Under the pieces are notes generated by a model. The model made no database searches. It saw only the letters and a program-made list of their open reading frames with translations, and was not told where the DNA came from. From the NCBI GenBank assembly GCA_947500385.1, contig CANMSA010000013.1:1-64000 (forward strand): a stretch of DNA of 64,000 nt. Direction: 5' to 3'. How positions within the stretch are numbered: the stretch's first letter is position 1; each line of letters begins with the position of its first letter. This stretch comes from an uncultured Flavobacteriaceae bacterium. Lineage in GTDB: Bacteria; Bacteroidota; Bacteroidia; Flavobacteriales; Flavobacteriaceae. Below are positions 1-64,000 of this stretch, in pieces. Both the position numbers and the translations under genes were made by a program.

Positions 1-77
1 GGTTAGAGGTTAGAGGTTAGAGGTTAGAGGTTAGAGGTTAGAGGTTAGAGGTTAGAGGTTAGAGGTTAGAGGTTAGA
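1..77. repeat. GGTTAGA heptamer tandem array (11 copies)
   Basis: Eleven perfect head-to-tail copies of the 7-mer GGTTAGA fill the first 77 bases. The array begins at the window edge, so the true copy number may be larger. It is followed by an A-run and non-coding sequence. Perfect identity between copies suggests recent expansion by slipped-strand replication. No gene overlaps it here. Confidence 0.97.
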
Positions 78-195
78 AAAAAACAAATTTAAACGTCAAA
101 TACAAACCAAAAGGGTAAATTCAAATTCAAGAAAAGTCTTTTGTCCTTCAGGGAAATGGTCGGCTGTCTTTTGTCCAAACATCGGGGTTTCGACT

Positions 196-227
196 GCCTG
201 CCCGACTTCATCATTCAAGCGGGCGGC
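196..227. repeat. GC-rich inverted repeat (REP-like hairpin)
   Basis: GCC-T-GCCCG at 196-204 pairs with CGGGCGGC at 220-227 around a 15-nt loop, leaving one bulged T. It is much more GC-rich than the flanking AT-rich repeats. It resembles a small palindromic interspersed element, but a second copy is not visible in this window. Confidence 0.5.
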
Positions 228-298
228 AACCTGAAAAGGGCAAGTACAAGTTCAAGAATCAAGCTCAAACTCAAATATCAACTGCAAATTCAAAAAAG

Positions 299-325
299 GT
301 CTTTTGTCTTTTGTCTTTTGTCTTT
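299..325. repeat. GTCTTTT heptamer tandem repeat
   Basis: Three full copies of GTCTTTT (299-319) are followed by a partial fourth copy. The same core occurs singly at 136 and 166. It is a second heptanucleotide microsatellite within 330 bp of the GGTTAGA array. Confidence 0.9.
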
Positions 326-384
326 AAAAAAATATCAAAAACAGCTCACGAATGGTTAATTGCTAATTATTGACCGTTAACTGC

Positions 385-1551
385 TCAGATCTTCCTGCGC
401 TTGCGCTCTTTTTTTAGAAGTGACAATTCGCGGGTCGTTTGTCCGGCAACGGAAGTATTTTCCTCGGCTCTTCGGATTAAATACGGCATCACATCCCGCA
501 CGGGCCCAAAAGGAAGGTATTTAGCGACGTTGTACCCGCGATCCGCTAAATTAAAGGAGATATGATCGCTCATCCCATAGAGCTGGCCGAACCAAACACG
601 AGGGTCATTATTGGCAACCCCATTTTCCTGCATCAACTCCATTAACTTATAGGTACTTTCTTCATTATGTGTTCCTGCGAAAAGAGAAATGGTATCCAAA
701 TTTTCAAGCATATAGGCCACCGTGGTATCAAAATTGTCATCGCTCTCTTTTTTGGAGCCACAAATGGGGGTCGGGTACCCTTTCCGTTCCGCACGTTCAT
801 GTTCCTTTTCCATATAGGCACCACGAACGGCCTTCATCCCGATTTTAAAACCTTCGGTTTTTGCTTTTGTATGAAGTTGTTTCAAATACTCCCTGCGATC
901 CCAACGATACAGCTGTAAGGTATTGAAGACAATCGCTTTTTTTGTATTGTATTTGCGCATCATCTGCTCTACCAACTCATCCGCCGCATCCTGCATCCAA
1001 CTTTCTTCGGCATCGATCAATAAGGATACATCCAGATCATAGGCCTTTTTACAAGTCTTATCAAAACGGGCTACCACCCGCTCCCACTCTTGTTGTTCGG
1101 TTATTGTGAGGGTTTTCCCTTCCCCGATTTTTTTGAACAGCGCAAACCTTCCATAGCCTGTAGGCTTAAAAACCGCAAAAGGTATTGCATCTTTTTCTTT
1201 GACAAAATCAAGTACGCGCAATACCATTTCCAAGGTATTGTCCAACGGGTCTTCATCGTCTTTCCCCTCTACCGAATAATCCAACACCGAACATACCTGC
1301 TTTCCCCACATTTTATCTACTACCGGCATACAGTCCGCTTCATTCACCCCGCCGCAAAAATGATCGAATACCGTTGCCCTAATGAGTCCGTCAACCGGTA
1401 AGTGCGCTTTTAAGGCAAAATTGGTCATGGCCGTGCCAATGCGCACCAGGGGTTCATTCGCGATCATTTTGAATAAGAAATAGGCACGTTCCAACTCAGA
1501 ATCGGTCTTTAAAGCAAAAGCGGTCGCAGTATCTTCAAAAATTCGGTCCAT
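385..1551 (-). CDS. Proline dehydrogenase (single-domain PRODH)
   Basis: FAD-dependent enzyme that oxidises L-proline to 1-pyrroline-5-carboxylate and passes electrons to the quinone pool. The 388-residue protein is a stand-alone PRODH barrel and is not fused to the P5C dehydrogenase of PutA. Visible family motifs are DAEES near residues 180-184, VRGAY at 242-246, GTHN at 293-296, QLYGMSD at 323-329, and the C-terminal signature around residues 345-365 (FGPVRD, PYLIRR, EEN). The ATG at 1551 is preceded by a good -7 element. It is divergent from aroB with 142 bp between starts. The rest of the proline route (P5C dehydrogenase) is not in this window. Confidence 0.95.
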   Translation of the reverse strand: MDRIFEDTATAFALKTDSELERAYFLFKMIANEPLVRIGTAMTNFALKAHLPVDGLIRATVFDHFCGGVNEADCMPVVDKMWGKQVCSVLDYSVEGKDDEDPLDNTLEMVLRVLDFVKEKDAIPFAVFKPTGYGRFALFKKIGEGKTLTITEQQEWERVVARFDKTCKKAYDLDVSLLIDAEESWMQDAADELVEQMMRKYNTKKAIVFNTLQLYRWDRREYLKQLHTKAKTEGFKIGMKAVRGAYMEKEHERAERKGYPTPICGSKKESDDNFDTTVAYMLENLDTISLFAGTHNEESTYKLMELMQENGVANNDPRVWFGQLYGMSDHISFNLADRGYNVAKYLPFGPVRDVMPYLIRRAEENTSVAGQTTRELSLLKKERKRRKI

Positions 1552-1573
1552 TTATTACGATTATTTTATCTTC

Positions 1574-1606
1574 CAAAGATAAACAGCCAAAAAGTATTCT
1601 TCTCAA
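1574..1606 (-). promoter_or_regulatory. Predicted Bacteroidota promoter for proline dehydrogenase
   Basis: Read on the minus strand, TATCTTTG (1581 down to 1574) matches the -7 consensus TAnnTTTG, with a TTG at 1606-1604 about 22 nt upstream. It lies 23 bp upstream of the proline dehydrogenase ATG. Prediction from motif only. Confidence 0.5.
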
Positions 1607-1693
1607 TAAAAATTAGGTTTATTTTGCAAGAAACTTGGAAGGTTTCTATTTTGAAAAAAGCGTTTCAAAAAAGGCACTCCTATCACCACAATT

Positions 1694-2755
1694 ATGGATT
1701 CGATCGTTACCGCTTCGTACGCAGTGCATTTCAATACAAAGGCCTACGAGGCCTTAAACACGCATTTGGCCCAAGCCAACTATTCAAAGGTATTTATCTT
1801 GGTAGATGAAAATACCCACGAGTATTGCCTGCCCAGGTTCATGGCACAGATAGCTGGGGAGTACGCATTTGAGATTATTGAAATTGAAGCGGGGGAGATC
1901 AATAAAAATATCCATACATGCACCCAAGTTTGGGAGGTGCTATCAGAACTGGATGCCGATCGAAAAAGCGTATTAATCAATCTTGGCGGCGGCGTGGTCA
2001 CCGATCTTGGCGGCTTTGTGGCCTCGGCCTACAAAAGAGGCATCGCTTTTATAAATGTACCTACCACCCTATTGGCAATGGTAGACGCCTCAGTAGGTGG
2101 GAAAACCGGCGTAGACCTCGGTGCCCTTAAAAATCAAATAGGGGTCATCAACCAACCGCAAATGGTATTGGTGGTATCCAATTTTTTAGAGACTTTGAAC
2201 GAACGTCAATTGACCAGTGGTTTCGCAGAGATGTTGAAACACGGCCTTATCCGCAGTCGTGCTTATTGGGACACACTGCAAGAGGTGCGTGATTTCACTG
2301 CACTTGACACGTTGATCTACCAATCGGTCGAAATTAAGAACGAGGTGGTCTTACAAGACCCTACTGAACAGCATCTGCGTAAAATCCTCAATTTCGGGCA
2401 CACGCTGGGGCATGCCGTGGAATCTTATTTCTTGGAAAGTGAAAACCACGAACTTTTACTGCATGGAGAAGCCATTGCCGCTGGTATGGTGCTGGAGGCC
2501 TATCTTTCCCACCGTCTTGAAGGCCTTTCCGGGGCGGATACCAAAGAGATTAAAACCACATTTCAAGAACGCTACGGAAAAGTGGTATTCACTGCCACCG
2601 ATATCGATACAATTTTGACACTGCTGAAGTTCGACAAAAAAAACTCGCACGGCAATATCAACTTTGTACTGCTCAAAAACATTGGCGAACCCGCTATCGA
2701 TATTCAAATCGACCCCGATTTGTTGCGGGAAGCCTTTGCATACTACTCCGAATAA
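1694..2755 (+). CDS. aroB: 3-dehydroquinate synthase
   Basis: Converts DAHP to 3-dehydroquinate, the second step of the shikimate pathway, using NAD and a divalent metal. The 353-residue protein shows the nucleotide-binding GGGVVTD at about 98-104, the PTTLLAMVD and SVGGKTG block at 123-139, GFAEMLKHG at 176-184 and the metal-ligand region NFGHTLGHAVE at 233-243, followed by LLHGEAIAAGM with a further His. Length is normal for the family. The start at 1694 gives the family-typical N-terminus. It stands alone, divergent from proline dehydrogenase; other aro genes are not nearby. Confidence 0.97.
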   Translation: MDSIVTASYAVHFNTKAYEALNTHLAQANYSKVFILVDENTHEYCLPRFMAQIAGEYAFEIIEIEAGEINKNIHTCTQVWEVLSELDADRKSVLINLGGGVVTDLGGFVASAYKRGIAFINVPTTLLAMVDASVGGKTGVDLGALKNQIGVINQPQMVLVVSNFLETLNERQLTSGFAEMLKHGLIRSRAYWDTLQEVRDFTALDTLIYQSVEIKNEVVLQDPTEQHLRKILNFGHTLGHAVESYFLESENHELLLHGEAIAAGMVLEAYLSHRLEGLSGADTKEIKTTFQERYGKVVFTATDIDTILTLLKFDKKNSHGNINFVLLKNIGEPAIDIQIDPDLLREAFAYYSE

Positions 2756-2794
2756 GAACTTCGTATACTAAAATCGTCGTTTGACAACTCTTTG

Positions 2795-2912
2795 TGTCTT
2801 TAATAGAAAAAAAGACATAGTTTAGGTATCAGTAATGGTATTGCAAAACCTTTAAACCGTTTTTGCAATAATATTCCCAAATGAACAAACCAACACTCTC
2901 TTGACCAGAGAG
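2795..2912. repeat. Three consecutive inverted repeats downstream of aroB
   Basis: Within the 174-bp gap are three perfect dyads: TGTCTTT/AAAGACA (2795-2801 with 2811-2817), TATTGCAAAA/TTTTGCAATA (2839-2848 with 2861-2870) and CTCTCT/AGAGAG (2896-2901 with 2907-2912). None is followed by a clear T-tract. They could be the aroB mRNA end, the leader of the next gene, or protein-binding sites. Confidence 0.6.
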
Positions 2913-2929
2913 GTATAAATAACCTACTT

Positions 2930-3265
2930 ATGATACGCAGACTTGTTGACTACAAAAAACTGGACCATCAACTAGCCGCTTTATTGATCGAAACATATCC
3001 ACATGGATATGGGGATGATGACATAATCGCCTTTCGCAATGCAAATGGCGAGCATGTGGAAGCCGTTGAATTGCAAACATCCGATTCCATCTATCTGGTG
3101 AAAATCAGTAAAAGCTTGGCCCATTTTATTTCAAATTTCGAGGATGTTATCGAAAAGGAGCTCGAAACGAAGCCTCAACCCATTTTAGAAGAAATAGATG
3201 CAAGCGAGATTGAAATGGAAGCCAAGAAGGATGCGGAGAGCGAGGAAGAACCCGACTTTGACTAA
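2930..3265 (+). CDS. Conserved hypothetical protein with acidic tail
   Basis: A 111-residue cytoplasmic protein with no signal peptide or membrane segment. The N-terminal two thirds looks like a compact alpha/beta domain (YPHGYGDDDIIAF near 24-36, then alternating strands), and the last 25 residues are almost all Glu, Asp, Ala and Ser. I recognise it as the sort of small protein conserved in flavobacteria but know no function. It starts 17 bp after a hairpin and is convergent with the DinB-like gene, only 4 bp separating the stops. Confidence 0.75.
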   Translation: MIRRLVDYKKLDHQLAALLIETYPHGYGDDDIIAFRNANGEHVEAVELQTSDSIYLVKISKSLAHFISNFEDVIEKELETKPQPILEEIDASEIEMEAKKDAESEEEPDFD

Positions 3266-3269
3266 GAAA

Positions 3270-3791
3270 TTATAGATAGCGTTCCCGCAAGATGTTTCTG
3301 TGATGCCGCTGATGGCCACAGATTACAAATCCAAGGGCCGCTACGCTCCATTCCAAATCACTGGCGATTCCCGTACGTTGCAGGGCATCTTTATCCAAGT
3401 ACTTGAACAACGCCAGGGTCGCTTGGCGTACTATCTTATATTCCTCGATCAAACTTTCCTTGGATCTAACGGCTGCATTTGAACCTACTGCGTAAACATG
3501 TTGGTCAAAGCCCGGTAAATGGGTCGTATCGCCTCTTGAAAATCGCAGGGCGCGGTGTTGAAACACCCGTTCGGTATCGGTAATATGTATGAGCGATTCG
3601 GCCACCGTCCACTTTCCTTCGGCGTAGGCATACGGTAGTTTGTCTTCTGGAATACTTTGTAAAAATTTGGGAAAATTTTCTAACTGCCGCCCCAGCATCT
3701 CCACTAAGGGCACCTCTCCTATCAACTCAATATACGTACGGTAAAAAGGTCGTTCTTTCGGAAAGGTTAATTCTGAAACTAACATAGGCAT
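3270..3791 (-). CDS. DinB/YfiT-family four-helix protein
   Basis: A 173-residue member of the DinB-like superfamily, a four-helix bundle that usually holds a divalent metal by three His residues; members include thiol transferases and uncharacterised stress proteins. Candidate ligands are the His of ESLIHITDTER (about 65-75) and the two His in GHQRHHRNI near the C-terminus. FSRGDTTHLPGFDQ in the middle is typical of this Bacteroidota branch. The ATG at 3785 is an alternative start two codons downstream. Substrate unknown. Confidence 0.8.
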   Translation of the reverse strand: MPMLVSELTFPKERPFYRTYIELIGEVPLVEMLGRQLENFPKFLQSIPEDKLPYAYAEGKWTVAESLIHITDTERVFQHRALRFSRGDTTHLPGFDQHVYAVGSNAAVRSKESLIEEYKIVRQATLALFKYLDKDALQRTGIASDLEWSVAALGFVICGHQRHHRNILRERYL

Positions 3792-3817
3792 TCTGTTTTA
3801 GCTATGCGAACCTATAA

Positions 3818-3854
3818 AAAAGTCCCGAACAACCAAGGGCCATACGGGACTTTT
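3818..3854 (-). terminator. Rho-independent terminator of the Lrp-family gene
   Basis: AAAAGTCCCG at 3818-3827 pairs perfectly with CGGGACTTTT at 3845-3854. On the minus strand the hairpin ends in a run of T, directly downstream of the Lrp-family stop at 3875. Confidence 0.8.
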
Positions 3855-3874
3855 AATTCACTATTTTGTTCGCA

Positions 3875-4354
3875 TCAGAGTTCGTTAAAGATCATATGCA
3901 TCAAACGCTTTTTATCATTGATGCTTTCTTCCAACGAAATCATGGTTTCGGTTCTGCTGATGCCTTCGATATCATCGACTTGAAAAATGATGTTTTTTGC
4001 ATGATTGGTATCCTTCGCCCGTATCTTGCAAAAAATATTGAACTTGCCCGTGGTGATATGTGCAACGGTAACATTCGGTATTTGCTCCAAACGCTCCAAT
4101 ACAAATTTGGTTTGATGCGTTTTTTCTAAGAAAACACCCACATACGCAATAAATGAGTATCCCAATTTCATATAATCCAAGGTCAACGAAGAACCTTTTA
4201 CAATACCGGCATCTTCCATTTTCTTGACACGCACATGTACGGTACCGGCTGAAATCAATAATTTTTTTGCTATATCAGTGAAGGGAGTTCTGGTATTGTC
4301 GATCAACATATCCAGAATTTGGTGGTCAATTTCGTCTAATTTTACTTTCGCCAT
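3875..4354 (-). CDS. Lrp/AsnC-family transcriptional regulator
   Basis: A 159-residue regulator with an N-terminal AsnC-type helix-turn-helix (about 8-55; TDIAKKLLISAGTVHVRVKKM is the recognition region) and a C-terminal RAM/Lrp ligand-binding domain with the usual GxFN segment (TTGKFNIFCKI). Such proteins form octamers and respond to amino acids. It is monocistronic, with a terminator downstream and its own -7 element upstream. No neighbouring amino-acid operon reveals the target. Confidence 0.92.
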   Translation of the reverse strand: MAKVKLDEIDHQILDMLIDNTRTPFTDIAKKLLISAGTVHVRVKKMEDAGIVKGSSLTLDYMKLGYSFIAYVGVFLEKTHQTKFVLERLEQIPNVTVAHITTGKFNIFCKIRAKDTNHAKNIIFQVDDIEGISRTETMISLEESINDKKRLMHMIFNEL

Positions 4355-4371
4355 TCTGCTATTATTTTTAG

Positions 4372-4379
4372 CAAAAATA
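4372..4379 (-). promoter_or_regulatory. -7 promoter element of the Lrp-family gene
   Basis: TATTTTTG on the minus strand, an exact TAnnTTTG match 18 bp upstream of the start codon, in a very AT-rich region. No convincing -33 TTTG is present at the usual spacing. Confidence 0.45.
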
Positions 4380-4459
4380 AAAAATTAAGAAATTATATTT
4401 AATAAAACTTCGTTTTTTTTAACAAAAATGTAAAGATTCAAGGTTTTTATTCAAATATG

Positions 4460-4484
4460 AATACTTACTATTTACGTAAGTATT
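4460..4484 (-). terminator. AT-rich inverted repeat over the M14 peptidase stop
   Basis: AATACTTAC (4460-4468) and GTAAGTATT (4476-4484) form a perfect 9-bp dyad with a 7-nt loop, overlapping the stop codon at 4468-4470. On the minus strand it is followed by CATATTTGAATAAAAA, not a classical T-tract. Possible weak terminator or mRNA 3' stabiliser. Confidence 0.45.
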
Positions 4485-5577
4485 TACTTAGTTTTGAGTT
4501 TTGCAATAATTCTAAATCCTTGGTATTCAAACAATCGTATTCAACATGACCAAAAAACTTCTCCTCGTTTTCCGAATAAGTCGTTTGTGGTACAAATTCC
4601 ACATGATCTTTTTGTAATTCTTCTTTGTACCGAATCAAGAGGGTTGTGTTAGCCCCTTGCCCAGGGTCCACAGCGGCTATATTCCGAATGAGTACATCGG
4701 CAAATTGTTTCCCATTTTCGGGAATATCGGTGTACTTTTCTTTTTCATATTCAGCCACTTCATCCCTTGTTATGACCGTAAGCGCTTGGAGCAACGCATA
4801 AAATATATACTCGCGGGTTTTTTCGCGCTCATAGTCTTCGGGATAATGGCCGGCCTCGAACAAAATGGTAGGGGTGTTCATCATTTGAAAAGTGTCCCCC
4901 ACACAATTCGCATTGAACGCATCGTCGTATCGCCCTATTTGACCAGGGATCATTTGCTGCAGTAGCTGGTTCATGGCGACGATCAGCTGCATGCTTATAG
5001 CTCGGGTCGGTGAGGTGTTCCGCTCCTGATCATGGGCGGGGGCCAAAAAGGAAACGGTGGCCGATCTTCGACTGCTACCAACATTGAAAATCGTTCGTTG
5101 GTCATGAAGGTTAAAACAATAATGTGGTTTAAAACCGTCATACGCACTGCGCAATACCTTGCTTTCGGGTTGGCTTCTATCTTGCGCATCTCGGTTCAAA
5201 TCTACCTCATTGGCATTTGATCTTGTATAGGCCCTTGCACCATCCGGGTTTAAAATAGGAATGATCTTCAAAGTACAATGGTTCAAGATCTCCTTTGCAG
5301 TACCTAGGTCATCCTTCAAAAAATTGAGAACATCCAAGACTGCTTTTGTTGTTGTCGATTCGTTTCCGTGCATTTGGGACCAAAGTAATATCCTAAAATT
5401 CCCGCTCCCCAAAGTAACGGATCGAATGGCTTCCCCTTGCACAGATTCCCCTATATTCTCAACCAAAAAATCTCTGGAAACCTGTTTCAGAAAAGAACCG
5501 ATATGAGACATATTTACGTAGCGCCCGCTCACGGTTCGCTCTTTGTATTTAGAATGATCTATTTCTGAAATTTGCAT
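4468..5577 (-). CDS. M14-family zinc carboxypeptidase
   Basis: A 369-residue peptidase of the M14 zinc carboxypeptidase superfamily. Zinc ligands are visible as H70 and E73 in QMHGNES and H158 in NLHDQR; NPDG (110-113) and DLNRD (126-130) are conserved substrate-binding motifs, and E241 in FEAGHYP is the likely general base. There is no N-terminal signal peptide, so it is probably cytoplasmic, unlike digestive members. The C-terminal 90 residues extend beyond the catalytic core. It is divergent from the XRE regulator across a 281-bp gap that contains a palindrome (5657-5673). Confidence 0.88.
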   Translation of the reverse strand: MQISEIDHSKYKERTVSGRYVNMSHIGSFLKQVSRDFLVENIGESVQGEAIRSVTLGSGNFRILLWSQMHGNESTTTKAVLDVLNFLKDDLGTAKEILNHCTLKIIPILNPDGARAYTRSNANEVDLNRDAQDRSQPESKVLRSAYDGFKPHYCFNLHDQRTIFNVGSSRRSATVSFLAPAHDQERNTSPTRAISMQLIVAMNQLLQQMIPGQIGRYDDAFNANCVGDTFQMMNTPTILFEAGHYPEDYEREKTREYIFYALLQALTVITRDEVAEYEKEKYTDIPENGKQFADVLIRNIAAVDPGQGANTTLLIRYKEELQKDHVEFVPQTTYSENEEKFFGHVEYDCLNTKDLELLQNSKLSKYLRK

Positions 5578-5656
5578 ACCGGCCTGTACATTTGTTTACA
5601 AAAGTAATAACAATATAAATTACATCCGTAACCACTATTTGTTACAATCGTCAACA

Positions 5657-5673
5657 TATTTTTGACAAAAATA
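5657..5673. promoter_or_regulatory. Palindrome formed by back-to-back -7 elements
   Basis: TATTTTTG-A-CAAAAATA is a perfect 8-bp dyad with a 1-nt centre. Each arm is an exact TAnnTTTG -7 motif, one reading each way, in the gap between the M14 peptidase (minus) and the XRE regulator (plus). A second palindrome, TACAATTGTA, lies at 5686-5695. It may be an overlapping divergent promoter, or an operator for the neighbouring XRE protein. Confidence 0.5.
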
Positions 5674-5834
5674 GCGTTTGAATGCTACAATTGTAATTCA
5701 TCTTTTAACAAAAGAATTTTTTAAAATTTAAGTAATTCAAAATCAGTACTTAATCATATTTAATCGAATGTATTAGTTTATTATTTTCGACGTTACACCT
5801 CTTTGGTCATGGTATCGGAAACAAAGCTTTTTTG

Positions 5835-5842
5835 TATTTTTG
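5835..5842 (+). promoter_or_regulatory. -7 promoter element of the XRE regulator gene
   Basis: TATTTTTG matches TAnnTTTG exactly, 16 bp upstream of the ATG at 5859, implying a very short leader. Confidence 0.5.
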
Positions 5843-5858
5843 CTCAAACACTGTTACA

Positions 5859-6239
5859 ATGGTAAACACAGCGGATTTTATTGCTCGAATGGAGCGCTTG
5901 TTAGCGCACTACGGGCTTACGGCATCCGCTTTTGCCGACAAGATTCAGGTGCAGCGCTCTAGTATTTCCCACCTTTTGTCGGGAAGAAATAAACCGAGTT
6001 TGGACTTCGTTTTAAAAGTGGTAAAGACTTTCCCTGAAGTAAATCTTTATTGGCTGTTAAATGGGAAGGGCAGCTTCCCTACATCCGCTCATTCGGAAAC
6101 GGAAATGGACTCCTCCCCCAAGGTACACTTGACACCAGAATCAGGTCTCGCTTCTCCCATGTCCAAAACGGAGAAGACCATTGAAAAAATCATCATCTTT
6201 TATTCCGATGGAAGTTTCAAGTCATATCATGGCGATTGA
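5859..6239 (+). CDS. XRE-family helix-turn-helix regulator
   Basis: A 126-residue DNA-binding protein. Residues about 5-63 form a lambda-repressor/Cro type HTH (LTASAFADKIQVQRSSISHLLSGRNKPS contains helices 2 and 3), followed by YWLLNGKGSFP, the usual end of this domain in flavobacterial XRE proteins. A Ser/Thr/Pro-rich linker (68-100) leads to a short beta-like tail (KIIIFYSDGSFKSY). I chose the ATG at 5859 over an upstream TTG at 5832 because the -7 element at 5835-5842 lies inside the longer frame. Target unknown; it may bind the palindromes at 5657-5695. Confidence 0.88.
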   Translation: MVNTADFIARMERLLAHYGLTASAFADKIQVQRSSISHLLSGRNKPSLDFVLKVVKTFPEVNLYWLLNGKGSFPTSAHSETEMDSSPKVHLTPESGLASPMSKTEKTIEKIIIFYSDGSFKSYHGD

Positions 6240-6301
6240 TCAATGCCAGCTTTTCAAGCCAAAACAATTCAGAAACGGGATAATTTTTTTACTTTGCAAC
6301 G

Positions 6302-6679
6302 ATGATGAAAAAACTCAGCCTTTGCTTTCTTGTTCTTTTTTTGTTTGTAGCTTGTTACCAGCCCGAACGCGCATGTTCAGATTTTCGCACAGGATCTTTT
6401 TCGTTCGACTATGTAGTAGCCGGTGTTGAGAAAACGGGAACATTCACAAGAGATAGTCTTTACAGTATTGAATACTACGACAACAAAATTGACAGTGCTA
6501 CCGTACGCTGGGTAAACGATTGTGAGTTCATCCTAAAAGACGTCCACAACAAAATCTCCATTCATTATAAAATTTTAAAAACGACCGATAGCAGCTACAC
6601 TTTTGAGTACCGCAATGCATCGCGTGACCCACAAAAAAAGTATTTGGTAAAAACCGGAACCGCCTATAAAACCGATTAA
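6302..6679 (+). CDS. Small lipoprotein, function unknown
   Basis: A 125-residue protein with a lipoprotein signal (hydrophobic stretch 4-16, then FVAC with the lipidated Cys at 18). The mature part contains short beta-strand-like segments and conserved aromatic/charged positions such as RWVNDCEF, with a second Cys. It sits 3 bp upstream of the TerC gene, so the two are probably co-transcribed. Related flavobacterial proteins carry unhelpful database names; I see no topoisomerase or other enzymatic feature. Confidence 0.8.
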   Translation: MMKKLSLCFLVLFLFVACYQPERACSDFRTGSFSFDYVVAGVEKTGTFTRDSLYSIEYYDNKIDSATVRWVNDCEFILKDVHNKISIHYKILKTTDSSYTFEYRNASRDPQKKYLVKTGTAYKTD

Positions 6680-6682
6680 GTT

Positions 6683-7501
6683 ATGTTTGAAATTTTTACG
6701 AATCCCGACGCTTGGATCGCCTTGTTGACATTGACCTTCTTAGAAATTGTATTGGGCATCGACAACATTATTTTTATCTCGATAGCCGCCGGAAAGCTAG
6801 AAAAAAGCCAGCGTAAGAAAGCAACGAACATCGGTTTGGTCTTGGCAATGGTGATGCGTATTGTGCTGTTGTTCGGTATTTCGTTGCTCACTTCAATGAA
6901 GAAACCTTTTTGGATGATCGATACCGAATGGGTTACGGGAGGAATCAGCGGGCAGGCCCTAATCCTATTTGGAGGTGGGCTCTTTCTATTATACAAAAGT
7001 ACCAAGGAAATACACGAAAAAGTAGAGGACAAAGGACATGATGAAAGAGAGGTGCGCAAAGCACGTGGTACCACCCTGACCAATGCCATTGTACAAATCA
7101 CGGTAATCAACATCGTATTTTCCTTTGATTCGATCCTTACGGCGATTGGCATGACCAATGGCATCTCTCCCAACCCTACCGATGCACTGGTCTTAATGGT
7201 CGTTGCAGTGGTGATTTCAGTGATTATTATGATGTTGTTCGCGAATCCTGTCGGGGAATTCGTTAATAAGCACCCTTCCATTCAGATTCTTGGGCTGTCT
7301 TTCTTGATATTAATCGGGTTTATGTTGATTGCCGAGGCCGCCCACCTTGGCCACTTGGTAGTATTTGGAAACGAAGTCGGTACCATTCCCAAAGGATATC
7401 TTTATTTTGCCATTGCTTTCTCTTTAATGGTGGAGTTCTTTGATCTTCGAATGAAAAAGAATAAGGGCGACGTACCCGGCAAGGTCTCGTCCGAAGAATA
7501 G
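6683..7501 (+). CDS. TerC-family integral membrane protein
   Basis: A 272-residue, roughly seven-helix inner-membrane protein of the TerC family, whose members are implicated in tellurite resistance and Mn2+ export during exoenzyme metalation. The two hallmark acidic motifs are EIVLGIDNIIF (about 20-30) and VFSFDSILTAIGM (about 145-157). A charged cytoplasmic loop (EDKGHDEREVRKARG, about 114-128) separates the halves. It follows the lipoprotein gene by 3 bp and precedes an AraC regulator by 15 bp; no ter operon is present, which favours the metal-ion housekeeping role. Confidence 0.92.
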   Translation: MFEIFTNPDAWIALLTLTFLEIVLGIDNIIFISIAAGKLEKSQRKKATNIGLVLAMVMRIVLLFGISLLTSMKKPFWMIDTEWVTGGISGQALILFGGGLFLLYKSTKEIHEKVEDKGHDEREVRKARGTTLTNAIVQITVINIVFSFDSILTAIGMTNGISPNPTDALVLMVVAVVISVIIMMLFANPVGEFVNKHPSIQILGLSFLILIGFMLIAEAAHLGHLVVFGNEVGTIPKGYLYFAIAFSLMVEFFDLRMKKNKGDVPGKVSSEE

Positions 7502-7516
7502 TGTTGAACAGTTTTT

Positions 7517-8329
7517 ATGAAAGAAATTGAGCAGTATACCAATTTCAATATATCTAGAAGGGTAACCGTCTCCGTTTTAGAAGAGTCTAAAGAATATTCT
7601 GCAGCCGTTTGTGTCTATCGCGATGCTGATTTAAGTGGGTTTTTTCTTTTTGAAGACACCATTACCTATGTCGTGGAAGGGGAAAAATTAATGATGATCG
7701 CCAATCAAGAATATAGGCTTCAAAAAGGTGATTTGCTCTATATCCCAGCGCAAAGTATTGTATTCACCCATATCCCATACAAAAGGGAGGCATTTAAAAG
7801 CCTCAACATAAAACTATATCAATCAACCCACCAAGGCCCATGGAAACACCCACAACTATTCAAAAAATCGACCCGTTTAAAAGTTAAAATTGAAGCTGTC
7901 TTACGGTCAAGATATAAGAAAAATACGCTTGCTTACAACGCTGCTTCCATAGAACCGTTACTGGTATTTTTAAAACAACAGCGTACTGATACAACGATAT
8001 ATAAAGCACCTAATCGGCTTATTTCAAAAGCGCTAACCAATCTTATGATTGAAAATGTTTTTGAACCGTTCAATTTAAGTGAACTGGCCTCTATGAGTCA
8101 TATGAGCCTTGCCACGTTCAAAAGAAAGTTTAAAGCATGTTTTCAGTTACCACCTAAAACGTGGATTCGAAATATTCGGTTGCAGGCGGCTTACTTTTAT
8201 CTTAACACAAAACAATGTTCCATTTCCGAAGTAGCCACTTTTGTAGGTTTTGACAATGGCGCACATTTCTCATATGCCTTTAAAAAATACCATTGTAAAA
8301 CACCTTCGTCTGTCTTTAAAAAAAATTGA
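7517..8329 (+). CDS. AraC-family transcriptional regulator
   Basis: A 270-residue regulator. The N-terminal 110 residues look like a cupin-type sensor domain (FLFEDTITYVVEGEK, then LQKGDLLYIPAQS), resembling the ExsA-like N-terminal domain. The C-terminal 100 residues hold two HTH motifs (LSELASMSHMSLATFKRKF and ISEVATFVGFDNGAHFSYAF). It starts 15 bp after terC. A lower-G+C composition than the flanking genes hints at a different history. The next gene is an NTF2-like protein in the same orientation. Confidence 0.9.
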   Translation: MKEIEQYTNFNISRRVTVSVLEESKEYSAAVCVYRDADLSGFFLFEDTITYVVEGEKLMMIANQEYRLQKGDLLYIPAQSIVFTHIPYKREAFKSLNIKLYQSTHQGPWKHPQLFKKSTRLKVKIEAVLRSRYKKNTLAYNAASIEPLLVFLKQQRTDTTIYKAPNRLISKALTNLMIENVFEPFNLSELASMSHMSLATFKRKFKACFQLPPKTWIRNIRLQAAYFYLNTKQCSISEVATFVGFDNGAHFSYAFKKYHCKTPSSVFKKN

Positions 8330-8363
8330 GCCGATTTCGATAAAAATCTTCTTCACTCCTTTT

Positions 8364-8371
8364 TACTTTTG
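8364..8371 (+). promoter_or_regulatory. Possible -7 element upstream of the NTF2-like gene
   Basis: TACTTTTG fits TAnnTTTG, about 130 bp upstream of the start at 8503. The remainder of the gap holds an imperfect inverted repeat (TGCCT..TCGAGG near 8422-8435 with CCTCGAGGCA near 8473-8482) that could form a leader hairpin. Confidence 0.3.
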
Positions 8372-8502
8372 ATGCTATAATCGAGATTTAAATCTGACTG
8401 TTATTAAGTAAGTCGCTCCGATGCCTGCGTCGAGGTAAATGTTGAATTTCGTTATAAAACAGCGTTAATAAGCCTCGAGGCAGTATACTTAAACTTCAAA
8501 AA

Positions 8503-8856
8503 ATGGATAGAGAAAAAGCAATACAGTTCGCAGAAAAATGGGTTGCATCTTGGAACTCACACGACCTTCCCGATATTTTAAGTCATTATTCAGACGATAT
8601 TGAAATAACGACCCCAATGATTAAAATGGCCGCAGGAATAGACAATGGCTCATTAAGCGGGAAAGACGATGTAGGTGATTATTGGGCCAAAGCGCTTCAA
8701 AAAGTACCCGACTTGTACTTTGAACTTATAGAAGTAACAGAAAGCGTTGAATCTATAGCTATCTACTACAGGTCTATTCTCGGCAAAAGAGCAATTGAAG
8801 TCATGTATTTCAATGAACTTGGTCAAATTAATAAAATGATAGCTCATTATACCTGA
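8503..8856 (+). CDS. NTF2/SnoaL-like fold protein
   Basis: A 117-residue cytoplasmic protein of the SnoaL/NTF2-like superfamily, a cone-shaped alpha+beta barrel that binds small hydrophobic ligands. The family pattern is visible: KWVASWNSHD near 12-21, ISHYSDDIEITTP, then GKDDVGDYWAKALQKVPDLYFE. Function within the superfamily (isomerase, hydrolase or binding protein) cannot be assigned. It is the first of a possible run of three small plus-strand genes. Confidence 0.82.
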   Translation: MDREKAIQFAEKWVASWNSHDLPDILSHYSDDIEITTPMIKMAAGIDNGSLSGKDDVGDYWAKALQKVPDLYFELIEVTESVESIAIYYRSILGKRAIEVMYFNELGQINKMIAHYT

Positions 8857-9036
8857 TAGAAACAGTAGCTGTTCACCTCTAGCAAATTATATCATCCTGT
8901 AAGATGGAACACTATCAACATCATTTTCATTGGTCATATGACAGCACCTTTTACACAGTCAATCTATTGATTTTCATTGTGCCAACCCGTGAACCCTTTA
9001 TTACAATCAGATCAAACACCCATTGAATACTCCCAA

Positions 9037-9453
9037 ATGACATATACATATAGAGGCACCATATATCCGTGGAACTGTGATCATATGGGCCATATGAACG
9101 TGCAATTCTATGTTGCAAAATTCGACGAGGCCAGTTGGTCTTTTTTCAATAGCATAGGGCTCAATGCGATATATCTAAAAAAAAGCGGTAGTGGCCTGGT
9201 CGCTTTGGAACAGAAAATCAGCTATAAAAAGGAAGTGCTGGCAGGGGATAGTATCTATATAGCATCTAAAGTTTTGGAGAAAAAAGAAAAAACCCTTACG
9301 ATATGGCATCAAATGAGAAACTCAGCAACCCATGACCTCATCGCTGAAACCGAGTTGGTAGGCCTCTACATTGACACAACAGAAAGAAAAGGTATCAAAT
9401 TACCTACGTTTGTATCCGAATCGGCCAAACCGCGAAACCTAGGTTCAGCCTAA
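9037..9453 (+). CDS. Acyl-CoA thioesterase, hot-dog fold
   Basis: A 4-hydroxybenzoyl-CoA-thioesterase-like hot-dog protein hydrolysing acyl-CoA thioesters. The family signature WNCDHMGHMNVQFYVAKFDEA, with the catalytic Asp in DHMGHMN, begins about 11 residues after the proposed ATG, as is normal, giving 138 residues. The open frame extends back to a TTG at 8977 but the extra 20 residues are unlike the family. The substrate is not evident from neighbours. Confidence 0.85.
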   Translation: MTYTYRGTIYPWNCDHMGHMNVQFYVAKFDEASWSFFNSIGLNAIYLKKSGSGLVALEQKISYKKEVLAGDSIYIASKVLEKKEKTLTIWHQMRNSATHDLIAETELVGLYIDTTERKGIKLPTFVSESAKPRNLGSA

Positions 9454-9564
9454 AAGAAATAAAACCGCCGTTCACCGAACCTAAAACGTCAACCGACGGG
9501 TTTCAAAAAACTACATCCCCACTTCTCAGTAGTTTAGCGGTAAGAAATCCCAAAAACAAGTATT

Positions 9565-9963
9565 ATGAAAACAAGTAAACTTACCTACCAAATTTGTCTT
9601 GGTTTATTTTCAATCGCTATTATTGGTGCCGTGGTGAACTCGGTCGTGAATTATGAGGCCGTAGCCCTTACTTTTAAAACCTTAGGATATCCCGTGTATC
9701 TGATTCATGTGTTAGGGTTTGCGCAAATAGTCGGACTCATTTTAATTATCTCGAATAAGAATCAGTGGTACGTAGAATGGGTCTACGCCGGTTTTTTTAT
9801 GAATTTTACCCTTGGCTGTCTGGCCCATCTGGTGGCAGATCACGGTAATGGTGCCTCAGCCGTTGTATGTTTGATGTTGCTGTGGGTAACCTATATTCAA
9901 AGCAAAAAGGTACGGGAACAAAAATTAGAAAAGCAACTGACCGGCGAACCTGAACTCGCCTAA
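9565..9963 (+). CDS. DoxX-like small membrane protein
   Basis: A 132-residue protein with four predicted transmembrane helices (about 8-28, 44-63, 71-92 and 97-112) in the DoxX-like pattern (TLGYPVYLIHVLGFAQIVGLILI is the conserved central helix region). Family members sit in redox or stress loci but have no firm function. It is followed directly by a strong terminator, closing this plus-strand run. Confidence 0.85.
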   Translation: MKTSKLTYQICLGLFSIAIIGAVVNSVVNYEAVALTFKTLGYPVYLIHVLGFAQIVGLILIISNKNQWYVEWVYAGFFMNFTLGCLAHLVADHGNGASAVVCLMLLWVTYIQSKKVREQKLEKQLTGEPELA

Positions 9964-9982
9964 ATCTATCCTCTATAGAACT

Positions 9983-10012
9983 AAAAACCCTGGCTTACGC
10001 CAGGGTTTTTTT
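9983..10012. terminator. Bidirectional rho-independent terminator
   Basis: CCCTGGC-TTAC-GCCAGGG is flanked by five A on the left and seven T on the right, giving a 12-bp stem with a tetraloop. It serves the DoxX-like gene (plus) and the fatty acid hydroxylase gene (minus, stop at 10044). Confidence 0.95.
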
Positions 10013-10043
10013 AATTACCTATTCCAAAGAACAGCATGCTTGC

Positions 10044-11000
10044 CTAATTGGGCCTGCTAAAAGCCACCTCTGGATTTTTCTCTTTCTGCTCCTTGAACAG
10101 GCGTTGCTGTTGTTTTACCGTCAAGGTACTCCCATCATGGCTCCATCCGGGAGGGCCAAAGATATACATTAACTTATGTAGTATTTTGGGCGACTTCTTG
10201 GTATCGTTCCAAATATCCTTGAATTCATGTGTAAGTATGACCAGCGGATTGTAGGACCGCGGTGCATGGATTACTCCGAATTTCACCTCTACATCATCAT
10301 CCAACTCCTTCCAAGTACCGAAAATTTTATCGAAAATATTCAGGAAACCACCATGGTTCTTATCCAAATACTCCACATTTTGGGAATGATGTACCTGATG
10401 CATCGTGTGTGTGTTGAAAATCTTTTCAATCCATCCCATTTTTGGAACGTACTTAGAATGCAATTGGAACTGCCAAAACGATTCAATGGCCAGGCAGAAT
10501 ATCACCACTTCTACCGGAAAACCTACTGCAGGCATCCACATATAGAAAAAAGGCTTGTACAAGAGTGTAAACCAGCCATTTCGGATGGCGGTGCCCAAGT
10601 TAAAATGATCCGAGGAGTGATGCACTATATGCGCCGCCCATAACAACCGTATTTCGTGGTTGGCGCGATGAAACCAATAATACGTAAAATCATCCGCCAG
10701 CTGACAAATTAGAAAGATGTACCACTCATACCCGAATGATTTATATCCCATAATGTTCATACGAACCCCGTCAACCAAAGGATTAAAGAGCTCATAGGTA
10801 AAATTAAAAACAACGATCAGCACAGTGACCTTGATGAGGGGACCCAAAATCGCAGAACCAATTCCCATGGCCCCACTGGCCATTAGGTCTTTCCAGACAT
10901 ACAAATCCTCATTGTCATGGGTTTTACTGTAGGTGAGTTCCAATAGTATAAAGGCAATAAAACAGGGTACTCCATAAATGAGGGGGTTTGTCAAATCCAT
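10044..11000 (-). CDS. Sterol desaturase / fatty acid hydroxylase family protein
   Basis: A 318-residue integral membrane di-iron oxygenase of the fatty acid hydroxylase superfamily. The three histidine boxes are present: HRANH (111-115), HIVHH (124-128) and HQVHH near 200-204, with four or five hydrophobic helices. Bacterial members hydroxylate or desaturate fatty acyl chains, carotenoids or sterol-like lipids; the substrate is not shown by context. It is downstream of mscL with a 110-bp gap, so probably separately transcribed, and ends at a bidirectional terminator. Confidence 0.9.
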   Translation of the reverse strand: MDLTNPLIYGVPCFIAFILLELTYSKTHDNEDLYVWKDLMASGAMGIGSAILGPLIKVTVLIVVFNFTYELFNPLVDGVRMNIMGYKSFGYEWYIFLICQLADDFTYYWFHRANHEIRLLWAAHIVHHSSDHFNLGTAIRNGWFTLLYKPFFYMWMPAVGFPVEVVIFCLAIESFWQFQLHSKYVPKMGWIEKIFNTHTMHQVHHSQNVEYLDKNHGGFLNIFDKIFGTWKELDDDVEVKFGVIHAPRSYNPLVILTHEFKDIWNDTKKSPKILHKLMYIFGPPGWSHDGSTLTVKQQQRLFKEQKEKNPEVAFSRPN

Positions 11001-11110
11001 ATGGTACTTTAAATTTTGCTAAATATAGTTATAAACATTCCTAAACACCCTAGTTGTTGAACAGTTCGAAAGAATATTGGTGTTTTAATCCTCAAATCCC
11101 TAAACAAAAC

Positions 11111-11542
11111 CTATTCCTTCAAAGATTTCAGCAACGTATTTTGTTCTTTCATCAGACGTTCCATACTCGCCAAGAGTTCAATGTCTTTTGGGGTTTGCAC
11201 TTCCACATCTTTTGGATCTTCCGCTTTGTCCCGGAACTTATTTATTCCTTTCATTACCAAAAAAATAGTCATTGCTATAATTCCAAAGTCGATCAATACT
11301 TCCAAAAGTTCGCCATAGCCAATAGCGACTTCCTCCACTCCCATACGCTCCTCTCTTAAAATCCATTTTTTATTGGCCAAGGTAACATTGCTGGTCATTA
11401 GGGATAAGGGTGGCATGACTATTTTTTTCACCAAGGTGTTTACCACATTGTTAAAGGCCGTCCCAATAATGATACCAATGGCCATATCGATCATATTTCC
11501 CTTGATCGCGAAATTTTTAAATTCGTTGATGAGATTTTTCAT
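11111..11542 (-). CDS. mscL: Large-conductance mechanosensitive channel MscL
   Basis: A 143-residue homopentameric channel that opens under membrane tension to release osmolytes on hypo-osmotic shock. Features are the N-terminal amphipathic EFKNFAIKGNMIDMAIG, TM1 about 16-45 with the pore-lining GIIIGTAFNNVV, a periplasmic loop of about 30 residues, TM2 about 83-102 and a charged cytoplasmic helix ending in a coiled-coil-like tail. The start lies only 5 bp after the parC stop, so it is likely translated from the parEC transcript. Confidence 0.96.
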   Translation of the reverse strand: MKNLINEFKNFAIKGNMIDMAIGIIIGTAFNNVVNTLVKKIVMPPLSLMTSNVTLANKKWILREERMGVEEVAIGYGELLEVLIDFGIIAMTIFLVMKGINKFRDKAEDPKDVEVQTPKDIELLASMERLMKEQNTLLKSLKE

Positions 11543-11547
11543 ATCGC

Positions 11548-14301
11548 TTAAAATAAGGTAAGTGGCTCTTCACCTCCTTCATTTTCCCCATCAGTTTTCT
11601 TGTCCTCAGGGCTATTTGAAGTTGGCTCGCTTTTTTCTGCGGTAGGCTCGTCACCTACCTTCTCCTCATCCACGACCTCGATTTCTTCGGTCGTTGTGGG
11701 TTCGGGAATTTCATAAGGAAGCGGCTCCAAAGCATTTATTTCCAACACTTTATCTTTGGTAAGCTGGTTGCCCATTGCCGAAATACCTTTGACGGCTATA
11801 AATTCCTCCAGGTTCAGCTGTAAATTATCTTTCCGTTCCTGACCGCGTTTTTTTGCAAATACCACCTCTGCCTGGGGACGATAATCGGTAAAAATTGCTT
11901 CCAAGTATGATTTAGGATGGTCCGTTATCAAAAACTCCTCCCGATCCGGATGTTCGATCAGAAAACGTTTAACATAAAATAGCTCCTTCTCCCCTGCCCA
12001 GTAAATGGCACTGAGCGGCTTTGTGGGCACCCATTTTTCCAACACCACCATATCATCGTCAAAACGCAGAGTGAGCTCCGGGATAACCGTTTTTGCCATC
12101 CCTTTTTGATTTACGATGAGCAAACGATCATCGCTTGTGAATTCCCCAAGGAATTCTCCTCGATTATCCATATTTAACCGCTGTACCGTGTCATCGAACC
12201 ACAATTTCCTGGGTTTGAGTGTTGAAAGTCCTTTTTCCTTTAATTCTATTCGCTTTACGGTATACTTCGTAACGATGTTTCCCTTAGAACCGCGGCCCTT
12301 GATCAGCACATCGGCAAAGTCGATATCCCACTTTAATTTTTTGATGCTCCCTACTTGACGCAACAACACCGTAATCACCTCGGCTTCACCATTGGGGTTT
12401 GCAGAAAAATACAACACTTGTGTACCAGCTTTGCCCGTTCCAAGATCATAGGCCTTGTCACGCGTGATAGCGGTTACTGCAAAGCGCTTGATATAGGTAG
12501 CGCCTCCTTTGCCATCCTTGTAAATAAGGTTGTAAATGGTGCGTTTGTCTTTTTTCTTGAAGACGGCCACGTGCAGAATGTTTTTACCGACAAAGGTTTT
12601 TGAACCTACCCGGGTGACGGTCATCTTACCATCTTTGGTAAATACAATTATGTCGTCAATATCACTGCAATCGGTAACATACTCATCTCTTCTGAGGGAG
12701 GTGCCCACAAATCCTTCTTCCCTATTTACATATAACTTGGTATTTCGTATGACCACCTTGGTAGCCTCTATATCATCAAAAATGCGTATTTCAGACTTTC
12801 GCTCCCTACCTTTACCAAAGGTATCCCGAAGTTTTTTGAAATAGTCTACGGCATAATCCACTAAATTGGCCAGATGATGTTTTACCTCTGCAATCTTTTC
12901 CTCGAGCGAATCTAGCTGTTGCTGCGCCTTGTCCAGGTCAAATTTGGAGATCTTTTTGATCCTAATTTCGGTGAGGCGCACGATGTCCTCTTCCGTAACC
13001 GCTCTCCGCAGGTTTTTGACATGTGGTTTTAGCCCCTTGTCAATCGCCGCTATGACACCTTCCCACGTCTCTTCTTCCTCAATATCCCGATAAATTCTAT
13101 TTTCGATGAAAATCCGCTCCAAGGAGGCATAATGCCATTGGGCCTCTAATTCATTCAACTGTATTTCCAGCTCCTGTTTCAGCAAGTCTACCGTCGCATC
13201 CGTAGATCTTTTCAGCATTTCCGAAACCCCAATAAACAAGGGCTTGTTATCTTCAATAATACAGGCCAAGGGCGAAATGGAGGATTCGCAAGAGGTGAAT
13301 GCGTAGAGCGCATCGATGGTTTTGTCGGGAGAAATTCCCGAAGGCAAGTGCACCAATATCTCTACATCGGCGGCGGTGTTGTCCTCTATTTTCTTTACCT
13401 TAATCTTCCCTTTATCGTTCGCCTTTAAAATAGAATCAATTAAAGAAGAAGTATTGGTGCCATAGGGTATTTCACTGATAGCCAATGTATTCTTACTATG
13501 TTGCGCTATTTTCGCCCGAACGCGTATTTTACCACCTCTAAGCCCGTCGTTGTAATTATTGACATCTATAATACCCGCGGTGGGAAAGTCCGGAAATAGT
13601 TTGAAGCGCTGTCCTCTTAAGTGTTTTATAGAAGCATCTATCAGCTCAATAAAATTGTGCGGTAATATTTTTGTGGAAAGCCCTACAGCAATTCCTTCCG
13701 CTCCTTGCGCCAGCAATAATGGAAACTTAACGGGCAGGTTGATGGGTTCTTTTTTTCTACCATCGTAGGAGAGTTGCCAATCGGTGATTTTAGGACTAAA
13801 AACCACTTCGAGCGCAAATTTAGAGAGGCGCGCTTCGATATACCTACTGGCCGCGGCCCGGTCACCCGTTAGAATATTTCCCCAGTTTCCCTGAGTATCG
13901 ATCAACAAGTCTTTTTGTCCTATTTGAACCATGGCGTCGGCGATACTGGCGTCACCATGAGGGTGGTATTGCATGGTATGCCCCACGACGTTGGCTACCT
14001 TGTTATAGCGACCATCATCCAACTCTTTGAGCGAGTGCATAATTCGCCTTTGCACAGGTTTAAAACCATCTTCGATTGCAGGTACGGCACGTTCCAAAAT
14101 CACATAAGAAGCGTAATCAAGAAACCAATCCTTGTACATCCCCGTAACCCGGGTAAGGGCGTCGTCTTGCGTATCTTCAACAGTTTCCGGTTCTTCGCCT
14201 TCCAAATTGTCGGCGGCATCGGATTCTTCTATCGATTCGGCACCGTCATCGGCAGGCAAGTGTTGGTCTTCCGCTTCGTTCAGCTCATCATTTTCTTCCA
14301 T
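11548..14301 (-). CDS. parC: DNA topoisomerase IV subunit A
   Basis: The 917-residue breakage-reunion subunit of type IIA topoisomerase IV, which decatenates daughter chromosomes together with ParE. Core motifs: FKPVQRRIMH (80-89), the quinolone-pocket HPHGDASIADAM (about 113-124) and catalytic Y154 in AAASRYIEA. The N-terminal 45 residues and the C-terminal 60 residues are strongly acidic, low-complexity extensions not found in E. coli ParC. It follows parE by 25 bp in one operon. The parEC pairing and the absence of a gyrase GyrA-box motif argue for topoisomerase IV rather than gyrase. Confidence 0.93.
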   Translation of the reverse strand: MEENDELNEAEDQHLPADDGAESIEESDAADNLEGEEPETVEDTQDDALTRVTGMYKDWFLDYASYVILERAVPAIEDGFKPVQRRIMHSLKELDDGRYNKVANVVGHTMQYHPHGDASIADAMVQIGQKDLLIDTQGNWGNILTGDRAAASRYIEARLSKFALEVVFSPKITDWQLSYDGRKKEPINLPVKFPLLLAQGAEGIAVGLSTKILPHNFIELIDASIKHLRGQRFKLFPDFPTAGIIDVNNYNDGLRGGKIRVRAKIAQHSKNTLAISEIPYGTNTSSLIDSILKANDKGKIKVKKIEDNTAADVEILVHLPSGISPDKTIDALYAFTSCESSISPLACIIEDNKPLFIGVSEMLKRSTDATVDLLKQELEIQLNELEAQWHYASLERIFIENRIYRDIEEEETWEGVIAAIDKGLKPHVKNLRRAVTEEDIVRLTEIRIKKISKFDLDKAQQQLDSLEEKIAEVKHHLANLVDYAVDYFKKLRDTFGKGRERKSEIRIFDDIEATKVVIRNTKLYVNREEGFVGTSLRRDEYVTDCSDIDDIIVFTKDGKMTVTRVGSKTFVGKNILHVAVFKKKDKRTIYNLIYKDGKGGATYIKRFAVTAITRDKAYDLGTGKAGTQVLYFSANPNGEAEVITVLLRQVGSIKKLKWDIDFADVLIKGRGSKGNIVTKYTVKRIELKEKGLSTLKPRKLWFDDTVQRLNMDNRGEFLGEFTSDDRLLIVNQKGMAKTVIPELTLRFDDDMVVLEKWVPTKPLSAIYWAGEKELFYVKRFLIEHPDREEFLITDHPKSYLEAIFTDYRPQAEVVFAKKRGQERKDNLQLNLEEFIAVKGISAMGNQLTKDKVLEINALEPLPYEIPEPTTTEEIEVVDEEKVGDEPTAEKSEPTSNSPEDKKTDGENEGGEEPLTLF

Positions 14302-14326
14302 TCGAGGCAGCTGGTATTTAGTTTGG

Positions 14327-16189
14327 TTAGGACCGGTCTTCTTCGACCAGGTCTATTTCAACTTTCAGGTTATTGATGATAAATTTTTGTCGGTCCGGGG
14401 TGTTTTTTCCCATATAGAAATTCAACAATTCTTCAATGGACATGGCTTTATCGAGCATTACCGGTTCTAATCGAATATCATCTCCTATGAAATGCTTGAA
14501 CTCATCGGGGGATATCTCTCCCAACCCCTTAAATCGGGTTATTTCAGGCTTACCGCTCAGTTTGGCTATTGCATTTCTTCGTTCATCCTCACTATAGCAA
14601 TAAATGGTTTCTTTTTTGTTTCGCACCCTGAAAAGGGGTGTCTGGAGAATGTAGAGGTGATTCTCTTTGATCAATTCCGGAAAGAATTGCAAGAAAAAGG
14701 TAATGAGCAACAATCGAATGTGCATCCCATCGACATCTGCATCAGTGGCAATTACAATATTGTTGTAGCGCAGGTCCTCCATCGATTCTTCGATATTCAA
14801 CGCCGCTTGCAAGAGGTTGAACTCCTCGTTCTCGTACACTATTTTTTTGGACATGCCATACGAGTTCAAAGGCTTTCCCCGCAAGCTGAATACCGCTTGG
14901 GTATTGACATTCCTTGATTTGGTGATGGAACCCGAGGCCGAATCCCCTTCGGTAATAAACAAGGTACTATCCAGACGATTATCTTTCTTCATATCACCTA
15001 AATGTACCCTACAGTCACGCAGTTTTTTATTATGCAGGCTCGACTTTTTAGCACGGTCCCTGGCCAATTTACGAATCCCGGAAAGCTCCTTTCGCTCTTT
15101 CTCGGCCATCATAATTTTCCGTTGTAATTTCTCGGCGGTTTCTACGTTTTTATGCAAGTAATTATCCAAATACTTACCGACAAAATCATTGATATAGGTA
15201 CGCACGGTCGGGAAATCACCTCCCATATCGGTGGATCCCAATTTTGTTTTTGTCTGACTCTCAAAAACAGGTTCCATCACTTTGATGGAAATGGCGCAAA
15301 TTACGGACTTACGAATATCAGAAGCGTCATAGTTTTTCCCATAAAAGTCTCGAATTGTTTTGACCAATGCCTCCCTAAAAGCTGCTTGGTGGGTACCGCC
15401 CTGGGTGGTATGCTGACCATTTACAAAGGAATGGTACTCCTCGCTGTACTGGGTTTTACTATGCGTAATGGCCACTTCGATATCGTCTCCCTTTAGATGC
15501 ACTACAGGATACAACATGTCCTCTACATTATTGTTGTTTTCGAGCAGGTCCTTGAGTCCGTTTTCGGAGTGAAATTTCTCTCCATTAAAAACAATTGTCA
15601 AACCTGGATTCAAGTAAACATAGTTCCAAAGCATGCGTTCTACATACTCGTTTCGATACTTGAATTTTTTAAAAATAATTTCATCCGGCACGAAAGTAAC
15701 CTTCGTTCCCTTTCGTTTGGAAGTATCTTCGGGCCCCTCTTCGGCCACTAGATTACCCTGGTTGAACTGGGCGGTCTTCATCTGGTTATCCCGAGAAGAC
15801 TGCACTTCAAAAAAACTGGAAAGCGCATTCACCGCTTTGGTACCCACTCCGTTAAGTCCGACCGATTTTTTAAAGGCACGGCTATCATACTTGCCACCGG
15901 TATTCATTTTTGAAACCACATCCACTACTTTACCAAGCGGAATGCCACGACCGTAATCCCGCACCTTCACCTTTTGATCTCGAATGCTGATTTCTATGGT
16001 TTTACCGGCCCCCATGACGAATTCATCGATGCAGTTATCGATGACTTCTTTTAGTAAAATGTAGATACCATCGTCGGCAGAGGACCCATCCCCCAATTTC
16101 CCGATGTACATGCCCGGACGCAACCGGATATGTTCCTTCCAGTCGAGCGAGCGAATGTTATCTTCGGTATATTGGCTGTTTTGAGACAT
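14327..16189 (-). CDS. parE: DNA topoisomerase IV subunit B
   Basis: The 620-residue ATPase subunit of topoisomerase IV. The GHKL ATP-binding site is visible as EVIDNCIDE (about 48-56), DYGRGIPLG (78-86) and [15 protein letters not shown] (about 110-124); the TOPRIM catalytic motif EGDSASG is at 414-420 and the metal-binding DADVDGMHI further on. Length is normal. It leads the parE-parC-mscL run. Upstream, GGGGTTTT at 16195-16202 and AAAACCCC at 16243-16250 form a dyad in the leader region. Confidence 0.95.
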
Positions 16190-16194
16190 CTATA

Positions 16195-16250
16195 GGGGTT
16201 TTTTGAAAGTGTTGCTAAAGATAATACGACTCTCAAAAAGATAAAACCCC
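16195..16250 (-). promoter_or_regulatory. Leader inverted repeat upstream of parE
   Basis: GGGGTTTT (16195-16202) is complementary to AAAACCCC (16243-16250), and the adjoining TTTTTGA-AG and CT-TCAAAAA stretches extend the pairing imperfectly. The dyad sits immediately upstream of the parE start on the minus strand and would place the start region near the base of a long hairpin. Confidence 0.45.
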
Positions 16251-16366
16251 TTAGTGTTAAAGTAATTAACAATAAAATGGGTGCTTTTGTTGATATTCAA
16301 GGTCTAAGCATGCATTATTTGCCACAAATGGCCAAATACAATGCTTCATTCGAAAAGAAGTGCGCC

Positions 16367-17461
16367 TTAGACATTAAACCTAAAATGCATTACATCACCG
16401 TCTTGCACTATGTATTCCTTCCCTTCTACCCGCATTTTCCCTGCTTCTTTCACCTTGGTTTCCGTACCATAGGCCACATAATCGTCATAGGCAATTACCT
16501 CGGCCCGTATGAAACCCTTCTCAAAATCGGTGTGTATTACCCCTGCCGCCTGCGGCGCCGTTGCCCCGACCGGAATCGTCCATGCCCTTACCTCTTTTTC
16601 ACCAGCGGTAAAATAGGTTTCAAGATTCAATAAGCTATACGCCCCACGTATCAATTTAGCGGAACCCGGTTCTGACAACCCTATATCTTCCAAAAACATT
16701 TGCCGCTCCTCATAGGTTTCCAGCTCAGTGATATCCGCTTCCGTACCGACCGCCAATACCACTACCTCGGCATTTTCATCTGCAACGGCCTCTTTCACCG
16801 TGGCGACGTAGCTATTTCCAGTTACCGCAGCCCCTTCATCCACATTGCAAACGTACATCACCGGTTTATCGGTTATAAACTGTAAAGGCCTTACGAACTC
16901 GTACCTGCTATCATCATCCACGGCAATCGCCCTGACCGATATGCCGGCCTCCAGGCCTTCCTTAAGCTTTAAGAGCACTTCTTCTTCCTTTTGCGCCTCC
17001 TTGTTTCCGGTCTTGGCCGCTCTTTTCACCTTTTCAAGTTTCTTTTCAACGGTTTCAAGATCTTTCAGTTGCAGTTCCATATCAATGGTCTCCTTATCGC
17101 GAAGAGGATCTACAGAACCATCTACGTGCACAATATTGTCATTATCAAAACAACGCAGTACATGCAAAATGGCATCGGTTTCGCGAATGTTGCCCAAGAA
17201 CTGGTTTCCCAGCCCTTCTCCCTTGCTGGCCCCCTTAACGAGTCCGGCGATATCCACTATTTCCACAGTAGCAGGAATTACTTTTTCAGGATTCACCAAT
17301 TCTTCCAGCTTTTCCAAGCGCCCATCGGGCACGTTCACCACCCCGATATTGGGTTCTATCGTACAAAAAGGAAAATTGGCACTTTGGGCCTTTGCATTGG
17401 AAAGGCAATTAAAAAGGGTCGATTTACCAACATTGGGCAATCCTACGATACCTGCTTTCAT
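16367..17461 (-). CDS. ychF: YchF/Ola1-family redox-regulated ATPase
   Basis: A 364-residue universally conserved P-loop NTPase of the Obg family that prefers ATP and associates with ribosomes. P-loop GLPNVGKST is at 6-14, DIAGLVKGASKGEGLGNQFL holds the switch region, and the NKP[VM]-like base specificity segment is changed to the TDKPVMYVCNVDE form seen in YchF. The C-terminal TGS domain ends in the family-typical GKEYIVQDGDVMHFRFNV. Length is standard. It is monocistronic, 177 bp upstream of parE. Confidence 0.96.
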   Translation of the reverse strand: MKAGIVGLPNVGKSTLFNCLSNAKAQSANFPFCTIEPNIGVVNVPDGRLEKLEELVNPEKVIPATVEIVDIAGLVKGASKGEGLGNQFLGNIRETDAILHVLRCFDNDNIVHVDGSVDPLRDKETIDMELQLKDLETVEKKLEKVKRAAKTGNKEAQKEEEVLLKLKEGLEAGISVRAIAVDDDSRYEFVRPLQFITDKPVMYVCNVDEGAAVTGNSYVATVKEAVADENAEVVVLAVGTEADITELETYEERQMFLEDIGLSEPGSAKLIRGAYSLLNLETYFTAGEKEVRAWTIPVGATAPQAAGVIHTDFEKGFIRAEVIAYDDYVAYGTETKVKEAGKMRVEGKEYIVQDGDVMHFRFNV

Positions 17462-17511
17462 AATCTAAGGTTATATGCCAGCAACCAACCACCGGCCAAT
17501 CAATTCGGCCG

Positions 17512-17519
17512 CAAAGATA
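17512..17519 (-). promoter_or_regulatory. -7 promoter element of ychF
   Basis: TATCTTTG on the minus strand, an exact TAnnTTTG match, 51 bp upstream of the ychF start. Confidence 0.45.
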
Positions 17520-17705
17520 GTTTTTACAATTGTATTTACCCTGCTATTCTCCCTATGAAAATCTAGTACCATTTGCACCCACTCAACACAGTGCATAGCA
17601 TTAAAAACAAAACGAAGCCGCCCGATTCCTATAGTTTTACTGGATTTTGAGTGCTAAAAACCGTATTCCTTAACTTTTTTTTAACACCTATGTAAGAATT
17701 TAGCT

Positions 17706-17713
17706 TATATTTG
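17706..17713 (+). promoter_or_regulatory. -7 promoter element of the ECF sigma operon
   Basis: TATATTTG fits TAnnTTTG and lies 26 bp upstream of the ATG at 17739. This is the housekeeping-sigma type of element, suggesting that the ECF sigma gene itself is not solely autoregulated. Confidence 0.5.
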
Positions 17714-17738
17714 ACGACGCCCCGATTGAGAACTATGT

Positions 17739-18305
17739 ATGGATATAAGCTCTGAAAAAGCATTATGGCAATTTTTCGTGGGAGGTGATTTGAACGCCTT
17801 TTCAACCTTGTTCAAACACTTCTACCCACAACTTCATAATTACGGCCTACGCATCTCCAACAACCAGGAAATTGCGGAGGATTGCCTGCAAGATTTTTTC
17901 ATTTACCTCTATGAACATCGAGCATCTTTACATCATGTGAGGCAGATAAGGTCTTATTTATTCGTTTCTTATCGCAGGGCTTTGATAAAAAAACTTCAAA
18001 AACAAAACCTGATACAATCGCTCGATGAAGCAAAGGATGCTTTTATTTTTTCCCAGGAAGAGATCATGTTGGGAGAAGAACTCTCGGAGCAACGGTCTAA
18101 AATACTTGAAACAACCCTAAACGGTCTTTCTCCCAGGGAACGAGAGGTAATTTACCTAAAATATTATAGCGATTTAAAAACACCTGAAATCAAAGAGGTG
18201 ATGAATATCTCGTACCAAAGTGTACTTAACACGCTTCAAAAAGCATTTTCCAAACTTCGCAATCGGCTTGAAACCGCTGCTATCAGGGAAGTTTTGAAAA
18301 AATAA
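17739..18305 (+). CDS. ECF-type RNA polymerase sigma factor (FecI-like)
   Basis: A 188-residue extracytoplasmic-function sigma factor. Region 2 spans about 20-90 (DCLQDFFIYLYEHR contains region 2.2-2.3; RSYLFVSYRRALIKKL region 2.4) and region 4 spans about 125-180 (LSPREREVIYLKYYSDLKTPEIKEVMNIS). It is the first gene of a sigma, FecR anti-sigma, TonB-receptor unit, the surface-signalling arrangement widespread in Bacteroidota. The ATG at 17739 is used because the one at 17735 runs into a stop within seven codons. Confidence 0.94.
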   Translation: MDISSEKALWQFFVGGDLNAFSTLFKHFYPQLHNYGLRISNNQEIAEDCLQDFFIYLYEHRASLHHVRQIRSYLFVSYRRALIKKLQKQNLIQSLDEAKDAFIFSQEEIMLGEELSEQRSKILETTLNGLSPREREVIYLKYYSDLKTPEIKEVMNISYQSVLNTLQKAFSKLRNRLETAAIREVLKK

Positions 18306-18389
18306 TATTTTTTTTGAAATAAATAGGGTATAAATTCCACTATCCCCACTCTTCTTATTGTAGGCACTTCCTAAAAAAGCCGACAATAG

Positions 18390-19391
18390 ATGGAAAACAA
18401 CGACCAGCAGTTACTTCAAAGTTTTTTGAACGACCCTTCTTTCAGAAATTGGGTAACCAAAAGCAATAAAAACGATATCCTTTTTTGGAATAATTGGATT
18501 TTAAATCATCCAGAGGATATTGATACGGTCGATATGGCCAAATCCATTCTTTTGGGTATTTCATTTAAAAAATCAGCGCTGGACTCTAAGAAGCTAGATG
18601 AAACCCTCGCTACGGTACTCGATCGTATCGAAGCCAAAAAAGTTGAAAAACCGTCCATTTCAAGGTTTGAAACAAAGAAACGCTATTGGCAACTGGGCAT
18701 CGCCGCTACCGTACTGGCGTTCATAGGCATTCTGTTCCTACTTAACCAAAACACGGAAATAGTACACAAAACCGGATATGGGGAAATCATTGAATTAAAG
18801 CTACAGGACGGTACCTTGGTCACCCTTAATGGGAACTCCCAGATCAGTTATGATAAAAAGAATTCACGAGATATCAGCCTTAAGGGAGATGCCTACTTTA
18901 AGGTAAAACCCATTCCTTCTACCAATGCCAAATTCTGGGTCACTACAGAAGATTTGCGGGTAGAGGTATACGGCACCGAATTTCATGTAAATACCAGGGA
19001 TGAAAAAACCAATGTATTGTTAGATGAAGGTTCTGTGCATCTCCTTTTGGAAAATGGCGATTCTAGGAAAATGGTGCCCGGAGAGTTTGTCTCCTTCGCA
19101 AGAGGCCAAAACCTGATTACACATGAAAAAGTAAATACGGAACTACAATACTCTTCTTGGAAAGAGAGCACCTACATATTCAATAATATTGAATTGAGCG
19201 AAGTAATGAAATACGTGGAGCAGACGTATGGAATTCCTTTTGAATTTATTGACAAAGAGTTAACCCTAAAAACGATCAGCGGGGGTATCCCCAATCACGA
19301 CCTAAAAATTTGTTTGTCGGCAATTGAAAAATCGACAGGAACTAGAATTGTCTTAAAAGACAAAAAACTACTCATTCTAAAAGAAAACTAA
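18390..19391 (+). CDS. FecR-family anti-sigma factor
   Basis: A 333-residue single-pass inner-membrane regulator. The cytoplasmic part (1-95) would hold the sigma factor; a transmembrane helix lies at about 101-118 (GIAATVLAFIGILFLL); the periplasmic FecR domain has the usual KLQDGTLVTLNGNSQISY and VYGTEFHVNT motifs; and the last 70 residues form the STN-like domain (LSEVMKYVEQTYGIPFEF) that contacts the receptor. It is 84 bp after the sigma gene and 21 bp before the receptor gene. Confidence 0.94.
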   Translation: MENNDQQLLQSFLNDPSFRNWVTKSNKNDILFWNNWILNHPEDIDTVDMAKSILLGISFKKSALDSKKLDETLATVLDRIEAKKVEKPSISRFETKKRYWQLGIAATVLAFIGILFLLNQNTEIVHKTGYGEIIELKLQDGTLVTLNGNSQISYDKKNSRDISLKGDAYFKVKPIPSTNAKFWVTTEDLRVEVYGTEFHVNTRDEKTNVLLDEGSVHLLLENGDSRKMVPGEFVSFARGQNLITHEKVNTELQYSSWKESTYIFNNIELSEVMKYVEQTYGIPFEFIDKELTLKTISGGIPNHDLKICLSAIEKSTGTRIVLKDKKLLILKEN

Positions 19392-19412
19392 AATAAACTA
19401 AAACGGAACACT

Positions 19413-22400
19413 ATGAAACACAAACAATTGGTAAACACCCTTTTTGCCTTCCTCTTATTTTTCGGGGTATCCGAATCGAGAGCTACGGAAGCATTGTCCG
19501 AAGGGAACTACAATACGGTAACGCTATCGGAATTCTTATCCGATATTAGTAAAAAACACGAAGTGTACTTCACCTACAACCCAAGTGTCGTATCGAAAAC
19601 CTTACTGAACCCATCAGACTACAATTATCCCAAACTGGATAAAATCATAAAGAAGCTGGAGAACAAGACCACTTTCGATTTCGAGTACTTAGGGAATAAA
19701 TACTATGTAGTATACCATAGAAAAGTAGCAAACGCTAAAGTGGGCAAGGTTTCTCAGTTTGACCCACTTGGATTGGTGGCTTTAGAATCGCCTAAAGTCC
19801 TTCAAAATTCTGTTAGCGGTAAAGTAACCGACCAGGATGGCATTGCCCTTGCAGGGGTAAACATCCTTGAAAAGGGCACCAGCAATGGTACGACGACCGA
19901 TTTCGATGGGAACTATAACATTACCGTTGGGGAAGATGCGACCTTGGTATTCAGCTATATTGGTTTTGGCAGTGTTGAGGAAAAAGTTGGCGGGCGTGCA
20001 ACCATTAATGCGACCTTATCGGAAGGTGTACAATTAGAAGAGTTCATCGTTGTAGGTTCGCGTACCGCTCCAAGAAGTAATGCAGATACCCCTTTACCGG
20101 TAGATGTGTTGCCCGCTAAGGAACTGACCTCTACCGGGCAGGCAACCTTTGACAAGGCATTGCAATATCGGATCCCTTCGTTTAATACGGTGCAGACCCC
20201 AGTGAACGATGCTACCTCCTTGTTGGATCCTTACGAAATTAGAAACATGGGACCCAGTAGAACCTTGATCCTAATCAACGGGAAACGAAAAAACCTAAGT
20301 GCCCTATTATATACCCAAACTTCTCCAGGACGTGGAGAAACAGGGGCCGATATCTCTGCTATCCCGACCGACGCGATCAAGCGTGTTGAGATCCTTAGAG
20401 ATGGTGCTTCCGCGCAATATGGTTCCGATGCAATTGCAGGGGTCATGAATATCATTCTAAAGGATTCCCCAAATGAAGGTTCAGCGACGATCCGTGCCGG
20501 TATTACCTCGGAAGGAGATGGTGAAATGTTCGGGGTTGCCGTGAACAATGGAAGTACGATTGCCGATGACAAAGGTTTTGTAAACTATACCGTGGATCTC
20601 TCAAAAGTAAATCTTGCGAATCGTCCTGGTACGGTCAACGCGGCCGGTGAGGCCGGTGATTTTGGTGCCGACATCGCCGATGTTCAAGAGTTTTTGTCGA
20701 GAAGGCCCGATGCAGGGAATATCAATGGTTCCCCCGAAACCGCAGCCGCTAAGTTCTCTGTAAATTTTGGTTATGACTTAAGCGATAATACACAATTATA
20801 TGCCAATGCCGCTTATGTTTACAAATCTGTAAACAGTTTTGCCAACTACAGAACTCCTTATTGGAGAACAGTGGACGATTTTCCCTATTTGGCAGATTTC
20901 TTCCCTGGTGACAATCCCAACAACCCTAATGGATATGATGGATACGTACCTACGTTCGAAGGTTTGTTAAGTGATTATAATGGTACGGTAGGTTTCAAAT
21001 CAAAAATAAATGACTGGAACGTTGATGCTAGTTTTACTACCGGTGGCAACCTACAAACCTACAAGGTAAACCAATCACACAACAGAAACGTGGTGTTTTC
21101 TCCTTCGACTTGGGTAGATGCCAATGGGAATGGAACCATTGATGACGGTGAGGTGACCGAAGGGGCCGAACTGTACCGTGCCAATAGCCAGCAATCATTC
21201 GACCCGGGAGGAACCCGTTTTTCCCATAATGTGGGGAACATCGATATTTCGAGAATACTATCCGATAAAATCAGTATTGGTATCGGAGCTGAGTTTCGAA
21301 CAGAGACCTTTGAGGTAATCGAAGGGGAGTTAGCGTCTTACGACGGTGGTGGTGCCGATTCATTTGCCGGTGCTTCTCCTCAAAACTCAGGGAAGTTCAA
21401 CCGATACAACATTGGTGGATACCTCAGTTTGGATTATGACGTTACCGATGCTTTCTTGTTAAGTGGAACGGTGCGTACCGAAAACTACTCGGATTTTGGA
21501 AATGCGTTCGTTTATAAATTCAGTTCACGGTACAAAATTAGTGATGCGCTTACCTTAAGAGGGTCCGTATCATCTGGGTTCAGAGCCCCTACCCTACATC
21601 AAATCTTTACTCAAAAGGCACAATACAGCTTCATTCCCGGACAAGGAATACAGGTCGGAGGGTTGATAAACAATGTGTCGACGCAGGCAAAATTGCTTGG
21701 AATTCCGCAATTGGATGCAGAAACCTCTAACAACTTTACAGTAGGTGTTGGTGGTAAAATTTCCAACAAACTGAGCTACACCGTTGATTACTACAATATT
21801 TCGGTAAAGGATCGAATTGTACTAGGTACCGAGATCGGCCCTACAGGGGATGCCACGAATCAGCTCGACATTCTTTTGGCCAACAACAATTTGAGCGATA
21901 TCAGTTTCTTTTCAAATGCCATTGATACCAAAACATCGGGCATTGATGTTGTAATCGGCTATAAAGACCTCGCCTTGGGTGCCGGTGACCTTGATATTAA
22001 TTTATCTGGAAACTATACCATTCAGAACGAAAGGGACGGTGCCGTTAAGGATATCCCTATTGTTGCCAATGCCGGGCAATCGGTAGTGAACCAAACGCAA
22101 GAAGCGCTGTTCTTTACCTCAAGACCGGTTACCAAATGGATACTAGGCCTGAATTACGATCTCAATAAATTCGGTTTCGCCTTGAACAACACCTATTTTG
22201 GAAAAACCAGTTTTTTCCAACAAGGATTGAGTACCGATGCAAATGGCCAGTTCAATATCGGAACAGAGTTTACGCCTAAGGTGGTTACCGATTTGGCGAT
22301 TAACTACAATGCTACCGACAAGCTTACCTTGGCCTTGAACGTTAACAATATTTTGAATGTATTGCCAGAGTGGAGCTTTGTATCGCAAAATGCGGCCGGC

Positions 22401-22547
22401 GACGCCATCTTGGCCGATCCAGCGCAAGTTCAAAATCAATCGAACCTGATTACCTTCAACCAGCGTTATTCGCAAATGACGTATGATGGGTATCACTTTA
22501 GCCAATTGGGAACCATGTTAAACCTATCGGTTAATTATAAGTTTTAG
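19413..22547 (+). CDS. TonB-dependent receptor with STN signalling domain
   Basis: A 1044-residue outer-membrane transporter and signal transducer. Order: signal peptide (1-25), STN domain (about 32-105), carboxypeptidase-regulatory-like beta-sandwich (about 133-210; SGKVTDQDGIALAGVNI), plug (about 225-350; GPSRTLILINGKRK and AIKRVEILRDGASAQYGSDAIAGVMNI) and a 22-stranded barrel ending in a terminal Phe. The STN domain matches the FecR protein upstream, making a complete import-sensing circuit. No SusD partner follows, which argues against a glycan system; the substrate (siderophore, cofactor or small organic molecule) is unknown. A terminator follows. Confidence 0.94.
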   Translation: MKHKQLVNTLFAFLLFFGVSESRATEALSEGNYNTVTLSEFLSDISKKHEVYFTYNPSVVSKTLLNPSDYNYPKLDKIIKKLENKTTFDFEYLGNKYYVVYHRKVANAKVGKVSQFDPLGLVALESPKVLQNSVSGKVTDQDGIALAGVNILEKGTSNGTTTDFDGNYNITVGEDATLVFSYIGFGSVEEKVGGRATINATLSEGVQLEEFIVVGSRTAPRSNADTPLPVDVLPAKELTSTGQATFDKALQYRIPSFNTVQTPVNDATSLLDPYEIRNMGPSRTLILINGKRKNLSALLYTQTSPGRGETGADISAIPTDAIKRVEILRDGASAQYGSDAIAGVMNIILKDSPNEGSATIRAGITSEGDGEMFGVAVNNGSTIADDKGFVNYTVDLSKVNLANRPGTVNAAGEAGDFGADIADVQEFLSRRPDAGNINGSPETAAAKFSVNFGYDLSDNTQLYANAAYVYKSVNSFANYRTPYWRTVDDFPYLADFFPGDNPNNPNGYDGYVPTFEGLLSDYNGTVGFKSKINDWNVDASFTTGGNLQTYKVNQSHNRNVVFSPSTWVDANGNGTIDDGEVTEGAELYRANSQQSFDPGGTRFSHNVGNIDISRILSDKISIGIGAEFRTETFEVIEGELASYDGGGADSFAGASPQNSGKFNRYNIGGYLSLDYDVTDAFLLSGTVRTENYSDFGNAFVYKFSSRYKISDALTLRGSVSSGFRAPTLHQIFTQKAQYSFIPGQGIQVGGLINNVSTQAKLLGIPQLDAETSNNFTVGVGGKISNKLSYTVDYYNISVKDRIVLGTEIGPTGDATNQLDILLANNNLSDISFFSNAIDTKTSGIDVVIGYKDLALGAGDLDINLSGNYTIQNERDGAVKDIPIVANAGQSVVNQTQEALFFTSRPVTKWILGLNYDLNKFGFALNNTYFGKTSFFQQGLSTDANGQFNIGTEFTPKVVTDLAINYNATDKLTLALNVNNILNVLPEWSFVSQNAAGDAILADPAQVQNQSNLITFNQRYSQMTYDGYHFSQLGTMLNLSVNYKF

Positions 22548-22571
22548 TTTGAGTTTATTTAATTATTTGGT

Positions 22572-22602
22572 AAAGCTGCTTAGAAATAGGCAGCTTTTTT
22601 TA
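22572..22602 (+). terminator. Rho-independent terminator of the sigma-FecR-receptor operon
   Basis: AAAGCTGC (22572-22579) pairs with GCAGCTTT (22590-22597) and is followed by a T-run. It lies 24 bp after the receptor stop and separates the operon from the ureohydrolase gene starting at 22614. Confidence 0.9.
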
Positions 22603-22613
22603 TTTTAGAAACG

Positions 22614-23417
22614 ATGAAAAATGCCATAACGCTTCAAGGAATCCTATTTGATGAAAAGTCGTCTTATAAACAAGGGCCTGCTTTGGCCCCACCCCTAATA
22701 CGACAGGCATATCAAAGCGATTCTGCAAATTACTATACCGAGAACGGTATGGAGCTTCGTCCGGAACTATTTAAGGATTGGGGGGATTTTGAAATTGAGT
22801 CCTATTTCGATATTGAAAAAATAACGTCGCGAAACCTTCTTAAAGACCAGCCTCTTATTACATTGGGTGGCGATCATTCCATCACTTTTCCCATTCTAAA
22901 GGCAATCAACGCCGTATATGGTCCTGTGCAAATTTTGCATATTGATGCGCATGGTGATTTGTATCATGATTTTGAGGGCGACCCTTATTCCCATGCATGC
23001 CCCTTTGCCAGAATTATGGAAAACAAGTTGGCGACCCGATTGGTGCAAGTGGGTATTCGAACACTATCCACACATCAACGGGCACAAGCGGAAAAATTCA
23101 ATGTGGAAATTGTTGAGATGAAAGAGTACCATCTAAACAAAATACCTGGGTTTGAAAGCCCTATCTACCTATCCTTGGATATGGATGCCTTGGATCCCGC
23201 TTTTGCGCCCGGTGTTTCTCATCACGAACCTGGTGGCCTAAGTACGCGCCAAGTATTGGATATTATTCAGCAAATCAACGTTCCTATTATCGCTGCTGAT
23301 ATCGTAGAGTATAACCCTAACCGAGATATCAATGACATGACCGCTATGGTAAGTGCAAAATTTTTAAAGGAAATCGCTGCAAAAATTCTAGAAAACAACA
23401 CCTTGAAACCATCATGA
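22614..23417 (+). CDS. Agmatinase/arginase-family ureohydrolase (plant-arginase-like branch)
   Basis: A 267-residue Mn2+-dependent ureohydrolase that splits a guanidino substrate into an amine and urea. Both metal motifs are complete: GGDHS (85-89), DAHGD (111-115) and DMDALDP (189-195). The segments YSHACPFARIME, SHHEPGGLS and DIVEYNP resemble the branch that includes plant mitochondrial arginases, which are closer to agmatinases than to classical arginases. Substrate, agmatine or arginine, cannot be decided from sequence. It starts 12 bp after a terminator, so it likely relies on readthrough or a promoter within the terminator region. Confidence 0.9.
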   Translation: MKNAITLQGILFDEKSSYKQGPALAPPLIRQAYQSDSANYYTENGMELRPELFKDWGDFEIESYFDIEKITSRNLLKDQPLITLGGDHSITFPILKAINAVYGPVQILHIDAHGDLYHDFEGDPYSHACPFARIMENKLATRLVQVGIRTLSTHQRAQAEKFNVEIVEMKEYHLNKIPGFESPIYLSLDMDALDPAFAPGVSHHEPGGLSTRQVLDIIQQINVPIIAADIVEYNPNRDINDMTAMVSAKFLKEIAAKILENNTLKPS

Positions 23418-23423
23418 TCACTC

Positions 23424-23572
23424 CTAGGAAACAAAGGGACGCCAGACCGAAGCAATCATCCAAATACCGTATTTAAAACCGAAGGTCATTGCCAAAATTC
23501 CTATTTCGGCGAAAAAGAACAGTACGCTTCTTGTTTTTTCCGAAAACCCTTATATACGGTCTGCTCTTCCAT
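23424..23572 (-). pseudogene. Frameshifted small membrane-protein gene
   Basis: On the minus strand an ATG at 23572 opens 13 codons (ending KGFRKK), after which the reading frame hits an early stop. In the -1 frame, directly across a run of six A, the sequence continues as TRSVLFFFAEIGILAMTF then GFKYGIWMIASVWRPFVS and a stop at 23424. Together they give a plausible 49-residue protein with one transmembrane helix. The span is 149 nt, one short of 50 codons, so a single missing base (in A6 or the nearby T4) explains it. A -1 ribosomal or polymerase slip on the A-run is the alternative. No ribosome site precedes the ATG; the ferredoxin terminator abuts it. Confidence 0.6.
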
Positions 23573-23575
23573 AAA

Positions 23576-23603
23576 AAAACCCAAAAACATGGTTTTGGGT
23601 TTT
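23576..23603 (-). terminator. Terminator of the ferredoxin gene
   Basis: AAAACCCAAAA (23576-23586) and TTTTGGGTTTT (23593-23603) form a perfect 11-bp stem with a 6-nt loop. On the minus strand it ends in seven T; on the plus strand TTTTATCTTT follows, so it may act in both directions. Confidence 0.85.
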
Positions 23604-23626
23604 ATCTTTGGTTCGGATATTTCCGA

Positions 23627-23980
23627 CTATCCGTCGGGATGCATAAATTTTTGTTTTCCCAATAATTCCTCTTCCGTCTCTACAACATCTTCATCGGGTA
23701 CACAACAATCTACCGGGCATACTGCCGCACATTGTGGTTCTTCATGAAAGCCCATGCATTCTGTGCACTTATCAGGAGATATATAATAGATTTCATCACT
23801 AATGGGTTCTTGTACATCTTCGGCATTCACTTCCTTTCCGTTTGGTAAAACCACATCGCCTTCCAAAGAAGTCCCATCACTATAACGCCATTCATCGGCA
23901 CCTTCATAAATTGCCGTATTCGGGCATTCCGGTTCGCAAGCCCCACAATTTATACACTCATCCGTTATTATAATTGCCAT
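23627..23980 (-). CDS. Ferredoxin with two 4Fe-4S clusters
   Basis: A 117-residue low-potential electron carrier. First cluster: C9, C12, C15 and C19 in [11 protein letters not shown]. Second: C72 and C75, then C84 and C88 in the CxxCx8CxxxCP spacing typical of 2[4Fe-4S] ferredoxins with an insertion. The segment between the clusters (about 25-66) is longer than in clostridial ferredoxins, and the tail is acidic. I start at 23980 ([12 protein letters not shown]) behind an AAAAAAGAAGAAGAAA ribosome-site-like tract; the open frame extends 13 codons further with a poly-Lys stretch that is really this tract. It is divergent from the acyl-CoA reductase gene. Confidence 0.94.
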
Positions 23981-24076
23981 TTTCTTCTTCTTTTTTTGAT
24001 TTCGAGCTTTGAAACACACGCTTCTTACTCCTAGGATACATGCTTAAAAACGCATAGAAAATTATATTAGTATCCC

Positions 24077-24118
24077 TATTTTTGCACAAAGGTAAAGCGG
24101 AATACAATTTTGCACAAA
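24077..24118 (+). promoter_or_regulatory. -7 element and TTTTGCACAAA direct repeat before acyl-CoA reductase
   Basis: TATTTTTG (24077-24084) matches TAnnTTTG. The 11-mer TTTTGCACAAA occurs at 24080-24090, overlapping this element, and again at 24108-24118, just before the ATG at 24122. The 28-bp spacing and promoter overlap suggest an operator. Confidence 0.45.
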
Positions 24119-24121
24119 TAT

Positions 24122-25165
24122 ATGTACGGCCATAACGACACATTTAACGCATTTATAGCACTTGGTGATTTTTTAAGGGATTTTTGCAGTGCTACCCCTA
24201 CACAATCCGCGATGGTAGAAAAACTATCGCAAGCCATACAACTGGCAGCTCATAAAAACGGCTGGTTTACCAACGAAAATGTAATGTATGCCTTGAGGTC
24301 TTGGGGTGATTTATTAACCCGAGAAAAACTTTCGGCCTGGCTTTCGAACTATGAAACGACCTCAAAAGTAAGTCCTAAAACCGTCGCCGTCATTATGGCG
24401 GGGAATATTCCGTTGGTCGGTTTTCATGACTTGTTAGCGGTCCTGTTGAGCGGTCAAAAAGCATTGATAAAAACCTCCTCAAATGACAATGTACTTCTTT
24501 TATTTATAGTAGATTACCTACTATCACTTGATCCATCATTTAAAGAAAAAATAAAACTGTCAAAAGAGCGACTACAAGGGTTTGATGCCGTAATAGCGAC
24601 CGGCAGTAACAACACAGCGCGCTATTTTGAACACTACTTCGGGAAAGTACCGAACATTATTCGCAAGAACAGAAACTCGGTGGCCGTACTTTCTGGTAAT
24701 GAAACCAAAGACCAGCTGCACGCATTGGGAGAAGATATTTTCAGGTATTATGGCTTGGGGTGTAGAAGTGTTTCGAAGTTTTTTGTACCGATCGGGTATG
24801 ATTTTGACATTTTTTTCAATGCTATTTATGACTACGGTGACATTGTGAACCAAATAAAATATGCCAATAACTACGATTATAACAAGGCCGTTTACCTAAT
24901 GTCCGAATTTAAACTATTGGATAACGGCTTTCTTATTCTTAAGGAAGATACGAGCTACTCTTCCCCTATTGCCTCTTTATTCTATGAATACTATTCGGAC
25001 CCGATCGATTTACGTTCCCGATTGAATAAGGATCATGGGCAATTACAATGTGTGGTTGCAGACGGTTTTATGGAAGATGAAGTAGCTTTTGGCCAAACGC
25101 AATCGCCAACGCTTGCCGATTACGCGGACGGAATCGACACTGTTGATTTCCTGTTGAAAATATAA
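24122..25165 (+). CDS. Acyl-CoA reductase (LuxC-like)
   Basis: A 347-residue protein of the LuxC/acyl-CoA reductase family within the aldehyde dehydrogenase superfamily. Recognisable segments are VAVIMAGNIPLVGFHDLLAVLLSG (about 86-110), the ALIKTSSND substrate-binding segment and the region GLGCRSVSKFFVP (about 214-226) containing the candidate catalytic Cys. LuxC reduces fatty acyl groups to aldehydes, but the lux partners are absent. The recurring flavobacterial context, ferredoxin divergent and serC-serA downstream, suggests a different housekeeping reduction. The start at 24122 is preferred to a TTG four codons upstream. Confidence 0.82.
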   Translation: MYGHNDTFNAFIALGDFLRDFCSATPTQSAMVEKLSQAIQLAAHKNGWFTNENVMYALRSWGDLLTREKLSAWLSNYETTSKVSPKTVAVIMAGNIPLVGFHDLLAVLLSGQKALIKTSSNDNVLLLFIVDYLLSLDPSFKEKIKLSKERLQGFDAVIATGSNNTARYFEHYFGKVPNIIRKNRNSVAVLSGNETKDQLHALGEDIFRYYGLGCRSVSKFFVPIGYDFDIFFNAIYDYGDIVNQIKYANNYDYNKAVYLMSEFKLLDNGFLILKEDTSYSSPIASLFYEYYSDPIDLRSRLNKDHGQLQCVVADGFMEDEVAFGQTQSPTLADYADGIDTVDFLLKI

Positions 25166-25260
25166 TGCAAATACTAGCTGGAAACTCCCCCTTTTCTGCA
25201 TAATTTTAAGATCTTTAAGCCTTTCTAAATAAAACGAATCAAATCAAATTCAGTATCCAA

Positions 25261-26325
25261 ATGATGAAGCATAATTTTAGCGCAGGACCTTGTATCTTGC
25301 CAAAAGAAGTACTTGCAAAAGCTGCAGAAGCGGTAGTTGACCTTAATGGCACAGGCCTGTCTTTGGTAGAGATCTCCCATAGAAGCAAAGACTTCGTAAG
25401 CATTATGGAACAGGCAAGAAGTCTGGCGCTTGAGCTGCTCGGACTGGAGGGACAAGGGTACCAAGCTTTGTTTTTACAGGGAGGGGCTAGTTTAGAGTTT
25501 CTTATGGTCGCCTACAATCTTTTGGACAAAAAGGCGGGGTATTTGAATACGGGTACTTGGAGCGATAAAGCCATAAAGGAGGCCAAAATGTTCGGGGAAA
25601 TTGTAGAAGTAGGCTCTTCAAAGGATGAAAACTTCAATTACATCCCAAAAGGCTATGCCGTTCCCGATGGGTTGGATTACCTGCACCTCACCTCTAACAA
25701 CACGATCTTTGGAACGCAAATAAAAAAAATTCCAAAAACGGATGCGCCCTTGGTTTGTGATATGAGTTCGGATATTTTTTCACGCCAACTGGATTTTTCC
25801 CAGTTTGATTTGCTCTATGCAGGTGCGCAAAAAAATATGGGTCCGGCGGGTACTACCTTAGTAGTGATAAAAGAGTCGATTCTGGGTAAAGTGTCAAGAC
25901 AGATTCCTTCGATGCTCGATTACAAAGTACATCTTGGGAAAGACAGTATGTTCAATACTCCTTCCGTATTTGCGGTATATACCTCTATGCTCACTATGCA
26001 ATGGCTCAAAGACATGGGGGGCATTGCTGCAGTGGAAGAGGTGAACGAACGAAAATCACAACTTTTGTACTCCGAAATTGATTTGAACCCTGTTTTCGAG
26101 GGATACGCGAAAAAAGAAGACCGTTCGCATATGAATGCCACCTTTAACCTTACCGAAGCAGGATTGAAAGAAACGTTCGACAATCTGTTGCAAGAGGCCG
26201 GTATTAATGGCCTAAACGGACATCGATCCGTGGGCGGCTATCGTGCTTCTATGTACAACGCACTTTCGTTGGAAAGTGTAGGAGTGCTAGTTGATGTCAT
26301 GAGTGAAATGGAGCGAAAAGGGTAA
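25261..26325 (+). CDS. serC: Phosphoserine aminotransferase
   Basis: A PLP-dependent class V aminotransferase converting 3-phosphohydroxypyruvate and glutamate to phosphoserine (serine synthesis), with a possible role in pyridoxine synthesis. The 354-residue protein shows the N-terminal HNFSAGPCILP, the FLQGGAS phosphate-binding segment (about 72-78), the PLP-binding K191 in YAGAQKNMGPAG and the C-terminal GHRSVGGYRASMYNA. Two adjacent ATG codons are possible starts. It precedes serA by 88 bp, so the pair supplies two of three serine steps; serB is not in the window. Confidence 0.96.
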   Translation: MMKHNFSAGPCILPKEVLAKAAEAVVDLNGTGLSLVEISHRSKDFVSIMEQARSLALELLGLEGQGYQALFLQGGASLEFLMVAYNLLDKKAGYLNTGTWSDKAIKEAKMFGEIVEVGSSKDENFNYIPKGYAVPDGLDYLHLTSNNTIFGTQIKKIPKTDAPLVCDMSSDIFSRQLDFSQFDLLYAGAQKNMGPAGTTLVVIKESILGKVSRQIPSMLDYKVHLGKDSMFNTPSVFAVYTSMLTMQWLKDMGGIAAVEEVNERKSQLLYSEIDLNPVFEGYAKKEDRSHMNATFNLTEAGLKETFDNLLQEAGINGLNGHRSVGGYRASMYNALSLESVGVLVDVMSEMERKG

Positions 26326-26413
26326 GTTTTGGTGCTTGCCTCCAAGATGGCCCCAAATTACCAATAGGCTCTTTTAGCTCTTACAGATTCATAGGAAACC
26401 AACAACAAATTGT

Positions 26414-27364
26414 ATGAAAATTTTAGCAAATGACGGTATTTCACAGACTGGAATCGCTGCTCTTGAAAAGGCAGGTTTCGAAGTCGTAACAGTCAAAGTG
26501 GCTCAGGAACAGCTCGTTGATTACATCAATAAGAATGATATTGTGGCATTGCTGGTTCGCAGCGCCACCAAGGTGCGAAAAGAATTGATCGATGCCTGCC
26601 CCTCTCTAAAGCTGATTGGGCGCGGCGGCGTAGGAATGGATAATATAGATGTATCCTATGCCCGCGATAAAGGACTGCACGTCATCAATACACCTGCAGC
26701 CTCATCCGAATCGGTGGCGGAACTGGTATTTGCACATTTGTTCGGTGGGGTACGTTTCTTATACGATGCCAACCGTGCCATGCCTTTAGAGGGAGATAGT
26801 AAGTTCAAGGATTTGAAAAAAACCTATGCACGGGGCAACGAATTACGCGGCAAAACCCTTGGTATCATCGGTTTTGGCAGAATCGGTCAGGCAACAGCGA
26901 GAATCGCACTCGGTATTGGCATGAAAGTAGTCTATTCAGACCCCTTTATCGAGAAAGCGACGGTAGCGGTTTCTTTTTTCGATGGTCAATCGGTAGAATT
27001 TAATTTTGAAGCCACTGCAAAAGAGACCCTATTAAAAACAGCGGATTATATCTCGATCCATGTCCCTGCCCAGAAAGACTATGTAATCGGCAAGGAAGAG
27101 TTTGCGAAAATGAAAGACGGTGTGGGTATTGTCAATGCCGCCCGAGGGGGGGTACTAGATGAAGTAGCCTTGGTCAAAGCATTTGAAAACCATAAAGTTA
27201 CTTTTGCCGGTCTGGATGTGTTCGAATCGGAACCTAAACCGGAAATTAAGATTCTTATGCACCCGCAAATCTCCCTGACGCCCCATATTGGAGCGGCTAC
27301 GCTTGAAGCCCAGGATAGAATTGGTACAGAACTTGCTACCCAAATTATTGAATTAATAGGTTAA
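26414..27364 (+). CDS. serA: D-3-phosphoglycerate dehydrogenase (short form)
   Basis: An NAD-dependent D-2-hydroxyacid dehydrogenase of 316 residues. Motifs: GRGGVGMDNID (about 74-84), the Rossmann GFGRIGQ (about 153-159), NAARGGVLDE with the catalytic Arg, FESEP with the Glu, and PHIGAAT with the His. It lacks the C-terminal ACT/ASB regulatory domains of longer SerA proteins, so direct serine inhibition is not expected. Assignment as phosphoglycerate rather than another hydroxyacid dehydrogenase rests on its position behind serC. Confidence 0.92.
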   Translation: MKILANDGISQTGIAALEKAGFEVVTVKVAQEQLVDYINKNDIVALLVRSATKVRKELIDACPSLKLIGRGGVGMDNIDVSYARDKGLHVINTPAASSESVAELVFAHLFGGVRFLYDANRAMPLEGDSKFKDLKKTYARGNELRGKTLGIIGFGRIGQATARIALGIGMKVVYSDPFIEKATVAVSFFDGQSVEFNFEATAKETLLKTADYISIHVPAQKDYVIGKEEFAKMKDGVGIVNAARGGVLDEVALVKAFENHKVTFAGLDVFESEPKPEIKILMHPQISLTPHIGAATLEAQDRIGTELATQIIELIG

Positions 27365-27440
27365 GGTTAATAGCAAACATCCCTATTTTCTACAAAATTT
27401 ACTTTTTGTACATTACAGCATAATTAATAAACACTATAGA

Positions 27441-28085
27441 ATGGCAGGATTACTAGATTTACTAGACAGCCCAATGGGCAAACAATTAATAAGTGGCGTG
27501 GCCGGACAAACAGGCCAGTCACCCGAAAAGGCAGGGAGTGTGCTTACAATGGCATTACCGGTACTGATGGGAGCGATGAAAAGAAATGCTTCAACTCCGG
27601 AAGGAGCGCAGGGATTGATGAATGCATTATCGAACAAACACGACGGCAGTATTATGGACAACCTTGGCGGTCTATTTGGTGGCGGGGTAGATGATTCGGT
27701 TTTGAATGACGGCGCGGGCATCCTAGGGCATGTACTGGGAAACAAGCAACCACAGGTACAGAGTGCATTGAGTCAAAAGTCGGGGTTGGACGCGGGGTCC
27801 ATCGGCACAATTTTACAAGTGGCCGCACCGATCTTGATGGGCTTTTTGGGAAAGCAGGCAAGACAACAAAATGTAAGTAGTTCAAACGGTCTTGGCGACC
27901 TTCTGGGCGGTATGCTTGGCGGTGGTGATACTGGAAACAAGCAACAATCGTTGATCGAGTCGTTTTTGGATTCTGACGGCGATGGTAGCATCTTGGACGA
28001 TGTCGCCGGTATGGTGCTGGGAGGCGGTAAGAGCAGCGGAGGCGGAGGCCTTGGTGGTCTTTTAGGTGGCCTATTCGGAAAATAA
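27441..28085 (+). CDS. DUF937 domain protein
   Basis: A 214-residue DUF937 (YidB-like) protein, function unknown. The domain covers about 1-145 with repeated helices (GKQLISGVAGQTGQSPEKAGSV; then LPVLMGAMKRNA), followed by a Gly-rich region with GLGDLLGGMLGG and GLGGLLGGLFG repeats and an SDGDGSILDDVAGMVLGG segment resembling a dockerin/EF-hand-like loop. No signal peptide. It is monocistronic with a strong terminator. Confidence 0.88.
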   Translation: MAGLLDLLDSPMGKQLISGVAGQTGQSPEKAGSVLTMALPVLMGAMKRNASTPEGAQGLMNALSNKHDGSIMDNLGGLFGGGVDDSVLNDGAGILGHVLGNKQPQVQSALSQKSGLDAGSIGTILQVAAPILMGFLGKQARQQNVSSSNGLGDLLGGMLGGGDTGNKQQSLIESFLDSDGDGSILDDVAGMVLGGGKSSGGGGLGGLLGGLFGK

Positions 28086-28108
28086 GACCTTATTAACAAT
28101 TTTTGGGA

Positions 28109-28139
28109 AAGCCGCTTCCTTCGGGAAGCGGCTTTTTTT
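28109..28139 (+). terminator. Rho-independent terminator of the DUF937 gene
   Basis: AAGCCGCTTCC and GGAAGCGGCTT close a UUCG tetraloop, followed by a T-run. Excellent terminator 24 bp after the stop. Confidence 0.95.
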
Positions 28140-28223
28140 GTACCTTATATCGGCAAACGCTTTATGGTAACTCGCAGTTTCTTAAAAATCTGGGAGTGCC
28201 CATGAACACTGAATCAAGATTGG

Positions 28224-28697
28224 ATGAAAAAGTTCTTAGTACGAACAGGCGTGGTTCTGGGTATATTTTTGCTGCTCCTCATAGGGTGCAACGCTCCCAA
28301 ACAAGTCGGTGCAAGCCCCAACGACGCCTCCACGGATACGGAACAAGTGGCCTTTCAACAAACAGAAGGGGATACCATTCGGATTGCGAGCGACGAGACC
28401 GAATATGAAATCATTATTATTGAACCGGGCTTTAACTACTGGCTCAAAAGCATAGCAAGGCCCGAGGGGTATTACTCACAGAGTTTTTTGGAAAGTAGAA
28501 ATGAAATCTATGTTTTAAATTGGAACCAACGCGTTTTACAACCAAGACAATACGATCCAAACTTATATGAGCTACAAATCAATTACGATTCCTTTACCGA
28601 TTATGGCTATGAAGTGAACTACAAGTTGTATAACTACTTCCTTTACTTTCAGCGCAAATACAACCAGCAGTTGGGGCCTTTTGTGCCAAGAATCTAA
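28224..28697 (+). CDS. DUF6146-type lipoprotein
   Basis: A 157-residue predicted lipoprotein: hydrophobic n-region then LLLLIGC with lipid Cys at about 22. After a Ser/Thr/Gln-rich linker, the domain has EYEIIIIEPGFNYWL, then SYYSQSFLESRNEIYV-like, YEVNYKLYNYFLYFQRKYN and a C-terminal PFVPRI. I recognise this as a flavobacterial family (DUF6146) without known role. It is 24 bp upstream of the DUF6787-type membrane protein, probably co-transcribed. Confidence 0.78.
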   Translation: MKKFLVRTGVVLGIFLLLLIGCNAPKQVGASPNDASTDTEQVAFQQTEGDTIRIASDETEYEIIIIEPGFNYWLKSIARPEGYYSQSFLESRNEIYVLNWNQRVLQPRQYDPNLYELQINYDSFTDYGYEVNYKLYNYFLYFQRKYNQQLGPFVPRI

Positions 28698-28705
28698 TAT
28701 ATTTG
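28698..28705 (+). promoter_or_regulatory. -7 element between the two DUF genes
   Basis: TATATTTG (TAnnTTTG) begins at the base after the DUF6146-type stop, 16 bp before the next ATG. It suggests an internal promoter. Confidence 0.35.
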
Positions 28706-28721
28706 CAAGCGAAAGTTTGCT

Positions 28722-29039
28722 ATGGAAAAACTAAAAAAACGTTGGGGCATACAGTCCAACTTTCAAATAATCGTTATTTGCGTGGTCTTTGCCATCACCG
28801 GTTCTTCTTCGGTGTATGTCGCAAAACCTTTTTTGCAGTGGATCGGTTTGGCCCGAGATGCTTTTCCCGCAACTATTTGGGGAGGCGGTCTGTACTGGAC
28901 ACTGCGCATCTTCTTAATTTTTCCATTTTACCAGGTCTTATTGGTCATTTTCGGCTGGTTGTTCGGTCAATTTAAATTCTTCTGGAGTTTTGAAAAAAAA
29001 ATGCTCTCACGCATGGGGCTCGGGTTCCTCTTTAAATGA
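28722..29039 (+). CDS. DUF6787-type small membrane protein
   Basis: A 105-residue protein with two hydrophobic helices (about 14-35 and 60-85). Conserved-looking positions include KLKKRWGIQSNFQ at the N-terminus and a C-terminal RMGLGFLFK. It resembles a small family found in Bacteroidota (DUF6787); function unknown. It follows the DUF6146-type gene and precedes the metal-receptor trio. Confidence 0.75.
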   Translation: MEKLKKRWGIQSNFQIIVICVVFAITGSSSVYVAKPFLQWIGLARDAFPATIWGGGLYWTLRIFLIFPFYQVLLVIFGWLFGQFKFFWSFEKKMLSRMGLGFLFK

Positions 29040-29066
29040 AATTAGGCTTTCTTTAACATAAATACA

Positions 29067-29393
29067 ATGTTAAATAGCTACTTTTATCGCATGAAAAGCA
29101 GTCGCTTTCGTTTCTGGTATTCCTTCTTGCTAATGGCGTTGCTATTGGTGAAAGTATCCTCTTTTCACGTATATGCCCATCAGGGAGAACCCGACTCCTC
29201 TGTGGAGCACTGTTCTGTTTGTGATGTAACTTTAGAGAACCAACAGCCTGAAATTGCAGGGGAAATGGTTCATCATGTAATTTTGTCACCCGTTCCCGAT
29301 ACTTCGAGAATAAACTTTCTGCCCCATGTATCGGACAATTCCCAGTATTCTTTCCTGCGACTTTTCGGCAGGCCCCCACCTTCCCTAGGATAG
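29067..29393 (+). CDS. Small exported CxxC protein ahead of a TonB receptor
   Basis: A 108-residue exported protein: hydrophobic segment about 17-33, then HVYAHQGEPDSS and an HCSVCD motif (CxxC flanked by His and Asp) that could bind a metal. The C-terminus RLFGRPPPSLG is Pro-rich. A second ATG at 29091 would give a more usual signal peptide (MKSSRFRFWYSF). It lies 59 bp upstream of the receptor; the order small CxxC protein, receptor, periplasmic lipoprotein suggests a shared metal-uptake role. I do not know a named family. Confidence 0.6.
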   Translation: MLNSYFYRMKSSRFRFWYSFLLMALLLVKVSSFHVYAHQGEPDSSVEHCSVCDVTLENQQPEIAGEMVHHVILSPVPDTSRINFLPHVSDNSQYSFLRLFGRPPPSLG

Positions 29394-29452
29394 TACTCCA
29401 TTAGTGGCCTTTGGTAAGAAAAGAGCCCACAAGTAATCCCAATATCCAGTTA

Positions 29453-31849
29453 ATGAAATTTTATTTAGCAGTGCTGACCGCCTTATGGTTGGCACCCCCC
29501 ATATTTGCGCAAGATTGCACACAAAGTGTATCTGGCGAAATTATTGACTTTCATGATAAAACTCCTTTATCCGGTGCATTGGTTGTTGTTGTAAATCAAG
29601 ATTTACAGGTGACCACCGATGATAAGGGAAAATTTACGATCAAAGGGCTCTGTGCGAGTACCATAGAATTGGAAATATCGCATCCGGAATGTACTTCCCA
29701 ATTTTTGAAGGTCGACATACATGATAAAAAAGAATTGAAAATATCACTTGAACATCATTTGGAACTCTTGGAAGAAGTACAGGTGGTAGGAGCTGCCCAA
29801 AAACAGAAAACGCCTTCTTCCATAGAGAAAACCGTACAATTGGGGACAATAGAGCGCATGAGTGGCGGTAGCTTAGGAGACGTTCTGAAAACAGTCTCCG
29901 GGGTGTCATCCTTGAATACCGGAGCTAATATTGTAAAACCTGTAATCCAAGGTCTTAATGGAAGTAGAGTACTGATTCTAAACAACGAAGTACGCATGCA
30001 AGACATGGAATGGGGTGCGGAGCATGCCCCTAACATTGACATAAATGCAGCAAACAGAATTACGCTTGTAAAAGGCGCCGGGGCATTACAATATGGTGGG
30101 GACGCCATTGGTGGGGTTATTTTGATCACCCCTGAGAAAATGGCAGCAAAAGATAGCCTCTACGGGAAGATTTTGGCAAATGGCGTCACCAACGGACGGG
30201 GTGGAAACGCTACCCTTGAGTTGACCAAGTCTTTTGAAAACGGATGGTTTGTAAAAGCGCAAGGGTCCTATAAACGACTTGGAGATCTGGAAGCGCCGGC
30301 ATATGTGCTTTCGAATACCGGTATTTCCCAGGTAGGCGGTTCACTACAAATTGGCAAAAACAACTTTAAGGAAGGCTGGGAGGCTTACTACTCTTATTTT
30401 GACACTGATATCGCAATCTTGCGGGCCTCACATATCGGTAATGTGGATGATCTGATCACTGCCATCAATAGCAAACAGCCTAGTTTTATAAGTCCGTTTG
30501 GCTATACCATCGACAACCCCAGTCAGGAAGTGACCCATCATCTTATAAAAGGGAACTACTACAAACGATTCGAGGGCTTGGGAAAACTAAAAATACAATA
30601 TGATTACCAACAAAATCAGCGGTTCGAGTATGATTTGCGAAGAGGGGATGCACGTGGTATTCCTTCAATCGATTTAACCCTGCGCACACATACGTTTTCT
30701 AGCGACTTTAAGATTGATGCCGATAGCGAAAAACAGCTGATGTTCGGGGTTATGGGACGTTGGCAAAACAATGAAGCAGATCCCTCTACCGGCGTTAGAC
30801 GCTTGATTCCCGATTATGACAAATATGATTTAGGAGCTTTTGCAACGTTGGAATACCACGTTTCAAATCAGCTGATCTTGGATGGTGGTCTTCGATATGA
30901 TTTTAGCCGAATCGATGCAAAAAAGTTTTACCAACGGTCGCGATGGGAAGAAAGAGGATATGACCAGGATTTCGCAGCACTGGTTATAGAAGATTTTGGT
31001 ACTCAGCTATTGACCAATCCCGTGCTCGATTTTCATAATGTTTCCGGTACGCTAGGTGGCAAATACAAGTTGGGAAATGAAACGGACATTCGCGTAAACT
31101 ACGCGCTATCGCAACGAGCACCAAATGCATCGGAAGTATTCAGTGAAGGATTGCACCATTCAGCGGCGCGGATAGAATTGGGGGATTTGCGGATCAAAAG
31201 TGAGATTTCGCACAAAGTTGCGGTGGCCTTAGAAAAAAAATCTGTGAAATGGGGTTATAGTCTTGCACCCTATGCCAATCGCATAAACGATTTTATTTTG
31301 TTGGAACCTTCTGGGGTGGAGTTTACCATTCGAGGTGCCTTCCCCGTTTGGGCCTACCGACAAACCGATGCACTTTTACTGGGGGTAGATGCCAACATCT
31401 ATTCACAATGGTTTTCCAAATGGCGCAGCGAGCATCAATTATCTTTTATAAAAGGAAGAGATGAAACGCTCGGAAATGCCCTTATCAATGTTCCCCCAGT
31501 TCGTTTACAGAATAGTCTAATTTATCAAAACCCTACTTTGAAAGGGCTTCGTGTGGCAATCGAAAGCAACTACGTTTTTAGACAAAATGAGTTCCCGCCG
31601 AACATCACTGTTTTTTCCCCTGAAGATAACAGCTCCATAGTATTGGATATCAACACCCCGCCACCCGCTTATCACCTACTCAATTTGGATGTTGAGACGG
31701 CTTTCAAATTACAAAAAAACACCCTTACCCTGGGCGTAAATATCAGTAACCTATTAGATACCGAATATCGCGATTACCTTAATCGGCTGCGTTTGTTTGC
31801 CGATGACATTGGGCGGAACATTTCGCTTCGCTTGAAATATATATTTTAA
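29453..31849 (+). CDS. TonB-dependent receptor (metal-type, ZnuD-like)
   Basis: A 798-residue outer-membrane transporter. After the signal peptide (1-20, ending IFAQ) come a carboxypeptidase-regulatory-like domain (about 25-105), a plug (about 120-230; GLNGSRVLILNNEVRMQ, WGAEHAPNIDINAANRI, KGAGALQYGGDAIGGVI) and the barrel ending KYIF. The plug segment around WGAEHAPNID is typical of receptors related to ZnuD and copper/zinc uptake. I start at the ATG at 29453 because the 14 upstream residues precede the signal peptide. No FecR or sigma gene accompanies it, and it lacks an STN domain. Confidence 0.88.
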   Translation: MKFYLAVLTALWLAPPIFAQDCTQSVSGEIIDFHDKTPLSGALVVVVNQDLQVTTDDKGKFTIKGLCASTIELEISHPECTSQFLKVDIHDKKELKISLEHHLELLEEVQVVGAAQKQKTPSSIEKTVQLGTIERMSGGSLGDVLKTVSGVSSLNTGANIVKPVIQGLNGSRVLILNNEVRMQDMEWGAEHAPNIDINAANRITLVKGAGALQYGGDAIGGVILITPEKMAAKDSLYGKILANGVTNGRGGNATLELTKSFENGWFVKAQGSYKRLGDLEAPAYVLSNTGISQVGGSLQIGKNNFKEGWEAYYSYFDTDIAILRASHIGNVDDLITAINSKQPSFISPFGYTIDNPSQEVTHHLIKGNYYKRFEGLGKLKIQYDYQQNQRFEYDLRRGDARGIPSIDLTLRTHTFSSDFKIDADSEKQLMFGVMGRWQNNEADPSTGVRRLIPDYDKYDLGAFATLEYHVSNQLILDGGLRYDFSRIDAKKFYQRSRWEERGYDQDFAALVIEDFGTQLLTNPVLDFHNVSGTLGGKYKLGNETDIRVNYALSQRAPNASEVFSEGLHHSAARIELGDLRIKSEISHKVAVALEKKSVKWGYSLAPYANRINDFILLEPSGVEFTIRGAFPVWAYRQTDALLLGVDANIYSQWFSKWRSEHQLSFIKGRDETLGNALINVPPVRLQNSLIYQNPTLKGLRVAIESNYVFRQNEFPPNITVFSPEDNSSIVLDINTPPPAYHLLNLDVETAFKLQKNTLTLGVNISNLLDTEYRDYLNRLRLFADDIGRNISLRLKYIF

Positions 31850-31876
31850 TTTTTAAACCCTAAAATTTAGTACCCT

Positions 31877-32428
31877 ATGAAAACAAGAGCATTTTATTTT
31901 TCCATGATGATTTCGAGTCTACTGCTTGTAAGTTGTAACAATGATGACAATGACCCGGCACCAGTAAACGAGGAAGAAGTGATCACCACACTTACCGTCG
32001 TCTTAACCCCTCAAAGTGGCACCGCTGTTACTTTACGGTCGCAGGATCTGGACGGCGACGGCCCTAATGCGCCCGTTGTTACCGTATCTGGCCCCTTGGC
32101 TGAGAATAGCAGCTATTCAGGCGCCATCACCGTATTGAATGAAACAGAGTCTCCAGCGGAAGACATTACGCTAGAGGTGGAAGAAGAAGACGATGAGCAT
32201 CAGTTTTTCTATGGCATCACCGGTTTAAACGCAACCACCGAATACGGAAATTTTGATGATGATCAAAACCCATTGGGCACTGAGTTTACATTAATGACCA
32301 CCGATGCCAGTTCAGGCAGCATTACTTTTACTTTAAGACACGAGCCTAAAAAACCCAATGATGGGACTTTGGCCGATGCCGGTGGAGAAACCGATATAGC
32401 GGTAAGTTTCGACCTTACTATCGAATAG
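31877..32428 (+). CDS. Periplasmic lipoprotein paired with the TonB receptor
   Basis: A 183-residue lipoprotein (LLLVSC, lipid Cys about 20) with an Asn/Asp-rich linker. The mature part is a beta-rich domain: TTLTVVLTPQSG, RSQDLDGDGPNAP, a very acidic EVEEEDDEHQFFY and TLRHEPKKPNDG. I recognise the type as the lipoprotein regularly encoded behind this class of receptor in flavobacteria, named after a type 1 periplasmic-binding fold. The acidic and His residues fit cation binding. It lies 27 bp after the receptor gene. Confidence 0.78.
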   Translation: MKTRAFYFSMMISSLLLVSCNNDDNDPAPVNEEEVITTLTVVLTPQSGTAVTLRSQDLDGDGPNAPVVTVSGPLAENSSYSGAITVLNETESPAEDITLEVEEEDDEHQFFYGITGLNATTEYGNFDDDQNPLGTEFTLMTTDASSGSITFTLRHEPKKPNDGTLADAGGETDIAVSFDLTIE

Positions 32429-32450
32429 TAGTTCGGGATTTATTTGGATG

Positions 32451-32753
32451 CTAGTCTACCTGGATAATGGTTTTCTTGCGTGCTCCTTTGAACACATACG
32501 TGTATAACCACATGATGGTAAAGGTAGGTACAATGTCCATTCCTGGGATAAGCTCCTCCACAAAGGTTATAAAGCCGGCCGCTTGGCCGGCTTTTCCTTT
32601 GTACAAACGTGTCATAAGCCACCCCGCAATAGGCGCCCAAACAACGTCTGAAAATTCCCCGATAAAAGGCAGGGCGAAGGAAAGCATCCCAATGGCATCA
32701 AAAACGAGGCTTAAGGCCAGTTTTTTGTATTTGTTTTCTTGTTTTTTTGACAT
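32451..32753 (-). CDS. Small hypothetical membrane protein
   Basis: A 100-residue protein with two hydrophobic segments (about 11-31 and 63-86) joined by FSDVVWAPIAGWLMTRLYKGKAGQAAGF. Basic N- and C-termini suggest both are cytoplasmic. No family name recalled. It is convergent with the receptor-associated lipoprotein. A 9-bp perfect dyad (32751-32777) includes its start codon. Confidence 0.72.
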   Translation of the reverse strand: MSKKQENKYKKLALSLVFDAIGMLSFALPFIGEFSDVVWAPIAGWLMTRLYKGKAGQAAGFITFVEELIPGMDIVPTFTIMWLYTYVFKGARKKTIIQVD

Positions 32754-32777
32754 GATAAAGTGTACTGATTTATCATG
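32751..32777 (-). promoter_or_regulatory. Inverted repeat containing the start codon of the small membrane protein
   Basis: CATGATAAA (32751-32759) and TTTATCATG (32769-32777) are perfectly complementary with a 9-nt spacer. On the minus strand the ATG start is at the 3' arm, so an RNA hairpin would hide it; alternatively it is a DNA operator. Confidence 0.5.
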
Positions 32778-32909
32778 AACAAAGCAATAAGAATGCCAAA
32801 AATGTTCAAATAGAGTCCTTGTCAGGTCTTTTCCCGGTTTTTGAAGTACGGGATGGAAGCAGTTCTTACTTTATCACTACCAATAAGGATATTGAATTTG
32901 AATCAATCC

Positions 32910-33509
32910 TTAGGATAAATCGGAACCTAGTAACTTCAAAAACTCGTTCCTTGTTTCGATCTTTTCAAACTGGCCCCTAAAACCGGATGTTGTGGTGACG
33001 GAGTTCTGCTTTTGAACACCGCGCATCATCATACACATATGGGAAGCCTCGATCACCACGGCTACTCCCTTTGGTTTCAAGGTATCATTGATGCATTCCA
33101 AGATATCATGCGTCAAACGCTCCTGTACCTGCAGGCGACGTGCAAACACATCAACCACCCTCGGAATCTTACTAAGGCCAACAATATGACCATTCGGAAT
33201 GTAGGCGATATGGGCCTTCCCAAAGAAAGGAAGCATATGATGTTCACAAAGAGAATAGAGCTCTATGTTTTTGATGATTACCATGTCATCGTATTCTTCT
33301 TTGAACATGGCACCCTTTAAAATCTCCACGGCATCTTGTTTGTACCCTTGTGTTAAAAACAACATAGCCTTGGCCGCTCTTTCCGGGGTTTTTACCAACC
33401 CTTCTCGAGATACGTCCTCCCCTATTTCATCAATGATCTTCGAAAACCGATCTTTAACGTCATTGGTAATTTCAAGATTATATTCCTCTAAATTTCTGTA
33501 TGGTGACAT
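32910..33509 (-). CDS. folE: GTP cyclohydrolase I
   Basis: Converts GTP to 7,8-dihydroneopterin triphosphate, the first step of folate/tetrahydropterin synthesis. The 199-residue protein has zinc-site residues in [10 protein letters not shown] (about 86-95) and in [10 protein letters not shown] (about 155-164), and the substrate segments [15 protein letters not shown] and [10 protein letters not shown]. Length and motifs are those of the FolE type I homodecamer. It is divergent from the LolD-like ABC gene across 204 bp containing three palindromes. Confidence 0.97.
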
Positions 33510-33529
33510 CTAAATTGATTTAGTTTGCT

Positions 33530-33596
33530 ATTTTGTTTAATCATTATTTACAAATATTAAACAAAATGATTTATTTTAAAATAACTCTTACAGAGT
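33530..33596. promoter_or_regulatory. Cluster of palindromes upstream of folE
   Basis: ATTTTGTTTAAT (33530-33541) and ATTAAACAAAAT (33556-33567) form a perfect 12-bp dyad with a 14-nt spacer. The palindrome TTATTTTAAAATAA follows at 33571-33584 and ACTCT-tac-AGAGT at 33584-33596. Positions fit an operator for folE, or the divergent ABC operon. Confidence 0.55.
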
Positions 33597-33660
33597 TTAA
33601 CCTTTAATTAAGAATCCAACGCAAAGGTAGTCATCCCGACAACAAAAAAAGGGAAAAGGG

Positions 33661-33668
33661 TATTTTTG
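33661..33668 (+). promoter_or_regulatory. -7 promoter element of the ABC operon
   Basis: TATTTTTG, exact TAnnTTTG, 45 bp upstream of the ABC ATPase start at 33714. Confidence 0.45.
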
Positions 33669-33713
33669 CCATGTCTTTTCGAATACGTACTTTCGAAGGG
33701 CAAAACGTCCCTT

Positions 33714-34415
33714 ATGATCAAAGCAACCAACATACGAAAAAATTATGGCGACCTCGCGGTACTGAAAGGGGTAGATTTACACATAAAAAAAGGGGAAGTC
33801 GTATCGATTGTAGGCGCTTCCGGGGCGGGTAAAACCACTCTTTTACAAATTCTGGGCACACTAGACGTACAATCGAACAAAAACGACAGCACCCTCTTGA
33901 TCAATGGGGTCGAGGTGACGGCATTTTCTGATAGGGATTTGGCAACATTTAGAAACGAGCACATCGGTTTTATATTTCAATTTCATCAGTTGCTACCCGA
34001 ATTTACTGCTTTAGAAAATGTGTGTATACCGGCATTTATTAAAAAAACACCAAAGGACGAAACCGAAAAAAGAGCAAAAGAACTACTCGATTTCTTAGGA
34101 CTTTCGAAGCGTTACGACCATAAACCAAATGCCCTCTCGGGAGGCGAACAACAACGAGTTGCCGTGGCAAGGGCCTTGATCAATAATCCGTCCATTATTT
34201 TTGCGGATGAACCTAGTGGAAATTTGGACTCCGAAAGTGCCGATAACCTCCATAAATTATTTTTTGAACTACGAGACCAATTTGGGCAAACCTTTGTGAT
34301 AGTTACGCACAATGAACACTTGGCCGATATGGCCGACAGAAAGTTGACTATGGTTGATGGCCATATTGCACAGACAAAGGTATTATCGGACATACAAGAG
34401 ACGCCCAGTCGCTAA
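33714..34415 (+). CDS. ABC transporter ATP-binding protein (LolD/MacB-like)
   Basis: A 233-residue ABC ATPase of the LolD/FtsE/MacB subgroup. Walker [10 protein letters not shown] is at about 36-44, Q-loop [17 protein letters not shown], signature [15 protein letters not shown], Walker [13 protein letters not shown], and the H-loop VTHNEHL. LolD moves lipoproteins from the inner membrane, but no LolC/E-type permease is adjacent. The start at 33714 removes a 16-residue upstream extension from a TTG that overlaps the -7 element. First gene of a three-gene operon, 8 bp before the CPBP gene. Confidence 0.92.
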
Positions 34416-34423
34416 TATCCTGC

Positions 34424-34981
34424 ATGGTACAACAATTACTCACCTTCTTTAAACATCCAGTGTACGAACCTGATGAAAATCGTGTGTTTGAGTATCGCAT
34501 GGGCATCTTCTGGAAATTGCTGCTCTATTCCATGCTTTGCAGCATTGTTTTTGGTGTTTTGATCAGCATTGTAACAGCCGTTCTTAGTATTGATACAGGG
34601 CAACATGCCTTGGATCATTTTATGGAGCAATACTCCCCTATTCTTTTGTTTCTGGCAGCAGTTGTTGCTGCCCCTATATTAGAAGAGCTGATTTTTAGGG
34701 CACCTATGGTATTTTTTAAGAATAATCCCCGTTTTAAGATCTTTTTTTATCTTTTTACACTTGTTTTTGGGTTCTACCATATCACCAATTTTGAAATAAA
34801 CACCGGTGTCTTGTTGCTATCGCCTCTTTTGGTCGCGCCGCAATTAAGCGTGGGCTTGTTTCTGGGATTTATTCGGGTACGTTTCGGAATTCTGTGGGCG
34901 ATCGCCCTACACGCAGTTTATAATGGTATACTCATCGGCCCTTTTGTGGTGGCACATGTACTTGATATTCCCATTTCATGA
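34424..34981 (+). CDS. CPBP-family intramembrane protease
   Basis: A 185-residue CAAX-protease/bacteriocin-processing (CPBP, ABI) membrane protein with about five helices. Active-site motifs are EE at 87-88 in ILEELIFRAPM, with R92, and H119 in FGFYHITNF; the later HAVYN motif contains the last His. Such proteases are glutamate-type intramembrane enzymes; substrate unknown. Its stop overlaps the ATG of the next gene by 4 bp (ATGA), so translation is coupled. Confidence 0.9.
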   Translation: MVQQLLTFFKHPVYEPDENRVFEYRMGIFWKLLLYSMLCSIVFGVLISIVTAVLSIDTGQHALDHFMEQYSPILLFLAAVVAAPILEELIFRAPMVFFKNNPRFKIFFYLFTLVFGFYHITNFEINTGVLLLSPLLVAPQLSVGLFLGFIRVRFGILWAIALHAVYNGILIGPFVVAHVLDIPIS

Positions 34982-35742
34982 ATAGGACGGAACTTAAAGA
35001 ATTCTTGGACGCCAAGGTAAGGCAGTACGATCATCCCCGCTTTCTGGAAAGTGACCCTATACAGATACCGCACCGCTTTACCCTAAAGGAGGATATCGAA
35101 ATTAGTGCTTTTCTGACCGCAACGATCGCTTGGGGAAATCGCAAAAGTATTATCAACAATGCCACACGGCTCATGAATTTAATGGATGATGCACCGTTCG
35201 CTTTTGTAAAAGGCCATGAACCGTCAGATTTAGAAACGTTGGCACCCTTTGTTCATAGAACGTTCAACGGTTCCGATCTGATATATTTTATTAAAAGCTT
35301 GCAAAACATTTATAAAAAACACGGCGGCCTCGAAACGGTTTTCGCCCATAAACAACAGGCCACTTCCATGCAACCGGCCATCACGGCCTTCAAAGAGGTA
35401 TTTTTTGAACTCCCTCATCTCCCTAGAACCACCAAACATATCAGCAACCCGATCAAGGGTTCTGCGGCCAAGCGAATAAATATGTTTTTACGTTGGATGG
35501 TGAGAGATGCTACAACGGGAGTAGATTTTGGTCTTTGGGATAGCATCCCAACGGCAATTCTATCGTGTCCGTTGGATGTGCATTCCGGCAATGTGGCCCG
35601 TAAGTTAAAACTGCTAAAACGAAAACAAAACGATGGTAAGGCTTTGGCAGAGTTAGATGGTAGTCTACGCAAACTTGACCCGATAGACCCGGTGAAGTAT
35701 GATTTTGCGCTTTTTGGATTGGGCGTCTTCGAAAAGTTTTAG
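34978..35742 (+). CDS. TIGR02757 family protein
   Basis: A 254-residue protein of the uncharacterised TIGR02757 family, common in Bacteroidota. Recognisable parts are HPRFLESDPIQIPHRF, FLTATIAWGNRKSI, and the C-terminal FLRWMVRDATTGVDFGLW followed by PLDVHSGNVARKL. The second half is reminiscent of the helix-hairpin-helix base-excision glycosylase fold, but I cannot see a catalytic Lys/Asp pair with certainty. Translationally coupled to the CPBP protease and convergent with the fasciclin gene, the two stops overlapping by 4 bp. Confidence 0.88.
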   Translation: MNRTELKEFLDAKVRQYDHPRFLESDPIQIPHRFTLKEDIEISAFLTATIAWGNRKSIINNATRLMNLMDDAPFAFVKGHEPSDLETLAPFVHRTFNGSDLIYFIKSLQNIYKKHGGLETVFAHKQQATSMQPAITAFKEVFFELPHLPRTTKHISNPIKGSAAKRINMFLRWMVRDATTGVDFGLWDSIPTAILSCPLDVHSGNVARKLKLLKRKQNDGKALAELDGSLRKLDPIDPVKYDFALFGLGVFEKF

Positions 35743-37784
35743 GAGGCAAGTTTCGCTAACAGTTCCTGCGATACCAATACCTTGTCAACGGTGTGGATTA
35801 CCCCTTGCAAAATTTCATTATCCGCGCCGATCACCCTAGAAGGAATACCGGTCTTATCTAGAACATACACCGCTTCATTGCTCAAACGTACCTCAAGCAA
35901 TTCCCCTTGGGCCGTGGTTAAAAATTGCTTGTCGGTGAATTCCGAAGACTTTAGCTTGGAAGCCTCGATACAATGATACTCTAAAATCTCGACCAGTAAC
36001 CCCAATTCCTCCGCAGTGTTAAAATCGGCCAATGAGTCATAGCCCGGAAGGGTTTCGAACAAATCCAAAAAAGCGCTGTTCGTTGGAAAAAAGAAAGTGA
36101 ATTCCGCATCGAGAAAACTATCTAGATTCGCCCCGACCATTCTAAATATTCGATAGACCTCTGTCAGATGATCGCTATTTTCCAAAAAATAATCCAATAC
36201 TCGAATGGCATCTTCGCTTATTTCTTGGATGACCGATCGGGGTACCAAAATGCGATCTACCATGTGTACGATACCATTCTTCGCAGTAATGTCATTCGTC
36301 AAAAAAGTTGCTTCAAACCCAGTGGCGTCCAACAAAGAAAATCCTGAGGAATGGTTAATCAACGCCAGCGTATTGACCCCAGAAAGGGTTTCCAAGTCGG
36401 CTACCTTGAAATCGGACTCCACCAGTTTTTCTGGAAGCACATGGTAAAGCAGCACCTCCCGCAGGAGCGCTATTTCTTGAGTGGTATCAAAATCACCCAT
36501 ACTGGAAATTGAATTGCCAAAAAGAGGAAATAACGATGTCAAAACTTCGTTGGAGGGAGCGAATACCGTATAGGGGCCCTCTGCATCAAGCACTTCTAAA
36601 AGCCCCGTGATTTCAAGCGCTGTTTTTAAAAAGGATAATTCGGGTGATTCTTCGACCAATTCCTTAATGGTTTTGTCGGTAACCGATTCGGTATCTCCCA
36701 CTAAATCGATCAACTCTTGTGGAATCAAAATCTTGTCTATATGATGCACATAGCCATTTGAAGCTTCATTGTCGGCATTGACGATGTTCGCATCTGTGCC
36801 ACTAGCATCTTTCACCACAAAAGTATCTCCAACATTGGCTGTTTCCAGGGTGTTGCCAGGCAAGAGTGTTGGTAAGGTTCCCGGGGTAAGCGCTAAAGTG
36901 CTAAGGTTGTCGGGGACTACATGGTATAACAGTATCTTTTCCAGCACCTGTACTTCCAAAAAATTATCAAAGTCATCAAAACTGTCATAGCCGTCGCCCA
37001 GGATCTCAAAAAGTTGATTTATAGCAGCATTTGTAGGTGCGAACAGCGTAAAGGGTCCCGTTTCACTTAATGCATCGGTAAGGTCCGCTTTTTCAAGCGC
37101 TTCTTTGAGTAACGACAGATCATCTGTCCCATCAACTAATTCTACCAATGTAGGCTTGGGGAAAAGTTTTACTATAACCGCATTGGGTAATAAAATCTTA
37201 TCTATAATATGTACCACTCCGTTAGCTGCCTTGTTATCCGCGACCGTTACTTTAGCCGCTTCTTCCGATTTATCTTGCACATATACATTGGCATCTACTT
37301 TAATGGATAGTTCCTCTGTTTGCAGTGTATTCAGTGTTTCGCCATCGGAAAGCATTTCGGCCAATTTTGCCTCCCCAGCGATAACATGGTATTTTAGAAT
37401 TTCAGCAAGCAACAGTTTCTCTTCGGTCTCATCAAAATCCGCTAAGCCGTCAAAACCTTCCAATTGAGAAAACAATGCCTCAAAAGCCGCATTTGAAGGT
37501 GCAAAAACCGTTTTTGGGTCACTTGAACCCAATGCTTCCCAAATCGCAGGATCAACAGTGCGGATTGCCGCTACAAGATTGGATAATTCATCAACAGACT
37601 GCGCCAGTTCAACAATAGTAGGAAGCTTCCCTTCTTCCTCACCTCCTTGTTCGCCTTCTTCGTTCGTATTAGGAGGGGCAGGTCTGTCGTCACCCTTGTT
37701 ACAGGATACGGCGCCCATTAGGAAGAGACAAAATGTAAATACACTAATAATACGCGGGGTAAACTTCATTTTTTTCATGTTCAA
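35739..37784 (-). CDS. Lipoprotein with four fasciclin (FAS1) domains
   Basis: A 681-residue cell-surface or periplasmic lipoprotein. The signal ends LMGAVSC (lipid Cys about 28), then a Gly/Glu-rich linker (about 32-52). Four FAS1 repeats follow at about 54-205, 208-360, 370-515 and 520-680, each with an H1 box (T.FAPTNAA), a YH motif and an H2 box (NGVVHIIDKILLP). FAS1 domains mediate adhesion to surfaces or polysaccharides. Repeat 4 is the most divergent (FFFPTNSAF; QGVIHTVDKVL). It is monocistronic with a 389-bp upstream gap. Confidence 0.93.
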   Translation of the reverse strand: MNMKKMKFTPRIISVFTFCLFLMGAVSCNKGDDRPAPPNTNEEGEQGGEEEGKLPTIVELAQSVDELSNLVAAIRTVDPAIWEALGSSDPKTVFAPSNAAFEALFSQLEGFDGLADFDETEEKLLLAEILKYHVIAGEAKLAEMLSDGETLNTLQTEELSIKVDANVYVQDKSEEAAKVTVADNKAANGVVHIIDKILLPNAVIVKLFPKPTLVELVDGTDDLSLLKEALEKADLTDALSETGPFTLFAPTNAAINQLFEILGDGYDSFDDFDNFLEVQVLEKILLYHVVPDNLSTLALTPGTLPTLLPGNTLETANVGDTFVVKDASGTDANIVNADNEASNGYVHHIDKILIPQELIDLVGDTESVTDKTIKELVEESPELSFLKTALEITGLLEVLDAEGPYTVFAPSNEVLTSLFPLFGNSISSMGDFDTTQEIALLREVLLYHVLPEKLVESDFKVADLETLSGVNTLALINHSSGFSLLDATGFEATFLTNDITAKNGIVHMVDRILVPRSVIQEISEDAIRVLDYFLENSDHLTEVYRIFRMVGANLDSFLDAEFTFFFPTNSAFLDLFETLPGYDSLADFNTAEELGLLVEILEYHCIEASKLKSSEFTDKQFLTTAQGELLEVRLSNEAVYVLDKTGIPSRVIGADNEILQGVIHTVDKVLVSQELLAKLAS

Positions 37785-38173
37785 AAGGTTCTTATTTAGC
37801 TGATGGAAAATTAGTTTTTTCCCAAGCTCCCCCTATCAAGCAACTTTTAATTCTAGGTTGCTTAAAGATTAAGTATTCCGATGGAATGTTAACTAAATAA
37901 ATCGCTTTGTGAAAAAGGCCTTAAGAAATGGATCAACGATTTTTTTTGAAGAAAAGACAGTACAGCTTTTGTTTATAGGGTGTCTTCAACACCCGGCCTT
38001 GATTAAATATACTTCCCTGTTTTTTTGGGGAACTATCATCGAATAACAAAACCTTAATACGGATAACTTTTAATTCGATCAACCACAATACTGGGTTAAA
38101 ATGCGCTTAAAGTGTTCCCGGTACTTTTAACCCATCTTTTAAATCCTTAACAAACCCTTTAAAACTTTATCAC
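37785..38173. other. Intergenic region between the divergent FAS1 and PhoX-like genes
   Basis: 389 bp with no credible gene. It contains a small hairpin GGGTGT-CTTCA-ACACCC at 37978-37994 and a perfect 10-bp dyad at 38092-38134. Both promoters must lie here; no exact TAnnTTTG is evident on either strand at the usual position. Confidence 0.7.
38092..38134 (+). promoter_or_regulatory. 10-bp inverted repeat upstream of the PhoX-like gene
   Basis: TGGGTTAAAA (38092-38101) and TTTTAACCCA (38125-38134) are perfectly complementary with a 23-nt spacer, ending 39 bp before the ATG. Arm-to-arm distance of 33 bp, about three helical turns, would suit two dimers or a looped operator; an mRNA leader hairpin is the alternative. 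Confidence 0.45.
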
Positions 38174-39646
38174 ATGAGAACATTGAAAAAAGCATTGCTA
38201 TATTCAGGAGTGGTTGCATTTGCAGCATCCTGTGACCGTCTGGACGACTTTTTGGGAGATTCCGGAGGAGGAGATGACAAAAAGGAAGTGACCCTTGAAA
38301 ACCATTCAACGGTACCCGCCTTCTTTAAAGTAGCTCCCGAGTTCAGTGATGTTAAAATTTATTCTATCCTTAGTTCAGCGGATATGTTGGTCGATAGTCC
38401 CGATTTCGTCTATGGTTCTATGGCAGATGGCGCCGGTCTTCTCAAAGAAGCTGACGGAACTTTTACCTTAATCAACAACATCGAAGCCGACTATTCGATT
38501 GCACGAATCAAATTTGATGAAACATTTAAGCCTGTTAAAGGGGATTATGTGTTAAATGCGCAGGCGACAGCCAGTACCGCTCAGTGTTCTGGGTCGTTAA
38601 TTACTCCTGAGGAACATGGTTTTGGACCGATGTATCTTTCTGGTGGTGAATGGGGAGGTTCTTCGAAAGGTGTTTTTGCAACCGATCCGTATAAAAGCGC
38701 CAGCAATGCGAGTGTCGCGTCCATGCTTCCTGCCATGGGGCAATGGTCAACCGAAAATGCCGTTGCCATCGGAAAAGATGCTTTTCCAGGAAAAACCATC
38801 GTATTTATAGGGGATGACAACTCTGATAATGAGGTTCCCTCAGGTCAATTGGGCATGTATATCGGAAATCAAGGAGATCTTAACAACGGAAAACTATACA
38901 CTTTAAAAGTTACTTCTGAAGGAATCGAGTATGAAATGGATATGGTAGAGGGAGAAACCTACGACGTAGAATTTGTGGAAATGCAGGAAAGGGCCATTGA
39001 CCTTTTAGATGCAGAAGCCAAAGAAAAAGGAGCGATGGGTTTCTCTAGGCTTGAAGACATCGATTGGAGACGTGGTACCGCATCTGCTCAAAGGGAGCTG
39101 TATATGGCCGTAACAGGAAGAAAGAAAGACGGTCTTGTCGGCAAGGGTACTTTATATGGTCGTGTCTACAAAATGGTATTGGATGCAGACGACCCCACCA
39201 AAGGTACTATCAGTTGTGTATTGGATGGTGACAAATTAGATGGCAAGGCCAAGGCATTTCATAGCCCGGACAACATTCTTGTCACCAAAAACTACGCCTA
39301 CATCCAAGAAGACCCCAATGGATATCCTGATACACCCGACAAAGATCACTTTGCCCAATTGTATCAGTACAACCTAAATACCGGAGAGATAAAAACAATT
39401 CTTGAATGCGATCAAATAGCTGCAAGCAGTAATGGCATCGGGAGCCCCGATAGAAACTGGGAAATCACTGGAATGATCGATATTTCCAAAACCATCGGAA
39501 TAAAAGACTCCTACATTATGATCACTCAAAATCACGGTTGGGAACCTGCTGACGGTTCAGCCTTTACAGATCCATTGGCAAACCCTGACCCCAATAGTCG
39601 TAAAGAGGGAAGTCAGATGTTCGTTGTTACAGGCCTTCCAAATTAA
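38174..39646 (+). CDS. PhoX/DUF839-like lipoprotein
   Basis: A 490-residue lipoprotein (VAFAASC, lipid Cys about 20) resembling the PhoX (DUF839) beta-propeller phosphatase family. Supporting segments: SGSLITPEEHGFGPMYLSGG, FSRLEDIDWRRGT with RELYMAVTG, LYGRVYKMVLDADDP and KAFHSPDNILVTKNYAYIQED, which align with the PhoX pattern of metal-ligating Glu residues and the PDN motif. PhoX enzymes are Ca2+/Fe-dependent alkaline phosphatases exported by Tat; here a lipoprotein signal without twin Arg is used. Phosphatase activity is uncertain. It is 7 bp upstream of a di-haem peroxidase gene. Confidence 0.68.
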   Translation: MRTLKKALLYSGVVAFAASCDRLDDFLGDSGGGDDKKEVTLENHSTVPAFFKVAPEFSDVKIYSILSSADMLVDSPDFVYGSMADGAGLLKEADGTFTLINNIEADYSIARIKFDETFKPVKGDYVLNAQATASTAQCSGSLITPEEHGFGPMYLSGGEWGGSSKGVFATDPYKSASNASVASMLPAMGQWSTENAVAIGKDAFPGKTIVFIGDDNSDNEVPSGQLGMYIGNQGDLNNGKLYTLKVTSEGIEYEMDMVEGETYDVEFVEMQERAIDLLDAEAKEKGAMGFSRLEDIDWRRGTASAQRELYMAVTGRKKDGLVGKGTLYGRVYKMVLDADDPTKGTISCVLDGDKLDGKAKAFHSPDNILVTKNYAYIQEDPNGYPDTPDKDHFAQLYQYNLNTGEIKTILECDQIAASSNGIGSPDRNWEITGMIDISKTIGIKDSYIMITQNHGWEPADGSAFTDPLANPDPNSRKEGSQMFVVTGLPN

Positions 39647-39653
39647 GGTTTTT

Positions 39654-41486
39654 ATGGGAACATATTTTCTACTAAAAAACGTAAAAGAGGTTTATGTATT
39701 CATAAGCCTCTTTGCTTTGCTCACCGGTTGCCGTCATACAACAAGTACCGTTGCTGTTGAAAAGGAAACATCTTTGGGCGACCAAGTTTTGAAAAAATAC
39801 CATACGGAACTAATCCACTGCATCGCACAAGTAGATAGTTTGTCTAAAAGTACTTCTAGGAAAAATCTGGAACATCATTACCGTATAGCGCGAACCTTAT
39901 TTAAAAAAGTAGAACCTGTCATGGCCTTTCATGACGCGCAGAACTACAAATATCTCAATGCACCCAACATTCCAAAAATAGAAGAAGAAGACGCTACCAA
40001 CATCAAAATAATGGAGCCCAAGAGTTTTCAGGTATTGGAAGAAACCATTTTTACCGATAGTTTGGATGTTGCCAAAATACAACGCACGGCCAAACTGATC
40101 CGAGATCGCCTAAAGTTGCTAGCTAAAAATACGGACCTATCGTACTTCAAGGAACATCATTTTCTTTGGTTGGTTCGAGATGGTATCTTACGCGTATCAC
40201 AAACTGGTATTACTGGGTTTGACTCTCCTGTCTTAGAGCAGTCCCTGGAGGAGGGCATTACCGTTTATGAGACACTCAAGGAGTTTTTGGTATTGGTTCA
40301 ACCCTATTTCAAAAATACAGCCCTCTACCAAGAATGGGTAACCGAATTGGATGCCACCATCGCTTCCTTGCGAGCAAATGAATTTAGGGTATTTGACCGA
40401 TATGCCTTTATAAAAAATCACACCCACAAGCAGCTTAAGCTCTTTAACATGACAGTCGAGGATTGGAGCGTACAATTTCCGTTTACCTTAGCGGTCAATA
40501 ATGATGCCCCGTCCTTATTCTCAGAGCAAACCTATAATGTACGGTTCTTTTCCGATTACAAGAACAAAGGGGCTTCCAAAGAGTTAATAGCTTTGGGACG
40601 CTCCCTCTTCAATGATACGGGGCTTTCCCGTTCCGGGACGGTAAGCTGCGCTAGCTGCCATATCAAAGACAGAGCATTTACAGATGGGAAAGTAAAATCC
40701 AAAGGCCAACTCCGTAATAGTCCCACCTTGACCTATGCAGCCTTACAGCAAAGTTATTTCTACGATAACCGTGCAGGAAGTCTGGAAGGTCAAATCGTAT
40801 CGGTCGTCGAAAACGATTCCGAATTTCATATCGACCTTGAGACCTTGGTAGAGACGGTAAAGAACAATCCGGTATACATAGCAACGTTTGATAGTATTTA
40901 CAATGGAAAAATCAATGATTACAACGTTCGAAATGCCATAGCTGAATACATTCGAAGTCTTAGCAAGTTCAATTCAAAATTTGATCGGAACATAAATGGG
41001 CTGGAAAATTCGTTGACAGAAAGTGAAATAAATGGCTTTAATTTATTCATGGGAAAAGCCAAATGCGCAACCTGTCATTTTGCACCTGTTTTTAACGGAA
41101 CGGTTCCCCCCAACTATACGGAGACCGAGATGGAACTTTTAGGGGTTCCTTCCAAGAACGATACGATCAATGCCGTTGTGGATGCCGACTTAGGTGCCTT
41201 CAATGTATTTGGTACGGTAGCGCGTAAATTTTTCTTCAAAACCCCAACAGTTCGCAATATCGACCTTACCGCTCCCTATATGCACAATGGAATCTACAAG
41301 ACCCTTGAAGAAGTAATTGATTTTTACAATCGAGGTGGAGGTGCCGGCATTGGTATTGAGCTGGAATATCAGACCCTGCCGCCTGACAATCTGGAACTCA
41401 CCGAGCCAGAAATTCAAGACCTCATCGTCTTCATGCGAAGTCTAACTGATTCCCGGTCAATCAACAAAACGATAACGGGGATCTAA
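39654..41486 (+). CDS. Di-haem cytochrome c peroxidase-like protein with helical N-terminal domain
   Basis: A 610-residue lipoprotein (LTGC, lipid Cys about 26). Residues about 35-290 form an all-helical domain of a kind often fused to Bacteroidota peroxidases and reminiscent of imelysin-type domains. The CcpA/MauG domain follows with two c-type haem sites, CASCH at 332-336 and CATCH at 471-475, plus RNSPTL and TPTVRNIDLTAPYMHNG near the C-terminus. It would reduce H2O2 or oxidise a partner protein in the periplasm. The 7-bp spacing to the PhoX-like gene implies one transcript. Confidence 0.9.
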   Translation: MGTYFLLKNVKEVYVFISLFALLTGCRHTTSTVAVEKETSLGDQVLKKYHTELIHCIAQVDSLSKSTSRKNLEHHYRIARTLFKKVEPVMAFHDAQNYKYLNAPNIPKIEEEDATNIKIMEPKSFQVLEETIFTDSLDVAKIQRTAKLIRDRLKLLAKNTDLSYFKEHHFLWLVRDGILRVSQTGITGFDSPVLEQSLEEGITVYETLKEFLVLVQPYFKNTALYQEWVTELDATIASLRANEFRVFDRYAFIKNHTHKQLKLFNMTVEDWSVQFPFTLAVNNDAPSLFSEQTYNVRFFSDYKNKGASKELIALGRSLFNDTGLSRSGTVSCASCHIKDRAFTDGKVKSKGQLRNSPTLTYAALQQSYFYDNRAGSLEGQIVSVVENDSEFHIDLETLVETVKNNPVYIATFDSIYNGKINDYNVRNAIAEYIRSLSKFNSKFDRNINGLENSLTESEINGFNLFMGKAKCATCHFAPVFNGTVPPNYTETEMELLGVPSKNDTINAVVDADLGAFNVFGTVARKFFFKTPTVRNIDLTAPYMHNGIYKTLEEVIDFYNRGGGAGIGIELEYQTLPPDNLELTEPEIQDLIVFMRSLTDSRSINKTITGI

Positions 41487-41504
41487 AAGACGCTTACCCA
41501 TAAA

Positions 41505-41560
41505 GCATACTCCTGAAAGCAAGCGGTTAAAGCCATTGTTGTTCAGGGGTATGCCTATTT
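41505..41560 (+). terminator. Long hairpin ending the PhoX-like/peroxidase operon
   Basis: GCATACTCCTGAA (41505-41517) pairs with TTCAGGGGTATGC (41542-41554) over 13 bp with one G-U pair, followed by a pyrimidine-rich CTATTTCCCTTTT. A 24-nt loop is large for an intrinsic terminator. Confidence 0.55.
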
Positions 41561-41646
41561 CCCTTTTACCCTATTGAAACTCTTGATTCCCAAATTAAAT
41601 AAGTATTTTTAAGGTGACTGAACGCTACGACTAATTCAACTTAAAA

Positions 41647-43131
41647 ATGAAAAATTTACTGCTGCTTGGCTGTATGATGGCATTTCTTGCTACGCGAAGC
41701 CAAGAAAGAAAACTACCGATCGATACGGTGGTAACGACGCAACACAGCGTTACCATAAAGGGTACGCCTCTCAACTATACTGCAAAAACCGGCACCCAAC
41801 CAGTATGGGATGAACATGGAAAACCAATAGCTTCTTTGCACTATACCTATTATACCAGAAATAATGTAAAAGATCGTGCTGCAAGGCCCCTTCTTATATC
41901 TTTTAACGGAGGCCCCGGATCTGGATCGGTATGGATGCACTTGGCCTATACAGGGCCACGCGTTTTGAAGATTGATGATGAAGGATATCCCGTGCAGCCT
42001 TACGGGGTAAAACAAAATCCGTTTTCGGTACTCGATGTCACGGATATCGTTTATGTGAATCCGGCCAATACGGGCTATTCCAGAACTATCCCAGAAAGTG
42101 GCGAAGAGGTAGATCGCAAGAAGTTCTTTGGCATCAATGCCGATATAAAGTACTTGGCCGAGTGGCTAAGTACTTTTGTAACGCGACATAACCGATGGCG
42201 TTCGCCAAAATATATAATTGGCGAAAGTTATGGGGGCACAAGGGTCATGGGGTTATCACTTGCCTTGCAAAACCAGCAATGGATGTATCTTAACGGGGTT
42301 ATCATGGTAAGTCCGGCAGACTATAAAGTTATTCGAGAAGACGGACCCGTATCCGGCGCCTTGAACCTACCCTACTACACCGCTGCGGCATGGCACCACA
42401 AAGCGCTGACCCCCGAATTACAAAACAAAGACCTTACAGAAATATTACCGGCGTCAGAAGCCTATACCGTTAATACGGTTATACCGGCTCTTGCCAAGGG
42501 CGGCTTTATCGGGGAAACGGAAAAAAATGCCGTGGCCGAAAAAATGGCCTATTACTCAGGTCTCGGTCAGCAGGAGATTTTAGACCTTAATCTGGTTGTT
42601 CCTACCCGTTACTTTTGGAAAAACCTTTTGAAGGAAAAAGGAGGTTTTACCGTTGGACGATTGGACAGTCGGTATTTGGGAATAGACCGGCAGCTGTTTG
42701 GGGAAGGCCCCGATTACAGTGCGGAACTTACCTCATGGCTTCATAGTTTTACACCCGCAATCAACTACTATTTACAGGAAGAATTAAAATTTAAGACCGA
42801 TATTAAGTACAATATGTTCGGTCCCGTACATCCATGGGACAACAGTGACGACAACACGCGCGATAATTTACGACAGGCCATGGCACAAAACCCCTATCTA
42901 AATGTATTGGTGCAAAGTGGTTATTACGACGGTGCAACTACCTATTTCAATGCAAAGTATACGATGTGGCAAGTGGATCCAAGCGGCCGTATGAAAGATC
43001 GCTTTGAATTTAAAGGGTATCGCAGTGGCCATATGATGTATCTTAGACGGGAAGACCTTGAAAATGCGAACAATGATATTCGGGCCTTTATCAAACGTAC
43101 CGCGGCCAAGGGCAAAAGTGCCAAATACTAA
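41647..43131 (+). CDS. S10-family serine carboxypeptidase
   Basis: A 494-residue exported peptidase (signal about 1-18) of the S10 serine carboxypeptidase family. FNGGPGSGSVW (about 86-96) forms the oxyanion region, S194 in IIGESYGG is the nucleophile, the Asp is probably in SGYYDGATTYFNA and the His in GYRSGHMMYL near the C-terminus. It removes C-terminal residues from peptides, active at acidic pH in characterised relatives. Monocistronic; the next gene is an unrelated lipoprotein. Confidence 0.92.
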   Translation: MKNLLLLGCMMAFLATRSQERKLPIDTVVTTQHSVTIKGTPLNYTAKTGTQPVWDEHGKPIASLHYTYYTRNNVKDRAARPLLISFNGGPGSGSVWMHLAYTGPRVLKIDDEGYPVQPYGVKQNPFSVLDVTDIVYVNPANTGYSRTIPESGEEVDRKKFFGINADIKYLAEWLSTFVTRHNRWRSPKYIIGESYGGTRVMGLSLALQNQQWMYLNGVIMVSPADYKVIREDGPVSGALNLPYYTAAAWHHKALTPELQNKDLTEILPASEAYTVNTVIPALAKGGFIGETEKNAVAEKMAYYSGLGQQEILDLNLVVPTRYFWKNLLKEKGGFTVGRLDSRYLGIDRQLFGEGPDYSAELTSWLHSFTPAINYYLQEELKFKTDIKYNMFGPVHPWDNSDDNTRDNLRQAMAQNPYLNVLVQSGYYDGATTYFNAKYTMWQVDPSGRMKDRFEFKGYRSGHMMYLRREDLENANNDIRAFIKRTAAKGKSAKY

Positions 43132-43200
43132 AACATTTTTATTTCAACAACACCAAAAAAAGTAGGCTCCCTTTTTTTTTATGAACCTAAACCCTAGACG

Positions 43201-43782
43201 ATGAGAACACAGACACTAGTTTTAGCAACCGTTCTATTGCTTAGCTTGGCGACCAGTTGCGGACAGAACATCCCCTCCAAAGAATGGCAAATTAATACTG
43301 CGATTATGGCAGCCCCCGAAGAATATCGTTCGGGCGCGAAAGTATACGGGTACGATACAAATGGTGCCTTTGTAACCCTCCGGGAAGGAAGCAATGCCTA
43401 TATCTGCTTAGCGGACGACCCTACAATGGAAGGTTTTGCGACGGCTGCTTATCACGTCGACCTGGATGCATTTATGGCCAGGGGCAGGGCATTAAAAGCA
43501 GCAGGGAAAAGTGGAAAAGAAATTTTTGATATCCGTGAGAAAGAAGTGAAGGCGGGTACCTTAAAAATGCCGGACAAGGCAACGCTCTGCGTGTTCAACG
43601 GTACGGTCGACCCTGAAACCAAAGAAATTAAGGACCCGTATGTGCGTTATGTTTTTTACGTACCTTTTGCTACCGGAGCATCCACTGGGCTTCCAACGAC
43701 GGCCACTCCCCCTGGCCATGCATGGTTGATGGATGCCGGAACGCATCGTGCACACATCATGATTACGCCTCCGCAAGATTAA
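43201..43782 (+). CDS. Hypothetical lipoprotein
   Basis: A 193-residue lipoprotein (LSLATSC, lipid Cys about 20). Distinctive segments are AAPEEYRSGAKVYGYD, TLREGSNAYICLADDP, AAYHVDLDAFMARGRAL and a C-terminal TPPGHAWLMDAGTHRAHIMITPP with several His residues that might bind a metal. I do not recognise a named family. It is 69 bp after the S10 peptidase and 48 bp before the CAT-like gene, so the three could share a transcript. Confidence 0.75.
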   Translation: MRTQTLVLATVLLLSLATSCGQNIPSKEWQINTAIMAAPEEYRSGAKVYGYDTNGAFVTLREGSNAYICLADDPTMEGFATAAYHVDLDAFMARGRALKAAGKSGKEIFDIREKEVKAGTLKMPDKATLCVFNGTVDPETKEIKDPYVRYVFYVPFATGASTGLPTTATPPGHAWLMDAGTHRAHIMITPPQD

Positions 43783-43830
43783 GATCATGCCATTTCTTGT
43801 TAAAATCAGCCGATTTGGTCGTACTGCTTT

Positions 43831-44472
43831 ATGAAAGATATCACCTTCACCAATCCACACCGGAAGAAACATTTTGATTTCTTCAATGGAATGAACCATC
43901 CACATTTCAATATATCGGCGAATGTGGAAATTACGGACCTACTGCCCTATTTGAAATCACAAAAACTTCCCACTACGCCAAGTATTGTATATCTAATCGC
44001 GAGGGCGGCCAACGACATTCCCGAATTTCGTTGGCGAATACGAGGTGAAAAAGTAGTTGAACACCAGGCGGTACATCCCTCCTTTACGGTTCCCACCAAA
44101 GAGGCTTCCGTTTTTAGCTTTTGCACGGTACCGTATGTGCCGAAACCAGATACTTTTATTACAAGTGCGGTCGCACAAATAGCAGCAATGCAAACCGCTC
44201 CTTCCCTTGAAGATGAGGAAGGCAGGGATGACTATCTATTTTTATCGGCCTTTCCGTGGGTTAGCTTTACAGGGTTGCAACATGCGATGCAGTATCATCC
44301 CGGGGATAGTGTTCCACGGATTACTTGGGGCAAGTTTTTTGATCAAGGAGACCAAATCTTTATGCCTCTTTCCGTGCAGGCCCATCATGCGGTGGTAGAC
44401 GGTAGTCATATGGGACGTTATTTTGAACTTCTCGAAAAAATGGCAAAATCCCACGATGATTTTTTAATATAA
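43831..44472 (+). CDS. Chloramphenicol acetyltransferase-like enzyme
   Basis: A 213-residue protein of the trimeric CAT family. The catalytic motif HHAVVDG is present with H185/H186 and D190, and NHPHFNISANVEIT (about 22-35) and FPWVSFTGLQHA match the fold. The family transfers acetyl from acetyl-CoA to a hydroxyl; classical members inactivate chloramphenicol. Here it lies in a chromosomal catabolic region without mobile elements, so its natural substrate may be different and resistance should not be assumed. Confidence 0.88.
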   Translation: MKDITFTNPHRKKHFDFFNGMNHPHFNISANVEITDLLPYLKSQKLPTTPSIVYLIARAANDIPEFRWRIRGEKVVEHQAVHPSFTVPTKEASVFSFCTVPYVPKPDTFITSAVAQIAAMQTAPSLEDEEGRDDYLFLSAFPWVSFTGLQHAMQYHPGDSVPRITWGKFFDQGDQIFMPLSVQAHHAVVDGSHMGRYFELLEKMAKSHDDFLI

Positions 44473-44528
44473 GCACAACAGCCAGCGGTTTATTTGCGTA
44501 TTTTTAGTGGGTTACCGAAAATTCACCC

Positions 44529-45842
44529 ATGAAAAATAAACCAACCTCCGCCCCTGCCCCGATTTTTTTATTGCTCCTATTATGCGCCTTTAACTTTTCA
44601 TCGCTGCGAGGGCAAGAAGCGTCGTTCATATATGGAGATGCCCTGCCAGACGCCCCCGAATTGGCGGCCCGTGAAAACTACTCGGTTGGAGTGCGTACCA
44701 TGAACTTGGTTCATAAAAACCAACCCGATGTATTACACTTCAAAAATGGTGAAGATCCCCTATATGATCGGCCGATAACCATCGAGATTTGGTACCCTGC
44801 AGCATTAAAACAGAATGAGGAAGCCCTCGTTAGCTATGAAGAAGTGATGGGTACTGCCGGAGATACCTTGCGCCCATTAATTCCTTTTACATTCAAAGGA
44901 AGGGCAAAGCGTGATGCGGCCCCTGTAAAGAGCGATGGTGCTTTTCCTCTTGTCATTGTTTCGCATGGGTATGTAGGCTCCCGGTATTTGATGACCTACC
45001 TCACAGAGAATTTGGCATCAAAAGGCTACCTAGTGGTTGCTATTGACCATACGGAATCAACTTTTAAGGATGCCAATGCCTTTCAAAGTACGCTGCTGAA
45101 CCGTAGCAAGGATATTCGTTTTGTATTAAATCAAATGGCAGCTATCCAACGAACAACGCCTGAAGATCCTTTGGCAAATTTGATCGATGCCAATAACACG
45201 GCCATCATTGGTTATTCAATGGGAGGTTACGGTGTTTTAAATGTTGCCGGGGCCGGTTACAGCGATGGTCTTGGTAGTTTCTTTGTTGGAATGACCGGTG
45301 GAAGCAAGGCCATTTCAGTACACCTGGCAAGTACTCCCGAATACCAAGCGCAAAAAGACCAACGAATAAAGGCCGTTGTTGCCTTTGCTCCATGGGGTAT
45401 GGAACGGGGAGTTTGGGATGCCGAAGGATTAAAAGGGCTACACACTCCCACTTTTTTGGTCGCCGGAAGTCAAGATGATATTTCCGGATATGAAAAGGGA
45501 ATCAAAGCAATCTACGAGGGGACCGTCAATGCGGATCGCTATTTGCTTACCTATATGGACGCGCGCCACAATGTTGCTCCAAATCCACCGCCGGTCGCTT
45601 CTTTACAACCCGGCCTGCATATCGACGAGTACTATCGATATGCCGAACCTTCTTGGGACCAACGAAGAATAAACAATATTAATCAACACTTTGTAACCGC
45701 TTTTCTAGGTACCTATCTAAAAAAGAAAGATTACTCAAAATATTTGGCCATCCCTGAGAATTCCAACGAAAAAGATTGGCCCGGTTTCAAGCCCCGGTCC
45801 TCCACCGGCATGGAGCTGTTGCATGCAACACCGGTCAACTAA
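44529..45842 (+). CDS. Secreted alpha/beta hydrolase (PAF-acetylhydrolase/dienelactone type)
   Basis: A 437-residue exported alpha/beta hydrolase. The signal spans about 1-28. The nucleophile elbow GYSMGGYG (about 226-233) holds the Ser, SQDDISG supplies the Asp and MDARHNVAP the His; PLVIVSHGYVGSRYLM is the oxyanion strand. The N-terminal RTMNLVH...IEIWYPA pattern is typical of platelet-activating-factor-acetylhydrolase-like bacterial esterases. Substrate unknown. It is 13 bp upstream of a small membrane protein gene. Confidence 0.87.
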   Translation: MKNKPTSAPAPIFLLLLLCAFNFSSLRGQEASFIYGDALPDAPELAARENYSVGVRTMNLVHKNQPDVLHFKNGEDPLYDRPITIEIWYPAALKQNEEALVSYEEVMGTAGDTLRPLIPFTFKGRAKRDAAPVKSDGAFPLVIVSHGYVGSRYLMTYLTENLASKGYLVVAIDHTESTFKDANAFQSTLLNRSKDIRFVLNQMAAIQRTTPEDPLANLIDANNTAIIGYSMGGYGVLNVAGAGYSDGLGSFFVGMTGGSKAISVHLASTPEYQAQKDQRIKAVVAFAPWGMERGVWDAEGLKGLHTPTFLVAGSQDDISGYEKGIKAIYEGTVNADRYLLTYMDARHNVAPNPPPVASLQPGLHIDEYYRYAEPSWDQRRINNINQHFVTAFLGTYLKKKDYSKYLAIPENSNEKDWPGFKPRSSTGMELLHATPVN

Positions 45843-45855
45843 TCAGATTTTTCAT

Positions 45856-46305
45856 ATGCAACCGAAAATATTTATTAAAACGCTTTCCACCATTCATTTT
45901 TCGCTATTAATGGGACTTATGGGTTTTGCGGCCTTTGCTTATTGGAAGCAAGGAGGTTTTGTGGCAGGAATCGATGGAGAGGATTTTTTTATGTACATGG
46001 TACCAATTTTTGCGGCCACCGGCTACTTTATTGGAAAAACCCTTTATCAGAAGGGTTTAAGGCAAATTGCAAAAGAGGAGCCACTTGCCGCTAAATTAGG
46101 AAAGTATCAAACAGCGTCCATCCTTCAATATGCCCTTATTGAGGGGCCCGCAATTCTGGCGTTGGTCGCCTATTTCCTAAACGGTAATGCCATGCACCTC
46201 GCCATTGCGGCATTTTTAATCGTTTACTTACTTTCCCGAAGGCCCACAAAGGAAAAAATCGCCCATGAACTACAGCTCACGCCACAAGAAAAGCAAGAAT
46301 TATGA
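45856..46305 (+). CDS. Small membrane protein coupled to the sugar dehydrogenase
   Basis: A 149-residue protein with four predicted helices (about 8-25, 38-58, 84-106 and 112-128) and a basic C-terminus. I know no named function. The start at 45856 was chosen because the frame upstream overlaps the hydrolase stop. Its TGA overlaps the ATG of the sugar dehydrogenase gene by 4 bp, so the two are translationally coupled; it could anchor or supply electrons to that enzyme, but that is inference. Confidence 0.75.
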   Translation: MQPKIFIKTLSTIHFSLLMGLMGFAAFAYWKQGGFVAGIDGEDFFMYMVPIFAATGYFIGKTLYQKGLRQIAKEEPLAAKLGKYQTASILQYALIEGPAILALVAYFLNGNAMHLAIAAFLIVYLLSRRPTKEKIAHELQLTPQEKQEL

Positions 46306-47936
46306 AAAAACAGTTATACATACCGGTTCTTTTACTGGGGATAGCAGGGCTGCTTCAGAACTGTACGAAAGAAGTTAAAAGCGGTTGGGATGGCACCAAC
46401 TATTTCGCACAACTTCAATTAGACTCCACCAGGCTTTTAATGACCGAATTGAGTACCGGGCTCGATATTCCTTGGAGTTTGGTTCCCGGCCCCGATAATT
46501 GGCTTTATTTTACCGAACAGAAGGGTACCATTAAACGAATACATACGAAAAATGGGAAACAGCAATTATTGGCCACGGTACCCAATGTGTTTTACAGAAA
46601 GTCGACAGGCCTTTTGAGCATGGTGATGCACCCCGATTTTGAAGATAATCCCCATCTATACGTACACTACACCAGTGCTGCAAAAGACAAAGACCTTATG
46701 GATCGAGTCTTTTCCAAAATTGTACGGTACACGCTCAAGGATAGCATTTTGGACAATGCACAGATTATCTTTGATTCTATCCCCGGAAGCACCTACCATA
46801 ATGGGAGCAGAATGTTGATCTATCAAGGAAAATTATGGATTGGTACCGGTGATGCAGGAGACACTAAATCAACACAAAACAAGGAAACCCTAAACGGAAA
46901 GATACTGCGTCTTAACTTGGATGGCAGTATCCCCGCGGACAACCCTTACCCAAATAATCCTGTGTGGAGTGTCGGCCATAGAAATCCACAAGGGTTGACC
47001 CAGGGTAATAATCGTATGTACGCTTCCGAACACGGTCCGAACAATGACGACGAGGTAAACCTCATCCGAAAATCACAAAACTATGGTTGGCCCGATGTGC
47101 ATGGGTTTTGTGATTTAGAGAATGAAAAAAAATATTGTGAGACCACTGTCACCCAGGAGCCCCTGTTTGCTTGGACACCGACCATTGCTACGGCCGGGAT
47201 GTGTTTTTACGATCATCCGGCCATCCCTGAATGGAATAATTCCTTATTGTTAACCACCCTAAAAGCACAATCATTACGTGTTCTTGAACTTGACCGGCAA
47301 GGCGAGAACATAACCAAGGAACGTTTCTTTTTTCAAAATGTTCTAGGGAGGTTGCGCGATATTGCAATTGGTAGTGAAGGGGAACTGTATTTGGCCACAA
47401 GCAACATGGACGGACATCAAGGGTACCAACCATGGCTTTATGACAGTCTACCCAAATCAAAGGGAGACCGCATTATTAAAATCCAGGTAGTCGATGCGCT
47501 GTTGGAAAAGCAACTGGCAACCATGGACAACACTAGAACGCTAATGGAGGAAGCTACCGCGCTTCCGCAAAAATCGGAGCAGTATGGTATTCGCACCTCT
47601 GACGCTGCCTTATCGAAAGGCGCCAAAGCATATGCTACCCACTGCGCCGCTTGCCATGCTCCCAATGGAAAAGGAAGTGAAGGTCAAATACCCCCCTTGG
47701 TCGATAGCGAATGGGTGACCGGAAACGTCGCTAGATTGGTAGATGTCACCTTGGGCGGATTGAATATTCCAATTACCGTTAATGGGATACAATACCAGGG
47801 AGAAATGCCTGGTTATCAAAATCTAAAAGACGAGGAAATTCGGGATATTCTGAATTTTGTACGATCGGAGTTCGGGAAACTTCCCGCAACGATCATGACA
47901 GCGGATGTAGAACATCAAAGAAAGGGACTTCAATAA
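46302..47936 (+). CDS. PQQ-type sugar dehydrogenase fused to cytochrome c
   Basis: A 544-residue lipoprotein-like enzyme (LLQNC near 17-21). Residues about 45-400 form the six-bladed soluble glucose/sorbosone dehydrogenase propeller, with the family segments DIPWSLVPGP, GHRNPQG (225-231), SEHGPNNDDEVN and TATAG. A C-terminal cytochrome c domain has CAACH at 448-452 and a Met ligand probably in GEMPGYQNL. It would oxidise an aldose or related sugar in the periplasm and hand electrons to its own haem. It is 12 bp upstream of an SGNH hydrolase gene. Confidence 0.9.
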   Translation: MKKQLYIPVLLLGIAGLLQNCTKEVKSGWDGTNYFAQLQLDSTRLLMTELSTGLDIPWSLVPGPDNWLYFTEQKGTIKRIHTKNGKQQLLATVPNVFYRKSTGLLSMVMHPDFEDNPHLYVHYTSAAKDKDLMDRVFSKIVRYTLKDSILDNAQIIFDSIPGSTYHNGSRMLIYQGKLWIGTGDAGDTKSTQNKETLNGKILRLNLDGSIPADNPYPNNPVWSVGHRNPQGLTQGNNRMYASEHGPNNDDEVNLIRKSQNYGWPDVHGFCDLENEKKYCETTVTQEPLFAWTPTIATAGMCFYDHPAIPEWNNSLLLTTLKAQSLRVLELDRQGENITKERFFFQNVLGRLRDIAIGSEGELYLATSNMDGHQGYQPWLYDSLPKSKGDRIIKIQVVDALLEKQLATMDNTRTLMEEATALPQKSEQYGIRTSDAALSKGAKAYATHCAACHAPNGKGSEGQIPPLVDSEWVTGNVARLVDVTLGGLNIPITVNGIQYQGEMPGYQNLKDEEIRDILNFVRSEFGKLPATIMTADVEHQRKGLQ

Positions 47937-47948
47937 AAATTTGGTTAA

Positions 47949-48635
47949 ATGAAAAGAGCACAATCAGTAATTTTATCAGTAGTATTAGGTGCGGGAGTAG
48001 TCACTTCGGCATATGGCCAAGACTGGGCCAACCTAAAGGAATTTCAGCAGCAGAATGCAGCACTCGGCCTTCCCGAAAAAGGGGAAGATCGGGTTGTTTT
48101 TATGGGCAATTCGATTACCATTGGCTGGTTGAACTCCAGACCTTCCTTTTGGGAAGGAAAACCGTATGTCAACCGGGGGATCAGCGGCCAGACGACTCCC
48201 CAAATGCTGTTGCGTTTTCGCCAAGATGTATTGGCACTACATCCAAAAGTTGTAGTAATCCTGGCAGGCACCAATGATATTGCGGGCAACACCGGCCCCG
48301 CTACCTTGGAAATGATTACCGACAATATCAAATCGATGGCAGAACTGGCACAAGCCAACAATATAAAAGTAATCTTATCCTCTACCCTTCCGGCGTACGA
48401 CTACCCATGGAAGCCTGGTATGGAACCTGCCCTGAAAATTGTTTCACTGAACAAAATGCTAAAGCGGTATGCTGAAGAAAACAACCATCTTTATCTCGAT
48501 TATTTCACGGCCATGACAGATGAACGCAATGGATTGCCGGTAAAATACGCCGAAGATGGTGTTCATCCCACCGTAGAAGGCTATCAGGTAATGGAACCCT
48601 TGGTCGAAAGCGCCATAGCCAAAGCATTGGAATAG
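47949..48635 (+). CDS. Secreted SGNH/GDSL-family hydrolase
   Basis: A 228-residue exported esterase with signal peptide about 1-24. Block I GNSIT (about 53-57) has the nucleophilic Ser, block II GISGQ the Gly, block III GTNDI the Asn, and block V DGVHPT the Asp/His pair, so the active site is complete. Similar Bacteroidota enzymes deacetylate polysaccharides or act on carbohydrate esters. It sits 12 bp behind the sugar dehydrogenase, which supports a carbohydrate-related role. Confidence 0.92.
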   Translation: MKRAQSVILSVVLGAGVVTSAYGQDWANLKEFQQQNAALGLPEKGEDRVVFMGNSITIGWLNSRPSFWEGKPYVNRGISGQTTPQMLLRFRQDVLALHPKVVVILAGTNDIAGNTGPATLEMITDNIKSMAELAQANNIKVILSSTLPAYDYPWKPGMEPALKIVSLNKMLKRYAEENNHLYLDYFTAMTDERNGLPVKYAEDGVHPTVEGYQVMEPLVESAIAKALE

Positions 48636-48687
48636 GTTTCATTTATCCCTATCTTCGAACAATAAATTCACCCTTCCGTACGTACCT

Positions 48688-50394
48688 ATGTCAGAAAAGC
48701 TCAAAAAAAGTTTTGACGAACACTTTGATACCATTATTATTGGCTCGGGTGCGGGTGGGTTGGCAGCGGCCATTTGCCTGTCCCGTGCAGGCCAAAAAGT
48801 ATTGGTGCTAGAACAGCACGACGTTCCCGGTGGGTGGTGTCATAGTTTTTACCTCAATGGGCATCGTTTTACCCCCGGTGTGCACTATGTAGGGCTGCTA
48901 GGCGAAGGCGAAGCGACCAATAATCTTTATAGAGGTTTGGGCATCGCGAACGAGCTCGTTTTTTTCCGTATGAACCCCGATGCGTATGAACATGTACGAG
49001 TTGGGGATGTTCAATTCGATTTTCCGGCGAATTTTGATCAGTTGATAACCCGGCTTTCAGAGCGATTCCCCAAAGAGAAAAAGCAAATTGGCAAATATCT
49101 AAACCTAATCCGAAAAGTAAGTGAAGAATTGTATTCACTTCCCTATATCAAAGGATTTTGGCAAAAACTTACACTCCCCTACAGAACCCGCCACTTTGGT
49201 AAGTATGGGCTCTTTAGCGTACGACGTGTCATCAACTGGCATATCAAAGACCCTTTGTTAAAGAACATTTTAAACATACAGTGCGGCGATCATGGGGTGC
49301 AACCAAGAAAAGCGGCTTTTGTATTGCATAGCGCATTGATGTATCATTATTTTCAAGGAGGGTACTACCCCATGGGCGGGGGTGGTGCTTTGATCAAAGC
49401 CATGACAAATGCCATTAAAAAACATGGTGGTGAGGTGCGAACCAGTACAGCCGTTGCCAAAATTTTGTTAGAGGAGGACGGCAAGCAGAAAAAAGCAGTG
49501 GGCGTGCGGCTTGAAAATGGTTCAAAATTGATGGCTGATCGTATTATCTCCAATGCAGATGTTGGCATTACCTATAACAATTTGATAGGCAGGGAGCACC
49601 TTAGCGAAAAGCTGCAAAAAAAATTGCAAAAGACCATTTACTCCTGTACCTCGCTCATGTTGTTTTTAACCGTGGATATGGATGTGCGCAAAGCGGGCTT
49701 GGACTCCGGTAATATTTGGATGATGCCCAACCGCGATGCAGACGAGTTTTACGACGAAATAATGAGCGCTGATATTGCGGAAGGACCCGCATTTGAAGGA
49801 ATGTTCATAAGTTGTACTACTCTAAAAGACCCTGCTAGCTTTGACGGCAAACACCATACGATAGAGGCCATTACCTTTATCGACTACAAAGGTTTTGAAC
49901 AATTTAAAGAAGAAACCGCGCAGCGTTCACAAGCCTATCTTGACTTTAAGGAAAAGCTTACGGAAAAAATGTTGAACGGATTGGAAAAAGCGGTTCCCGG
50001 TATCCGAAATCATATCGTGCACCTGGATTTGGGTACTCCCATAACCAATGAATATTATATCAATACTACCGATGGGAATGTATACGGAACCGAAAAAAGC
50101 CTCAAACACATTGGTCCCTTTGCGTTTCGTTCCAAAAGTGAAATTGAAAATTTATATTTATGCGGGGCGAGTATCCTATCGCATGGGGTTGCCGGCGCCT
50201 CCCATTCTGGTGTTGACACAGCGGCCACGATCCTAGGGTGCCATCCTGACGAGCTAAAAGAACCACAAGAAGATCAGAAACTGCGCATTTACGAAGCAGA
50301 AGATGCCAGTGACTACCCAGATTGGATGTTAAAGAAGATAGAAGTAAAGAAAACAAGGGCCACATCCAAAGCCAAAGCTTCGGCCATATCCTAA
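48688..50394 (+). CDS. CrtI/retinol-saturase-like FAD oxidoreductase
   Basis: A 568-residue FAD-dependent oxidoreductase related to phytoene desaturases and retinol saturases. The dinucleotide-binding motif IIGSGAGGLAAAICLSRAG is at about 17-35, followed by VPGGWCHSF and the C-terminal FAD-contact segment YLCGASILSHGVAGASHSG. No carotenoid synthase gene is nearby, so a carotenoid substrate is possible but not shown. The C-terminal 40 residues are Lys/Ala-rich. It is convergent with the KdaD-like gene, 14 bp between stops. Confidence 0.88.
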   Translation: MSEKLKKSFDEHFDTIIIGSGAGGLAAAICLSRAGQKVLVLEQHDVPGGWCHSFYLNGHRFTPGVHYVGLLGEGEATNNLYRGLGIANELVFFRMNPDAYEHVRVGDVQFDFPANFDQLITRLSERFPKEKKQIGKYLNLIRKVSEELYSLPYIKGFWQKLTLPYRTRHFGKYGLFSVRRVINWHIKDPLLKNILNIQCGDHGVQPRKAAFVLHSALMYHYFQGGYYPMGGGGALIKAMTNAIKKHGGEVRTSTAVAKILLEEDGKQKKAVGVRLENGSKLMADRIISNADVGITYNNLIGREHLSEKLQKKLQKTIYSCTSLMLFLTVDMDVRKAGLDSGNIWMMPNRDADEFYDEIMSADIAEGPAFEGMFISCTTLKDPASFDGKHHTIEAITFIDYKGFEQFKEETAQRSQAYLDFKEKLTEKMLNGLEKAVPGIRNHIVHLDLGTPITNEYYINTTDGNVYGTEKSLKHIGPFAFRSKSEIENLYLCGASILSHGVAGASHSGVDTAATILGCHPDELKEPQEDQKLRIYEAEDASDYPDWMLKKIEVKKTRATSKAKASAIS

Positions 50395-50408
50395 GTTCCC
50401 CTCAAAAT

Positions 50409-51239
50409 TCATCCAACATAATTCGTAAGTGTTCCGATAGGGCCGATTCGAATGCGTATTTCATCCCCTCGCTGAAGGGTAAAACTGTCCGGAGGAACGA
50501 TTCCCGTTCCTGTCATTAGAAAACAGCCATTGGGAAACTTGCATTCGCTGTATAGAAACGAAACCAGTTCATCATGCGTTCGCTTCATTTGGTTGATAGC
50601 AATACTCCCTGTAAAAACACTTTTATCCTCCCTTAAAATATCCAATGAAATTTCGGTATGTTGGCTTATTGGGTTTTCCGGCACATAAATACAAGGGCCA
50701 AGACCTGCACAGCCATCGTATGTTTTTGCCTGTGGCAAGTATAAAGGGTTCTCCCCTTCAATACTTCTAGAACTCATATCATTGCCAATCGTATACCCTT
50801 CAATCGTGCCCTCGGCACATACAAATAGTGTAAGTTCAGGTTCGGGGACATCCCAACTTGAATCTTTCCGAATCCGCACGGTCCCCCCATCACCGACGGT
50901 TCTTTGTGCAGAAGCTTTAAAAAAGAGTTCGGGCCGTTCCGCGTCATAAACCTTGTCATAAAAACTACCCCCGCCCGCTTTTTCAGATTCCTGTATTCGC
51001 GCTTGTTTACTGCGCATATAGGTAACCCCCGAAGCCCATATCTCTTGATTGCCAATTGGTGGTAGCGTCTTTGTTACCAGAGGCTCTTCTTTGGATGGAG
51101 GCAAGCCCTCCAAATCCTTTAATAAAGCTTGGTACAAGCCGGATCTGTTAATAAACCCGTCCCAATCGGCAAGGTCTTTTAAATAGCGTACATGGCCTCT
51201 TTGTATCACTACACCTTTCTCGGTTTTATATAGCTGCAT
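50409..51239 (-). CDS. FAH-superfamily protein, 2-keto-3-deoxy-pentonate dehydratase-like
   Basis: A 276-residue member of the fumarylacetoacetate hydrolase superfamily. WASGVTYMRSKQAR, YDAERPELFFKA, SWDVPEPELTL, GNDMSSRSIEGENPLYLPQAKTY and GLGPCIY match what I recall of 2-keto-3-deoxy-D-arabinonate dehydratase (KdaD), with metal-binding Glu residues in EPEL and in SIEGEN. KdaD converts its substrate to 2-oxoglutarate semialdehyde. It is divergent from an SDR gene across 125 bp. If correct, its product could be finished by the dehydrogenase at 60062-61648. Confidence 0.72.
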   Translation of the reverse strand: MQLYKTEKGVVIQRGHVRYLKDLADWDGFINRSGLYQALLKDLEGLPPSKEEPLVTKTLPPIGNQEIWASGVTYMRSKQARIQESEKAGGGSFYDKVYDAERPELFFKASAQRTVGDGGTVRIRKDSSWDVPEPELTLFVCAEGTIEGYTIGNDMSSRSIEGENPLYLPQAKTYDGCAGLGPCIYVPENPISQHTEISLDILREDKSVFTGSIAINQMKRTHDELVSFLYSECKFPNGCFLMTGTGIVPPDSFTLQRGDEIRIRIGPIGTLTNYVG

Positions 51240-51364
51240 AGAGTAATCTTTATAGTCTTTTAGGCTAAATATAGGTTTTTTAAAAAGATCATTGCTCCTC
51301 GGAAAAAGTAATTCTCTTTTTGAGCCAATATTGTTTTATCTTCGGTCGGGAAACAAAAAGGAGT

Positions 51365-52177
51365 ATGAAAATGTTTGAAATTAAAGGGAAGGTTGCCATT
51401 GTTACGGGTGCTAGCGGCACCTTGGCGGGTAGTATTGCCGAGAGTCTTGCTATTGCTGGTGTTCGGCTTGCGTTGCTTTCCAGAAGTATTGAAACCATTA
51501 CCCCGCTTCTAGACAAACTTGGGCATTTGGGGGCGACGGCGAGGGCTTATGAGGTTGATATTCTTTCCAAAGATTCTCTGACCAGTGTACGGGACAGCAT
51601 TAAAACTGATTTTGGAAAAATTGATATCTTATTGAATATTGCCGGGGGAAACCTTCCTGGAGCGACGATTGCGCCAGATAAAAATATTTTCGATATGTCA
51701 ATCCGTGACTTCACGAAAGTAGTGGATTTAAACCTCAATGGTACGGTCCTCCCCTCTATGGTCTTTGGAGAACTGATGGCCGAACAGCAGAAAGGGGTTA
51801 TTATCAACTATTCTTCCATGGCAGTTTCCAGGACCATTACCCGTGTAGCGGGTTATTCGGCATCAAAAGCGGCCATGGAGAATTTTACCCGATGGATGGC
51901 GGTAGAAATGGCGTTGAAATTTGGGGATGGTATCCGGGTAAATGCAATTGCCCCTGGGTTTTTTATTGGAAAACAAAACAAAGATTTACTGACGAATGCA
52001 GATGGATCCTATACCGAGCGTGGTGCTACCATTATTCAAAACACGCCCATGGCCCGTTTTGGCAATGCCGATGAGTTGAATGGTGCCATCCATTTCCTGT
52101 GTAGCGAGGCGGCCAGTTTTATTACGGGCATTGTATTGCCTGTAGACGGTGGTTTTGGTGCCTTTAGTGGCGTATAA
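51365..52177 (+). CDS. SDR-family oxidoreductase, mannonate oxidoreductase-like
   Basis: A 270-residue short-chain dehydrogenase. Cofactor motif TGASGTLAGS (about 15-24), NIAGG (about 92-96), catalytic Ser in INYSSMAVS and the YSASKAA Tyr-Lys pair. The insertion GGNLPGATIAPDKNIFDM after the NxAG motif resembles SDR-type D-mannonate/fructuronate oxidoreductases. It is divergent from the KdaD-like gene, which suggests both belong to sugar-acid oxidation. An ATG two codons downstream is an alternative start. Confidence 0.85.
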   Translation: MKMFEIKGKVAIVTGASGTLAGSIAESLAIAGVRLALLSRSIETITPLLDKLGHLGATARAYEVDILSKDSLTSVRDSIKTDFGKIDILLNIAGGNLPGATIAPDKNIFDMSIRDFTKVVDLNLNGTVLPSMVFGELMAEQQKGVIINYSSMAVSRTITRVAGYSASKAAMENFTRWMAVEMALKFGDGIRVNAIAPGFFIGKQNKDLLTNADGSYTERGATIIQNTPMARFGNADELNGAIHFLCSEAASFITGIVLPVDGGFGAFSGV

Positions 52178-52263
52178 CCCCTAAAACGGTATTTCATCAA
52201 AAAAATAATAACAAGTTTACAAAACATACGTTTTTTATTCCGAACCTTAATACACCGAATTCC

Positions 52264-52971
52264 ATGGAAAACCATCAAATGCAGACCGTCAAGAGGGTAA
52301 GCGAACTTACCGAAGAAGCCCGTGCAACTTTTTATAAGAAAACCTATGCCCATCTAGCGGGGGCGGTATTACTTTTTATTCTCGTTGAAACCCTCTTCTT
52401 TCAAATAGACCCGATCGTCAATTTTGCGCTATCCTTGACGCAAGGATATCTGTGGTTATTGATGTTGGGTGGTTTTATGCTGGTGACCAGCTATGCGGAG
52501 AAACTGGCTAGTAACAGCACCAACACGCAAATGCACTATTTAGGCCTCCTGTTGTACGTGGTTGCCGAGGCATTTATTTTTATTCCCTTGATTTTTATAG
52601 CAATGCAGATGGCCGGGAATGGAGGTTTTGACATTCTGAACCAGGCAGCAATCCTAACCTTGTCGTTATTTACGGGACTTACAGCAGTCGTATTCATGAC
52701 CAAAAAAGACTTTTCGTTCCTAAAATCTATATTGGCCATTGGCTTTGCGATTGCCCTTGGTCTTATCGCAGCAGGAATCCTTTTCGGTTTTAACTTGGGC
52801 TTATGGTTCAGTGCCGGTATGGTGGTACTTGCTTCGGGTTCTATTCTGTATCAAACTTCCAACATCATACACAAATACCAAGAAGATCAATACGTAGTTG
52901 CATCCCTAGGGCTGTTTGCTTCTTTGATGTTGCTATTTTGGTATATCCTTAGCATCCTTTCGAACGATTAG
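52264..52971 (+). CDS. Bax inhibitor-1/YccA-family membrane protein
   Basis: A 235-residue protein with seven transmembrane helices of the BI-1/TMBIM family, which forms pH-sensitive Ca2+ leak channels in characterised bacterial members and interacts with FtsH in E. coli (YccA). The N-terminal segment RATFYKKTYAHLAGAV and the C-terminal acidic region with IIHKYQEDQYV fit the family. It is monocistronic with a terminator. Confidence 0.92.
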   Translation: MENHQMQTVKRVSELTEEARATFYKKTYAHLAGAVLLFILVETLFFQIDPIVNFALSLTQGYLWLLMLGGFMLVTSYAEKLASNSTNTQMHYLGLLLYVVAEAFIFIPLIFIAMQMAGNGGFDILNQAAILTLSLFTGLTAVVFMTKKDFSFLKSILAIGFAIALGLIAAGILFGFNLGLWFSAGMVVLASGSILYQTSNIIHKYQEDQYVVASLGLFASLMLLFWYILSILSND

Positions 52972-52998
52972 AAAAACATATCAATTGCTATTTGAACT

Positions 52999-53036
52999 CC
53001 TAAATCGACTGTGGTTGATTTAGGGGTTTCTTTTTT
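52999..53036 (+). terminator. Rho-independent terminator of the BI-1 gene
   Basis: CCTAAATCGAC (52999-53009) pairs with GTTGATTTAGG (53014-53024), an 11-bp stem with one G-U pair and a TGTG loop, followed by TTTCTTTTTT. Confidence 0.9.
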
Positions 53037-53059
53037 CTATCTTTCAAAAAAGAGCCATT

Positions 53060-53491
53060 ATGAGAAAACTTGTTTTCACTTTCACGCTATTCCTTTCTCT
53101 TTCCGTGTATGGACAAACCTCTGAGGAAAAAGATCTGCAGGCAATCCGTACCATTATGCAACAGCAACAAGAAGCATGGTCAAACCATGATTTGGAAGGA
53201 TTTATGAAGGGGTATTGGAAATCCGATTCGCTAACCTATTACAGTCGCGGAAAAGTAAGTCGCGGTTGGCAAACCACTTTAAATAAATACAAAAAGGGAT
53301 ACCCGACACTAAAGGATACCGGGCTGCTCAATTTTCAGATCGACAATATCGGTAAAATCAACGCAGACGCTTATTGGGTCATGGGACAGTATTTTCTGGT
53401 TCGCGAAGTGGGCGATGCCAGCGGAACCTTTATGATCATCTTCAAAAGGATCAATGGAGAATGGAAAATAGTGGCCGATTCATCTTGCTAG
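53060..53491 (+). CDS. Exported DUF4440/NTF2-like protein
   Basis: A 143-residue protein with signal peptide (MRKLVFTFTLFLSLSVYG) and a SnoaL/DUF4440 domain: QQQEAWSNHDLEGFMKGYW, SLTYYSRGKVSRGWQTTLNKY and TFMIIFKRINGEWKIVADSSC, the last being the characteristic C-terminal strand. Periplasmic, function unknown. It is convergent with cydB. Confidence 0.87.
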   Translation: MRKLVFTFTLFLSLSVYGQTSEEKDLQAIRTIMQQQQEAWSNHDLEGFMKGYWKSDSLTYYSRGKVSRGWQTTLNKYKKGYPTLKDTGLLNFQIDNIGKINADAYWVMGQYFLVREVGDASGTFMIIFKRINGEWKIVADSSC

Positions 53492-53530
53492 TAAGACCAT
53501 GCCTATACGGGAGCTAAAAATAAAGGCACT

Positions 53531-54568
53531 TTAATAACTGGTCTCATCCAAAGTTACCTTTCCCCTGAAAGTTTTATATACGAAGTAAGTATAGCCCAAT
53601 ACCAATGGCCCACCTATAGCGACCATTACCATCATGATACGCAAGGTTTTGGTCGAAGCCGCTGCATTGTATACATCAATACTGTATTTAGGGTCGACCG
53701 TAGAGAACAGCAAGGTAGGATACAATTCAATGGCCACCAAAGTCAACAACAAGGAAATCGTGACACAGGAAAAGAAAAACGCATTACGATACTGGCCCTT
53801 GTTGGCCAAACGAGGTACATTCGCTATACAAAAAAATGTCGCGACCGGCACCCCAAAGAGTATCGGGTTACTTTTGAAAGCATCGGACAGATGTGGAATA
53901 TACAGCAAGGTGTACAAGGTGGTAATTCCAAAACTGATTATAAAAAAAATCATGCTCTTTTTTAAAAGCAGGGTCAATTTTGCAAAAAGTCGACCTTCGG
54001 TCTTAAGCAATAAGTAAATCGCCCCATGTACCATAAACAAGGCCAGGGTAGTAATCCCGGTCATTAAAGCATAGGGATTTAAAAATTCGAAAAAGCCCGC
54101 TCCCTGATATTGGTATTGAGGGCCGATCGCGATGCCTTGCAGTACATTGCCCAATACGACTCCCAACAAAAACGCCAATAAGGTGCTGGATACGCTATAG
54201 CCGATATCCCAAGTTTTACGCCACCATGCCATTTCCTCTTTCCCTCTAAATTCGATCGAGATGGCCCTGAAGATAATGCAGACCAGAAACAGCATAAAGG
54301 GTACGTACAAAGAAGAGAACAAGGTGGCATACATGACCGGGAAGCCGGCAAACAAAGCTCCTCCCCCAATAACCAACCATACTTCGTTTCCATCCCATAC
54401 GGGACCAACGGCATTGAGTGCTACGCGTCTGCTGTGTTCTTTCTTAAAAAACAAATGCCAAGCGCCCGCCCCAAAATCAAAACCATCCAAAATTGCATAG
54501 CCAGAAAACAGCGCTCCGATGACCAAAAACCACCACGTGGGGTAATCCAATCCTAAAAATGTTTCCAT
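53531..54568 (-). CDS. cydB: Cytochrome bd ubiquinol oxidase subunit II
   Basis: The 345-residue second subunit of cytochrome bd oxidase, with about eight or nine helices. The N-terminal WWFLVIGALFSGYAILDGFDFGAGAWH and the WDGNEVWL motif (about 58-65) are diagnostic. It lacks extra soluble domains. It follows cydA by 6 bp. Confidence 0.96.
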   Translation of the reverse strand: METFLGLDYPTWWFLVIGALFSGYAILDGFDFGAGAWHLFFKKEHSRRVALNAVGPVWDGNEVWLVIGGGALFAGFPVMYATLFSSLYVPFMLFLVCIIFRAISIEFRGKEEMAWWRKTWDIGYSVSSTLLAFLLGVVLGNVLQGIAIGPQYQYQGAGFFEFLNPYALMTGITTLALFMVHGAIYLLLKTEGRLFAKLTLLLKKSMIFFIISFGITTLYTLLYIPHLSDAFKSNPILFGVPVATFFCIANVPRLANKGQYRNAFFFSCVTISLLLTLVAIELYPTLLFSTVDPKYSIDVYNAAASTKTLRIMMVMVAIGGPLVLGYTYFVYKTFRGKVTLDETSY

Positions 54569-54574
54569 AACTAC

Positions 54575-55954
54575 TTAATTTCCTGTTAGTACACCGGTTA
54601 TCTCCTTTGTTAGTGGCCGATCACTTTCTTCCGTATCGTCATAGGGCCCGTGCTTTATTTTCTTGTTGAGCAAATAGACAAACAATAGGAATAGCAGGGT
54701 ATATACTACCATAAAAAGGATAAGGGAAAATAACACCTGATTGGCGGAGACAGCTTGTGAAAAAGCATCAGAAGTGCGTAAAAGCCCGTACACCACCCAT
54801 GGTTGTCTGCCCATCTCTGCAGCAAACCAACCTACTTGATTTGCGATTTGCGGCAGAAACGCGGTGAATACAAAGGTCCACAGCAACCATCGTTTGTCAA
54901 ACAATTTTCCACGCCACCATTGAAAACAGGCATACACCGAAAGTGCTATCAAGAACATCCCAATGGCAATCATGATATGATAAAACTGAAATACTGCATT
55001 CAACTGGGACGGCCGATCTTCCTCCGGAAAGGCATTCAAACCGGTTACCGGTGTTTCAAAGTCGTAGTCCATCAGAAAGGAAAGACCCCCGGGAATTTTT
55101 AACCCCGTCACTTCTTGGTTCTCTTTATCTACCCATCCTAAAAGGTACATGTCTGCAGGGGCGGAAGCATCAAAATGCCCTTCCATAGCTGCCAATTTTG
55201 CGGGTTGATTTTTAGCGACCCCTTCCGCGGAGCTATGGCCGGTTACCAATTGCCCAAGAGAAAAAACGGTCGCAACGACGAGTGTTAGTTTAAACGCTTT
55301 CTTGGAAATTAATACAAAGCGGCCCTTTAAAATGTAATACGCATGTACGCTCAGTATCAGAAAGGCGCCGGCTAAAAAGGCACCCAGCCATACATATAAT
55401 ATTCTGTCGACGCTTGACGGATTGAACACCATGGCCCAGAAATCGGTTATTTCGGCCCGGGCGTTAAATCCTTCCCCAACGATATGATACCCTGCCGGGG
55501 TTTGTTGCCAGCTATTTGCTACCACGATCCAAATAGCTGAAAACATAGAACCCAAAAACACTCCGATCGTCGAAACAAGATGTACCCATGGTTTTACACG
55601 GTTCCATCCGAACAGGAGTACCCCTAAAAACCCGCTTTCGAGTGCGAAGGCAAAAATCCCCTCCGCCGCCAACGCGCTACCAAAAATATCGCCGACATAG
55701 CGAGAATAAACGGCCCAGTTGGTACCGAATTCAAACTCCATCACGATACCGGTTACCACCCCTATGCCAAACGTAAGGGCAAAGATCTTCGTCCAGAACT
55801 TGGCGAGCACATGATATTCCTTGTTTTTGGTGCGAATATAGAGGCTTTCGAAAACGACCATGACGAGTCCAAGGCCAATGCTCAAAGGAGGATATATGTA
55901 ATGGAATGCAATGGTAAAAGCGAATTGGATACGGGCAAGAATTTCAACATCCAT
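54575..55954 (-). CDS. cydA: Cytochrome bd ubiquinol oxidase subunit I
   Basis: The 459-residue haem-bearing subunit of cytochrome bd, a high-affinity terminal oxidase used at low oxygen and under nitrosative or sulfide stress. The N-terminal His in FAFTIAFHYIYPPLSIG, the GRQPWVVYG segment (about 378-386) and the Q-loop region VAKNQPAKLAAMEGHF are visible; the Q-loop is of the short type. It is 101 bp downstream of the hydroxyproline operon on the same strand. On the minus strand, TATCTTTA with a TTG about 23 nt upstream is a possible promoter. cydC/D and cydX are absent here. Confidence 0.96.
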   Translation of the reverse strand: MDVEILARIQFAFTIAFHYIYPPLSIGLGLVMVVFESLYIRTKNKEYHVLAKFWTKIFALTFGIGVVTGIVMEFEFGTNWAVYSRYVGDIFGSALAAEGIFAFALESGFLGVLLFGWNRVKPWVHLVSTIGVFLGSMFSAIWIVVANSWQQTPAGYHIVGEGFNARAEITDFWAMVFNPSSVDRILYVWLGAFLAGAFLILSVHAYYILKGRFVLISKKAFKLTLVVATVFSLGQLVTGHSSAEGVAKNQPAKLAAMEGHFDASAPADMYLLGWVDKENQEVTGLKIPGGLSFLMDYDFETPVTGLNAFPEEDRPSQLNAVFQFYHIMIAIGMFLIALSVYACFQWWRGKLFDKRWLLWTFVFTAFLPQIANQVGWFAAEMGRQPWVVYGLLRTSDAFSQAVSANQVLFSLILFMVVYTLLFLLFVYLLNKKIKHGPYDDTEESDRPLTKEITGVLTGN

Positions 55955-56055
55955 GGCAAGCTATTTTACCCTATAAAGATACGAAAAACGGCTCTTTTTA
56001 ACGCCAACGAAGTGCTATGAAAAACCCTTTTATTATGTTAAAAAGAGGAGTTGGA

Positions 56056-57303
56056 TCAAAAGGAACGATGGGGGGTAAACGGCCTAACATCCATAGAAGT
56101 TTTTTGCCCTCCGATAAGCTCGGAAACCAGCTTACCTGTGGCCGGCCCCAAGCTCCATCCCATCATGGCATGCCCTGTGGCCAAGGTCAAATTTTTATAT
56201 TTTTTTGCCCTTCCAATATAGGGCAACCCATCTGGTGATACCGGTCGCATTCCCGTTTGGGCAGCAGCTATTTCGTTTTGTGTAATTTCCAATTCGGGAT
56301 AAAAGGTTTTCGCACCTTTGGCAATGGCCAATACCCGTTCTTTTCGAATGATGTCATTGATCCCTGAAAATTCCATAGTTCCCGCAAAACGGGTAAAACC
56401 TTGCATTGGCGTGACGGCCATTTTTGCTTCCATCAAAATGGCCGGCATACCAATTCCAGTGGGCCTTTCAACATTGATACGATAGCCCTTCCCCGCTTGT
56501 AAGGGAAGTTTTAGATTCATTTTTTTTGCTAAAACCCCACTCCATGAACCTGCCGCAAGCACCACTTCATCCGGCTCATATGCCTCCTTGGACGTTTGCA
56601 CCCGATCAATACGTTGGTGGTTGAATGAGATATCCAAGACCTCTTCGTTGGTCCTAATTTTTACTCCTACACGTTTAAGATGCTGTAGTAGTTTTGGCAT
56701 TACTTCTGTGGGGGTAGTATGGCCATCACATTCGTAATGAATGGCTCCTTTGGCATCGATCTGTATGTTTGGCTCTATCTTTGTCAACGCCGATCGATCT
56801 AACTCGGACACTTCCAATCCTAGAAACTTAGCTTTTCGCGCCACTTCCATTTCATGTTCGTAGGAGGCATCTGTTTTGTAAAGCATCAAAAGGCCCTTTC
56901 GCTCCAACTGAAAATCCCCTAAATCCCCGGAAGCTTTTATAGCTTCGAAAAGTTCACGGCTTAAAATATTGATCTCCTTGATTACGGGAATGGCTTTTTC
57001 TACTTTCGCTTTTGTAGACGATTTATGAAAGTACCACGACCATTTGAAAAACCCTGTATCCCAGCGGGGTTTCATATAAAAAGGACTCGCCGAATTAAAC
57101 ATCATTTTTATGCCCGTGGCTATCATTCCCGGGGAAGCCAGGGGAATAATATGACTGGGCGTAATGTAACCTGCATTTACAAAAGACGCCCCTGAGGTAA
57201 TGTCAGATTTATCTATTACGGTCACGTCATGACCTTCTTTCTGTAAAAAGTAGGCACTACTTAAACCTACAATCCCCCCTCCAATGATTACGATATTGCT
57301 CAA
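56056..57303 (-). CDS. D-amino-acid dehydrogenase, probable D-hydroxyproline dehydrogenase
   Basis: A 415-residue FAD-dependent DadA-type oxidoreductase. GGGIVGLSSAYFL (about 8-20) is the FAD Rossmann motif; the C-terminal GMRPVSPDGLPYIG and ATGHAMMGWSLGPATGKLV complete the FAD site. In this operon it should oxidise cis-4-hydroxy-D-proline to 1-pyrroline-4-hydroxy-2-carboxylate, with electrons to the respiratory chain. Last of five co-directional genes, 20 bp after the epimerase. Confidence 0.88.
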   Translation of the reverse strand: MSNIVIIGGGIVGLSSAYFLQKEGHDVTVIDKSDITSGASFVNAGYITPSHIIPLASPGMIATGIKMMFNSASPFYMKPRWDTGFFKWSWYFHKSSTKAKVEKAIPVIKEINILSRELFEAIKASGDLGDFQLERKGLLMLYKTDASYEHEMEVARKAKFLGLEVSELDRSALTKIEPNIQIDAKGAIHYECDGHTTPTEVMPKLLQHLKRVGVKIRTNEEVLDISFNHQRIDRVQTSKEAYEPDEVVLAAGSWSGVLAKKMNLKLPLQAGKGYRINVERPTGIGMPAILMEAKMAVTPMQGFTRFAGTMEFSGINDIIRKERVLAIAKGAKTFYPELEITQNEIAAAQTGMRPVSPDGLPYIGRAKKYKNLTLATGHAMMGWSLGPATGKLVSELIGGQKTSMDVRPFTPHRSF

Positions 57304-57323
57304 AACAGTCTGTACTTTATGTT

Positions 57324-58331
57324 TTAAATGACTTGAAACCCCTGTGCATATGGATCCTCGTCATCAATGATAATCGTATTAAAGCCATACACCCTGGCCC
57401 AGCCTTGTACGCTCGGAATAATTGCCTGTTTCCCCCCTATCACGCTGGCCGCTTCAACCGTACCCACGAATTGGGAACCAATGAAACTTTCATGAATAAA
57501 AGGCTCCCCAATGGCAAGTTGGCCCTTTGCATACCATTGCGCCATCCTGGCCGAGGTTCCGGTGCCGCAAGGCGAGCGATCAATAGCCTTGTCGCCATAA
57601 AAAACGGCGTTTCGAGCCGTAGCATTATCGGCCATGGGCGTGCCCGTCCATAGGATATGGCTTACGTTTCGGATAGTGCTATCTTCGGGATGCACAAAGG
57701 CATCTTGATACCGCTCGTTTATCTTGGTTCGTATATCCTGACTAAATTGAATAAGTGTACTGGCCGAAAAATCCTGTATCCCGGAAAAATTTTCTTGTAT
57801 ATCAATAATGGCATAAAAATTCCCTCCGTAAGCGACGTCGAACACCAATTCCCCAAGTCCGGTACTGGGGATAGTTAAATCAGTGGCCGCAAGGTAAGAT
57901 TTGACGTTGGTCAGCTTTACCCACTCTACCTTTTTTCCGCTTTGGCCATATGTGATTTGTACCAATCCGGCCGGCGTTTCCATACGCACTTTACCCGGAA
58001 TCTTTGGGATTATCAATCCTTCTTCAATACCGATCGTAATGGATCCAATGGTCCCGTGACCACACATGGGAAGGCAACCACTGGTTTCAATAAACAAGAT
58101 ACCCAAGTCATTTTCGGGATTCGAAGGCGGATAAAAAATACTACCACTCATCATATCATGGCCCCGCGGTTCGAACATCAACCCTTTCCGAATCCAATCG
58201 AATTCTTTTAAAAAATGTTGCCGCTTAGCACTCATAGTATCCCCTATTAACCGAGGGGCTCCGCTTTTAACGACCCGAACGGGATTACCACAGGTATGCG
58301 CGTCAATGCATTCGAAAGTACTACGAGCCAT
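57324..58331 (-). CDS. 4-hydroxyproline 2-epimerase
   Basis: A 335-residue proline-racemase-superfamily enzyme. Both catalytic Cys are present, C90 in MCGHGTIG and C255 in SPCGTGTSA, which marks racemases/epimerases and excludes 3-hydroxyproline dehydratases, where one is replaced. It would convert trans-4-hydroxy-L-proline to cis-4-hydroxy-D-proline. I start at 58331 (MARSTFECIDAHTCGNP), the family-typical N-terminus; the 30 extra upstream codons belong to the overlapping DUF885 gene. The overlap with that gene is 11 bp. Confidence 0.92.
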   Translation of the reverse strand: MARSTFECIDAHTCGNPVRVVKSGAPRLIGDTMSAKRQHFLKEFDWIRKGLMFEPRGHDMMSGSIFYPPSNPENDLGILFIETSGCLPMCGHGTIGSITIGIEEGLIIPKIPGKVRMETPAGLVQITYGQSGKKVEWVKLTNVKSYLAATDLTIPSTGLGELVFDVAYGGNFYAIIDIQENFSGIQDFSASTLIQFSQDIRTKINERYQDAFVHPEDSTIRNVSHILWTGTPMADNATARNAVFYGDKAIDRSPCGTGTSARMAQWYAKGQLAIGEPFIHESFIGSQFVGTVEAASVIGGKQAIIPSVQGWARVYGFNTIIIDDEDPYAQGFQVI

Positions 58332-60093
58332 GGCGTTCCTTTTCAATATACGTATTGATACGGCTTTCCAGTATGGCCAAGGTAACTGTACCTTGCGCAA
58401 GAACCACTTCATGAAAATCACGAATATCGAATTCGGTTCCGAGGGCCTCTTCCGCTTTTGCCCTGAGCGCTCGTATCTTCAACTCCCCAATTTTATAGGA
58501 AAGTGCCTGTCCTGGCCATGAAATATAGCGATCTGTTTCAGTATTCACCTCGTGCAATGATAATGCAGTGTTGGCAGTCATATAATCGACTACCTGCGCG
58601 CGAGACCATCCCTTTGCATGTAAGCCGGTATCTACTACCAAGCGACAAGCCCTCCACATTTCATAGGTTAGCTTGCCAAAATGTTCATAAGTGGTGGTGT
58701 ACATACCCATCTCTTCGGCTAAAAACTCCGAATACAGTCCCCACCCTTCTCCATAGGCCGATAAATAGAGGTCTTTTCTAAATTGGGGAATACTATCCCC
58801 CAATTCGGCATTCAACGCCCCCTGCAAGTGATGTCCGGGGACGGCCTCGTGGACCGTAAGAGAGGGTAAGGTATAGAGCGTTCTGCTGGGCAGGTCGTAG
58901 GTGTTGACCCAATAATACCCGGGATCGGTGCTATTTTTTTCGGTGCCTACATACCTGCCACCGGTATATTTGGGAGCAATGGCATCTGGTACGGGTGCTA
59001 CACCATACGGTTTCCGTGGTAGGGATTTAAAAAATCGTGGTAATTGCTCATCTGCACGTTTCGCCATATCCCGTGCGATCATCAGCAATTGTTCTGGTGT
59101 TTTGGCATAAAACTGCTCGTCGGTTCTCAAAAAGGTCAAAAAATCCCCAAAACTGCCCGTAAAACCTAATTCTGCTATAATTGTTTCCATTTTGGCTTTG
59201 ATACGCGCTACTTCGTTCAATCCGATTTCATGAATATCTTCGGCACTGTAATCGGTACTGGTGGTGTAAAAATTAATTCTGTTTTGGTAATAAGCGACAC
59301 CATTAGGGGTCTCCGAAACTCCTACAGCGGTTCGGGTACTTGGTATATACTCATCCTCAAAAAAGATTTTGATGCGCTTAAACTGGGGTATTACCTTTTC
59401 TTGAATGGCTTCTTTTGCCGCTATTAACACAGAATCTTTTATGCGTTGGGAAAGTGTACCCGGAAGGTTTTTGAAGGGGGAGTAATAATAACTATCCTCA
59501 AAGTGCGATACAATATGATCTTCATAGGTACTTTCGTAGCCCTTGAACATAATCTTCGGTTGTGAAACTCCTTTTTGTAATCCTTCGCGCAGATTTACCA
59601 GGTATTGATCTACGAAATTCGGAATGGCGTTCAACTTGTCAAGGTAGTCCTTGACTTGTTCGTAACTGGTCAATGGGCGCACGTAGTAGGTAAGATTGCT
59701 GTGAAATCCGGAATCGGACAACAACGGGTTCAAATAGCGCTCAAACGAATAAAAATCAATTTGGTCTTGAAGTACGAATTGTAACAGTTCGAAAGAAATT
59801 CGATCGGTTTCTTTCAAAGCTTCCGTATCGACACCTTCAAGGGCCGTTAACAGCGATTCAGCGAAGTTTGCCTCTGCCTCATAATATTCTTTTGTAAAAA
59901 GTCCAAGCGGAAATTCGGACTTGTCATAGCCTTCGTGATTTTCATAGGTTTCAATGATATCCAACAAGGCGTCCCCTGGGTTTTTTGAAGCCGGGGTACA
60001 GGCCAAAAAACTGAGAAAGCAAACGGCGCTTAGCACGCAAAACGCATTGTTTGACACGCTATTAAACAATTGCATTTTTTGTTGATTTACCAT
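58321..60093 (-). CDS. DUF885-family metallopeptidase-like lipoprotein in the hydroxyproline operon
   Basis: A 590-residue exported lipoprotein (LSFLAC, lipid Cys about 32) of the DUF885 family, predicted zinc metallopeptidases. HEAVPGHH (415-422) gives the metal-binding His residues and Glu, and GEGW (448-451) the third-ligand Glu. Few DUF885 proteins are characterised. It overlaps the upstream aldehyde dehydrogenase gene by 32 bp (14 bp if the ATG at 60075 is used) and the downstream epimerase gene by 11 bp, so it is translated as part of the operon. I infer a role in releasing hydroxyproline from peptides. Confidence 0.88.
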   Translation of the reverse strand: MVNQQKMQLFNSVSNNAFCVLSAVCFLSFLACTPASKNPGDALLDIIETYENHEGYDKSEFPLGLFTKEYYEAEANFAESLLTALEGVDTEALKETDRISFELLQFVLQDQIDFYSFERYLNPLLSDSGFHSNLTYYVRPLTSYEQVKDYLDKLNAIPNFVDQYLVNLREGLQKGVSQPKIMFKGYESTYEDHIVSHFEDSYYYSPFKNLPGTLSQRIKDSVLIAAKEAIQEKVIPQFKRIKIFFEDEYIPSTRTAVGVSETPNGVAYYQNRINFYTTSTDYSAEDIHEIGLNEVARIKAKMETIIAELGFTGSFGDFLTFLRTDEQFYAKTPEQLLMIARDMAKRADEQLPRFFKSLPRKPYGVAPVPDAIAPKYTGGRYVGTEKNSTDPGYYWVNTYDLPSRTLYTLPSLTVHEAVPGHHLQGALNAELGDSIPQFRKDLYLSAYGEGWGLYSEFLAEEMGMYTTTYEHFGKLTYEMWRACRLVVDTGLHAKGWSRAQVVDYMTANTALSLHEVNTETDRYISWPGQALSYKIGELKIRALRAKAEEALGTEFDIRDFHEVVLAQGTVTLAILESRINTYIEKERHGS

Positions 60094-61648
60094 TAACCAA
60101 TCTACTGATTTTTAAAGGATTGGAGTTTTTTAATGCTTCAGGCAACGCATGGTCTGGCCAGTTTTGATAACTCAATGGCCGTACCCAACGTTTTATGGAA
60201 TGAATCCCCACTGCTCCAAAGCGACTATCGGTAGACGCAGGATACGGGCCGCCATGCTGCATCGATGGGCACACTTCCACACCAGTGGGTACTCCGTTAA
60301 AAATAATACGACCTACTCTTCCTTGTAGGGTTTCAATAAGTATATCGTTGGATTCCAAATCCTCGTTCGATCCTAGGATGGTACCTGTTAGTTGTCCTTC
60401 TAAATTTCCAATAATACCGGTAAGCTCCTTCATATCGGCACAACGCACCACTATTGAAAAGGGCCCGAACACTTCCTTATGCAGGGAGGGGTTCTTTAAA
60501 AAATCACTTCCCGATACAGTAATCACTTTTTGCGTACCGAAATTGGCCGCTACCGCTCCGCTATACGATCCGGCCACGGTAACCCCTTCTTGGGCAGCGA
60601 GCGTTGTTTTGCCTTTTTCAAAATTGCCATGAATCGTAGGGTGCAACATGCAAATAGGAGCTACTTCTTCAATCGCCGACCCCAAAGCTTTTATAAAAGC
60701 ATCGAGCGCGCTACTCTCAATTCCAAAAATTAATCCAGGATTGGTACAAAACTGCCCTGCACCCAACGTAATGGAACCTGCATACTGTTCTGCCCACTCA
60801 GTTCTCTTCTCTTGAAGTGCCGATGGTAAGGCCACCACTGGGTTTACACTTCCCATTTCCGCAAAGACGGGTATGGGCTCCGCTCTTTGGGACGCCAAAT
60901 CAAACAAAGCACGTCCTCCGCGAATACTGCCTGTGAAACCCACGCCTTTTACGCCCGGGTGCTGTACCAACTGTACCCCAACTTCGATACCGCTGCTATT
61001 CAAGTTGGAAAAAACACCATTGGGCATGCCTGTTTTCTCGGCAGCCCGCACAATTGCCGAGGCTACTAGTTCACCGGTACCAGCATGCATGGGGTGGCTC
61101 TTTACGATTACAGGGCAGCCGGCAGCAAAGGCTGCGGCCGTATCGCCACCAGCCGTTGAATAGGCCAACGGAAAATTACTGGCTCCAAAAACCACAATAG
61201 GTCCTAATGGAACACTCATTTTACGCAAATCCACTTTGGGCGAAGGGGTTCGTTCGGGTTGTGCAGTATCAATGCTCGCCTCTACCCAAGAACCTTCCCC
61301 GACCAACTCCGCAAAAGCGCGAAGTTGCCCTACTGTTCTGCCACGCTCGCCCTTTGCGCGTCCTTCGGGCAGACCCGTTTCCGAGCAGTATACCTGAATC
61401 AACGCATCATCCAACGCTACTATTTCGTCAGCGATGGCGTCTAAAAAGGACGCTTTCCTTGTAGCCTCTACCCTTCTAAACTCTTTAAACGCTTGGGTAG
61501 CCAAGTCTACTGCCTTGGCCACCTCATGGCTCGATGCTTCCTTATAAACCGGTTCATTTTCGAGGTTCAATAAAGGGTTGAAGGTTTTATAGGTGGTGGT
61601 GCCTTCTGCAGACAAATTAGATCCAATATAGTTTTTTCCTGTAATCAT
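60062..61648 (-). CDS. 2-oxoglutarate-semialdehyde (2,5-dioxovalerate) dehydrogenase
   Basis: A 528-residue aldehyde dehydrogenase of the NADP+-dependent type III KGSADH group. Catalytic E264 is in FAEMGSVNPV and C301 in AGQFCTNPG; FTGSIRGG is the cofactor segment. It oxidises 2-oxoglutarate semialdehyde to 2-oxoglutarate, the last step of hydroxyproline catabolism and also of non-phosphorylative pentose oxidation. Second gene of the operon, 28 bp after the deaminase. Confidence 0.9.
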   Translation of the reverse strand: MITGKNYIGSNLSAEGTTTYKTFNPLLNLENEPVYKEASSHEVAKAVDLATQAFKEFRRVEATRKASFLDAIADEIVALDDALIQVYCSETGLPEGRAKGERGRTVGQLRAFAELVGEGSWVEASIDTAQPERTPSPKVDLRKMSVPLGPIVVFGASNFPLAYSTAGGDTAAAFAAGCPVIVKSHPMHAGTGELVASAIVRAAEKTGMPNGVFSNLNSSGIEVGVQLVQHPGVKGVGFTGSIRGGRALFDLASQRAEPIPVFAEMGSVNPVVALPSALQEKRTEWAEQYAGSITLGAGQFCTNPGLIFGIESSALDAFIKALGSAIEEVAPICMLHPTIHGNFEKGKTTLAAQEGVTVAGSYSGAVAANFGTQKVITVSGSDFLKNPSLHKEVFGPFSIVVRCADMKELTGIIGNLEGQLTGTILGSNEDLESNDILIETLQGRVGRIIFNGVPTGVEVCPSMQHGGPYPASTDSRFGAVGIHSIKRWVRPLSYQNWPDHALPEALKNSNPLKISRLVNGKSTKNAIV

Positions 61649-61676
61649 TTGTGTACGCGTTAACTAGGTTTGTTGA

Positions 61677-62603
61677 CTATTCAACTAGGTTAAGGTTTTT
61701 ATAAGCCGGTAAACTTGGTCGTGTTCGCAAGCCATTCTCTATGATCTGTAATACCCGTTTACGTTCCTCTCCTTGAAGTGGAAGCCTTGGAGGTCGTACT
61801 TGTTCAGTTCCGATTCCCGTAGCAACCTCGGCCAACTTAATGTTCTGAACCAACTGCGGACTAATATCCAATTCTAGGAGCGGTAAGAACCAACGATAAA
61901 TTTCAAGGGCTTCTTCAATTCTTCCGGCTTTTGCCAGCTCATATATGGCCACCGTTTCGGCCGGAAAAGCGCATACCAATCCGGCGACCCAACCATCGGC
62001 CCCGACAAGCAAACTTTCCAATGCCAAGGTATCCACTCCACATAAAATAGCCAGCTCGTCTCCGAAACGATTTCTTAGACGACCAATATTGGTGATATCG
62101 CGCGTAGATTCCTTAACAGCCTGAATCGTCTTTACGGTTATCAACTCCTCGAACATGCGAACGGTCACTTCTATCTTATAATCTACTGGGTTGTTGTAAA
62201 TCATAATGGGCAAATTGCTATTGCGGGCAATTTCCTTAAAATAAACGACCGTTTCATAATCGGTAGACTTATAGCGCATTGGAGGTAACACCATCAAGGC
62301 ATTGGCTCCGGCCTTTTCCGCCGATTGCGCCACCTCTATGGCAGCTTTTGTTGCCTGCTCGGCAATGGTCATAGTCACCGGAACGGTTCCGCTGGCCAAA
62401 CCAACGGCTTCCCTAATAAGTGTTAACTTCTCTTGTTTTCGAAGGGTACTGGCTTCCCCCAAGGAACCACCCAAAATGATACCATGTACCCCGGCGTTCA
62501 ACTGCGCTTTCATATTCTTACCGAACATCCCCAGGTCTAAACTATCGTCATCCTTGAACTTGGTGGTGACCGCTGGCATTATGCCTTTCCATTGTACTTT
62601 CAT
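61677..62603 (-). CDS. DapA-family 1-pyrroline-4-hydroxy-2-carboxylate deaminase
   Basis: A 308-residue (beta/alpha)8 Schiff-base lyase of the dihydrodipicolinate synthase family. The active-site Lys is K164 in QAVKEST and the Tyr is Y136 in IYNNP; GGSLGEAS is the usual substrate-carboxylate loop (GTTGE in true DapA). With the epimerase and dehydrogenase neighbours the expected reaction is deamination of 1-pyrroline-4-hydroxy-2-carboxylate to 2-oxoglutarate semialdehyde. First gene of the operon, divergent from the AraC regulator. Confidence 0.88.
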   Translation of the reverse strand: MKVQWKGIMPAVTTKFKDDDSLDLGMFGKNMKAQLNAGVHGIILGGSLGEASTLRKQEKLTLIREAVGLASGTVPVTMTIAEQATKAAIEVAQSAEKAGANALMVLPPMRYKSTDYETVVYFKEIARNSNLPIMIYNNPVDYKIEVTVRMFEELITVKTIQAVKESTRDITNIGRLRNRFGDELAILCGVDTLALESLLVGADGWVAGLVCAFPAETVAIYELAKAGRIEEALEIYRWFLPLLELDISPQLVQNIKLAEVATGIGTEQVRPPRLPLQGEERKRVLQIIENGLRTRPSLPAYKNLNLVE

Positions 62604-62628
62604 ATCGGGTATCTTTTCAAATTTACAA

Positions 62629-62636
62629 CAAAAATA
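62629..62636 (-). promoter_or_regulatory. -7 element of the hydroxyproline operon
   Basis: TATTTTTG on the minus strand, exact TAnnTTTG, 25 bp upstream of the deaminase start. A second match, TAAATTTG, lies nearer the gene (about 62626-62619). A TTTG at about 62654-62651 could be a short-spaced -33, and it overlaps the first AAAATA box. Confidence 0.5.
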
Positions 62637-62650
62637 ACCGTCTTCTTGCT

Positions 62651-62702
62651 CAAAATAGTACGCTCATTTTATCCAAAATAGAGACTATTTTAACCTAAAA
62701 TA
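62651..62702. promoter_or_regulatory. Triple AAAATA operator candidate between the operon and its AraC regulator
   Basis: CAAAATAG occurs at 62651-62658 and 62674-62681, and CTAAAATA at 62695-62702; AAAATA cores start at 62652, 62675 and 62697, spaced 23 and 22 bp. The second box is also one arm of a perfect dyad AAAATAG-AGA-CTATTTT (62675-62691). Direct repeats about two helical turns apart are the usual binding pattern of AraC-family activators. Confidence 0.55.
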
Positions 62703-62747
62703 TCCAATTAATCCATTTACATGTTAAAATTGAGTTATTTTAGAGCC

Positions 62748-63617
62748 ATGAAAGTACTACCCTTTCGAATTCCAAAAACCGCAGATCACAACCTTATTGT
62801 GCAAGTTGACAAGGGACCGTCGTTTTACAAACTGCTCCATCAGCACGAAGAAATTCAATTAAGCTACATCGTATCGGGCCAAGGTACCCTTGTTTTGTCC
62901 GACAGCCTCCATGATTTTGCCTCCGGTGACGTTTTTATGATCGGAGGCAATATGCCACATCTTTTTAAAAGTATGCGGGATATCGAATCAGCCCACATGA
63001 TTTCCGTGTTTTTCACCAAAGACAGTCTTGGTAGCGGGTTTTTTAGTATTCCAGAAATGGATGAGCCAAGTAGCCTGATCAAGGCTGCATCGAACGGACT
63101 TAAGCTACAGTCGCATTTCGAGACCGTTCATTCCTATATGCTTGCACTGCCAGTAGCAGCCAAGTTTGATCGGTTGTTGTTATTTTTGAAACTGCTGCAC
63201 ACGCTTACCAAAGCAGAAAAACTAACATTGGCCGACTACGTTTCTTCGAAGGTCTTGACTTCCATCGAGGGGCAACGATTGCAATCGGTGTTCGACTATG
63301 CCGTAACCAATTTTGCAAAAGAGGTGAATTTGGGGTCGGTTTCTCACCTAGCACATATGACCCCACCTGCATTCTGTCGATTTTTTAAGCAACATACAAA
63401 CAAGACCTTTTTCGAGTTCTTGATCGAACTAAGAATTGCACATGCTTGCCAATTATTAACCTCTAACACCAAGTTATCGATAATCGAAATTGCTGAAAAT
63501 TCGGGCTTCGGTTCAATTTCAAATTTCAATCGCAGATTTAAAAAAGTAAAAGGGACCACCCCATCGGCGTACAGAAGGGCACTGAAAGCGCATTCTTACT
63601 ATCTGTTTCAAGGATAA
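62748..63617 (+). CDS. AraC-family regulator of the hydroxyproline operon
   Basis: A 289-residue regulator from the preferred ATG at 62748 (an in-frame ATG at 62721 adds nine residues). The N-terminal cupin domain (about 10-110) has HQHEEIQLSYIVSGQGTLVL, DFASGDVFMIGGNMPHLF. The C-terminal double HTH (about 185-285) has NLGSVSHLAHMTPPAFCRFFKQ and IIEIAENSGFGSISNFNRRFKK. Divergent from the operon across 144 bp holding the AAAATA boxes, so it is the likely hydroxyproline-responsive activator. Confidence 0.9.
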   Translation: MKVLPFRIPKTADHNLIVQVDKGPSFYKLLHQHEEIQLSYIVSGQGTLVLSDSLHDFASGDVFMIGGNMPHLFKSMRDIESAHMISVFFTKDSLGSGFFSIPEMDEPSSLIKAASNGLKLQSHFETVHSYMLALPVAAKFDRLLLFLKLLHTLTKAEKLTLADYVSSKVLTSIEGQRLQSVFDYAVTNFAKEVNLGSVSHLAHMTPPAFCRFFKQHTNKTFFEFLIELRIAHACQLLTSNTKLSIIEIAENSGFGSISNFNRRFKKVKGTTPSAYRRALKAHSYYLFQG

Positions 63618-63685
63618 TGTACCTACCACCTGCCGATGCAAGCGTTCAATTTAGGCTTCGTACAATTCCTTAGTACTATTTTCAC

Positions 63686-63693
63686 TATTTTTG
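63686..63693 (+). promoter_or_regulatory. -7 promoter element of the M28 peptidase gene
   Basis: TATTTTTG, exact TAnnTTTG, 30 bp upstream of the ATG at 63724. Confidence 0.45.
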
Positions 63694-63723
63694 GACAATT
63701 TTGTACACAATAATTTAGAAAAA

Positions 63724-64000
63724 ATGAAAAAAGTTGCACTCCTCATCGTTGGCTTGGTCCTCGGCTGTAATTCTTCTCAGAAAACAGTAGAGGAAACCGT
63801 TGAAAAGATAGGCTCGGAAACCTATGTTGAATCTATTACAGAAGTTGATTTAAAAGAACACCTCTATACTTATGCTTCCGACGAATTTGAAGGAAGGGAA
63901 ACGGGGCAGCCTGGGCAAAAAAAGGCGGTGGCCTATATTAAAGCCTATTATCAAAAGTTGGGAATTCCTGCGGCCAAAGGAGGAGATGACTATTTTCAAA
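63724..64000 (+). CDS. M28-family peptidase lipoprotein (N-terminal part)
   Basis: The first 92 codons of a gene that runs off the window. A lipoprotein signal (LVLGC, lipid Cys at 15) is followed by ITEVDLKEHLYTYASDEFEGRETGQPG and KAVAYIKAYYQKLGI, the N-terminal signature of flavobacterial M28 zinc aminopeptidases (DEFEGRETG). The catalytic metal motifs lie beyond the window. Its position after the hydroxyproline regulator suggests, but does not show, a further peptide-degradation link. Confidence 0.85.
   Translation, partial: MKKVALLIVGLVLGCNSSQKTVEETVEKIGSETYVESITEVDLKEHLYTYASDEFEGRETGQPGQKKAVAYIKAYYQKLGIPAAKGGDDYFQ

Follow-up and report, generated by a model that had tools for sequence, protein, structure and literature searches.

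Our analysis supports a DUF885 protein as a conserved, exported part of a hydroxyproline (Hyp) operon in Flavobacteriaceae. The gene is kept in the same operon slot by many relatives, which suggests that its product releases hydroxyproline from peptides. The operon lies in the window, i.e. the whole stretch of 64,000 nucleotides analysed here from an uncultured Flavobacteriaceae bacterium (contig CANMSA010000013.1). We regard it as probable that it forms a two-compartment Hyp scavenging module, with the DUF885 protein as an envelope zinc metallopeptidase that trims Hyp peptides outside the cytoplasm.

Layout of the hydroxyproline operon

Five tightly packed open reading frames (ORFs) were read from the sequence at 56056-62603 on the minus strand, in the 5' to 3' order DapA-type protein, aldehyde dehydrogenase (ALDH), DUF885, epimerase and DAO:

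56056..57303, minus strand: FAD-dependent oxidoreductase (DAO), predicted D-hydroxyproline dehydrogenase (Pfam DAO, 216 bits)
57324..58331, minus strand: 4-hydroxyproline 2-epimerase (NCBIfam NF010578 and two Cys)
58321..60093, minus strand: exported DUF885 lipoprotein, predicted zinc exopeptidase (PF05960, AF2 model, neighbourhood)
58741..58752, minus strand: GEGW, DUF885 residues 448-451, invariant in alignments A1 and A2
58828..58851, minus strand: HEAVPGHH, DUF885 residues 415-422 (sequence and alignments)
59998..60009, minus strand: lipobox-like FLAC, residues 29-32 of the 590-aa DUF885 ORF (sequence reading)
60062..61648, minus strand: aldehyde dehydrogenase, predicted 2-oxoglutarate semialdehyde dehydrogenase (Pfam Aldedh)
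61677..62603, minus strand: DapA-type protein (Pfam DHDPS, 186 bits; beside the 4HypE gene)
62604..62720, no strand: divergent intergenic region
62721..63617, plus strand: divergent AraC-family regulator with a cupin-like N-terminal part (Pfam HTH_18, Cupin_2)

The preliminary description had proposed a five-gene minus-strand operon with overlaps or gaps of at most 28 bp, and its coordinates were all confirmed. A gap of 28 bp separates the DapA-type gene from ALDH, DUF885 starts with an ATG at 60093 (32 bp of overlap with the ALDH stop) or at 60075 (14 bp), and the DUF885 stop is in turn overlapped by 11 bp by the epimerase ATG at 58331, which is the true start (58421 in the ORF list is 30 codons too early). 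DAO begins with TTG after a gap of 20 bp. The overlap of DUF885 with both neighbours and its motifs HEAVPGHH and GEGW, described in the same place, are all present in the sequence.

All four enzyme families of the pathway from Hyp to 2-oxoglutarate occur in this single operon. The claim of four pathway genes thus holds at the level of families (by Pfam, and by an equivalog for the epimerase), and the exact roles of the DapA-type protein, ALDH and DAO, for which no NCBIfam equivalog passed, are predicted from family and context. The epimerase passed the NCBIfam 4-hydroxyproline epimerase equivalog NF010578 with 572.3 bits (cut-off 376), matches Pfam Pro_racemase and carries a Cys in each of the motifs MCGHG and SPCGTG; we take the presence of both to be the mark of epimerases. 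No NCBIfam equivalog above cut-off was found for the DapA-type protein and no listed one for ALDH; for DAO, the NCBIfam D-amino acid dehydrogenase models score below their cut-offs. Two solved relatives of ALDH were retrieved at E ≤ 1e-20, 3v4c (named NADP+) and 1eyy, both aldehyde dehydrogenases. The intergenic region is likely to hold the putative operon promoter and regulator target, and 47 of the 67 DUF885 loci described below include a related regulator.

Conservation of DUF885 in related operons

Conservation of DUF885 in the Hyp operon of relatives, a test set beforehand, was borne out across 299 genomes of Flavobacteriaceae, with orthologues defined by at least 55% identity. Among the matches listed, at least 92 of the 299 genomes carry an orthologue; 67 of these 92 are no more than 5 kb from the epimerase and share its strand, 63 of them directly before it, compared with none of the 58 listed paralogues (Fisher p about 6e-22, a rough guide only because the listed rows share ancestry). 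The neighbourhood count covers 150 of the 157 epimerase genomes and the 150 DUF885 rows among the matches listed; the paralogues comprise 40 in genomes with a listed epimerase, 17 in genomes without an epimerase match and one in a genome whose epimerase is unlisted. On a like-for-like basis, counting only genomes whose epimerase place is listed, 67/73 orthologues and 0/40 paralogues adjoin the epimerase. The link between DUF885 and the epimerase is not chance.

The 67 operon orthologues come from 61 genera (genus codes mapped by hand), and the order ALDH-DUF885-epimerase is kept in 62 of their loci. Where DUF885 is absent, ALDH directly precedes the epimerase in 46 of the 49 operons surveyed. 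This order survey took all 67 DUF885 loci and, from the 83 remaining epimerase places among those listed, 50, a number reduced to 49 by dropping L112, which has an opposite-strand ORF called over its epimerase (116 loci in total). Presence is patchy in both directions: 82 of the 157 epimerase genomes have no DUF885 orthologue, and 17 genomes have an orthologue without an epimerase match among the matches listed. Mapped onto the epimerase tree, possession of DUF885 changes at least 30 times (the mean after shuffling is 37), and well-supported branches force 6 of these changes. The Flavobacteriaceae DUF885 orthologues themselves all fall to the same side of a branch with full support. Apart from the regulator, the most frequent flanking family is found in 27 of the 67 loci.

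Outside the family, parts of the arrangement survive in three Chitinophagia loci, and beyond these no Hyp link was seen among the 80 best-scoring relatives out of at least 596, several of which have short flanks. Distant DUF885 proteins sit within 10 kb and on the same strand in six further Hyp clusters among 37 genomes, which were chosen, so that 6/37 is no rate: 28 of the 34 matching genomes of a class survey (the six left out were the genome of the window, three whose matches were weak and two that carry an orthologue) and nine Flavobacteriaceae with weak DUF885 matches. In the same set, one genome (G333) has its DUF885 gene on the opposite strand at a distance of 6 kb, and three have none.

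Fold, export and proposed role of the DUF885 protein

The protein matches PF05960 with 522.3 bits (Pfam gathering cut-off 32.4) over profile positions 16-532 of 532, and the family belongs to the MA clan in Pfam, according to the accessible part of PMC12572635. Its residues 26-32, FLSFLAC, give a signal peptide with lipobox by pattern and by eye, and the lipobox pattern is found in 42 of 91 orthologues. By a crude hydrophobicity measure, the N-terminus is hydrophobic in 89/91 DUF885 and 31/32 S9 proteins and in 0/29 M24 proteins and 0/116 epimerases; the same measure is passed by 1/118 ALDH, 3/102 DapA-type and, with their Rossmann strand, 108/112 DAO proteins.

The AF2 model (pLDDT 93) is most similar in VIA to three DUF885 structures, followed by M32 carboxypeptidase, MATCAP and oligoendopeptidase F, with ACE after these; the VIA alignment covers Foldseek candidates only, and absence there carries no meaning. 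The DUF885 structures 3o0y, 3iuk and 3u24, with 27, 22 and 15% identity to the window's protein, are titled putative lipoprotein or unknown function. Identity to M32 carboxypeptidases, M3 oligoendopeptidase F and M2 ACE is about 7-13%, and these enzymes have the motif HExxH, whereas the window's protein has HExxPGHH. The canonical metal motif (zincin, clan MA) is absent because the second His stands at i+6 or i+7, not i+4. H415, E416, P419, G420, H421 and H422 are invariant in A1 and A2. H415, H421 and E449 are putative metal ligands and E416 is a candidate base; E449 of GEGW, which could be the third ligand, is present in 67/67 operon rows and 23/24 orphan rows.

The DUF885 protein is presumed to be an active peptidase and, by analogy with M32 enzymes and ACE, might work as an exopeptidase from the C-terminal side. 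Its preferred substrates would carry Hyp, e.g. Pro-Hyp or Gly-Pro-Hyp. As an envelope lipoprotein it would trim Hyp-containing peptides outside the cytoplasm and free Hyp or short Hyp dipeptides, and in the cytoplasm trans-4-hydroxy-L-proline would be converted to its D-epimer, oxidised, deaminated and oxidised again to 2-oxoglutarate. The earlier proposal of an exported, Hyp-directed peptidase thus stands in part: the model fold, the invariant metal-site-like residues and the S9 and M24 peptidases of the same operons favour a peptidase, but the putative specificity for Hyp peptides is weakened by the 17 genomes in which an orthologue stands without any epimerase match. DPP-IV-like S9 genes lie on the operon strand in 24 of the 116 loci and M24 genes in 23, neither ever on the opposite strand. 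The M28 gene beyond the regulator, once suggested as part of the module, finds no support as an operon member (opposite strand in 21/116 loci, operon strand in 0/116).

Hydroxyproline source, alternatives and known systems

As for the natural source of the Hyp peptides, which we infer, collagen had been named. It need not be collagen because five relatives add a GH127 beta-L-arabinofuranosidase, and the GH127, GH88-like and sulfatase genes of some relatives are at least as suggestive of Hyp-rich glycoproteins. Possibly, though with less than even likelihood, the module feeds on such plant or algal glycoproteins (extensin or arabinogalactan type) and not on collagen, with DUF885 acting on their Hyp peptides. 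This reading is compatible with the scavenging module and differs on the source. The GH127 gene lies beside S9 in these five Hyp clusters, and a distant DUF885 adjoins GH127/S9 in four clusters, directly in L112 and L179 and by coordinates in G127 and G228. A TonB-receptor reading of the genes of about 1000 aa after S9 does not hold, as five of them encode GH127. For characterised GH127, release of arabinose from Ara-Hyp is described in the accessible part of PMC6085000. Further pointers are SusC/SusD-type genes beyond the regulator (L179, L187), a GH88-like gene between epimerase and DAO (L093, L096) with homologues without a Pfam match (L157, L224), sulfatases (L158, L199, L204) and an alpha-L-arabinofuranosidase C-terminal domain near the epimerase (L272). 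However, GH127 is found in only 5/117 epimerase loci of the family survey and in no operon with the window's own DUF885 type, and GH127 matches in the window's genome are limited to two weak ones. M9 collagenase (PF01752) had no match in this genome, but control genomes were equally silent, so that the missing match carries no meaning.

It is rather unlikely that DUF885 is a broad exported oligopeptidase with no Hyp preference, recruited by Hyp operons so that more peptides become available once protein-rich matter is sensed. The motif residues are unchanged in orthologues from genomes that lack an epimerase match, the neighbours differ in outside relatives at about 45-52% identity, and no residue signature specific to Hyp emerged, operon and outside groups differing only at F183 and T571 (cut-offs >90% in operon rows, >80% in outside rows); yet a specific operon slot is kept in 61 genera, and the listed paralogues, presumably peptidases too, never adjoin the epimerase. 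That the protein is no peptidase and hydrolyses another amide or merely binds is improbable: its fold neighbours in VIA are zinc peptidases and A2 shows no variation at the candidate metal residues, although HExxPGHH departs from canonical HExxH and no DUF885 member with tested activity was found in the open-licence literature searched. A link inherited as synteny alone, with a peptidase gene that entered the operon a single time and has hitch-hiked there with no function, would suit the neighbourhoods common to related genomes, the one-sided branch and the somewhat clustered presence on the epimerase tree, but is very improbable and already disfavoured given the variable flanks, the repeatedly lost or refilled slot, the distant DUF885 proteins in other Hyp clusters and the overlapping reading frames.

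More widely, we tentatively propose, as a possibility short of probable, that DUF885 is a Hyp-directed exopeptidase family which the Hyp operons of Bacteroidota took up on at least two occasions and which, in some relatives, belongs to a utilisation locus for Hyp-arabinosylated glycoproteins. The two Hyp-linked DUF885 groups are only about 22-26% alike where identity is given. In such loci, SusC/SusD would serve uptake, GH127 would strip arabinose from Hyp, S9 and DUF885 would cut the peptide and the operon would burn Hyp. A widespread peptidase-like family for which the literature searched gives no substrate class would thereby gain one that can be tested, and a known amino-acid pathway would be extended to a candidate route from peptides or glycoproteins to 2-oxoglutarate across a large family of bacteria. 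Sugar-removing enzymes for Hyp-rich glycoproteins are already known (PMC6085000, accessible part); the GH127 variant, if true, would add a bacterial route for the protein part.

A link between DUF885 and Hyp was not found in the open-licence literature searched. The accessible part of PMC7883544 describes a Colwellia BB5 collagen utilisation cluster which shares the Hyp epimerase pathway and proline-type peptidases with the window's locus; it has M9 collagenase and PepQ and YpdF types, and that part names no DUF885. M9 collagenase is also listed in the HypR regulon of Streptomyces coelicolor (PMC6608401, accessible part). Hyp-arabinoside systems of the HypBA1 type (PMC6085000, accessible part) have GH127, as do five related Hyp clusters, unlike the window's operon. 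Known Hyp catabolic clusters (epimerase, D-Hyp dehydrogenase, deaminase, KGSA dehydrogenase) have the same steps and gene families as the window's operon, which differs from them in its single-subunit DAO and in the exported DUF885 protein encoded inside it.

The hydroxyproline operon

The preliminary description of a minus-strand hydroxyproline (Hyp) operon with a DUF885 (PF05960) gene inside is confirmed by gene coordinates, spacing, and family matches. The five genes lie within the last 8 kb of the window; two junctions are gaps (28 and 20 bp), and at the other two the genes overlap, by 14 (or 32) bp and by 11 bp.

62603 down to 56056, minus strand: five genes, in order DapA-type, aldehyde dehydrogenase (ALDH), DUF885, proline-racemase-type epimerase, DAO-type (FAD-dependent) dehydrogenase
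62721-63617, divergent from the operon: AraC-type regulator
63691-64000: M28-like gene, starting beyond the regulator

The epimerase exceeds the NCBIfam cut-off for 4-hydroxyproline epimerase (572 vs 376 bits). The DapA-type, ALDH, and DAO-type proteins match the expected Pfam families, but none of the three passes a listed NCBIfam equivalog, so their exact steps were assigned from context. Two solved relatives of the ALDH are 3v4c and 1eyy, and enzymes of this kind are presumably similar to 2-oxoglutarate semialdehyde dehydrogenases of the Hyp-induced type. No transporter gene lies within the operon of the window; an amino acid permease gene is present in loci L187 and L286. Downstream of the DAO gene and on the same strand, cydA and cydB (cytochrome bd oxidase, 53531-55954) occupy a position also seen in L093 (same genus) and L106, and the flavin dehydrogenase may pass its electrons to the oxidase. 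A TPR histidine kinase-like gene follows the M28-family gene (63691-64000 and L004), and the pair stands beside the regulator again in some relatives.

DUF885 and the epimerase across the family

The survey of Flavobacteriaceae genomes for DUF885 beside the epimerase found the association that had been proposed, and the link to the Hyp operon is strong; it was not found in the literature searched. Among 299 genomes, 157 had a Pro_racemase match and 171 a match to the DUF885 protein of the window, the latter analysed through the 150 rows among the matches listed. These fall into two groups, 92 orthologues (≥55% identity) and 58 paralogues (≤45%). Among the matches listed, 67 of the 92 orthologues lie ≤5 kb from the epimerase on the same strand, 63 of them immediately preceding it (gap <150 bp), vs none of the 58 paralogues, 40 of these belonging to genomes whose epimerase place is listed. 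The 67 adjacent orthologues span 61 genera. Orthologues occurred in 75/157 epimerase genomes vs 17/142 others among the matches listed (Fisher p ~1e-11, kinship ignored). Six further listed orthologues are placed elsewhere although the genome has a listed epimerase place, two belong to genomes whose epimerase has its place outside the listing, and 17 to genomes without an epimerase match. Twelve of these 17 genomes are ≥90% complete, and in four (G040, G048, G069, G269) ALDH or DAO genes still adjoin DUF885.

Gene order was compared across 116 epimerase loci, 67 with and 49 without DUF885. Since 62/67 of the former have ALDH-DUF885-epimerase and in 46/49 of the latter ALDH directly precedes the epimerase, the DUF885 gene behaves as an optional cassette. 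In L202 an ornithine cyclodeaminase-type gene (3232-4179) occupies the slot between ALDH and epimerase where DUF885 stands in other loci. By Pfam, Hyp operons also include an S9 peptidase with a DPP-IV N-terminal domain, which in 17 cases lies between epimerase and DAO, as well as M24 enzymes of the aminopeptidase P or prolidase type after DAO. S9 was on the operon strand in 24/116 loci and M24 in 23/116, with none on the opposite strand; at least one of DUF885, S9, and M24 was present in 82/116 (67 plus 15/49). The suggested membership of M28 was not supported, as it was on the opposite strand in 21 of the 116 loci and on the operon strand in none. At the end of one Hyp operon, an S37-type gene (Peptidase_S37, L155:11115-12434) is another peptidase candidate.

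In a DUF885 tree of 134 proteins (quick method, midpoint root), one split (SH-aLRT 94, not starred) separates 91 family orthologues, operon and orphan together, three Chitinophagia proteins with partial Hyp contexts, and one Emticicia protein from 39 others, mostly Pseudomonadota; as the root is a midpoint, this does not prove a clade. No Hyp genes were seen in the examined flanks of the 39. This tree requires 12 changes in operon or orphan status. The epimerase tree requires at least 30 in DUF885 presence (shuffled mean 37), only 6 of them forced by starred branches.

Distant DUF885 proteins and glycoprotein-related neighbours

A PF05960 search revealed DUF885 ≤10 kb from the epimerase, on the same strand, in six further genomes: G094, G127, G228, and G297 of the same family and G377 and G526 of family f41 of the class. 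Over the aligned part, those of G377 and G526 are 26% and 22% identical to the DUF885 of the window. The protein of L179 matches those of L112, L286, and L287 at 561-657 bits, and G127 and G228 were placed in the group by similar Pfam scores only. L286 reads DapA, ALDH, epimerase, DAO, AraC, DUF885, amino acid permease, S9. DUF885 comes after DAO in L287, where a DUF5695 protein gene (481-3240) adjoins it.

In the four Flavobacteriaceae cases, S9 is followed by a GH127 beta-L-arabinofuranosidase and then DUF885, as read directly in L112 and L179 and from coordinates in G127 and G228. L181 has S9 and GH127, with no distant-type DUF885 in the part read. The GH127-bearing Hyp clusters (L112, L179, L180, L181, L187) are a candidate locus type for the use of Hyp-rich glycoproteins. 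SusC/SusD-type genes lie on the far side of the regulator in L179 and L187, and a few other Hyp operons have GH88-like genes and sulfatases. In L199, four sulfatase genes (28-6165) immediately precede a Hyp operon that includes S9. GH127 enzymes that have been characterised free the arabinose of Ara-Hyp in Hyp-rich glycoproteins (PMC6085000), and a genome paper also ties GH127 to extensin (PMC4454575). Because of these neighbouring genes, glycoprotein rather than collagen, the example given in the preliminary description, may be the natural Hyp source, at least in these relatives; the operon of the window has no GH127, GH88-like, or sulfatase gene.

A possible route from peptide to 2-oxoglutarate

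We infer that the DUF885 protein of the window functions as a peptidase. Orthologues without epimerase, Hyp operons without DUF885, and the lack of a Hyp-specific residue signature speak against the proposed function. Exported peptidases would probably trim Hyp-containing peptides outside the cytoplasm, after which Hyp or dipeptides would be taken into the cell, M24 enzymes, where present, would finish dipeptides in the cytoplasm, and the four pathway enzymes would produce 2-oxoglutarate. The most speculative step is a C-terminal mode of cleavage by DUF885. As DPP-IV cleaves imino-imino bonds like that of Pro-Hyp poorly, such a mode would complement the DPP-IV-like and aminopeptidase P-like enzymes.
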